30,830 bases of DNA, taken from IMG/VR virus record IMGVR_UViG_3300031565_000235, positions 1 to 30,830 of that record; one strand, written 5' to 3'. The notes under the pieces are model-generated. The model did not search any database, was not told where the DNA came from, and saw only the letters and a list, made by a program, of their open reading frames with translations. The stretch comes from a virus. Position 1 is the first letter of the stretch, and each line of letters opens with the position of its first letter. Positions 1 to 30,830 of this stretch are shown in pieces. The translations under genes and the position numbers were made by a program.

Positions 1-191
1 GATATGTTGGCCCCGGAGAGGTCGGCCCCGGAGAGGTCGGCCCGGGATATGTTGGCCCCGGATATGTTGGCCCCGGATATGTTGGCCCCGGACAGGTCGG
101 CCCTGAACATGTAGGCCCCGGACAGGTTGGCCCCGGACAGGTTGGCCCTGAACATGTAGGCCCCGGACAGGTCGGCCCCGGACAGGTCGGC
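1..191 (-). repeat. 15-bp tandem repeat coding pentapeptides
   Basis: Plus-strand units such as CCCCGGATATGTTGG and CCCCGGACAGGTCGG follow each other without gaps. Units are nearly identical at the DNA level, which points to recent expansion or gene conversion. The same units fill 3491-3880. Confidence 0.9.
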
Positions 192-290
192 CCCGGATTT
201 TATCGCCGCCTCGACGCACAATCGAAGCGATTCAGCTTTCAATGAAAAGATAACCGAACCCGTGAATCTATTTTTAATCTCGAATTTCAT
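1..290 (-). CDS. Pentapeptide-repeat protein, C-terminus cut by window edge
   Basis: The ATG at 290 follows a GGGGAGG Shine-Dalgarno site and the frame stays open to base 1, so 96 codons are visible. Residues 1-33 are a non-repeat cap (starts [13 protein letters not shown]). From residue 34 the protein is made of A(D/N)LSG, AN-I-S-G/R and AYMFR pentapeptides, which in this family form a right-handed quadrilateral beta-helix. The cap is nearly identical to that of the gene ending at 3128, so the two are paralogues in one operon. Some pentapeptide proteins (Qnr, MfpA) mimic DNA and bind gyrase; nothing here shows that this one does. The role is unknown and the length cannot be given. Confidence 0.85.
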
Positions 291-296
291 TATTGC

Positions 297-560
297 TTAT
301 ACCTCCCCTCCTAACTGAATCGGGTATTCGTTTTTGAAATAAATGATAAACCTTCCCTCAACCCCCACCCGCTCGATCCGATAATTGCCGTATTTCATCC
401 TCGCTTTTTTCAACATGTACCGCTGTTGAGACGTCACCGCAGGGTGCTCAAAATGCCCCGGCGGGTCGATTACGTTGATCCAGTAGATCCATATCAGGCC
501 GGTGACCAAGCCGATGACCAGGGCGAACACGAGGATGGCGATGATCAGGCGACGGATCAT
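297..560 (-). CDS. Small single-pass membrane protein, 87 aa
   Basis: Function unknown. Residues 3-28 (rich in I, L, V, A and G, ending IWIYW) form one strong transmembrane segment preceded by Arg-Arg, so the protein probably sits in the inner membrane with a short cytoplasmic N-terminus. The remaining ~55 residues are polar. The start ATG overlaps the stop of the upstream ASCH-like gene (557-560), so the two are translationally coupled. The Shine-Dalgarno site of the next pentapeptide gene lies just past its stop. Length and position are typical of unassigned phage early proteins. Confidence 0.7.
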   Translation of the reverse strand: MIRRLIIAILVFALVIGLVTGLIWIYWINVIDPPGHFEHPAVTSQQRYMLKKARMKYGNYRIERVGVEGRFIIYFKNEYPIQLGGEV

Positions 561-1150
561 GGCAATTTCTCCATCTCAATCCTCCATACCCAGTCGTTGC
601 GCTCCCAGGAGCCGGGGTGGAGGGAGTTCCAAAGATCAATAAACAGTTTTCGTTCTTCGCCTGCATATCGGATATCAATAAAACCCTCCGATAATGCCTC
701 ATCATCCGTGATCTCCTGCACCCGCTCCGGCCTCACCGAGACGATCAGGGCGTGACTTCGGGCGGCCCAGGCTGGCATGAAGCGGGGGGATCGCCAACGA
801 CCTGCTGATTCAGGTTTATCGACATCGCCATAATCTTTGGCTTTGTAATAAACCGGCTTTCTTCCCGCGATGGGAATTTCCGATGGGGGTAGATGATCAT
901 ATTTCTTATCGACCGCCCACGTCTCTCTGATATAGACCGTCTCGCCGGGGCGGTAGCGACATTTAATAGCATCATCTTTGCGGCGTCTGGTTTTGCACAA
1001 AACCCAAATGCCCTCATTCCCCTGTCCCTTAAAGATACGAAAGGATTCCGGTGAATTCATCGGCTGTGGGTTCATCAGCCTCCGCGCGACGGTCTTTCTC
1101 CCCTCCATCCACGCCCTCACCATCGGTCCGCTGAACGGTAAGCCTTTCAT
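557..1150 (-). CDS. ASCH/PUA-like phage protein, 197 aa
   Basis: The N-terminus (KGLPFSGPMVRAWMEGRKTV-ARR) matches the start of the phage ASCH-like family, in which a PUA-type beta-barrel is thought to bind RNA or modified nucleotides. Other family hallmarks are the central YRPGETVYIRETWA segment, a G-RWRSPRFMPAWAAR segment, and the C-terminal LWNSLHPGSWERNDWVWRIE. The length is usual for the phage members. The start overlaps the stop of the upstream gene by four bases (ATGA, 1147-1150), as does the downstream gene. The substrate is unknown; a nucleic-acid-related role is an inference from the fold. Confidence 0.75.
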   Translation of the reverse strand: MKGLPFSGPMVRAWMEGRKTVARRLMNPQPMNSPESFRIFKGQGNEGIWVLCKTRRRKDDAIKCRYRPGETVYIRETWAVDKKYDHLPPSEIPIAGRKPVYYKAKDYGDVDKPESAGRWRSPRFMPAWAARSHALIVSVRPERVQEITDDEALSEGFIDIRYAGEERKLFIDLWNSLHPGSWERNDWVWRIEMEKLP

Positions 1151-1401
1151 GAGCGATAACCCGCTAAGACGATTTTTTTGGTTTTGTGGAGGATCTTATA
1201 CTCCCGATCCCTGGGAAGATTGTATTCCCGGAAGACGTCTTCCCATGCCTTCAAGTCTTCTTCAGAGCATCGTATGAGGATTTGCTGCGCCTCAGATCGC
1301 AACAGTGCAGTCCCCCGGAATCGTCCAAATAACGTCTTATTCAGCTTCTCGACTACGATCTCCCCGATACGGCGATCTTCCGTCGTGGGTTTTGGTTTCA
1401 T
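1147..1401 (-). CDS. Hypothetical early protein, 84 aa
   Basis: I chose the ATG at 1401 (MKPKPTTEDRRIG) because AAGGAGAATCAA lies directly before it and it overlaps the upstream stop as ATGA. An in-frame start at 1440 would add 13 residues inside the upstream gene and has no clear Shine-Dalgarno site. The protein is charged and mostly helical, with no recognisable motif; the part LRSEAQQILIRCSEEDLKAW looks like an amphipathic helix. Function unknown. Confidence 0.65.
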   Translation of the reverse strand: MKPKPTTEDRRIGEIVVEKLNKTLFGRFRGTALLRSEAQQILIRCSEEDLKAWEDVFREYNLPRDREYKILHKTKKIVLAGYRS

Positions 1402-1625
1402 TTGATTCTCCTTGCTGCTGCGGCATTTAATGCATCGCACCCTTTCCCGGTGATCTTGAAATATGGATCAGGGACGAATGATTTATATCCTGCCTCTACC
1501 ATGAGACCCGCCTTAACTAATTCCTGCATGTCAGGACTATTCCCACAAAATAAACCGTTGGCCGTCCTGTGGCATGTATGGTCCAATATATCAATTTGTT
1601 CACGATTCAATTCCTTGCTTGTCAT
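1398..1625 (-). CDS. Hypothetical early protein, 75 aa
   Basis: No family recognised with certainty. The layout (N-terminal helix, L-KAGLM...FKITGKGCDAL, C-terminal helix) resembles small phage proteins with a winged-helix-like ending, where an ITxKGxxAL motif is common. It is coupled to both neighbours by four-base ATGA overlaps (1398-1401 and 1622-1625). A DNA-binding role is possible but not shown. Confidence 0.6.
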   Translation of the reverse strand: MTSKELNREQIDILDHTCHRTANGLFCGNSPDMQELVKAGLMVEAGYKSFVPDPYFKITGKGCDALNAAAARRIK

Positions 1626-1963
1626 GTCGCCACCGCCGCACCATACGCATCCTGGTAGATCAATGATTTCAGGATCTCGTGCCGTGGGCAGAAGATCCGG
1701 GGCATAATGTGGGGCTGCTTTTCCATCTCGACGGTGTGCAGATTATGGCCGTCCGGGCAGCGCGGGCATTTCGCTGCCACCTTGTAGACGATCCGGTCCT
1801 TCAGCAACGGCCCATAGAGTTCGCGTCTGACCGTATACATCCGGGCGCGGACCTTACCCTTCAGCCGCTCATATGAGCACTCCGGGCAGGTTATCTGGCG
1901 GCCCTTTGCGCCGAAGGCTTTTCCGCATTCGTTCCCATTGAATCCTGGGCATGTTTTTGTCAT
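1622..1963 (-). CDS. Cys-rich zinc-ribbon-like protein, 113 aa
   Basis: Cysteines fall in pairs: C5 and C13, CPEC at about 26-29, CPRC at about 67-70, and a late C..H pair (FCPRHE). Such spacing is typical of two small zinc-binding knuckles. The middle (YERLKGKVRARMYTVRRELYG) is strongly basic, which fits nucleic-acid binding. It overlaps both neighbours by ATGA junctions. I do not recognise the specific family; the function is unknown. Confidence 0.6.
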   Translation of the reverse strand: MTKTCPGFNGNECGKAFGAKGRQITCPECSYERLKGKVRARMYTVRRELYGPLLKDRIVYKVAAKCPRCPDGHNLHTVEMEKQPHIMPRIFCPRHEILKSLIYQDAYGAAVAT

Positions 1964-2130
1964 GGCGTTGCCTCCCGCCCTTCCTTATAGGCAAGCCCTC
2001 TTTTGCGTCGCCATTTTGCCGCCTGTCTAACAAGGCCAAGATCCTTATGCTGTGTGTGCGGAAGTCCTACCCTCTCGCACGCCTTTAGATATTCCTTATC
2101 CCCGCTTATCGAAAATTCACGGTTTGTCAT
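1960..2130 (-). CDS. Hypothetical small basic protein, 56 aa
   Basis: The ATG at 2130 (MTNREFSISGDKEYL) follows a GGAGGG Shine-Dalgarno site eight bases upstream and sits just past the stop of the HNH gene. A start five codons earlier would overlap that gene and leave the Shine-Dalgarno site inside it. The C-terminus is basic (KWRRKRGLAYKEGRE). Nothing identifies a family. Confidence 0.55.
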   Translation of the reverse strand: MTNREFSISGDKEYLKACERVGLPHTQHKDLGLVRQAAKWRRKRGLAYKEGREATP

Positions 2131-2131
2131 G

Positions 2132-2803
2132 TTAATGCCCTCCACAAATCTGTATTTCTAAAGATGGTTGAAATGGTCTTTCAAGTTTCGCCTGTTTTTG
2201 AATGTTCTTTTTTGCCTCCAGTGGTTGCAAGTTTTTAAGCGCCCAGCACCGCTTAAAATCTATGTCTTCCGGTGTTGAAAAATTAAATACAGAGATGGGG
2301 ATTTTATGATCGATATGCCAGTAGGAGCCATAGTTTTCCCATGTCATTCCGGGCTTGAATTGTTTTTCGAGGTGCCGCTTTAGTTGATTGGCGGTATATC
2401 CGGCGAGCAATTCCCAGTGGCGCCCAGCCTTTTCACCACCCCGCAATGAAGAACGCATCCCGAGAGAGATTGAGGCCGACGCTCTTATATATGGCTTGCT
2501 TCTCTTTTTGAGAGATTTTCTCCTGTCTTGTGCTTTCGCCATCTCGGGATGTTTCTTCCGCCACTCAGCACCGAAGAGGGGGTTTTTAAGATAGCGCTTA
2601 CGTTGACGTTCCTGATGACTTTCCTTGTTTTTGGTGTACCACTCCCTGTTGTACTCGGGATTTTTTAGCTTCCATGCTTGATGCATTATTGATTGGCAAG
2701 ATCTGCATCTGCTCCAGCACCGTCCATTCCGCTCCTTCCGCCTATAAAATTCCGAAAGCGGTTTTGTTTCCCCACACACAGAACATTTTTTTTCGTCAGT
2801 CAT
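2132..2803 (-). CDS. HNH endonuclease with N-terminal zinc ribbon, 223 aa
   Basis: Residues 7-36 form a four-cysteine ribbon (C7xxC10 ... C33xxC36) of the kind seen before phage HNH nucleases. Residues 38-105 are a basic linker with repeated aromatic/basic helices. The nuclease core has HIDH at 163-166, the N191 of LKNLQPL and the N200 of AKKN, giving the His-Asn-His metal site expected to nick or cut DNA. The length fits freestanding phage HNH proteins. It is not inside an intron or intein that I can see, and it lies among early genes, so it may be a mobile (homing-like) insert. A packaging role is less likely because terminase genes are not near. Confidence 0.85.
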   Translation of the reverse strand: MTDEKKCSVCGETKPLSEFYRRKERNGRCWSRCRSCQSIMHQAWKLKNPEYNREWYTKNKESHQERQRKRYLKNPLFGAEWRKKHPEMAKAQDRRKSLKKRSKPYIRASASISLGMRSSLRGGEKAGRHWELLAGYTANQLKRHLEKQFKPGMTWENYGSYWHIDHKIPISVFNFSTPEDIDFKRCWALKNLQPLEAKKNIQKQAKLERPFQPSLEIQICGGH

Positions 2804-2814
2804 GGCTATACTCG

Positions 2815-3123
2815 CTACCGTATGGAATATTCATAAACCCCGTTATTGTTGATAGGGTAGCAGTGAAGTTGGAAACCGTAGGGCTTCAGGAATTTTCGGA
2901 TCTCGCTTGCGCGGCCAGTCGAGTTAGGGATCATCGGTCCGCCCAGGCCAAATATGATATCTAGGTTTTTCACCCGGCCATACCGAGCGAGGCGGCTGTA
3001 GATACGGTAACGCTGTGAATTGGTTTTATAGGGGTTAGGTGGGAGCGGTCTGCTGGTTCGTTCCCATGAGTGGGGCGCGGGCAATTTCCCGTAGGCTGTA
3101 AAATCAAAACCGGTCTGCGTCAT
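2815..3123 (-). CDS. Hypothetical early protein, 102 aa
   Basis: The start at 3123 lies 5 bases past the stop of the pentapeptide gene and is preceded by GGGGAGGTGACGTC. The protein has a proline-rich N-terminal third (KLPAPHSWERTSRPLPPNPY) followed by a probable alpha/beta unit (YRIYSRLARYGRV ... FGLGGPMIPNSTGRASEIRKFLKPYGF). No catalytic motif is recognised. Function unknown. Confidence 0.6.
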   Translation of the reverse strand: MTQTGFDFTAYGKLPAPHSWERTSRPLPPNPYKTNSQRYRIYSRLARYGRVKNLDIIFGLGGPMIPNSTGRASEIRKFLKPYGFQLHCYPINNNGVYEYSIR

Positions 3124-3127
3124 GACG

Positions 3128-3979
3128 TCACCTCCCCTTTAACCCGATCTCTACTAAATCCTTCTCACCCACTACCTTACATCTATGAAGTCTTATCTTT
3201 CCGTCCGTTGCCGTAGGGATCGCCGCAATGTCTTTTGCCGTAAATTCTACAATTAGAATTCTGTAGCCTTCACGCCAGTCCTTCATGCACCAATCCAGCG
3301 TAGCGATATTGATACCCGCCGCGCATTGAAGAGTGTCGTCCATGTTAGCGTTGTCAACCGATACCGTCGTTCCCGTGAGATATTTCACCCCACCGTTATA
3401 AATGCCTTCCAGTTCGGCATTTACGAGTTTATATGCGCGGATTTTACCTGGCTGGTCGAGAAGCATAAGGAGCGGAGTGCATCGACTTTTATCGATTCCC
3501 TTCGCCCCGGACAGGTTGGCCCCGGATATGTTGGCCCTGGATATGTCGGCCCCGGAGAGGTTCGCCCGGGATATGTTGGCCCTGGATATGTTGGCCCCGG
3601 AGAGGTTCGCCCGGGATATGTTGGCCCCGGATATGTTGGCCCCGGATATGTTGGCCCCGGATATGTTGGCCCCGGACAGGTCGGCCCCGGATATGTTGGC
3701 CCCGGATATGTTGGCCCCGTAGAGGTCGGCCCCGGAGAGGTTCGCCCGGGATATGTTGGCCCCGGATATGTTGGCCCCGGATATGTTGGCCCTGGATATG
3801 TTGGCCCCGGACAGGTCGGCCCCGGATATGTTGGCCCGGGATATGTTGGCCCCGGACAGGTCGGCCCCGGACAGGTCGGCCCCGGATTTCCAGGCAGCTT
3901 CAACACATAATTTCAGTGATTCCGTTTCCAAAGAGAAAATAACCGAACCCGTAAATCGGTTTTTGATTTCATATTGCAC
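3128..3979 (-). CDS. Pentapeptide-repeat protein with extra C-terminal domain, 283 aa
   Basis: It starts at GTG 3979 after a GGGGAGG site; the nearby ATG is out of frame. Residues 1-33 are the cap shared with the gene at 1-290. Residues 34-163 are 26 uninterrupted pentapeptides, mostly [15 protein letters not shown] and ANLSG, predicted to make about six and a half turns of a square beta-helix. Residues 164-283 are a non-repeat domain (begins KGIDKSRCTPLLML) with no family I can name. The near-perfect regularity and low unit diversity suggest recent repeat expansion. A DNA-mimic or anti-gyrase/anti-defence role is speculation based on other family members. Confidence 0.88.
   Translation of the reverse strand: MQYEIKNRFTGSVIFSLETESLKLCVEAAWKSGADLSGADLSGANISRANISGADLSGANISRANISGANISGANISRANLSGADLYGANISGANISGADLSGANISGANISGANISGANISRANLSGANISRANISRANLSGADISRANISGANLSGAKGIDKSRCTPLLMLLDQPGKIRAYKLVNAELEGIYNGGVKYLTGTTVSVDNANMDDTLQCAAGINIATLDWCMKDWREGYRILIVEFTAKDIAAIPTATDGKIRLHRCKVVGEKDLVEIGLKGR
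3491..3880 (-). repeat. 26 tandem 15-bp units coding pentapeptides
   Basis: The units differ by only a few bases, for example CCCCGGATATGTTGG against CCCCGGACAGGTCGG on the plus strand. Because the unit length is a multiple of three and stop-free, long false frames appear on both strands across it. Confidence 0.92.
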
Positions 3980-3993
3980 GGCTTACCTCCCCT

Positions 3994-4131
3994 TTAATGT
4001 GTCAAGATATGATAGATCCCCGGTAAGACGATCCAGCAGAACGCGAGGCCGCAGCTTATGATCGCCACCCATCTTATGATGTACTCCGCGCTTTCCATGA
4101 ATCGCTCGATGCTTGTTTGCTCTGTGATCAT
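3994..4131 (-). CDS. Small membrane protein, 45 aa
   Basis: An ATG at 4131 follows a near-perfect AAAGGAGG site five bases away, and the frame ends at TAA 3994. Residues 18-42 (YIIRWVAIISCGLAFCWIVL and onward) are one hydrophobic membrane span. It fills the otherwise empty gap between the coiled-coil gene and the pentapeptide gene. Function unknown; it may be one of the small inner-membrane proteins often found in phage early regions. Confidence 0.65.
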   Translation of the reverse strand: MITEQTSIERFMESAEYIIRWVAIISCGLAFCWIVLPGIYHILTH

Positions 4132-4143
4132 GACGTCCTCCTT

Positions 4144-4404
4144 TTAATGTGGGGCGTCGTGCAGACCGCCCCGACCTACTACTGGCCGCTGCTCAAGGTC
4201 CGGTGAGCTTGCCGGGATCTGAGGATACTTTGCCGGGGGCCTCCTTTCTTGTTCGAGATATTGCCGCACCGTCGCCATGTCTTTTTTCTGCCACGCCAGC
4301 CCGTATTCGTATTTACTTATTTCCCCGCGTGGCTTGCCCATGAGTTGATCGATCCGGGCTTCCAGGGCGTCTATGCGGTTTTCTAGGGCTTCATAGCGGG
4401 TCAC
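4144..4404 (-). CDS. Hypothetical protein with N-terminal coiled coil, 86 aa
   Basis: It uses GTG at 4404, after GAGGGA and just past the stop of the HTH gene. Residues 3-22 (RYEALENRIDALEARIDQLM) are heptad-like and predict a short coiled coil, followed by a charged middle and a proline-rich tail. The function is not known. Oligomerisation through the coiled coil is the only supported inference. Confidence 0.6.
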   Translation of the reverse strand: MTRYEALENRIDALEARIDQLMGKPRGEISKYEYGLAWQKKDMATVRQYLEQERRPPAKYPQIPASSPDLEQRPVVGRGGLHDAPH

Positions 4405-4406
4405 TG

Positions 4407-4841
4407 CTATCCCTCTTCCTCAACTTCCGTGAAGGCCAGTAAAGCCGTAATTTTGGCGCAGCTCTGCATGAGTTCATGACGTTCTTCCCGGCTCATGTTT
4501 ACCGATAGAGTCCTTCGCATCTGCGGCAATAGTGGGCGAATTGGTTGAGCAAGGGGACGCAGTGCATCGAGGGTGGAAACTATCCATCTTGAATAGCGGT
4601 CGAGTTTTACCGCATTGGCATCGTCTTCAAGCCATTCTTTATTGATGAGAATGTAGCCATCTTCGGTATGGATGATAGGCTCGTTATCTTTCCGAAGGGA
4701 TTTGATTTTACGTTTAATCGTTTCTCTTTTTACATTAAAATAATCTGCAAGTTGTGCGGCTGTTAAATGATTGCCTTTTATCTCCTGTTTAACTTCTTCC
4801 GGTGTGACTTTTACTCGGGTATCTGGTTTTTCGTCGTCCAT
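4407..4841 (-). CDS. HTH-containing early regulator or replication accessory protein, 144 aa
   Basis: The ATG at 4841 follows GGAGG. Residues 12-55 hold a helix-turn-helix: VTPEEVKQEIKG, then LTAAQLADYFNVKRETIKRKIKSL, then a wing-like stretch (EPIIHTEDGYILINKEWL) as in winged-helix HTH_11-type domains. The C-terminal half is helical, with proline near residues 96-107 and no recognised domain. The gene overlaps the upstream 239-aa gene by 31 bases in another frame, which couples their translation. A DNA-binding role is likely; the target is unknown. Confidence 0.65.
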   Translation of the reverse strand: MDDEKPDTRVKVTPEEVKQEIKGNHLTAAQLADYFNVKRETIKRKIKSLRKDNEPIIHTEDGYILINKEWLEDDANAVKLDRYSRWIVSTLDALRPLAQPIRPLLPQMRRTLSVNMSREERHELMQSCAKITALLAFTEVEEEG

Positions 4842-5530
4842 GCGAATACCTCCAATCGTTTGCGGATGATTATGGCTTTCGCCGTTGCCTCCCTGAACGC
4901 TGCCTCATGCCAATCTTTCGGCGGCTTCTGGGGAAGGGCATGAATACACTGGTCAAGGGCGCTGATATAAAGCATCTGTTCGGGTGGGTACGCCTTCCTG
5001 AGTGCTTCCTTTACGGGGGCCGCCGCCGCCTGCCGTTCCTTTTCTTTTTCATAATGGATTGCGTTCAGGACGGCGGTTTTGGTGGGGATGTCCTCGTTTT
5101 CTCGCGCCTGAGCCTTGATCTTGGCGACGATTTCGGGGTTGTCTTTGATGGTGCGGGCGTGTTCTAACTTCTTTCTCGTCATCCCAAGTCTCTCGTACTT
5201 CGGCGGCTCCCCGGAGGGGGACGAACCGCCTCCTTTCCCTCCTGCGATAGATCGTGCCGGGAGTTCCTTTTCTGCCAGTTCACCGATCCGCGCCTCAATA
5301 TCGAGGAGCATTTCCCCGGCGTCCTGGCCGTCCCTGAGCGTCGCCTTCCGTTGCGCCTCAGTCATGCCGAGCTGATCCATGAGTTTGATCTTGGTCTGGT
5401 AGAACCTCACCGCCGCCTGTCCTATAAACGACATCGGGACAAGCTCCTCTGATGTAGCCGGTAACAATCTGTTTTGAGTGATAATCTTGAACATTTCCAT
5501 AGCTTCTTCCCCTTCCATTTGGTCTGTCAT
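4811..5530 (-). CDS. Hypothetical phage protein, ParB/Noc-like middle segment, 239 aa
   Basis: The ATG at 5530 follows AAAGGGGACAGC. Residues 1-90 are helical with acidic surface; 95-108 are a Gly/Ser-rich linker. Residues 110-160 (KYERLGMTRKKLEHARTIKD and onward) resemble the helix-rich segment seen in phage proteins related to ParB/Noc-type DNA-binding factors. The rest is helical and ends with a tryptophan-containing helix. The resemblance is weak and I would not name a function. Its position directly upstream of the HTH gene suggests a DNA-metabolism or regulatory partnership. Confidence 0.6.
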   Translation of the reverse strand: MTDQMEGEEAMEMFKIITQNRLLPATSEELVPMSFIGQAAVRFYQTKIKLMDQLGMTEAQRKATLRDGQDAGEMLLDIEARIGELAEKELPARSIAGGKGGGSSPSGEPPKYERLGMTRKKLEHARTIKDNPEIVAKIKAQARENEDIPTKTAVLNAIHYEKEKERQAAAAPVKEALRKAYPPEQMLYISALDQCIHALPQKPPKDWHEAAFREATAKAIIIRKRLEVFAWTTKNQIPE

Positions 5531-5549
5531 GCTGTCCCCTTTCTCACCG

Positions 5550-5657
5550 CTATGTCTTTGATTCCTTTAATGTATACATCTCTGAAATCTTCCGCCCTAA
5601 ATGTTTACCATTGTCAAACAATTGTATACGTGACATGTTAAAAAATTTTGGTATCAT
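5550..5657 (-). CDS. Possible small basic protein, 35 aa
   Basis: An ATG at 5657 overlaps the upstream stop (ATGA at 5654-5657), the junction used repeatedly in this operon, and the frame runs to TAG at 5550. It fills the gap of about 120 bases before the next gene. There is no separate Shine-Dalgarno site, so expression would depend on coupling. The region also contains two copies of TGTATAC (5571-5577 and 5623-5629), so it could instead be regulatory. Confidence 0.35.
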   Translation of the reverse strand: MIPKFFNMSRIQLFDNGKHLGRKISEMYTLKESKT

Positions 5658-5908
5658 CGTTTCAAAAGGTCGCGCAGTTCAACCCGACCTTTGCTCTGGA
5701 TCAGGAGAATGGTTTTGTAATCGTCAAGGAAACCCTTTATCGCGTACTCTTGGAGGAGCTCAGAAATGCCGACACCCTTAGCGATGCAGACGGCCTCAAG
5801 GTCAGATTTGAATTTTTCGCCCACCCGGAAGGAAACGAGGGCTTGTTTTTTTTCATCTTCGACAGGTAAATGCGGATTCGACCAATCAAGTTTGACCTGT
5901 GTCGCCAT
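5654..5908 (-). CDS. Possible ribbon-helix-helix type protein, 84 aa
   Basis: The ATG at 5908 follows a strong AGGAGG. Residues 22-60 read QALVSFRVGEKFKSDLEAVC-IAKGVGISELLQEYAIKGFL: a beta-strand with alternating residues, then two helices separated by a G-x-S turn, as in CopG/Arc-type DNA-binding dimers. An acidic N-terminal tail precedes it. Such proteins usually repress small operons or act with plasmid/phage partition or toxin-antitoxin units; no partner toxin is visible. The assignment rests on pattern only. Confidence 0.6.
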   Translation of the reverse strand: MATQVKLDWSNPHLPVEDEKKQALVSFRVGEKFKSDLEAVCIAKGVGISELLQEYAIKGFLDDYKTILLIQSKGRVELRDLLKR

Positions 5909-5918
5909 GCTGGACCTC

Positions 5919-6140
5919 CTATTCTTTCGGCCAAATTGTCTGCACGTTCGTTTTCAGGTGCGTCGCGATCTCCCGGAGACGGTATTCCGGTGTAGCCGTG
6001 TAAACGATTTCGGAGAGATAAACCTTCCCGATGGGCGGATTCATCCGCTTTCCGAGAGATGAAAGGGTGAGGTCATGAAGACGCAGTTTGGAAAAAAACA
6101 CATTTCGCTTGACTTTTCGGGAGACTTTGGGTTTATTCAT
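5919..6140 (-). CDS. Ner/Nlp-like HTH regulator, Cro candidate, 73 aa
   Basis: The protein has the small Ner layout: LRLHDLTLSSLGKRMNPPIG, then KVYLSEIVYTATPEYRLREI, ending ATHLKTNVQTIWPKE. The closing 'IWP' after a last helix is a feature of phage Mu Ner and bacterial Nlp proteins. It lies second in the leftward early operon, opposite in direction to the CI-like repressor at 6748, so a Cro-type role (turning down the early promoter and the repressor) is a reasonable inference. The start overlaps the upstream stop as ATGA (6137-6140). Confidence 0.65.
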   Translation of the reverse strand: MNKPKVSRKVKRNVFFSKLRLHDLTLSSLGKRMNPPIGKVYLSEIVYTATPEYRLREIATHLKTNVQTIWPKE

Positions 6141-6376
6141 TTTTTATTGTCCTTACTTTGTTTAGTAGGAGAAGCTTTTAAGGTTTCGGCGATGTTCTTG
6201 ATTATGCACAGAAGGCGGACAAACAGCCCCGCTCCCGGCGTGGCCTTGATGGTGTAATAATGTTCACCGTCATATTGAGCGAACGGTATTTTGTTGATTC
6301 TTGCTTGGGCGTCTTCTTTGGACCATGCGGGAATATCGAACCCCCACCACGCTCCATCGTGATAGTATTGAAACAT
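6137..6376 (-). CDS. Small phage early protein, 79 aa (possible longer form to 6646)
   Basis: The core form starts at ATG 6376 after GGAGACGGTAT and begins MFQYYHDGAWWGFDIPAWSK, a layout common in small phage proteins of unknown function. A hydrophobic stretch (AGLFVRLLCIIKNIAETL) lies near the C-terminus. The frame stays open upstream to an ATG at 6646 that has its own strong AGGAGG site and lies directly downstream of the early promoter, giving a 169-aa alternative. That extension runs antisense through the DUF1508 gene and has low-complexity, Pro/Ser/Cys-rich content, so I prefer the short form. The extension may be a translated leader. Confidence 0.55.
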   Translation of the reverse strand: MFQYYHDGAWWGFDIPAWSKEDAQARINKIPFAQYDGEHYYTIKATPGAGLFVRLLCIIKNIAETLKASPTKQSKDNKK

Positions 6377-6426
6377 ATACCGTCTCCACTTTTTACCATT
6401 ATCAACACCACAAGGAGGGCCTAAAG

Positions 6427-6597
6427 ATGGAATTTCATGTTTACAAGGACACCTCGAATCAGTGGAGGTGGCGCTTACGCGCGCAAAACAACAAGAATAT
6501 TGCAGTGTCAGGCGAGGGTTATTACAACAAGCAGGACTGCCTGGACGCGATTGCTCTGGTAAAACAGTGCGGTTCTGCTCCGGTGAAGGAAGATTAG
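6427..6597 (+). CDS. DUF1508 (UPF0339/YegP-like) protein, 56 aa
   Basis: An ATG at 6427 follows AAGGAGGG. The short product holds one DUF1508 unit: FHVYKDTSNQWRWRLRAQNN, then IAVSGEGYYNKQDCLDAIAL-VK. Family members have one or two such units and unknown function; they occur in bacteria, archaea and phages. It lies on the plus strand inside the leader of the leftward early operon, antisense to the possible 169-aa reading frame. No promoter of its own is evident, so transcription from the left or from an unseen promoter must be assumed. Confidence 0.75.
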   Translation: MEFHVYKDTSNQWRWRLRAQNNKNIAVSGEGYYNKQDCLDAIALVKQCGSAPVKED

Positions 6598-6651
6598 GAT
6601 TTGAATCTGGGTGGAGACGGTTCATTTCTTCGGTAGATTCTGGCATGGCTT

Positions 6652-6657
6652 CCTCCT
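6652..6657 (-). promoter_or_regulatory. Strong ribosome-binding site in early leader
   Basis: The minus strand reads AGGAGG five bases before an ATG at 6646. It is the first translation start after the early promoter and opens a 169-codon frame ending at 6137. Whether the product is a leader peptide or a long form of the 79-aa protein is unresolved. Confidence 0.55.
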
Positions 6658-6687
6658 GATTAGGTTTGGGTTACTTCGTTAGGTGGA

Positions 6688-6716
6688 GATATACACGATC
6701 GCAAATTATATGTCAA
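6688..6716 (-). promoter_or_regulatory. Early lytic promoter (PL-like), leftward
   Basis: On the minus strand TTGACA (6716-6711) and TATATC (6693-6688) are separated by exactly 17 bases, close to the sigma-70 consensus. A transcript would start near 6681 and enter the early operon. One copy of the 9-bp ATTTGCGAT repeat lies in the spacer, well placed for a repressor to block RNA polymerase. Confidence 0.75.
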
Positions 6717-6737
6717 GCAAAATCTACAATCGCAAAT
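6698..6737. promoter_or_regulatory. Operator candidates, two direct repeats ATCGCAAAT
   Basis: ATCGCAAAT occurs at 6698-6706 and again at 6729-6737, 31 bases (about three helical turns) apart, between the divergent early promoter and the repressor start. One copy is in the promoter spacer; the other is 11 bases before the repressor ATG. This is where CI/Cro operators are expected. Confidence 0.6.
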
Positions 6738-6747
6738 AATTAATTTT

Positions 6748-7218
6748 ATGGCTACTAAAAACCTTGATTTCACTGATAAATTGGAAAAGTTACTCTCCGA
6801 CATGGAGGTTGATAAGAAAATATTTTGTAAAAATGCTAAAATAAATTATTCTACATTCATGACATATCTCGCTCCTGGAAGCCGGGGGCGCGTTCCTGAG
6901 TGGGATCAGTTAGTCAAGATTGCGAAGGCGTTAGAGAAAACAATAGATTGGCTTCTCACCGGTATTGATCCGACAAACAACACATGCTCCGTCAAATGTG
7001 ATGAAAAACTCCGTCGGCTATGTGCGCGTGTGAAAAAGGTCATGGAGCCTGATGACGGATTCTCAAAGGCGCTGAAGGCAAATATTTATGCATTCGAGGA
7101 GTCGGCAGACATGAAAAAGGAGATTCAGAATATTAAACTGACATCCACAAAGGGTCAAGATGGCGGTATGCCGCAAGAACCGGCAAGGTCTACCGCCAAA
7201 AAACGGAAGGCCGGGTGA
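6748..7218 (+). CDS. CI-like phage repressor with XRE-type HTH, 156 aa
   Basis: Residues 8-72 form the DNA-binding domain: FTDKLEKLLSDMEVDKKIFC, then KNAKINYSTFMTYLAPGSRG, then a recognition region ending in ALEKTIDWLLTG, which is typical of phage CI N-terminal domains. The rest (73-156) is a helical, charged tail; there is no S24/LexA-type Ser-Lys peptidase domain, so RecA-stimulated self-cleavage is not expected. The ATG at 6748 has no Shine-Dalgarno site before it (AT-rich DNA only), so the mRNA may be leaderless, as lambda cI is from PRM. The gene is divergent to the early operon, with shared operators between, and leads the lysogeny region. Confidence 0.8.
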   Translation: MATKNLDFTDKLEKLLSDMEVDKKIFCKNAKINYSTFMTYLAPGSRGRVPEWDQLVKIAKALEKTIDWLLTGIDPTNNTCSVKCDEKLRRLCARVKKVMEPDDGFSKALKANIYAFEESADMKKEIQNIKLTSTKGQDGGMPQEPARSTAKKRKAG

Positions 7219-7273
7219 TCTACCTGAGTTTTCCGGCGCGTTATGGGTCATCGGATATCAAAAAGCTGGAAAC

Positions 7274-7295
7274 GTGATTTATTTGTGAAAGGAGG
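7274..7295 (+). repeat. Leader repeat, copy 1, before a lipoprotein gene
   Basis: This 22-base block, GTGATTTATTTGTG followed by AAAGGAGG, recurs at 8203-8224 with one change (T to C). It carries the ribosome-binding site of each lipoprotein gene. Confidence 0.85.
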
Positions 7296-7302
7296 TTGAC
7301 AA

Positions 7303-7563
7303 ATGAAAATGATTCTTGCTGTTTTCCTGAGCATGCTCCTTATGGGGTGTGCCGGAATGATTACAAGGTGGGATTGCGCTTCATCGAATTGTCTATCGAA
7401 AGATCGAGCATCCAATAAATGCCTCGCCCAAGCAAACGCCGCATTTTCCAAAAACAAACGCCTAATCTGGGAGCAATGTATGAGAGGGGAAGGGTTTAGG
7501 AATCGGGTTTGCGAGCCCCATGAAAGACGCGATCCGGACTGTAAAGTATTTCACATCTTTTAA
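7303..7563 (+). CDS. Small Cys-rich lipoprotein, 86 aa
   Basis: The first 16 residues (MKMILAVFLSMLLMGC) are a lipoprotein signal with lipobox LMGC, so C16 should be lipidated after cleavage. The mature part has six further cysteines (among them CASSNC, KCLAQA, QCMRG, VCEP, DCKVF), which suggests disulfides in the periplasm. The ATG at 7303 follows AAAGGAGGTTGACAA. It is the first gene of a rightward unit with the next lipoprotein. Phage lipoproteins expressed with the repressor are often lysogenic-conversion or superinfection-exclusion genes; that role is inferred from position only. Confidence 0.75.
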   Translation: MKMILAVFLSMLLMGCAGMITRWDCASSNCLSKDRASNKCLAQANAAFSKNKRLIWEQCMRGEGFRNRVCEPHERRDPDCKVFHIF

Positions 7564-7576
7564 GGAGGGTTAAGAT

Positions 7577-7951
7577 ATGAGAAAAGCAGCAATTCTTTTT
7601 TTCTTACTCATCCTGATTTCATGTGGGGGAGGCGGGGATGATGCCGACCCCACGAAGCCACAGGCCAAGTTCGATATCACATCCGTTGTGAAGACGATGA
7701 CGAGCTATGACCGACCTTCGTTGATAATAACGGTGGAAAACACCGGGGAGGCGACAGGGTATAATGTTTCTTGTGATGCCCATGCCCGAAACGCAACGGG
7801 CACGATAATAGATACGGCATCGGCTTTTTTTGCGGGTCTGGGGAATATAGCGGTCGGCGAAACAGCATTGAACGAGGCGGTTTTCTTCAGCCTCAAATCG
7901 CATAATGATTATGTTACCTTGACTTATGACTGTTCGTGGCTAACGATGTAA
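7577..7951 (+). CDS. Lipoprotein with FxLYD-like beta domain, 124 aa
   Basis: The signal (MRKAAILFFLLILISC, lipobox LISC) predicts lipidation at C16, followed by a glycine-rich tether (GGGGDDAD). Residues 31-122 look like a small immunoglobulin-like FxLYD domain: SLIITVENTGEATGYNVSCD, then GTIIDTASAFFAGLGNIAVG and a final strand with DYVTLTYDC. Two cysteines (in NVSCD and YDCSW) may form a disulfide. An AAGGAGGG site precedes it, 13 bases past the previous gene. Likely a surface or periplasmic protein expressed in lysogens; function unknown. Confidence 0.72.
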   Translation: MRKAAILFFLLILISCGGGGDDADPTKPQAKFDITSVVKTMTSYDRPSLIITVENTGEATGYNVSCDAHARNATGTIIDTASAFFAGLGNIAVGETALNEAVFFSLKSHNDYVTLTYDCSWLTM

Positions 7952-7974
7952 GAAATTAACCCATGTCCCTCGAA
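7948..7974 (+). repeat. Junction repeat, copy 1
   Basis: The block GTAAGAA-ATTAACC followed by CATGTCCCTCGAA recurs at 8517-8544 with small indels; 14 bases (CCATGTCCCTCGAA) are exact. In the second copy the ATG is the integrase start; in this copy the frame opened by the same ATG leads into the terminator and tRNA and is not a gene. Confidence 0.85.
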
Positions 7975-7993
7975 CATCAGGTGAAAATAATGC

Positions 7994-8023
7994 TTGACAA
8001 ACGAACAGAACTTTGTTTACTTA
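7994..8023 (+). promoter_or_regulatory. Promoter candidate before terminator and tRNA
   Basis: TTGACA at 7994-7999 and TACTTA at 8018-8023 are 18 bases apart. The only things downstream before the terminator at 8063-8106 are about 40 non-coding bases, so it may drive a small RNA, or the tRNA by read-through. Confidence 0.5.
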
Positions 8024-8029
8024 TGAATC

Positions 8030-8106
8030 AGCGGGCTGGTGAGGCTTCCAGAACTCGGAGCCAGGGGCGAGACAAAAGAAAGATTTCTGTCTCGCCCCTT
8101 TCTTTT
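8030..8106 (+). ncRNA. Candidate small RNA ending at the terminator
   Basis: A transcript from the promoter at 7994-8023 would be about 75-80 nt and end at the hairpin 8063-8106. The 5' part contains CTGG...CCAG and GGCT...AGCC complementary pairs, so it can fold. The only long frame across it runs into the tRNA and has no Shine-Dalgarno site. The call rests only on a promoter-terminator pair. Confidence 0.35.
8063..8106 (+). terminator. Rho-independent terminator
   Basis: GGGGCGAGACA (8064-8074) pairs perfectly with TGTCTCGCCCC (8088-8098) around a 13-base A-rich loop and is followed by TTTCTTTT. It sits just upstream of the tRNA. Confidence 0.88.
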
Positions 8107-8112
8107 ATGCGT

Positions 8113-8189
8113 GCCCCCGTAGCTCAACTGGATAGAGCGCCAGTCCGCTAAACTGGGTGCTTCGAGTTCGAGCCTCGACGGGGGCACCA
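8113..8189 (+). tRNA. tRNA with Arg-like body and GCT (Ser) anticodon
   Basis: All four arms pair perfectly: acceptor GCCCCCG/CGGGGGC, D stem GCTC/GAGC with loop AACTGGATA, anticodon stem CCAGT/ACTGG, and T stem TCGAG/CTCGA with loop TTCGAGC. A73 and an encoded CCA follow. The variable loop is only five bases (GTGCT), so this is a class I tRNA. The anticodon loop is CCGCTAA: anticodon GCT at 8147-8149 would read AGC/AGT serine codons, but bacterial tRNA-Ser is class II with a long variable arm. The D loop with A20, A73 and the overall body match tRNA-Arg. Position 33 is C where U is almost universal. It may be a degenerate, specialised or miscoding tRNA. Confidence 0.85.
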
Positions 8190-8202
8190 CTCTTGAAATA
8201 CT

Positions 8203-8224
8203 GTGATTTACTTGTGAAAGGAGG
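8203..8224 (+). repeat. Leader repeat, copy 2, before a lipoprotein gene
   Basis: It is identical to 7274-7295 except for one T-to-C change and carries the AAAGGAGG site of the lipoprotein gene at 8230. Confidence 0.85.
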
Positions 8225-8229
8225 GCATT

Positions 8230-8520
8230 ATGGTTAAGATTATCTTGATATTGATCATTTCCTTTGGCCTTTCCGGCTGCACCACCTATGAGGGAGCCGC
8301 CTATATTAAAAAAGACCTTGATAACCTGGCGTGTTCAAGAAAACCCGCGCCAACGAGTATCGACATAAAAACGGCAAAAGTAGATTGCATAAAAGATGTT
8401 GTTGATGAGGAATTTTTTAAGGGTGGCGCATCAATTATGGTCGTAGATAGCATAAGGGGTGTAAACCGATATAGATATGCTAGCTGCATGGACTATAAGG
8501 GATACTTTTGCACTTGGTAA
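8230..8520 (+). CDS. Small lipoprotein, 96 aa
   Basis: The signal MVKIILILIISFGLSGC ends in lipobox LSGC, so C17 should be lipidated. The mature part is mixed alpha/beta with four cysteines (ACSRK, VDCIK, SCMDY, FCTW) and no recognised family. Its leader is a near-exact copy of the one before the lipoprotein at 7303, and both proteins are short and cysteine-containing, but their mature sequences do not align convincingly. It ends about 12 bases before the integrase start. A host-envelope role in the lysogen is inferred. Confidence 0.72.
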   Translation: MVKIILILIISFGLSGCTTYEGAAYIKKDLDNLACSRKPAPTSIDIKTAKVDCIKDVVDEEFFKGGASIMVVDSIRGVNRYRYASCMDYKGYFCTW

Positions 8521-8544
8521 GAATAATTAACCATGTCCCTCGAA
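8517..8544 (+). repeat. Junction repeat, copy 2, at integrase start
   Basis: It matches 7948-7974 (GTAAGAATAATTAACC then ATGTCCCTCGAA). It covers the stop of the lipoprotein gene and the first codons of the integrase. Confidence 0.85.
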
Positions 8545-9627
8545 TTCCGCAAATCCCGCTGGTACGTGATCTATCGCCCCGACGGTCGATATGGAAGGCG
8601 GGTCCGCGTGCCGGTTCCTCCGGACACGGACCCGCAGGGCTGGCACGACGATTTCATCCGCGAGTGGAAGGAAAGCAAGGCGGGTAGTCAGGAGATCCGG
8701 GCGCTCACCGGCCTGACCATCAGCCAGCTCTGGCCCGAATATCTTCAGTGGTCCGAGCTCCATCACGCCGCGACCACGCATCGGGACTTGGTGAACGTCG
8801 GGCAGTATATCAAGAAGTATATCGGTCAGTACGACGCAGAGGGGATCGGGCCGCACCATGTGCAGGTGTACCAGCGGTTACGGACGGAGGGGGCGGGGAG
8901 GGCGATCAATCGAACGGTCAATAAGGAGATCAATTATTTGATGGGGATGGTCCGCTGGGCCGGGCGGCAGGGGCATATCACCCCGCGCCGGCTTATCCTT
9001 GACATGCTGCCGTACAAAAAACCGCTCCCCCAGGTGCTTACAGCGGGGGAGGTTGAGGCGCTTGTGGGGGCCGCAAATCCTTTTTACCGCGCCTATTTAT
9101 TGGCCCTCTACGCGCTCGGGCTCCGGTCCATCGAGATGCGCAATCTGAAATGGAAAGACGTGAATTATGAGCGCGGCGTGGTGAACATGGTTCAAAAGGG
9201 AGGCTCTACAAAGAGTCTTCCGATGGGCGCGGCTCTTTCATCGGCTCTGCAGGAGATCGCCCCGCCAGCGGCCAACCGTGAAGCCGGGTGGGGGGATTCA
9301 CCGGTATTTCGGAATCCGAGAACAGGGAAGGCCATCGTGAACGTCCGGCCTGCTATCAAGCGGATTGCTAAACGAGCCGGGGTGAATAAATGGGTCCATC
9401 CTCACATGCTCCGGCACTCATGCGCCTGTCATATGATGGATGCTGGCGTCAATCTTCGCATAATTCAAACATTCCTCGGGCATGCGAGCATCCAAACAAC
9501 TGAAATTTATACCCATGTGAGTATAGAGAATTTAAGGGCGGCGCAAAGGCTTATCAGTGGGGGGATTGATAAGATAAAGCCTCCCGCCCGCGACAATATT
9601 TTCCGGTTCCCTGCCAGAGCGAAATAA
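8533..9627 (+). CDS. int: Tyrosine-family phage integrase, 364 aa
   Basis: Catalyses recombination between attP and attB for integration and, with an excisionase, excision. Residues 1-50 are an Arg/Lys-rich beta domain of the arm-binding type, 57-160 the core-binding SAM-like domain, and 165-345 the catalytic domain. Catalytic residues seen: R198 (LGLRSIEM), K222 or K227, H291 and R294 (HPHMLRHS), H317 (FLGHAS) and nucleophile Y326 (EIYTHVS). The length is normal. It lacks the extra IntI-specific helix near the third patch, so it is not an integron integrase. No good Shine-Dalgarno site precedes ATG 8533. The tRNA-Gln 3' end at 11169-11217 is the likely attP core. Confidence 0.92.
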   Translation: MSLEFRKSRWYVIYRPDGRYGRRVRVPVPPDTDPQGWHDDFIREWKESKAGSQEIRALTGLTISQLWPEYLQWSELHHAATTHRDLVNVGQYIKKYIGQYDAEGIGPHHVQVYQRLRTEGAGRAINRTVNKEINYLMGMVRWAGRQGHITPRRLILDMLPYKKPLPQVLTAGEVEALVGAANPFYRAYLLALYALGLRSIEMRNLKWKDVNYERGVVNMVQKGGSTKSLPMGAALSSALQEIAPPAANREAGWGDSPVFRNPRTGKAIVNVRPAIKRIAKRAGVNKWVHPHMLRHSCACHMMDAGVNLRIIQTFLGHASIQTTEIYTHVSIENLRAAQRLISGGIDKIKPPARDNIFRFPARAK

Positions 9628-9663
9628 TCCCACCACATTTTAAGTTATATTTGAAATTGATGC

Positions 9664-9691
9664 TTGACATTAAATTGTAAAGGTGTATATT
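9664..9691 (+). promoter_or_regulatory. Sigma-70 promoter for accessory genes
   Basis: TTGACA (9664-9669), a 16-base spacer and TATATT (9686-9691) make a strong promoter 31 bases before ATG 9722. It supports the 9722 start, since a start at 9683 would lie upstream of the expected transcription start. Confidence 0.7.
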
Positions 9692-9721
9692 GGAATCAAT
9701 GAAACGAAAGGAGAAAGTGAA

Positions 9722-9970
9722 ATGACATATAAGTTACAATATTATATCGAAAAAGATATCCCAATTCCTGAAGTGCAAGAATTTCTTTTCCCACTCAGAG
9801 AAATGGAGATAGGGGATTCTTTTTTCGTACCGATGCTGGATTGGCTTTCGATGGGAGCGATTGGCGGAAAGCATGGTTTTTGGGAAATCGTTCAATATGA
9901 AGCGCCGAAAGAACATCAATATGCGGGGCGAACGGTAGAGGGTGGATTCCGGGTATGGAGGACAGTGTAA
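9722..9970 (+). CDS. Hypothetical phage protein, 82 aa
   Basis: The ATG at 9722 follows AAAGGAGAAAGTGAA. The central EMEIGDSFFVPMLDWLSMGAIG segment followed by a C-terminal basic strand (GGFRVWRTV) resembles small phage proteins with an 'IGDSFFVP' core, often found near replication or regulation genes; their function is not established. It is the first gene after the 9664 promoter, with the ribbon-helix-helix gene two bases behind. Confidence 0.65.
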   Translation: MTYKLQYYIEKDIPIPEVQEFLFPLREMEIGDSFFVPMLDWLSMGAIGGKHGFWEIVQYEAPKEHQYAGRTVEGGFRVWRTV

Positions 9971-9972
9971 AC

Positions 9973-10113
9973 ATGAAGAAAAAGCACCCCATCACGATCG
10001 TTCTAACAGAAGAAACCCACGCGGCCCTTGTGAAGATGGCCGAAAAGGAAAGCCGCCCCGTGGCGCAAATGGCACGGGTATTGATTGAGAAGGCGGTAGA
10101 GGTTAAGAAATGA
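9973..10113 (+). CDS. Short ribbon-helix-helix (Arc-like) protein, 46 aa
   Basis: The sequence starts MKKKHPITIVLTEETHAALV, followed by a second helix (ESRPVAQMARVLIEKAVE). One beta strand plus two helices with a polar S-R-P-V turn is the whole CopG/Arc fold, so a DNA-binding dimer is likely. It begins two bases past the previous stop with no strong separate Shine-Dalgarno site. Its last 45 bases are repeated at 10841-10885 with about 82% identity. It could be an excisionase or a regulator of neighbouring genes. Confidence 0.6.
   Translation: MKKKHPITIVLTEETHAALVKMAEKESRPVAQMARVLIEKAVEVKK
10069..10113 (+). repeat. Ribbon-helix-helix gene 3' end, copy 1
   Basis: ATGGCACGGGT ... CGGTAGAGG ... 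AAGAAATGA. It matches 10841-10885 at 37 of 45 positions; the two copies bracket the cassette region. Confidence 0.8.
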
Positions 10114-10148
10114 GTTTGGAATACCATCGCCGTCCGCTGGAGTGATTT

Positions 10149-10155
10149 GTTATGC
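10149..10155 (+). other. Integron cassette 5' boundary (GTTATGC)
   Basis: GTTATGC fits the recombination-site core GTT(R)(N)(R)Y, one position off consensus. Its exact reverse complement GCATAAC is the R'' box of the attC-like site at 10439, as expected for the two ends of one excisable cassette. The flank to the left (CCGCTGGAGTGATTT) has no matching left arm, so this would be a secondary or remnant site. Confidence 0.5.
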
Positions 10156-10180
10156 GGTTTTTAACATATTGGAGGATGAC

Positions 10181-10444
10181 ATGCACTTGAATTATTTCCT
10201 ACTTACTGCCGGAATTACCTGTAAAATTAATGAGCACCCACAGAAGCAAATGGAAAAACTTGGCATTACATATCAGGATGCTACTCCACAGAGTTTGTAT
10301 GATTCATGGTGGTTTTGGAATTGTGAAAATGTTCCGCCCGAGTTACCTGAATATTTGACCGAACTAACCATTGATCCCATGCTCTGTATAGGCCATGGGC
10401 TAAGCAAAGAAGATGCAGAAAAGATACGGGATTATAAGGCATAA
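10181..10444 (+). CDS. Hypothetical protein of cassette 1, 87 aa
   Basis: The ATG at 10181 follows GGAGGATGAC, 26 bases after the cassette boundary. A GTG at 10142 would lie before the boundary and has no Shine-Dalgarno site. The product (starts MHLNYFLLTAGITCKINEHP) contains WWFWNC and a C-terminal helical motif GLSKEDAEKIRDYKA. I recognise no family. The stop TAA lies inside the R'' box of the attC-like site, as is usual for integron cassette genes. Such genes are typically orphan proteins with no promoter. Confidence 0.7.
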   Translation: MHLNYFLLTAGITCKINEHPQKQMEKLGITYQDATPQSLYDSWWFWNCENVPPELPEYLTELTIDPMLCIGHGLSKEDAEKIRDYKA

Positions 10445-10496
10445 CGCAGTAATAAGGCGCGGGGCTTTTCCCGTCGCCTTGATTTAATTGTTATAC
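10439..10496 (+). repeat. attC-like recombination site (58 bp)
   Basis: Layout: R'' GCATAAC (10439-10445), a five-base unpaired spacer, AATAAGGCG paired with CGCCTT-G-ATT (10451-10459 with 10475-10484, one extra G at 10481), a CGGG/CCCG tip hairpin, a second five-base spacer, and R' GTTATAC (10490-10496). R box, 5/5 spacer, L box with one extrahelical base, and a variable tip is the attC architecture. The extrahelical base is on the 3' side in this orientation, the opposite of the usual side, so the true orientation may be reversed. Confidence 0.6.
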
Positions 10497-10530
10497 ATTT
10501 TTTGTGACCAAAGAAAAGGAGCAATGATTT

Positions 10531-10755
10531 ATGCCAAACGCAACGTTAGATGCTTTTGATAATTTTTGGGACGGTTACTGGAAACCGACGCAATTCCCAG
10601 CGGTCTTTGATGCCGCCATGCGTGAAATCGCTGTAAACGCATGGAATGCTGCCTTAAAAGCGGCAGACGATAAAATATACAGATCGTATAAACTTGATGG
10701 ACAGATGAACCGGGCGGACTATAGCGCCCAGGTCTTGTCTATTCGTGCTGTATAA
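10531..10755 (+). CDS. Hypothetical protein of cassette 2, 74 aa
   Basis: The ATG at 10531 follows AAAGGAGCAATGATTT. The protein is helical (EIAVNAWNAALKAADDKIYR); repeats of the W-N-A-A type occur in many phage and cassette proteins without a known role. The stop TAA lies inside GTATAAC (10750-10756), the exact complement of the GTTATAC at the start of this cassette. No promoter is evident between the attC-like site and the gene. Confidence 0.65.
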   Translation: MPNATLDAFDNFWDGYWKPTQFPAVFDAAMREIAVNAWNAALKAADDKIYRSYKLDGQMNRADYSAQVLSIRAV

Positions 10756-10756
10756 C
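10750..10756 (+). other. Cassette 2 R'' box (GTATAAC)
   Basis: It is the exact complement of GTTATAC at 10490-10496. It is followed by an imperfect palindrome (about 10767-10803, ACAGAA...TTCTGT with ATTGCAAT in the middle) that could be the arms of a second attC. No clear GTTRRRY closes it, so the 3' end is lost or diverged. Confidence 0.45.
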
Positions 10757-10840
10757 ACATAGTAGACAGAAAAATTATATTGCAATAAGATAATTCTGTA
10801 TAGTACAATTAAGCTGTTCTCTACTTAACATTATGAAACA

Positions 10841-10885
10841 ATGGCACGGGTGATTATTGAAAGGACGGTAGAGGGAAAGAAATGA
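10841..10885 (+). pseudogene. Remnant of a ribbon-helix-helix gene 3' end
   Basis: The last 14 codons plus stop (MARVIIERTVEGKK) match the end of the 9973-10113 gene (MARVLIEKAVEVKK). The 5' half is absent. The stop overlaps the next start as ATGA, suggesting the intact ancestor was coupled to the 10882 gene. Confidence 0.65.
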
Positions 10886-11115
10886 ACAAACGTCAGAGAA
10901 AAAAGATGTTAAAAAAAATCGGCTTTTCCCTTCGGGGGAGCAATGATCAAATTGAATGGACAGAGATACCGGCCTCGATACCGAAACATGCCAGATACAA
11001 AATTCTTTTTCCACGAGAGCCATATCGGCATTATTCAATGCTTATGAATGGGGCATTGTCCAGGAAACAAATATGTTGTGACTCAGAAATCCTTAATGAT
11101 TACGATAGTGGTTGA
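10882..11115 (+). CDS. Hypothetical basic protein, 77 aa
   Basis: The ATG at 10882 follows GAGGGAAAGAA. The N-terminus is very basic (MNKRQRKKMLKKIGFSLRGS), then a mixed region with YKILFPREPYRHYSML. No family recognised. It is coupled to the remnant upstream by an ATGA overlap and is the last gene before the attP region. The basic N-terminus would fit DNA binding (an excisionase-like role is conceivable from position only). Confidence 0.5.
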   Translation: MNKRQRKKMLKKIGFSLRGSNDQIEWTEIPASIPKHARYKILFPREPYRHYSMLMNGALSRKQICCDSEILNDYDSG

Positions 11116-11168
11116 CACATAGGCAAAATTAAAGATCAATATTATCGGGTATTTACCCTATGCGTTTT

Positions 11169-11217
11169 ACGGACTCTGACTCCGTGAATAGAGGTTCGAG
11201 CCCTCTTCCCCCAGCCA
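11169..11217 (+). other. attP core: 3' part of tRNA-Gln(CTG)
   Basis: The sequence runs from the anticodon stem to CCA: ACGGA/TCCGT stem with loop CTCTGAC (anticodon CTG), variable loop GAAT, T arm AGAGG/CCTCT with loop TTCGAGC, acceptor strand TCCCCCA, G73 and CCA. The 5' half of a tRNA is absent upstream, so it is not a functional gene here. A phage carrying this segment restores a host tRNA-Gln(CTG) gene when it integrates. Confidence 0.85.
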
Positions 11218-11228
11218 AATGAAATCAA

Positions 11229-11260
11229 GGGGTTGCGGCCAAATCCGCAGCCCCTTTTTT
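11229..11260 (+). terminator. Rho-independent terminator after the tRNA segment
   Basis: GGGGTTGCGG (11229-11238) pairs with CCGCAGCCCC (11245-11254), one G-T wobble, loop CCAAAT, followed by six T. It would terminate the tRNA-Gln restored by integration. The opposite strand has a weaker tail (TTGATTTC) and may also stop the tail operon. Confidence 0.88.
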
Positions 11261-11288
11261 ATACCAAATGGGACACATGGGGACACAC

Positions 11289-11345
11289 CTAATGCTGAAC
11301 GACATGATATTCTTTAAGCGTAAAATATTTATGTGTGTAATACAT
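11289..11345 (-). CDS. Possible 18-aa peptide
   Basis: The ATG at 11345 follows a textbook TTAAGGAGGATCTA site, and the frame ends after 18 codons (MYYTHKYFTLKEYHVVQH). It would be the last gene of the tail operon. Good ribosome-binding site but no other support; it may be a chance frame or a truncated gene. Confidence 0.3.
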   Translation of the reverse strand: MYYTHKYFTLKEYHVVQH

Positions 11346-11355
11346 TAGATCCTCC

Positions 11356-11826
11356 TTAAAATATTATAATCTGTGGCGGAAGGCCTCCCCAACCCTGTAA
11401 TGACATAGCGACTGTTTCGCTTGACAATCCAGTTGGCGATGCAGGGCAGCCAATCGTGGCATAATCGTATGCACCATATCTAAGTGCGTCATCAGTGTAA
11501 GCATAATGCCCTATGTTATCGGCGCTATAATTGACAGCCAGCCAATAAAGCGTACCAGATACGATGGACAGATGAGGAGAAACCTTAATTCTATTCCACT
11601 GTTCGGCAAGCACGGCTTGGCCGGTGTTCTGAACCCATAATTGAGTCCCAATTTCACCAGCATTGTCGGCGTAAATAGCAACTTTAACATTGCCACTACC
11701 GTGCATGTGAATGCGAAATTCCAACATTTTACCACTTTGAACGGCAGTAAATTTAGAGGCATAAAAACGATTTGTAATATTTGCGTCAGTTGCACCTTCA
11801 CTCGCTACGCCTATTAATTTCTTCAT
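11356..11826 (-). CDS. Tail tip/receptor-binding candidate, beta-rich, 156 aa
   Basis: The start follows TAGGAGGAGATAGCT. The protein is beta-rich with a jelly-roll-like pattern (MLEFRIHMHGSGNVKVAIYA ... GTLYWLAVNYSADNIGHYAY), as in carbohydrate-binding or 'choice-of-anchor' modules attached to phage tails. It lies at the distal end of the tail operon where host-recognition proteins usually are. The glycan or receptor is not known, and a decoration role is equally possible. Confidence 0.55.
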   Translation of the reverse strand: MKKLIGVASEGATDANITNRFYASKFTAVQSGKMLEFRIHMHGSGNVKVAIYADNAGEIGTQLWVQNTGQAVLAEQWNRIKVSPHLSIVSGTLYWLAVNYSADNIGHYAYTDDALRYGAYDYATIGCPASPTGLSSETVAMSLQGWGGLPPQIIIF

Positions 11827-11838
11827 AGCTATCTCCTC

Positions 11839-11949
11839 CTATAGCAGGACAAATGTCATTTCGACCGTTAATTCTGAAGCATCTCCGGTCCCGCCTTTTG
11901 TCGCTCCGATTTCAATGACTTCCCCGGGATTGACGTCATAATTTGCCAT
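11839..11949 (-). CDS. 36-aa orphan copy of a tail-fibre C-terminus
   Basis: The ATG at 11949 follows AGGAGGAAACC, so the short gene is probably translated. It reads MANYDVNPGEVIEIGATKGG and ends ASELTVEMTFVLL. Without the initiator Met, its 35 residues match the last 35 residues of the upstream 269-aa protein at 22 positions. It is a partial gene duplication that kept only the last strands of the beta domain. It may complete or replace the C-terminal strands in the fibre trimer, or be a relic. Confidence 0.6.
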   Translation of the reverse strand: MANYDVNPGEVIEIGATKGGTGDASELTVEMTFVLL

Positions 11950-11958
11950 GGTTTCCTC

Positions 11959-12768
11959 CTAGGGAATCACAAGGGTCATTTCAACAGTCACATCAACCGC
12001 GTCGCCTGTCGTGCCCTTGATACAGGTTAATTCAATTTCTTCACCAGGATTCACATCATAGGCTGCCGTCACGATGTCAATCACGGTTGAGTACCATGTA
12101 ATAGCAGCCGCAACAGTCAACCCTCCCGCCGTTGTGCAGGTCTCCACATTGTTGATTTGCACCGATACCTGGCCGTCATCATTTGTGTCCTCAGTGACCG
12201 AATATACCCGAAACCGGACCAGATATGACTTGGCCTTATTCCAGATCAGTTTCGCCCCCAGATCGGAAGCAATCAAGTCTGTGTTGGAGGCATCCTCGTA
12301 CAAACCGGGGATAATGACATTGATCTGAATGACGCGGGTGGGATCGCCGTAATAGAGTGCCGTGACATCGCCACCAAGAGGAGCCCCAGCGACAGTCAAA
12401 AGATCGGCAGCTATTGCCGAAACAATTCCGTAGTAAGTTGTCCCATCAATGACATACTTCAGGGGTTTCCCGACAAGCATCGATGCCGTCAGGTCCGTTG
12501 TCATAGTAATGGTAGATGTAGACGCCGGGGTTGCCGTGAATGTTCCAACGGTCTGCGTCCAATGATCTATCAATCCGGCTATTTTTGCCTGATCCGGCGC
12601 CATTATCTTCGCTGCTTCCGCGCCTGCGAGAATTTCCGCAGCAGAAGCATAGTTATGCGTCCCGTCTTCCCCGTGTTCGACGTCATATGCGCGGTTGATA
12701 ACATCCGCCTTTGTGGGGTGGCCATGACCCACCGCCTCTTCTGTATATTGTGGTCTTAAATCTGCCAT
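11959..12768 (-). CDS. Tail fibre/collar-like protein, 269 aa
   Basis: The N-terminus (LRPQYTEEAVGHGHPTKADVINRAYDVEHGEDG) is the common anchor segment of phage tail-fibre or tail-tip accessory proteins. The middle (70-160) is Thr/Ala-rich with probable beta strands, and the C-terminal ~110 residues are a beta domain ending VEMTLVIP. It follows the tail hub gene with a good AGGAGG site. A structural role in the tail tip or host recognition is likely. The last 35 residues are duplicated as the separate gene at 11839. Confidence 0.62.
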   Translation of the reverse strand: MADLRPQYTEEAVGHGHPTKADVINRAYDVEHGEDGTHNYASAAEILAGAEAAKIMAPDQAKIAGLIDHWTQTVGTFTATPASTSTITMTTDLTASMLVGKPLKYVIDGTTYYGIVSAIAADLLTVAGAPLGGDVTALYYGDPTRVIQINVIIPGLYEDASNTDLIASDLGAKLIWNKAKSYLVRFRVYSVTEDTNDDGQVSVQINNVETCTTAGGLTVAAAITWYSTVIDIVTAAYDVNPGEEIELTCIKGTTGDAVDVTVEMTLVIP

Positions 12769-12777
12769 GATAACCTC

Positions 12778-15291
12778 CTAATAAACAACTGTGTCTCTGT
12801 TTCCACCAAATTTAACCGACCCGTCCAGTATCCACGAGCCGTCCAGCAAATATGCCACCGTCAAGAAGTGTGGCGTTTGTATCGCTCGGAACCCGATCGT
12901 CGCCCTTGAAGGGTCCGGGTTCACGCTCACCGCTCGCCAGTAGTGATTGTTCATCTGATTCCCATCCTTGTCATAGAGGATATCGACGGAATAGACGAAG
13001 TGGTCCCCGACATCGATGTTGAAGCTCTTCAGCGACTTATGCGACAAACTTATTTCATAAACAGGGTCTTTGAACTTCTCGACGATGATGTCCTGAATCG
13101 TTTGGGCGTCCGTGATGTTCCGGCACCAATAGAGTTGAAGCGGCGTGTTTGGCTCGCGTGTGCCGTAAATGTCCTGCGATATCGCATCAGCATGGGCTAT
13201 CGTGTTCGTTTGTTGCTTGAATTCTCCCGCCGCATAAGAATAGGCATAATTGGCCGGGCATTTATTTATTAGATTGACCAGCCTCTGCTTGGTTTCGATC
13301 AATTCCGTCTCGCCCTTTCGGATTATCGGCACACCGTAGAGCTCCATTGTTCCGTCATCGATTTCCAGGACCAGGTCTCCGGCTCCGTTGAGATATGTCG
13401 ATCCAAGAAATGTGGCCATCATCCGCTGGATGATATCCCAATACACACCGTCCTCAGATATGACGCCTGCCGCCGCGTATCCCTGCGCCGTGAAAACCTG
13501 GCTGGCCCTCGCCTTCTTCGTCGCCTCGAATAGATCGGCCGTGAAGTTATTTTCAACGGTCAGGAAATCGTTGACGATATCGACGATATTCTCCATCAAA
13601 GTTTGCCCAGTTAGCACCTTGCCTTTGCCGGTGGCCGTGATGACGGCGTTGTCCTTCGGGGATGTGAAATTCACGGTTGCAATTTCCCCCTCCCCCTCAT
13701 AATCATTCGACTCGTCAAAAACATAAAGGGAATTATCCAACTCTTGGCCGTCCTCATAGATCGTGACCGTGCCTTGTGTGAAGGTCGGATACAAGATCTC
13801 GCAATCTCGTGAATTCGTGCCGTCGGACAGTATTTCGCCCGAAGTAAATTCACCAGATCGGCTTCTCACGGTATAGGTTGTCCCTGTTAGCTTCGCCACG
13901 ACGATACAGGTTTTCCCGCTCAAGGCGCCCGTTATCGTTGCCCCAGCCGACCACTCGGCAGGAGCAGGGGCGACATCAATAGTCAATAGCTCATAGCAGG
14001 GCAAGACCGGAAAGCCGGCAAAGCAGTAGACATTATTCACGGTATCGATACAGGGAAGTTGCCATATCCCGTTCACGCCATCCGTCAGGTCGCCGTAAAC
14101 CAAAGGCAAGCGGTCGTTGCTGTTGAGCGGGTCCGCATATCTCCCGGCGCGATGGAGATAGAACGTGTCCCGCAGCGAGGGAAGCGGATCGGTGATGGAT
14201 TCAACACTCAAGGTCGTAAAGGTGATCTGCGCCCCGTAGGCGGTCCCTTCCGTGTTTGTCGCGTAAGCCCTGGCGTAGTAGAGCGTTGATTTCGTGAGGC
14301 CGGTCAGGGTTTCCATGAACGGACCGGCTGAGAATGTCCCGTTTTCCTCAACCTTGCTGTTTGCCGTGGTAGGAGTCCCGGTCGTGTTATAACAGACCCC
14401 TCTCACTGTCGGATCGACATCACCCGTTGCAACAATGACGGCGCTTACCCTGGCCTGGGTGTTCTTGATCTTCGTCGCCGGGCTTGTGGTCGTAACCGTC
14501 GGAGGAGCGAGCGTCTTAAAAGATACCTGCATTCCATAGGCTGTGCCGTATTGGTTCGTCGCCCAGGCCCGGACATAATATATTGTCGGCGCGGTTAGAG
14601 GCGTCAAAGAACTGACAAAAACTCCAAGACCGGACCCGTCCGTCGTCTTGGAATCAGCAATCGTTGGAGATCCGCCTGTATTCCAACAGACACCGCGGGC
14701 TGATACCGTTCCGCCGCCGGCGTCCGTGACATTCCCGCCACCGTCTGCATCGCTTGCCGTAATCCCGGTGATCGCCGTCGTTGTTACAACCGGAGGATAT
14801 GTCGGCGGAGGCGGCGGAGCATCGCTGCCGGACTGCAGTTCGATGCGACGCAAGCCGATCGTGTATCCATTCCCGTAATTGTCAGCAATTATGAATTTAT
14901 GATAAACAAACGAAGCCGCATTGTTGACGGTGATATATTTTGGGTCAGGTTCATCATTGTTTACATGAATCTCAAATGAGCCCCTGGAACAGACCAGTTG
15001 TGTCCAGGCGGCATCATCGTTCGAACCCCAGAACGTGAAGTTTTTCGCTCCTGCAAGATTTGATCCACCAATGATATCAAAAAAGTTATGATACAGAATC
15101 CTGGTTATGACCTTACCAGCCCCGCATTGAGCCTTTATCCATGCTGCACCGACGCCGTCAGTCGCCCAGGTATTATAACCGCTGGCGCCCGTCAAAGAGG
15201 TCCCGGTATTGAATGCATTTATGGCCGCGTGCTGCTCGCTATATACGGAGCTGGCGCTGGCTGCGACAACGGTTTCAGTTACGTATGCCAT
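12778..15291 (-). CDS. Tail hub/baseplate protein with discoidin-like and FN3-like modules, 837 aa
   Basis: Residues 1-153 resemble an F5/8-type discoidin domain (HAAINAFNTG ... WATDGVGAAWIKAQCG ... LRRIELQSG), a glycan-binding jelly roll. A proline run (159-166) leads to two Ig/FN3-like repeats (168-260 and 264-361) with the hallmark RGVCWNT...RAWATNQYGTAYG and RGVCYNT...RAYATNTEGTAYG. Residues 362-837 look like a tail hub or baseplate domain, ending in a LLDGSWILDGSVKFGG motif also found in the 15497 gene. The two adhesion modules placed before the hub domain suggest a host-contact role at the tail tip. The start ATG overlaps the upstream stop. Confidence 0.65.
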   Translation of the reverse strand: MAYVTETVVAASASSVYSEQHAAINAFNTGTSLTGASGYNTWATDGVGAAWIKAQCGAGKVITRILYHNFFDIIGGSNLAGAKNFTFWGSNDDAAWTQLVCSRGSFEIHVNNDEPDPKYITVNNAASFVYHKFIIADNYGNGYTIGLRRIELQSGSDAPPPPPTYPPVVTTTAITGITASDADGGGNVTDAGGGTVSARGVCWNTGGSPTIADSKTTDGSGLGVFVSSLTPLTAPTIYYVRAWATNQYGTAYGMQVSFKTLAPPTVTTTSPATKIKNTQARVSAVIVATGDVDPTVRGVCYNTTGTPTTANSKVEENGTFSAGPFMETLTGLTKSTLYYARAYATNTEGTAYGAQITFTTLSVESITDPLPSLRDTFYLHRAGRYADPLNSNDRLPLVYGDLTDGVNGIWQLPCIDTVNNVYCFAGFPVLPCYELLTIDVAPAPAEWSAGATITGALSGKTCIVVAKLTGTTYTVRSRSGEFTSGEILSDGTNSRDCEILYPTFTQGTVTIYEDGQELDNSLYVFDESNDYEGEGEIATVNFTSPKDNAVITATGKGKVLTGQTLMENIVDIVNDFLTVENNFTADLFEATKKARASQVFTAQGYAAAGVISEDGVYWDIIQRMMATFLGSTYLNGAGDLVLEIDDGTMELYGVPIIRKGETELIETKQRLVNLINKCPANYAYSYAAGEFKQQTNTIAHADAISQDIYGTREPNTPLQLYWCRNITDAQTIQDIIVEKFKDPVYEISLSHKSLKSFNIDVGDHFVYSVDILYDKDGNQMNNHYWRAVSVNPDPSRATIGFRAIQTPHFLTVAYLLDGSWILDGSVKFGGNRDTVVY

Positions 15292-15500
15292 TATTTCCCT
15301 GCCCTAACGTATTGATCATCAGGCCCACGCTTAAAAGTCTGCCCTTGAGAGTTCTCATAAATCAGTTCACTACAATCAAACCCGACGATCTTCATGGAGG
15401 ATTCCTGCAAATAGGCCTGGGTGGAGCCATAAAAGTAAATGATGAATGCTCCCCAGATCAAAAACCAAAGACAGAATATGACGTGCCATAGTTTCTTCAT
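15291..15500 (-). CDS. Small protein with one membrane span, 69 aa
   Basis: Residues 4-26 (LWHVIFCLWFLIWGAFIIYF) are a hydrophobic segment near the N-terminus, then a polar domain (SSMKIVGFDCSELIYENSQG). It lies between two tail genes and overlaps both. Function unknown. Confidence 0.6.
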   Translation of the reverse strand: MKKLWHVIFCLWFLIWGAFIIYFYGSTQAYLQESSMKIVGFDCSELIYENSQGQTFKRGPDDQYVRAGK

Positions 15501-16000
15501 CGCTCGTCGGCCTCGATCATCAGCGTCGGCATAACATTCAACTCCGATATGATCCCCCCGAAAAGACTTAAATGCTCTTCTTGCGGATCGGCCTCGAATC
15601 CAATAAAGACGTTTACCGGACGCCCCAGGAACGGTTCCTTTGGGATTATCCGGGAAAAGTAGCCATCGGCATTGTCCAGTTCGATTGATAAATGCTGGAT
15701 CTGCTTGCCGCTGAGCGCTGATAAAACATCGCTCTTGACCGGGGCAATCGTCCGCTCGAATGATCCGAAGGATAAAACCCGCGCCCCCTTCCCGATTGTT
15801 GTGATTGACATGGACCCGAGCGTTACCGACCCGTCGAGAAGAAAACTGCCGTCCAGGAGATGTCCCCCGGACTCGAAAATGGCCGTCAATTCCTTCTCTG
15901 CATAATACCGATACCCGAAATGCGTCTGTATCCTGACATAAGCAATAGGGACTTCTCCCCGTTGCAGTCGGTTATGAAATCTGAGAGGGATTCTAAACAC
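15497..16000 (-). CDS. Baseplate/tail-tip protein, 167 aa
   Basis: The protein starts MFRIPLRFHNRLQRGEVPIA and contains GHLLDGSFLLDGSVTLGSMS, the same LDGS-double motif found at the C-terminus of the 837-aa hub protein. The C-terminal half (SIELDNADGYFSRIIPKEPF and LFGGIISEL) resembles the beta-barrel portion of phage tail hub proteins. It overlaps the upstream tail gene by eight bases. Likely part of the tail tip; no enzyme motif. Confidence 0.55.
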   Translation of the reverse strand: MFRIPLRFHNRLQRGEVPIAYVRIQTHFGYRYYAEKELTAIFESGGHLLDGSFLLDGSVTLGSMSITTIGKGARVLSFGSFERTIAPVKSDVLSALSGKQIQHLSIELDNADGYFSRIIPKEPFLGRPVNVFIGFEADPQEEHLSLFGGIISELNVMPTLMIEADER

Positions 16001-17060
16001 TTGTCAATATCTCCGATAGAACCAACGGCATGTCATAAAACGCTCTGGCGACATGCTTCACCGGGAGCGATGCGATTTCAACCAGATACACTTCATTCGG
16101 CGAAGCTGAATCGGGTATGAAAAAGAACGGCTTGAATGTCCCGGTGCTCCTATTGGATATCGCCGTGATAAGGGCCTTCATCTTAGCCACATCCGCCGCT
16201 ATCATGAAATTGAAGTCAAAATTAAACGTCCTTCTCGTGTTATAAAAACGGTGACGCCTGATCCCATAGGGAGTTACATTTGTCTCCATAAGAAATTCCG
16301 TCTCTTCCGAAAAACCAACCGAGTAGTTCCTGCTAAGTTCCATGTATGGCCCGATGAACAATTCCCCGACTTCGATATGCCCGTCTGAATTTGCAGCATC
16401 CGTGATCTGGGGTTGCCAGTAGCGATATGTCGTCGTGGCGTCAAGGAAGTGGACTGTTTTATCGGCACTCCATGTGATCGCTTCGGTGAAGTCCGGGTCC
16501 CCCCATGAATCGGCGGTATGGCCTTTAAGGTTGATTGTCGCAGCGGATGAAAGGTTATGATCAAAAAAGGCGATAGCCATTACGTCCAGAGCCGAGCCAA
16601 GGGATATCGTGATAGTGTTCGGAGCATCGAGCGCGGCAGACCTATAACGATGATCGCGATCGCTGTCTACCATCTTGCCGGGGTTGAACAGATTGATCCC
16701 TTTTAGATACCATTTATCGCCGACAACAAAATCCGCCCCACTGCCGGTGGAGAAGTTGATATACACCCCATCAGATAGGTACATATTACTCGCTGAGGTT
16801 GTAACCCCTGTCGCCTCCCACGCGCCGGCGCCGCTCGACCATTTGATTGTGGCCTGCCCGACTTCAGCCCCGGCGCCTATCGAATCGCATTCGACAATGA
16901 ATTCCTTATCCACCGATCCGGTATACAGTCCGGATGGATTCAGTACCGCGCTTCCGGTCCCTTCTTTTAGAGCTGAGGTGACAGTCCCGTTTCTAAGTGA
17001 TGAAACGGCCAGCATTGATTCTGTGGTGATCAAATTATTATAAAGAAAGCGATGTCCCAT
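15993..17060 (-). CDS. Distal tail/baseplate protein, 355 aa
   Basis: It lies directly after the tape measure (one base from its stop), the usual place of the distal tail (Dit-like) protein. Residues 20-130 are a Thr/Ser/Gly-rich beta region; 135-250 resemble a jelly roll (MAIAFFDHNLSSAATINLKG ... YWQPQITDAANSDGHIEVGE). The C-terminal ~110 residues (TRRTFNFDFNFM ... FKPFFFIPDSASPNEVYLVE) look like the conserved distal-tail core. The assignment is from position and general features, not from a matched family. Confidence 0.6.
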   Translation of the reverse strand: MGHRFLYNNLITTESMLAVSSLRNGTVTSALKEGTGSAVLNPSGLYTGSVDKEFIVECDSIGAGAEVGQATIKWSSGAGAWEATGVTTSASNMYLSDGVYINFSTGSGADFVVGDKWYLKGINLFNPGKMVDSDRDHRYRSAALDAPNTITISLGSALDVMAIAFFDHNLSSAATINLKGHTADSWGDPDFTEAITWSADKTVHFLDATTTYRYWQPQITDAANSDGHIEVGELFIGPYMELSRNYSVGFSEETEFLMETNVTPYGIRRHRFYNTRRTFNFDFNFMIAADVAKMKALITAISNRSTGTFKPFFFIPDSASPNEVYLVEIASLPVKHVARAFYDMPLVLSEILTSV

Positions 17061-20000
17061 TTAGTGACCCCACGCCTGAAGTTTTTGAAGTCTCGGATAA
17101 ATCTTTTCAGCAAATTCATCGACGGCCTTGCGATCAATGACGGTCCCGGTTAGATTGAAGTTGACCACCACACCGCCCCGTGTGCTGCCGCCTTGCCATT
17201 CCTTATTCTCTTTCTTGGTCAGTACCCCCTCTCCCTGGTGCAGCAGTGCGGGAAAGTTATCACGGGGAACGTAGGAGAGGCCGTCGCGGGCGGGATATCC
17301 CCCAGCAAGGCCGAACTCGAAAGGAGTAGTTTGCGGAGCGATCTTTCCCATGCCATCGGAAAGCCATGACAGATCGCCCTCGGCGCCTGCGAAGGAATAA
17401 TCTAGGCCGCCTCCGGAACCACCACCATAAAGCAAACCTTTCACCCCCGTCATTATCGCCTTTCCTACATAGTTCTTTAGATAATTCTTTAGGGGAGACT
17501 TGATCACATCCGGCATAACGCTCCCCAGGGAGCTCATATATGAGGATGCATACCCATAAGCATAAGCAAGGTTCGCGGCTGTTGTTCCATACTGGATCGC
17601 CGTATTGTAAGCAGCATTACCGCCCATGTCTGCTAATATCGGAGCAGCGTCCCAGGCGTTTCCAACCGATGAAGAAGGGGCACCCGAACCCATTCCATAT
17701 GCAAAAAGTGCTTTGACCCCGAACGGTATTGACCAAGCTCCAAAATTTTGTATATTCGGCGTTCCCTGCTTCCGTGGAAAATCACCGTCATACATTGATC
17801 CTAGAGTGGCTCCCGGAGGCAAAAGGTTGTTTGAAATCAAGTTAAGATATGAGCCAGGGCCATAGACGGTTCCGGAATTTCCCATAGGATAATTCGGCCA
17901 ATCGCCAGGAGTTTTGAACCATCCCTGTGGGTCAACATCTATTTTGGTCCCGGGTTCTAGGCCATACCATTTGTCACCCGGCTCAGGGCCGATCGGAACT
18001 ATGAGATATCCTCGTTGAGCTGCTTTTATCCCAAGTGCCTGGCTATAGGGCAGGGTTGGGGGGTATTGAGTGCCTACCAGCCATTGCTGGAAATTAGGGG
18101 GCGCAACGTAACCATAAGGCACATCCTCTCCTGAGCCATCCGAACCCCACCAAGCATTGTATGCATTAACCTCCTTATAATATTGGGCCATATCTTGTTC
18201 GGGAGTAATATAATACTGAGGCAGCCCAGTTCTCGGGTTGATGGTCCCGGACCCGCCCAGGACCTTCAAGAGTGCCGCTTCTTGTGCGTTGATATGCGCC
18301 AGTATGGTATCCCCGCCCTGACCCATCGCCGCAACCCGTTCGCGGTCAACGACATATTCACCAGGAGAGAGCCGCGCATTGACCTTATCATTTGCATAAC
18401 TGTTGCCCCCGGAGGCCATTCCCGGGACCCATCCGCCGTAAGCACCGTAAAGCGATCCTCCACCATATATATCGCCCCCGCTGGCAGCACTGCCCGTGCC
18501 CCCATCTCCACCACTACCGCTTATAAGACCTTTCCCGAAATCCCATAAATCGACAATAATATCTAATACTTTTGTGCTGGCGGCGGTCCAAGCCGCCTCA
18601 AACCACATCAAAATTTTCTTTGCCGCCGCGTTAATAACCATCTCCCCTATGATATCAGTGAACTTTCTGAGCATCGCGTCCGAGAAGGTTTCCCAAACGG
18701 CTTGAACGTCTACCGTCCCCGTTTTGATGCCTTCAAATAGGATGTCGGAAACGGCTTTTTTTGACTCGTTGGCAAAGGTATTGAATATCTCATAACCGGC
18801 AGTTCCGAAGGTCTTTGCATTCGTTTCCATTTCAAGATAGCCTGCTTTGACGCCGTCCATGAAATTATCTGAGCTTTTCAGCTTTTGAATGTCGAGTCTT
18901 TTCAGTTCTTCCGTATATTTTGCCTGGAGCAATTTCCTTATTTTAAGGGCATCTGCCGTGGATGTGTTTTCGTCGATTAATGTCTTTTCGTATGCCGCCA
19001 GTTCCTTCTTGAGTGTATCCACCTGGAAGTCAAAATACTCCCCGCCGTATTTCTTCAGGTCTTTGTAGAGGCTCCGGTAGGCGTCGAGCTTGTCGGCTGC
19101 AGCCTTCTTTTCATCATCAGCGGCCTTCTCGGCTCTCTTCTTATCTTCAGCGGCATACTTCTTCAGGATGTCGTTGCGTTCCTTTTCTTCCTCCTCCTCA
19201 AATTTCGTTTCCGCATTGATTATCTTCACCCATTCGGCGCTGACCTCTCGGTTGATCTTGATTTCCGCCGCTGCCATATCCTTCATGGCTTTTTCGCGTT
19301 CCGCGTCCTGCTGCTCCTCAAACTTTGCCATACCGAGCCAGATTTTCTTTGACTCGTTGCGGATCTCCTCTTCGAGTTTGATCTGGGCTTCGGCGGACTT
19401 TACCTGGGCCGCTTTTTGCTTTTCCGTTAGCTCCACCGTATCGTTAGATAGCTTTTCCGCCGAGATTAGGATTTCCTTGGCCGCTGCTGCGCTGGTTACG
19501 GGCACTTCTTTTATCTTGGCCTGCCACCCTTTCACCGTGCTGATAACGGTGTCATAGCCCTTATTGGTTTTATCGATGTCGGCCAGCACGCCGGCGGTTA
19601 CATCCGCGCTCGATGCTCTGAACTGGCCGAACCCATGTAATGAGTCGAATGGATTGACATCCAGGGCTCCTATCTGTACCAACCCGAGAAAGATTTTATC
19701 CAATGGGGCGAGGGCGAAACGCAGCCCCGTCATAAGCCCCTCCATGGCAAACCCTATCGCCTGGAATGCAGCCGTCCCGACAAGCTTGATCCCCAGCCAT
19801 GCGTTATGGAATCCGCGCATTACCTCAAGTGCCGTTACTAACCCATCGACAACATAGAGTATCCCGCCCTTAACGAGCTCCATCAGGTATTCGCGGTTGT
19901 CCTTGATGTACTGACCCCACTCCTTGAACTGATTACTGGCAATCAAGACGACATCTGCAAGGAACTGGTTTTTAGTGATAACAAAACCGATCTCCTCCTT

Positions 20001-20930
20001 CATGTCCCCGAGATCATTTTTCGCCGCCTTCATGGCCCCGCCAAATGTCTTGCGGGCAGCCTCTGCGGCACCGCCCATCTGAGTCTCAAGCTCTCGAAGG
20101 ATCAGGTTTTGCGCCCCGGCCACATCCCCGGTTTCAACCATGGCCTTGATTACAGATTTCTGTGACTCGGTGAACTGTATCCCGGATCGGCCCAGAGCCG
20201 TAAGTCCCAAGACAGGATCGTTCAACGCCTTGCCGAGCATTATTGCTGCGGATTTTGCATCCTGCCCCAGCACCTCGCTCATATCGAGGGCGGCTTTCGT
20301 GGCACGTTCAAAACCTTCTCCCCGAAGGTTCTTGAACGTGGCCAGGATCGCCATGCTACCCATTATGAGTTCATCACCAACAGTCGTAACTCCTTGCATG
20401 GACGCAGCCATTGCCTTCATCTGCTCAAGGCTGTACCCGGCTGCCCCGCCGGTGGCCCTGATAACTGCCCCTAATTTTGCCTCTGCCGCCTCCTGAACAT
20501 TGGCCGCTGCTACGGCTTCCTCTGCAAATTGACTGACAGCGGAATAAACTTTCCTGATGGCCATACCGACAGCAACAGCCGCCGCACCATATGCCACCCA
20601 ATGCTGCTTCAGATCACCAAGGAAGGTTTTTTGATGGCCAAACTGCTGCTCGTTTAACTGTTTCAGTTTTTCGTTTTTAGCCTGTTCCGCCCGAACGATG
20701 TCCTGGGCGGTGGAGGTGGCATGTTTCTTGATACCTTCATAGGAGGCAATAGCCGCCTGCTTTTGGGATTCAAACATCCGGTCGGATTTGATTCCGAGGT
20801 TCTTGAACTCCTGCTCAAACTTCTGCGTTCCTTCAATACTCTTATTATAGGCGAGCTTGAGCTTTTTCTCGAAGGGAGTTAGATCGAGATCCATCTCCGC
20901 GAACATCGTTCCAACAGGTTTTCCAGCCAT
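17061..20930 (-). CDS. Tape measure protein, 1289 aa
   Basis: Sets tail length and is threaded through the tail tube, then passed into the host membrane. N-terminal ~110 residues are coiled; a hydrophobic stretch (AYGAAAVAVGMAIRKVYSAV) lies near residue 113-132, with another near residue 350-370. Residues ~475-645 are a long Glu/Lys/Ala coiled coil. Near residue 853 and again near 1228 it has the tape-measure signature motifs (NARLSPGEYVVDRERV and FPALLHQGEGVLTKK). By the lambda rule of about 0.15 nm per residue the tail would be roughly 190-200 nm. It follows the gp10-like gene with a one-base overlap at 20930. Confidence 0.88.
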   Translation of the reverse strand: MAGKPVGTMFAEMDLDLTPFEKKLKLAYNKSIEGTQKFEQEFKNLGIKSDRMFESQKQAAIASYEGIKKHATSTAQDIVRAEQAKNEKLKQLNEQQFGHQKTFLGDLKQHWVAYGAAAVAVGMAIRKVYSAVSQFAEEAVAAANVQEAAEAKLGAVIRATGGAAGYSLEQMKAMAASMQGVTTVGDELIMGSMAILATFKNLRGEGFERATKAALDMSEVLGQDAKSAAIMLGKALNDPVLGLTALGRSGIQFTESQKSVIKAMVETGDVAGAQNLILRELETQMGGAAEAARKTFGGAMKAAKNDLGDMKEEIGFVITKNQFLADVVLIASNQFKEWGQYIKDNREYLMELVKGGILYVVDGLVTALEVMRGFHNAWLGIKLVGTAAFQAIGFAMEGLMTGLRFALAPLDKIFLGLVQIGALDVNPFDSLHGFGQFRASSADVTAGVLADIDKTNKGYDTVISTVKGWQAKIKEVPVTSAAAAKEILISAEKLSNDTVELTEKQKAAQVKSAEAQIKLEEEIRNESKKIWLGMAKFEEQQDAEREKAMKDMAAAEIKINREVSAEWVKIINAETKFEEEEEKERNDILKKYAAEDKKRAEKAADDEKKAAADKLDAYRSLYKDLKKYGGEYFDFQVDTLKKELAAYEKTLIDENTSTADALKIRKLLQAKYTEELKRLDIQKLKSSDNFMDGVKAGYLEMETNAKTFGTAGYEIFNTFANESKKAVSDILFEGIKTGTVDVQAVWETFSDAMLRKFTDIIGEMVINAAAKKILMWFEAAWTAASTKVLDIIVDLWDFGKGLISGSGGDGGTGSAASGGDIYGGGSLYGAYGGWVPGMASGGNSYANDKVNARLSPGEYVVDRERVAAMGQGGDTILAHINAQEAALLKVLGGSGTINPRTGLPQYYITPEQDMAQYYKEVNAYNAWWGSDGSGEDVPYGYVAPPNFQQWLVGTQYPPTLPYSQALGIKAAQRGYLIVPIGPEPGDKWYGLEPGTKIDVDPQGWFKTPGDWPNYPMGNSGTVYGPGSYLNLISNNLLPPGATLGSMYDGDFPRKQGTPNIQNFGAWSIPFGVKALFAYGMGSGAPSSSVGNAWDAAPILADMGGNAAYNTAIQYGTTAANLAYAYGYASSYMSSLGSVMPDVIKSPLKNYLKNYVGKAIMTGVKGLLYGGGSGGGLDYSFAGAEGDLSWLSDGMGKIAPQTTPFEFGLAGGYPARDGLSYVPRDNFPALLHQGEGVLTKKENKEWQGGSTRGGVVVNFNLTGTVIDRKAVDEFAEKIYPRLQKLQAWGH

Positions 20931-21388
20931 TATTCTGCCCGCCCTATATACGTACTGATACCCGCCTGATTAAGCCCGCCCGCTTCATAGTCACCCTGTA
21001 TCGCAGCCCTTGCGGTTGTTGGAGCTTTTGCTATTGCGGGACGAAGAAACGATTTTGCGCCGCCCTTCCATTCCCCCCGCCCATATTCCGTCTGCAAGGC
21101 CCACCATGTTTTGAAGTTCCCGGCATAAATTCTCACATTACGCGATTTATCATTACGCAAACGGACAACGCGGATGGTTGCCACGAGAGCGCCAGGGGTC
21201 CTTTCCATCCATGCATCTGTTCGCCCTGGAGGAACCGGACGGGTAATCGGAAGCCCTTTGATTTTACTTTGTAAAATTCGTTTTGCATCAGCCGCTACGA
21301 GTTTTGCTGCGGCCTCAAGCCGATCCACTCCTAATTTGGCAAAAGCCGCCTGAAAAGGTTCCGGGTTCCAGTTGATCATTTTCGCCAT
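20930..21388 (-). CDS. HK97 gp10-like tail/joining protein, 152 aa
   Basis: The ATG at 21388 shares one base with the stop of the upstream gene (TGATG). The product (MAKMINWNPEPFQAAFAKLG, then a basic middle and WWALQTEYGRGEWKGGAKSF LRPAI) matches the layout of HK97 gp10-like tail-completion proteins: N-terminal helix, beta strands, then a conserved 'E.G...A..FL.PA' stretch. These normally lie next to the head-tail adaptor; here the gene sits between the assembly chaperone and the tape measure, which is unusual. The role could therefore differ. Confidence 0.65.
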   Translation of the reverse strand: MAKMINWNPEPFQAAFAKLGVDRLEAAAKLVAADAKRILQSKIKGLPITRPVPPGRTDAWMERTPGALVATIRVVRLRNDKSRNVRIYAGNFKTWWALQTEYGRGEWKGGAKSFLRPAIAKAPTTARAAIQGDYEAGGLNQAGISTYIGRAE

Positions 21389-21714
21389 CACCGCTCCCCC
21401 AAAAAGTGATGGAAAGCCTGCCGGACTTTCACAAGGCAATCCCATTGATCTTTCACGCCCCTGATTCTCATCGCGCTTTCCACCGCAGGAATCGAGATAT
21501 CCACAATCACGGTATGGGGATATGGCACCCCATTTTCTACGGCAATCTCCATCCGGGTCACATACTGCCGCCTGGTCGCCATATAGACCTCGGCGGCATC
21601 CTCATTCTCTTCCACCAGTTGCACCCGGCATGATTCGCATTTCGCGTTACCGGGTACGGCCCTTTCTGGATGAAACTTTCGGCAGTTGGGGCAAGTGGGG
21701 AGATAATCGTCCAT
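21388..21714 (-). CDS. Downstream half of tail-assembly chaperone pair (gpT-like), 108 aa alone
   Basis: The frame lies one base back from that of the gene ending at 21732, and the upstream gene ends on a slippery A AAA AAC. A minus-one shift there would run through seven codons (CTG ACA GAC TGG GTC GAG TGG) into this frame and give a fusion of about 309 aa, as for lambda gpG-gpGT. The stand-alone ATG at 21714 has only a weak site (GAGTGG). The product has two cysteine pairs (CPNC, CESC) that could bind zinc, a feature not typical of gpT, so separate translation cannot be excluded. Confidence 0.6.
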   Translation of the reverse strand: MDDYLPTCPNCRKFHPERAVPGNAKCESCRVQLVEENEDAAEVYMATRRQYVTRMEIAVENGVPYPHTVIVDISIPAVESAMRIRGVKDQWDCLVKVRQAFHHFLGER

Positions 21715-21731
21715 CCACTCGACCCAGTCTG

Positions 21732-22316
21732 TCAGTTTTTTTCCGTTCCTGCCGCCTCTGCCTCTTCCATCTCATGTATTAACTTAAGGCATCGAGCAAG
21801 AAAGCGGTCAAATTCACCCCTGTCTGCTCCTTCTCTGCGGATCGTACCATTGAGAAGTTTCAGTTTGTTTTCACGGGTAAACTCTATCCCCGCGTTTCTT
21901 TCCCCGATCAGCGCATAGTCAAGGGCATCATCACGTTGTTCTTCCATCTCTTCTTGTGTCGGCTCTTCATAATATCCAACCCTCTCCATCGCCCGTGATA
22001 GGGGATTAAGAAAGGGCTGGTATTTCTTTTTGCGAGCCTTTAGTTTCAGAGTGTAGAAAGGGACCATGCTCCTGACACAAAACTCTGCCGCGTCAGGTTC
22101 TGGATCATCGAAGATAACTGCGGCTTCAAGATCCTTTTGGGCCGCCTCCTGTTCCGCAGGCGTTAATGTGCGGTTTTCCGCTGCTGCGGCTAAGGAGACC
22201 GCTTCGAGCTTTTTCTGCGCCTTTTCTTTTTTCTTTTTATCTAAGCGCGATGTCGCGAAGGGAAACCAATACCCCTCTGATTCAGGCTTTGTCGCTCGTT
22301 CCTTAAACGCTGTCAT
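21732..22316 (-). CDS. Tail-assembly chaperone (gpG-like), 194 aa
   Basis: It sits between the tail tube gene and the tape measure gene, where tail-assembly chaperones always lie. It is acidic and helical; residues 25-70 contain Ala/Lys/Glu-rich helices and the C-terminus (DRFLARCLKLIHEMEEAEAA) is charged. The zero frame ends K-N-stop at the slippery heptamer 21741-21735. Family members in siphophages bind the tape measure protein during tail assembly. Sequence alone does not confirm the family; gene order and the frameshift site do most of the work. Confidence 0.68.
   Translation of the reverse strand: MTAFKERATKPESEGYWFPFATSRLDKKKKEKAQKKLEAVSLAAAAENRTLTPAEQEAAQKDLEAAVIFDDPEPDAAEFCVRSMVPFYTLKLKARKKKYQPFLNPLSRAMERVGYYEEPTQEEMEEQRDDALDYALIGERNAGIEFTRENKLKLLNGTIRREGADRGEFDRFLARCLKLIHEMEEAEAAGTEKN
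21735..21741 (-). promoter_or_regulatory. Programmed -1 frameshift site (A AAA AAC)
   Basis: On the minus strand the codons GAA AAA AAC TGA hold the heptamer A AAA AAC in the correct X XXY YYZ phase, three codons from the stop. The downstream frame is open. A possible stem (CGAGTGG with CCACTTG) starts about 15 bases further on. Confidence 0.65.
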
Positions 22317-22347
22317 ATTACTGCCTTTCTGCCCTTACGGGCTGTTA

Positions 22348-22776
22348 TTACGATCCGACTCTTTCCAGGTATGCGCCGGATACCTGCGCGGTGAAAGCCA
22401 CCTTGCCGATTCCGCTCCGGGGCATCGTGGTGGGTTCGTAGCCACCCGTGAGGAAGATTTCCCCGCCGGCAGCCACTTGCCAATAAGCTGTCGCGGTTTC
22501 ATAGAGATAGAGATTCGTACAGCCGAGACCGCTCTTTGCTACCGTCGCAAGCGCCGCCTGTCCGGTCGTATTGGCCGGATCATAGTTGCCTGAAAAGCTG
22601 ATCGTCCCTGCATCGCCGAGCTGTAAGGCTATGTATTCCGCCGCCCCGGTATCCCCAAAAGCCGGGTCTTTCTTGACGAGTTCCATCTTAAAGCCGCTCG
22701 TCGACCATTCCGTGATTTCGGCAATAACAACGGTGCCGTACATCACCTTTCCCGCCTTGCCACTGAGTTTTGCCAT
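22348..22776 (-). CDS. Major tail tube protein, 142 aa
   Basis: The start follows GGAGGACAGTAAA. The sequence has the tail-tube pattern: MAKLSGKAGKVMYGTVVIAE, then WSTSGFKMELVKKDPAFGDT and EYIALQLGDAGTISFSGNYD, then GIGKVAFTAQVSG at the end, i.e. a beta-sandwich with a long central loop. These proteins form hexamer rings around the tape measure. It lies downstream of a terminator, which may reduce read-through from the glycosyltransferase genes; no clear promoter was found in the gap. Confidence 0.8.
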   Translation of the reverse strand: MAKLSGKAGKVMYGTVVIAEITEWSTSGFKMELVKKDPAFGDTGAAEYIALQLGDAGTISFSGNYDPANTTGQAALATVAKSGLGCTNLYLYETATAYWQVAAGGEIFLTGGYEPTTMPRSGIGKVAFTAQVSGAYLERVGS

Positions 22777-22814
22777 TTTACTGTCCTCCTTGTTTTGTCG
22801 CTGTTGGTCAGGGC

Positions 22815-22863
22815 AACAAAAAACGGCAGCTGGTTAGGTGGTTAGCCCTAACCGGCTGCCGTT
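22815..22863 (-). terminator. Long terminator between glycosyltransferase and tail tube genes
   Basis: On the minus strand AACGGCAGC-C-GGTTAGG pairs with CCTAACC-A-GCTGCCGTT (16 pairs, one mismatch) around an eight-base loop and is followed by six T. It stops leftward transcription from upstream genes just before the tail tube gene. Confidence 0.82.
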
Positions 22864-22920
22864 AAATGTTCTTACGTCCCTCTTTAGTTGGCCGACCTTA
22901 GAGAGAACCCTGATTGTTAG

Positions 22921-24414
22921 TTATGCCGCTTCCCCTTCCCCTTCCTTGAACCCGATCGCGGTTGTATCAATCCGCCCGATCTCGTGATATTTTTCCCAGA
23001 GCCATTTGAAATTACTGCAATACTTTTCATTCGGTCGCCAGTGCATGTCACGGAGGCAATAGTGCTCTGCATAAGCGTCGATGATCCACACACTCCCGCC
23101 CATTTCCCACGCCTGAAGGACGACCAGTGAGCCGTAAAGGTCAAATCCTTCCAAGGCTTCGTTGAACCGGAAACCCGATTTCATATTGATGATGATGCAG
23201 CACTCGTCAAAACAACAGGCTGGAATTGGAAAGTCATGGATATCTGAGGTGTCAAAATAGTTGGGTATCCTCATATCCCGAAATACCCCGGCAATCCTGC
23301 CCTCCATATCCTTTCCTACGATCCCGGCACACACCCAGTTATCCGGCAGCTTTGCCAGTTGCGCCCGTACCTTTGGCAGCCAATCGGCTTTATAGTGCAT
23401 GTCCTGATGACTGAGTACCGCGATGTCCGCCCCTTCCGCTTCGATGATATCGAGGAGCTTGTTTAGCCCCTTCGTTGCCGTTTCCGGTTGCTTGATATAA
23501 TGGGCTTCCACCCCTGACAGTTCGGACTGTTGGAATACCTGTGAGAACCGCACCCAATCGTCCAACAAGATTCCGAATGAAATCTTCATCGGTGCCCGGT
23601 TGATCAGTTCCAGATAGCGAACGACGATCTTCTGGGCGTCATGATGTTCCTTAACATAGGTGTAGAGCAAATCTGAATCCCATTGATCATATTTCTCCAA
23701 CTCCGCATCTATCCACTCGCGGGTAAGAGGATGCTTGAACCTCCGGCCCGAGAAGTTGCAGACGGCAATTTCCCGGATATTGTCATGGTTGACGTACCCA
23801 TCCCCATATGAGCCGATATACTCCCGATTGTCAGCCACCAGGACCAGCTTTCCCTGTGCCATAGCTTCGAGGGCTCCGCGTCCGAGAGTGATCACGAGGT
23901 CCGCCCAGGCAATTTGATCCTCTATCGGGGTGCCAATATCGCTGTCCCGGACTTCATATTTTTCAGAGAGGAAGGAAAACCAATCCTCCCTTGATCCTGC
24001 CGCCCTGCGGATGATCAGGATCTTTTTCAGTTCTGCACCGGGCCTGATCTGTTCCCCGATCTTGATCGGTTGGCCTATGACTTCGCTGTTTATCCCGTGG
24101 TAGCGGTTAAATCCTTTTACTTCCTCAGAAACGGAAATATAGTGATCCGCCCCCAGGCGGAAAACTTCATCGCCGATGATCCCGTGGCTTATGCAGACCT
24201 TCCGGGCAGGGTTATCCTTGACCGCGGCCAGCTTTTCGGCATGGCTGCAAATGATGAAATCCCAGGTGTCCGCAGTAAATTGCTCCGGTGTCGTGGTGGC
24301 CGTCACATCATGCCCCATTTCGATCAGGGTATCCGCCACGCACTTCATGAACCGGCTTGATCCGCCCTCATAGGCTGACCCTGAAATGTATTTTGCGGTG
24401 ATGAGAATCTTCAT
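22921..24414 (-). CDS. Two-domain glycosyltransferase (GT-B plus StrF-like GT-A), 497 aa
   Basis: Residues 1-272 look like a GT-B enzyme: MKILITAKYISGSAYEGGSS at the N-terminus and a donor-site helix GRGALEAMAQGKLVLVAD (178-195, E183 likely contacts the nucleotide sugar). Residues 276-497 form a GT-A domain: MKISFGILLDDW, then VLSHQDMHYKADWL (HQDM at 336-339), the metal-binding motif of the StrF-like glycosyltransferase group. The gene overlaps the upstream GT2 by four bases (ATGA). Its place among virion genes suggests it sugars a virion or host-surface target. The sugars cannot be told from sequence. Confidence 0.78.
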   Translation of the reverse strand: MKILITAKYISGSAYEGGSSRFMKCVADTLIEMGHDVTATTTPEQFTADTWDFIICSHAEKLAAVKDNPARKVCISHGIIGDEVFRLGADHYISVSEEVKGFNRYHGINSEVIGQPIKIGEQIRPGAELKKILIIRRAAGSREDWFSFLSEKYEVRDSDIGTPIEDQIAWADLVITLGRGALEAMAQGKLVLVADNREYIGSYGDGYVNHDNIREIAVCNFSGRRFKHPLTREWIDAELEKYDQWDSDLLYTYVKEHHDAQKIVVRYLELINRAPMKISFGILLDDWVRFSQVFQQSELSGVEAHYIKQPETATKGLNKLLDIIEAEGADIAVLSHQDMHYKADWLPKVRAQLAKLPDNWVCAGIVGKDMEGRIAGVFRDMRIPNYFDTSDIHDFPIPACCFDECCIIINMKSGFRFNEALEGFDLYGSLVVLQAWEMGGSVWIIDAYAEHYCLRDMHWRPNEKYCSNFKWLWEKYHEIGRIDTTAIGFKEGEGEAA

Positions 24415-25121
24415 TTCAAAACCACGCCTTTCTGTTCTTTTTCATCCCATTTTATAAGAGGTCTGCCAAAATCCGATTGATTATGTATGGCTTTTCCTTT
24501 ACGTTTCAGCCATTTCGTTTTATATGGTTCAGGATAATTCGCAGCATAATAATCGCAAGTCTTTTCCCATTCCTCTATCGAAATGGCCTTGCCGTAGTGC
24601 TTGACATATCCCGCATATAACGGTTTAGCGCCAAACCCCAGCAACGCTTCTCGCTGATCTGGCACGCAATATCTAACGCTAGGCGTGTTCCTGAACATCA
24701 TCAAAATATTTCGATACTCAGGCCCCATCCATTGCCTGTCGTGATAGGGTTTGTCCTTATCTTCCTCGGTGATATAGAAATCAAACAGTTGCATGATCAC
24801 GCCGTCATAATTCTCGTATCCTTTGAAATCCCAATCGATTCTCTCGTCAGCATCGAAGTATAGTATCCACTCCGGATTATCTTTTTGTGCTTCTTTCAGG
24901 ATTCTTTGCCGTGTTTGATGCTCGGCCCTGAGTCTATCGGAATCCCAACTCACCCCCCGCACGACACTTTTGACTTTCGGGTGAGCATTGCAGATAGCAG
25001 CCGTAGCGTCAGACGAGCAATCATCATAAACATACAAGGCATCACAAAATGAGAAATGATCAAGGGTGTCTTGAATTATCTCCTGTTCGTTTCTGATTTT
25101 AGTGATTCCCGCGAGCCTCAT
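24411..25121 (-). CDS. Family 2 glycosyltransferase, 236 aa
   Basis: I chose ATG 25121 (MRLAGITKIRNEQEIIQDTL), which overlaps the upstream stop as ATGA. Motifs: IRNEQEII, then ALYVYDDCSSDATAAIC (the nucleotide-binding DD-S region) and WILYFDADERID (DxD, metal and donor binding). The length and motifs fit a single-domain GT2 enzyme. The acceptor is unknown; the gene lies between a tail-completion gene and a second glycosyltransferase, so it probably works with it. Confidence 0.82.
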   Translation of the reverse strand: MRLAGITKIRNEQEIIQDTLDHFSFCDALYVYDDCSSDATAAICNAHPKVKSVVRGVSWDSDRLRAEHQTRQRILKEAQKDNPEWILYFDADERIDWDFKGYENYDGVIMQLFDFYITEEDKDKPYHDRQWMGPEYRNILMMFRNTPSVRYCVPDQREALLGFGAKPLYAGYVKHYGKAISIEEWEKTCDYYAANYPEPYKTKWLKRKGKAIHNQSDFGRPLIKWDEKEQKGVVLK

Positions 25122-25396
25122 GCGAATTCCGCCCTTTCTTCCGCCGTCTGATCCCACTCGTCGGCAGCCTGTAAAGCCTCTGCGGGGGTCCGCATTGTGA
25201 TGGCGTCAAACATTCTTTCTGTTCTGCCATCCCCCATCGTCAAGGCGATTTCGATCCAATTAAACGCTATCCATTCCGAGCGGGTGATTTGCGAAAGTGG
25301 CTTCCCTTCCTCAGCCGCCTCTTTTGCAGCCAACAAAGCCTCATCATGTTCCCTTACCGCCTTCACTTCCGCTATTGCTGCATCAAGATTTTCCAT
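25118..25396 (-). CDS. Hypothetical helical protein, 92 aa
   Basis: Residues 3-34 are an Ala/Glu/Lys helix (NLDAAIAEVKAVREHDEALL and onward); the rest includes SEWIAFNWIEIALTMGDGRT and ends in acidic helices. No motif recognised. It sits between the DUF3168-like tail protein and GT2 with an ATGA overlap to the latter. Confidence 0.6.
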   Translation of the reverse strand: MENLDAAIAEVKAVREHDEALLAAKEAAEEGKPLSQITRSEWIAFNWIEIALTMGDGRTERMFDAITMRTPAEALQAADEWDQTAEERAEFA

Positions 25397-25406
25397 GATT
25401 TCCTTT

Positions 25407-25832
25407 CTATACCTTCTGGGTCGTGATTTCGTATTCCTGCGACCAGTGACGGATTTGTGTCGTCCCTTTTACCGTCGTGATTTCTTCAGTAAATGTCTGT
25501 TTAGCGCCTCGCTTACACCAGATAAGTATATCCGTAACTGTCCCGGTGGGCGGAATGGTCATACTGCAATCATCAAAGAGCGCCTTCAAGTCTTTGAGCA
25601 TGGTAGTGATTTCCGCAGCCGCCTGAGCCGCTGAGAATAGGGAAAACTGAAATAAATACTCCTCCCCGGTTTTGGCAAAAACATTATCTGGGTAGTCTGT
25701 AACGTCAAAATAAACACAGTATGGAAACGTGGGCTTATCCGGGGCCTTGTCCAAATATACCCGCCCGCCGACATCGGTCGAGAAGTCGGAGCCTAAGAAT
25801 TTGGTGGCGATGGCGGTTAAGAGATTTTCCAT
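25407..25832 (-). CDS. Tail completion/terminator protein, DUF3168-like, 141 aa
   Basis: The sequence shows the DUF3168 (gp17-like) layout: an N-terminal helix (ENLLTAIATKFLG), then GRVYLDKAPDKPTFPYCVYF, then EYLFQFSLFSAAQAAAEITT and MLKDLKALFDD, ending with a beta strand (HWSQEYEITTQKV). These proteins cap the tail end that joins the head. Order with connector and adaptor genes upstream supports it. The gene starts one base after the adaptor stop. Confidence 0.72.
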   Translation of the reverse strand: MENLLTAIATKFLGSDFSTDVGGRVYLDKAPDKPTFPYCVYFDVTDYPDNVFAKTGEEYLFQFSLFSAAQAAAEITTMLKDLKALFDDCSMTIPPTGTVTDILIWCKRGAKQTFTEEITTVKGTTQIRHWSQEYEITTQKV

Positions 25833-26177
25833 TTATGCCACCTCCCTCACCGTGATGTCCGAATACCGTTGACTTCCTTCAATCTTTTCAATCGGGGGGC
25901 CGATGATCGCCATATACTTTGTCCCGTCCTTAATGCGCCATGAACTCAGCACGTCTGTTCTGTATCTGATCCGGTAGTTATGAATCGCCGTCCCGGTTGT
26001 CGCCATGGCCTGCACCGCTTCATCACTCCGGTGAGTCGTTTTTTTCGCCCATACGGTGTCCACTGTCGTCCAAGTGGTGACGGATGAGCCCATAGCATCG
26101 TTGGCCGTCGTCGGGGATTGAAGTTCAATCCGCCTATTCAGTTCGCTCGGGCTTGTTACTTTCAAAACTCCCACCAT
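25833..26177 (-). CDS. Phage head-tail adaptor, SPP1 gp16-like, 114 aa
   Basis: I prefer ATG 26177 (MVGVLKVTSPSELNRRIELQ) over the in-frame start three codons earlier; both overlap the upstream connector gene. The motifs ELNRRIELQSPTTAND, TVDTVWAKKTTHRSDEAVQA and YRIRYRTDVLSSWRIKDGTK YMAIIGPPIE are typical of the head-tail joining (gp16) family. It joins the portal/connector to the tail. Confidence 0.8.
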   Translation of the reverse strand: MVGVLKVTSPSELNRRIELQSPTTANDAMGSSVTTWTTVDTVWAKKTTHRSDEAVQAMATTGTAIHNYRIRYRTDVLSSWRIKDGTKYMAIIGPPIEKIEGSQRYSDITVREVA

Positions 26178-27058
26178 AGCCTCCACGTCGCCAAAAGGTT
26201 ATCGATAATCGGCTTTAAAACATCATGACGGTCCCCGTGAAAGAAAACATCTTCCGCCGCAAACATGACCGCCCTTTTGATATTCTTCGGGACCAGGGCG
26301 GCGGTTGTCCAGCCCGCAACGAACCGCACCGTGATCGGATTCGAAGGGTAAAGAGTCCCACTCGGCCATGTCTCGCCATAGGGCAATACTACACGGCCTA
26401 TCCTCTCCCCGTTCGTTTCGACCAGATAGTCGGTCGTTAGGGTCAAGGTCGTTTCCGTGCCGTCTTCGTCCTTCCACTTTACGGACAGCCCGGAACTCTG
26501 GAGGCATCCTAATGGGAGCTTGATATAGTCGCCGTCCGGCCACTCATTGAGACAATAGTCCCACGTCTGTGTTAAGAGCGCCCGGCGGGTGATCGTCTCA
26601 ACCGTTTCCCTGCCGCCGACGATTGCATCAGTAATATCTTCATCAAGAGCCGTTTCGGTTGCCTTTAGGTGCGTTTTCATTTCCGCCAGGCCAACCGGCT
26701 CGATAATCGGCGCCACTACGAGACCCGGACCGGTTCCCGTCACCGCCGTTGCCGGAACAGCGCCTACATACAACAGCCCTTCCAGTTCGTGTTTTGAACC
26801 GTCCGATCCCACGATCTTACAGGTGATTTGATAGTCAACACCGTCCGTCAGTCCGATGCACCAGACAAAGCAGGATGACGTATCGGTCGTAATGTCCTGT
26901 TTAGCGACCGTGGTCAGAGTGGCCGTGACATCAACGCCGGTTGAAACGATCTTCGCCGACACGACAGCCGATGCTATCGTTGCCGTCCCCAGCGCATCGT
27001 CAAAGTCAAACTCCCGATATCCTTCTTCCGCCGGCTGTAGTGGTTTAAATCTGTCCAT
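26162..27058 (-). CDS. Head-tail connector (gp6-like) with N-terminal Ig-like domain, 298 aa
   Basis: Residues ~20-100 are a beta-rich immunoglobulin-like segment (ATIASAVVSAKIVSTGVDVT ... CFVWCIGLTDGVDYQITCKI) of the type found as accessory modules on virion proteins. From ~120 the phage gp6/phiE125-gp8 connector fold begins: PVGLAEMKTHLKATETALDE, ETVETITRRALLTQTWDYCL and a C-terminal helical end (IDNLLATWRLWWEF). It attaches to the portal and carries the adaptor. The Ig-like domain ahead of the connector core is an unusual addition. Confidence 0.75.
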   Translation of the reverse strand: MDRFKPLQPAEEGYREFDFDDALGTATIASAVVSAKIVSTGVDVTATLTTVAKQDITTDTSSCFVWCIGLTDGVDYQITCKIVGSDGSKHELEGLLYVGAVPATAVTGTGPGLVVAPIIEPVGLAEMKTHLKATETALDEDITDAIVGGRETVETITRRALLTQTWDYCLNEWPDGDYIKLPLGCLQSSGLSVKWKDEDGTETTLTLTTDYLVETNGERIGRVVLPYGETWPSGTLYPSNPITVRFVAGWTTAALVPKNIKRAVMFAAEDVFFHGDRHDVLKPIIDNLLATWRLWWEF

Positions 27059-27259
27059 TTAATTCACCCTTGCCGATATTTTCGTAGGTCCGTCCATGGC
27101 GCTTATTTTGGTTGTGCCTTGCCTCGCGCTGATCATGGTTATCCCCTTCATCGCATGGATGACGCTGGTCGTGAATGCAGCAATCCGACCAGCCCACGAT
27201 CCATCTGCCCACGAATCAGTTACCCATACCCCCGTTGTCCAGCAGGTTCCCATGCTCAT
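27059..27259 (-). CDS. Possible small Trp/Gly-rich virion-region protein, 66 aa
   Basis: It starts MSMGTCWTTGVWVTDSWADG and continues with short repeats (TTKISA, PTKISA). The repeated 'TxGVWxxxxWADGSW' look is common in small virion-region proteins. It starts within two bases of the upstream stop and ends one base before the connector gene, leaving no gap. The Shine-Dalgarno site is weak (GTGGGG). Confidence 0.45.
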   Translation of the reverse strand: MSMGTCWTTGVWVTDSWADGSWAGRIAAFTTSVIHAMKGITMISARQGTTKISAMDGPTKISARVN

Positions 27260-27260
27260 G

Positions 27261-27659
27261 TTATACCGGTCCCCACGGGGTTGCTCCCCCGTTCCCCGTT
27301 AAGGCCACATCGTTCACTTCTTTAACATTTACCTCGGCCAGGGGATCTTTGGCCTTAAATGCATAGCAGATCCCGCCGGTATCGCCATCAACGGTCGCCT
27401 CGATATAGATGGTGTAGGTTTTGTCAACCTCAAATCCGTTGGCAACCGTGCAGGCAACGAGTTCGGTATAAAATCCGGTCGTGTTGGCAGTATCCAGTAC
27501 GGCCATGGTCCCGGTCAGAATCGCCGTTGCCGTCTCATCCTCATAAACTCTGTAGGCCGGCGCCGCATCTGCATCCGTCAAGACCCCGGTATCCGCGTCA
27601 TGGCATGTGATCGAAAAGACCAGATTATCGCCTACAAATACTTCAGCCGGGCACCCCAT
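27261..27659 (-). CDS. Beta-rich Ig-like virion accessory protein, 132 aa
   Basis: I chose ATG 27659 (MGCPAEVFVGDNLVFSITCH) because GAGGGGGGAGTG precedes it. Residues 5-110 form alternating strands (DNLVFSITCHDADTGVLTDA ... KTYTIYIEATVDGDTGGICYAF) as in Ig-like capsid or tail decorations. It sits directly upstream of the connector gene. No enzyme motif. The C-terminus (NDVALTGNGGATPWGPV) is flexible. Confidence 0.6.
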   Translation of the reverse strand: MGCPAEVFVGDNLVFSITCHDADTGVLTDADAAPAYRVYEDETATAILTGTMAVLDTANTTGFYTELVACTVANGFEVDKTYTIYIEATVDGDTGGICYAFKAKDPLAEVNVKEVNDVALTGNGGATPWGPV

Positions 27660-27864
27660 CACTCCCCCCTCTAAATTCTCCACAGAACTCATAAGCATCC
27701 ATGATGATCTGAACCCCGTAGTAATAATCCCCGATCTTCAATCCCCCTGGTTTGTGTTTCCTGCAAATGCCGGGAACTACCTTGTTAAGAGTAACCGGGA
27801 TAGTTTTCACGTGATCATGCTCATTATCCCACCATATGCAGTTTTTACAGCGATGACCAATCAT
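27643..27864 (-). CDS. Four-cysteine, zinc-binding-type small protein, 73 aa
   Basis: I chose ATG 27864 (MIGHRCKNCIWW), which overlaps the glycosyltransferase stop as ATGA. Cysteines in CKNC, GICRK and EFCGEF could bind zinc or iron. Similar CxxCxWW...C...C proteins are common in phage genomes near terminase or head genes, with unknown function. It overlaps the start of the next gene by 17 bases. Confidence 0.6.
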   Translation of the reverse strand: MIGHRCKNCIWWDNEHDHVKTIPVTLNKVVPGICRKHKPGGLKIGDYYYGVQIIMDAYEFCGEFRGGSDGVPG

Positions 27865-29975
27865 TGCTTCACCCAAAAGAAACTCGGTTCTTTCTCGTCT
27901 GTCAGAAAAAATTCATTTATCTGGTGGGCATATGTGTAGGCATTCACCGCAGGTACAACACCATTGTTCCTTCCCCGGTAGTAGTCATGACCGCTCACTA
28001 TGCCCCCCACCTTGACTTTAGGCACCCATGTTACAAGGTCTTGAATGACATTATCAAACCTATGTGCTGCATCGATATAAACAAAATCAAGAGATCCATC
28101 CGGTATCTCTTTTGCTGCATCAAGGCTATCCTTCTTCCAGAGTTTCGCATTATAAGGTTTTAATCTTTCCTGTGCTTCGGCGTAATGCTGCTCAGCAGTC
28201 TTCTTAACTTTGTGACCGGGGTATACCTCCCAAATATCCACACATAGTAAGTCAATGTTTGGGATGGTTTTACATAATTGTTCGGAATAAAATCCCTCTC
28301 GAACTCCGATTTCTGCTCCCTTTGCAAAACGCAAATCTCTGAATATCACTGGAAGTCCTTCGCGCTTGAACGATATGCATCGAACAGGAGACATCTGCGG
28401 CAGGGACCGACGAAACTTTTTCCGAAGATATGCTACTGGATCACCACCGTTACTGTTTATCACGGCAATAGCCGACTTTTCTGGACCCGTTTCTGAGCTT
28501 AATTCCCTGTACCCAACTACTGACCTGAAATGTTTTGGCCCGCCCCACCCCGGGAGGTTATAAATACCCTTCAAATTACTCCCGATCCAATCTCTTTTGT
28601 AGTGACTGTCAGGAGTTAGGTTTGCACCATGCCTGATATCCACATTGGGCCTTGACGATTCAAAATTATGAAAAGGTATGTGTATTTTTATTTTTCCTCT
28701 CTCGGCTATTCTGGTCTCAAAATGGGGAATCAACATTTCCCTATATGCCACCCCTTGACTGTATGCTCGCTTCCCCCTAGCCTTCAAGAAGCTATCCATC
28801 CCGAACCTATGATGATAACGATTGGTGTTAAACCAGCAATGTTTTTTAGTCGGCGGGATAAAGGCAAAATGGCTTGAATGATAAAAGATATCATGCTCGC
28901 ATAGATAGATAATCGAACCCTCGGGAGCCGCCTTCAATCCGGCAAGCTGCTGCTCAAACATGCTCATTACCGAGCGCGGCTTTTCCCCGACGCAGATGTT
29001 CTTGCCGAAGTTCAAGGGTTCCTGGCTGACACTTATAATGGGGATCGGACCCGCCATTTTCTTTAGGTGCTTCCGAACCGCTGCCGCCAGTCTCGGTTCG
29101 AGTTTGCTGTCCGTATAGTAAACAATCACTCTCGGCGATTTATATTCGTCTATTAAATAGGCATCCCAGCCCGGAGGGTTAAACTTCTTGAGCAGCCATG
29201 AGAACGGCTTGACTTGATTCGGAAATGCATTGTCCTTAAAATAATAATTTTCCCAAGTGTATTTATGCGCTTTCGCAACCTGCCTGCCATCCATCGGGTA
29301 GGTAAAACCGCCATCATCTCGTCTAAACCAATGGGCCTGCCATGTCTTTTTATTGACTATCTGTGAGCCGCCGCAGAGCCATGTCCTTAATGAAATCTCA
29401 ATCCCGACATTCCCCCAGGAGCCGACTCCCTCGTCTAACAGGCCGATGTGATCATTCCATTCCCTTGTGGTGAACCAGCATGAACCTTGCCCGGTCATCA
29501 CCTCTGGATAATCGCACTTTGCCTCTTCGCGCTTGCGGTATTCGCTCCAAAAGTGGCAATACAGATCAAGACCGAAATACATGAAATGGGTCTTTCCGCG
29601 TGGCTTATCTTTCCACGCCCTCACATCCAGCCGGCGCATTTCTGGGAGGACCACGGTTTTTTCCGGGCAATGGGCCGCCAGGATTTCATCGAAGCCTTTT
29701 CCCAACAGGCAATGAGCATCAATCTTCATCACGTACTTGCCGGTTGATTCCCTGACCCCCAGATTGTATGCCGCCCGCTGGCCGATGGATGTTTCCAGCC
29801 GGACGATCTTCACCCGTGGATCGTCGGAATGAACCTTCGGGTCCGCTTCTTCGCCGTCGATTACAGCAATCACCTCAACGTCTCCTGTAGCCGCTTCAAG
29901 AACTGACTCCACGGTGCGTTGAAAGTATTGCTCAGACCGGCCTGCTATGATTACGGACACCCTATCCACTGACAA
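27861..29975 (-). CDS. GalNAc-transferase-like / second GT-like / methyltransferase fusion, 704 aa
   Basis: I chose TTG 29975 because GGGAGG lies five bases before it; longer starts would sit inside the Ser-repeat gene. Residues ~4-270 are a GT-A domain resembling polypeptide GalNAc-transferases: VSVIIAGRSEQYF, metal motif KIDAHC (DAH 86-88), and SWGNVGIEISLRTWLCGG (186-203), the counterpart of the eukaryotic WGGEN.E.S.R.W.CGG loop. Residues ~280-470 hold a second GT-like unit with YLCEHDIFYHSSHF (EHD 360-362). Residues ~550-704 are a class I SAM methyltransferase: GAEIGVREG, acidic D580 and YIDAAH (633-638). It starts inside the end of the Ser-repeat gene, so the two are coupled. Likely a protein O-glycosylation enzyme; the target is inferred. 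Confidence 0.75.
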   Translation of the reverse strand: MSVDRVSVIIAGRSEQYFQRTVESVLEAATGDVEVIAVIDGEEADPKVHSDDPRVKIVRLETSIGQRAAYNLGVRESTGKYVMKIDAHCLLGKGFDEILAAHCPEKTVVLPEMRRLDVRAWKDKPRGKTHFMYFGLDLYCHFWSEYRKREEAKCDYPEVMTGQGSCWFTTREWNDHIGLLDEGVGSWGNVGIEISLRTWLCGGSQIVNKKTWQAHWFRRDDGGFTYPMDGRQVAKAHKYTWENYYFKDNAFPNQVKPFSWLLKKFNPPGWDAYLIDEYKSPRVIVYYTDSKLEPRLAAAVRKHLKKMAGPIPIISVSQEPLNFGKNICVGEKPRSVMSMFEQQLAGLKAAPEGSIIYLCEHDIFYHSSHFAFIPPTKKHCWFNTNRYHHRFGMDSFLKARGKRAYSQGVAYREMLIPHFETRIAERGKIKIHIPFHNFESSRPNVDIRHGANLTPDSHYKRDWIGSNLKGIYNLPGWGGPKHFRSVVGYRELSSETGPEKSAIAVINSNGGDPVAYLRKKFRRSLPQMSPVRCISFKREGLPVIFRDLRFAKGAEIGVREGFYSEQLCKTIPNIDLLCVDIWEVYPGHKVKKTAEQHYAEAQERLKPYNAKLWKKDSLDAAKEIPDGSLDFVYIDAAHRFDNVIQDLVTWVPKVKVGGIVSGHDYYRGRNNGVVPAVNAYTYAHQINEFFLTDEKEPSFFWVKQ

Positions 29976-30830
29976 TTTGACCTCCCATGATTGCACTATG
30001 CACCCCGTAAGCAGATACGATTGGTAGTGATGAAAGAAATTCAATAGAAGGTGATGCGCTCTCTGAGGCACTTTCACTTGCGCTCGCGGATTCCGACTCG
30101 CTCATGGATTCTGATGCGGACTCACTTTCGCTTGCAGATTCAGACCCGCTTGCACTTTCGCTCTCTGATGCAGATTCACTCCCAGACGCGCTCGCGGAAG
30201 CCGAGCCACTTGCCGATTCGGAGGCCGATTCGCTGGCAGAACCAGAGGTACTTCCAGACGCACTCTCCGAAGCGCTCTCGGATTCAGATGCACTCTCTGA
30301 CCCAGAAGCTGATTCACTGGCTGATTCCGAAGCCGACTCGGAAGCACTTTCACTGGCAGATTCTGACTCACTTTCTGAGATAGAGGCACTACCTGAAGCA
30401 CTACCAGAAGCTGACTCAGATGCCGATCCTGATGCGGATTCACTACCAGATTCAGACGCGCTCTCGCTGGCAGATTCCGAAGCCGACTCGCTCATGGATT
30501 CCGATATGCTGGCGGACTCCGAAGCCGAACCTGAAGCGCTGCCGCTGGCAGATTCGCTGGCCGATCCGGACTCGCTCTCGCTGGCAGATTCCGAAGCCGA
30601 CTCGGACATGGATTCGGATATGCTGGCCGATCCGCTAGCCGAACCTGAAGCTGATCCGCTGGCAGATTCGCTGGCCGATCCGGACTCGCTGCCGCTGGCA
30701 GATTCCGAAGCCGACTCGCTCATGGATTCCGAGATGCTGGCTGATCCGCTGGCTGAACCTGAAGCTGACCCGCTGGCAGACCCACTAGCCGATTCAGACG
30801 CGCTCTCGCTGGCAGACTCCGAAGCCGACT
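29962..30830 (-). CDS. Serine-repeat protein (every second residue Ser), N-terminus outside window
   Basis: The frame is open to the window edge, with 288 codons visible. Nearly all of it is (S-A/E/G)n, for example SASESASGSAS, so serine occurs at every second residue. A non-repeat tail of ~29 residues closes it (SIEFLSSLPIVSAYGVHSAI and onward). Several serine codons are mixed, so selection keeps the protein pattern rather than the DNA. Such tracts resemble glycosylated serine-rich adhesins and mucins. Its stop overlaps the start of the GalNAc-transferase-like gene by 14 bases. Internal ATGs within the repeat (e.g. 30723) should not be taken as the start. It is likely a virion surface protein or fibre; its N-terminal domain lies beyond the window. 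Confidence 0.8.
   Translation of the reverse strand, partial: SASESASESASESASGSASGSASGSASGSASISESMSESASESASGSESGSASESASGSASGSASGSASISESMSESASESASESESGSASESASGSASGSASESASISESMSESASESASESASESGSESASGSASESASGSASGSASISESESESASESASESASESASESASGSESASESESASESASGSTSGSASESASESASGSASASASGSESASESESASGSESASESESASESMSESESASASESASESASPSIEFLSSLPIVSAYGVHSAIMGGQIVSG
30060..30830 (-). repeat. Degenerate 6-bp (Ser-x) coding repeat
   Basis: Plus-strand units such as GCTGGCAGATTCC and GAAGCCGACTCG recur with many synonymous changes, unlike the nearly identical 15-bp repeats of the pentapeptide genes. The tract reaches the right edge. Confidence 0.8.

Follow-up and report, generated by a model that had tools for sequence, protein, structure and literature searches.

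The viral record IMGVR_UViG_3300031565_000235 probably (at roughly 80%) comes from a temperate phage that carries integron-type gene cassettes in a short array, with the genes antisense to the attC sites of their own cassettes and with the integron integrase (IntI) of the host as the enzyme that moves them. Bacteria shuffle antibiotic-resistance genes in mobile cassettes of this kind. Cassettes in phages are already known; no mention of the antisense rule, or of gene polarity in phage cassettes, was found in the searchable open-access literature. The reversed layout seems to be standard in viruses and exceptional in bacteria.

The cassette region and its attC site

The window, by which we mean the whole stretch of DNA analysed (30,830 bases), encodes a phage integrase, a tape-measure-like gene, a head-tail adaptor and a tail terminator. 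No nucleotide relatives of the window were found among phage records, and no Rfam model matched it at gathering thresholds. The array sits in a phage accessory region, with the integrase on one side and a tRNA-like, probable attachment site on the other. The integrase gene (8533-9627, plus strand) encodes a phage tyrosine integrase (PF00589, phrog_1), for which no relatives were found among the viral contigs. A promoter-like site 5' of the accessory genes (9664-9691, plus strand) is the best in the promoter scan and agrees with 11 of 12 consensus positions, as a consensus match only. Left of the array lies a ribbon-helix-helix gene (9973-10113, plus strand; PF07878, E = 1.3e-8), and beyond its right side are a degraded tRNA-like sequence (11147-11217, plus strand), which scores 16.3 bits with the tRNA model, less than the gathering score, and a terminator-like hairpin (11227-11256). 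The adjacency of the tRNA-like sequence to int suggests that it is the probable phage attachment site. The end of the ribbon-helix-helix gene is duplicated, at 10068-10113 and 10840-10885, with the array between the copies, the second of which holds the last residues only (MARVIIERTVEGKK); the duplication may be a trace of the array's entry or truncation. Elsewhere, the minus strand of the window encodes a pentapeptide-repeat-like protein amid phage genes (3128-3979) and, at the record end, an ORF of serine-glutamate-alanine repeats (29962-30723; SESASESASGSA).

Each of the two cassette genes is flanked by a pair of complementary R boxes, GTTATGC (10149-10155) and GCATAAC (10439-10445) around gene 1, and GTTATAC (10490-10496) and GTATAAC (10750-10756, the right end of the array) around gene 2. 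All four boxes are where the initial annotation had placed them, and so is the 58-bp fold with the plan of an attC site that it had described at 10439-10496. In this fold, the spacers measure 5 nt and the L boxes 9 bp, and a single extra G stands on the 3' side of the plus strand. The genes had also been said to lack promoters of their own, and between 9745 and 10752 the promoter scan yields no sigma-70-like site on the plus strand.

To search for attC sites, we used a covariance model (R1) built from 13 attC sites of plasmid resistance integrons and three sites of phage TJE1, with long terminal stems cut to 16 nt for training, and ran it with filters off on both strands of the window. A single match is confident: with 50.1 bits and E = 4.9e-10, it covers 10439-10496 of the minus strand and is aligned over the full length of the model. 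The TJE1 sites score 50.6-54.7 bits but were part of the training set. The initial annotation had proposed integron-type cassettes in a phage accessory region, and had counted the absence of any attC match among the grounds for giving the proposal up; the match supports it. On the minus strand, the site consists of R'' GTATAAC, one position off the strict RYYYAAC consensus, L'' AATCAAGGCG with an extra C, L' CGCCTTATT and R' GTTATGC. It folds better than its shuffled counterparts, with a z of about -2.9. With its R and L boxes, extrahelical base and foldability, 10439-10496 is an integron-type attC site, and it is complete. A chance hairpin or a plain terminator between two phage genes would agree with the GC-rich stem and with the location between two genes, but the E-value of the model, the absence of 10439-10496 from the list of the terminator scan and the complementary R boxes that match at both genes leave this explanation with a negligible probability.

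A pattern for the 5' half of attC, with 11 conserved positions, matches the window at only two places, 10439-10496 and 10155-10131, both on the minus strand, where simple arithmetic predicts about 0.015 matches; a separate stem scan gives about 0.2 matches per shuffled window. The second place is a truncated half attC (10131-10155, minus strand), with R'' GCATAAC, a spacer, L'' and the start of the terminal stem, and is presumed to be the site of the gene-1 cassette. No convincing attC fold was found 3' of the right end at 10756. The window has one complete attC and one half site, with no intI; a CALIN is defined by at least two attC sites and no intI. Since one attC is halved and none is found at the right end, both cassettes of the window may be immobile relics.

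The initial annotation had also raised the possibility that the array is reversed, and this has become the most important point of the analysis, as the attC lies on the minus strand. Read along the gene strand, the resistance-cassette and TJE1 controls have their extra L-box base on the 5' side, and the window has it on the 3' side. Because the full and the half attC are both on the minus strand, each of the two plus-strand genes follows, and is antisense to, its attC, whereas in the usual, though not universal, cassette the gene is sense to its attC. We rejected the reading as ordinary sense cassettes, in which 10439-10496 belongs to the preceding gene 1 as in resistance integrons. The R boxes are symmetrical, and so the order of gene, R box and hairpin seems normal, but the same site scores just 13.5 bits on the plus strand, the extra base is on the opposite side, the half site 5' of gene 1 is likewise on the minus strand, and the units shared by relatives (below) consist of attC and the following gene. 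Taken together, these points make the sense reading very unlikely.

The two cassette genes

Gene 1 (10181-10444, plus strand) encodes a protein of 87 amino acids from a conserved phage family, and gene 2 (10531-10755, plus strand) a protein of 74 amino acids. In agreement with the initial annotation, both genes stop inside an R box, with TAA in GCATAA|C and in GTATAA|C, respectively. The unit of 341 bp that it had delimited as cassette 1 (10150-10490) is replaced, since with attC on the minus strand a unit is an attC and its downstream gene. The predicted gene-2 cassette instead spans 311 bp (10445-10755, plus strand), attC then gene 2, with RYYTAA|C cuts at both ends. These ends are predicted from the polarity of the attC and from the ends of shared viral cassettes, because the window's own cassettes did not turn up in any shared copy.

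The gene 1 protein has 37 matches in viral contigs and three in genomes. The relatives in viral contigs are 47-67% identical to it over most of their length, and the alignment has 22 members; these relatives show that gene 1 is real and on the plus strand. Most of the records with gene 1 relatives have no attC match, and two, the phage L011 and the contig L039, have the relative in an antisense array like that of the window. L039 belongs to a gammaproteobacterial MAG and carries replication genes. The predicted fold of the gene 1 protein is confident, with no PDB match at E <= 0.001 and with viral homologues only. For gene 2, no relatives were found in viral contigs or in 24 records, and no family matched. 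At the attC of the window itself, the antisense gene scores 4.7 by codon usage, short of the cut-off for a call, so the polarity in the window rests on the homologues of gene 1.

Judged by eye, L011 also has genes at 560-3899 that look like csf2 and csf3 of type IV CRISPR systems, as well as one that is CysH-like, and the stop of the csf3-like gene falls within the R box of an attC. In L039, a long array of cassettes (3762-9571), in which attC sequences recur and an MT-A70-like methylase is encoded, lies beside replication and DnaB-like genes; no integron integrase was found in the bacterial MAG to which it belongs.

Gene polarity in viruses, bacteria and plasmids

Two surveys of viral contigs were made, the first with an attC motif search that gave 105 records, to which the covariance model added further sites, and the second with another motif in a largely independent, stem-filtered sample of at least 120 contigs, of which 53 failed the stem check. 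With these numbers, the rarity of such sites in phages, as assumed in the initial annotation, was overstated. Gene strands were called by codon usage, learned from the long ORFs of the same contig and applied to the genes that abut attC. The surveys cover motif-chosen sites in computationally defined viruses, with many sites undecided, and the bacterial controls come from two groups; most are gammaproteobacteria, and the phylum of G024 contributes few.

The first survey showed 46 viral contigs to be antisense and 7 sense (35 undecided), with antisense to sense ratios of 2:13 for bacterial loci and 0:4 for plasmid loci. In the second, 21 viral contigs were antisense and none sense (37 undecided, 53 dropped), and the bacterial ratio was 2:17. 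Pooled over the decidable cases, the ratio is 67:7 in viruses and 4:30 in bacteria (p = 7.5e-16), in viral contigs that were cleared of obvious duplicates and are not all independent. Every decidable plasmid resistance cassette is sense. Some of the bacterial antisense calls are probably not cassettes (by eye, L193 resembles dapD and L362 a transposase) and are still counted against the hypothesis. Simple ORF length, a cruder caller that is noisy in GC-rich contigs and was dropped for codon-usage scores, gives an excess in the same direction. Its sense call for L078/L168 was overturned, as a conserved protein shows these to be antisense. The long genes that flank the cassettes in antisense contigs with data are antisense to attC in 29 contigs and sense in 12.

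Clusters of attC sites without intI have been described in phages TJE1, PH101, P12002L and MW202573, and recombination by IntI1 has been reported for attC bottom strands, including those of PH101 and also the TJE1 sites (Qi et al. 2023, PMC9892861). The orientation of genes relative to attC is not a subject of that paper, and the words reverse, opposite and antisense are absent from its main text. According to the depositors' annotation, PH101, an isolated phage, has four attC matches on the plus strand with all neighbouring genes on the minus strand, and MW202573 has three attC sites on the minus strand beside plus-strand genes. The array of TJE1 is sense, and so is that of a Shewanella prophage with its own intI at its clearest site; P12002L has no match to the covariance model. 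Two attC queries against phage records matched only in phage P1 and in one Salmonella record. Like the array in the window, these phage-borne CALINs hold attC cassettes without intI, and their cargo includes methylases (Qi et al. 2023); PH101 and MW202573 share the antisense layout, and TJE1 does not. The cassettes of class 1 resistance integrons and bacterial arrays have the same R and L boxes, extrahelical base and G|TT unit ends as the window, but their genes are sense and precede the attC, whereas the genes in the window are antisense, follow the attC and are found without intI. In bacterial genomes, IntI reportedly also inserts cassettes at attG sites outside the integron platform (Loot et al. 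2024, Nat Microbiol, cited in PMC11023631). The present case differs from such insertions in its location in phage operons, its polarity bias and its stop-codon junctions.

The excess of antisense genes might also be a sampling artefact, with reversed arrays from uncultivated bacterial integrons misfiled as viruses. IMG/VR is computational, the one terminase family tested is present in just 10 of 50 records, and L039 is located in a bacterial MAG. However, 8 of the 10 terminase-bearing records are antisense by ORF length, one of them with the terminase gene itself beside the attC, PH101 is antisense as an isolated phage, and most of the complete, intI-bearing integrons that were sampled are sense. 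An artefact of this kind is therefore improbable.

Shared units, stop codons and the movement of cassettes

An all-against-all BLAST search of the viral contigs revealed cassettes that are common to contigs with differing flanks. In five pairs (L086/L092, L107/L159, L117/L158, L093/L157 and L078/L168), the common stretch is an attC and the gene located 3' of it on the gene strand, and the identity stops at the R boxes, as a G|TT exchange in the polarity of the attC predicts. The attC and the antisense gene travel together in five of the six shared cases. In L093/L106, the gene between both R boxes is common and the attC differs; this pair shares no attC and is thus uninformative about which attC belongs to the gene. 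Reading frames that are conserved in both partners of the shared pairs support the antisense gene. Of the 82 antisense cassettes from viruses, 60 have their stop codon TAA precisely at RYY[TAA]|C, versus 8 of 23 bacterial and 0 of 5 plasmid sense cassettes (60:22 versus 8:20, p = 8e-5).

While a complete integron carries intI in cis, the window record contains a single PF00589 match, which reaches 96.6 bits with TIGR02249 against a cut-off of 265 bits, and the absence of intI noted in the initial annotation stands. An intI at the cut-off is also absent from 47 of 50 attC-bearing viral records. The L135 record (G353, 4499-5428) is the sole antisense viral record with an above-cut-off integron integrase (389.6 bits). 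As the phage encodes no IntI, the simplest agent is an IntI of the host cell that acts in trans, and excision and insertion by the host integron integrase is the most likely route for this phage. The proximity of a tyrosine recombinase gene, about 800 bp away, and the rarity of intI on attC-bearing viral records would also suit a phage recombinase, either the integrase of the window or another, as the enzyme that moves the cassettes. The integrase of the window is, however, an ordinary phage integrase that lies by a probable att site and scores far short of the IntI cut-off, the same type of attC is found in phages with and without an integrase, and the sites of PH101 are functional with IntI1 (PMC9892861). 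We regard movement by a phage recombinase as quite improbable.

On the gene strand, the unit has the order attC, gene and RYYTAA|C. The bottom strand of the attC, the recombinogenic one, is also the strand that codes for the gene, and TAA, the stop codon, lies at the predicted exchange point. The cassette genes would be transcribed as part of the phage accessory operon. The explanation that we favour for the polarity, although tentatively and at somewhat less than even odds, is a filter at insertion. Packed phage operons would tolerate insertion at the ends of genes. At a stop codon, where TAA|C is complementary to G|TTA, an insertion would leave the upstream gene intact but would fix the attC against the direction of transcription, and hence only cassettes with antisense genes would be expressed and kept. 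The 29 contigs with antisense flanks, versus 12 with sense flanks, are what is expected if cassettes follow the direction of the operon.

A higher recombination has been reported when the bottom strand of attC is located on the lagging-strand template (PMC5371416), and this effect could add to the polarity if operons run with replication. Efficiency of recombination, rather than a filter at insertion, might even drive the polarity by itself, with the bottom strand on the coding strand serving as the lagging template, which presumes that transcription and replication are co-directional. The boost by the lagging template and the flanking genes that are co-directional with the cassettes in 29 versus 12 contigs agree with this explanation, but alone it fails to account for the TAA at the cut in 60 of 82 cassettes, and we consider it somewhat less likely than the insertion filter.

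The genes that are antisense at viral attC sites encode N6/N4 and MT-A70 DNA methylases, a terminase large subunit, an SSB, an ERCC4-type nuclease and an RNase T-like exonuclease, as well as, by eye, a Mom-like protein in L086. An anti-restriction role has been proposed for phage cassette methylases by Qi et al. (PMC9892861), and the methylase cargo observed here is consistent with it. It is an even bet that phages keep and exchange a back-to-front cassette pool of their own, which is adapted to insertion by the host IntI at the stop codons of phage operons and is expressed in the phage. If this is true, the gene of a phage cassette would be antisense to the Pc promoter once a bacterial integron had captured it, which would constitute a barrier. 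Surveys already published on phage attC sites can now be re-read for polarity. The origin of cassettes from genes is an old unsolved question in integron biology, and with a large viral pool of consistently inverted polarity, the question of whether phages are makers or filters of cassettes can be put to the test.
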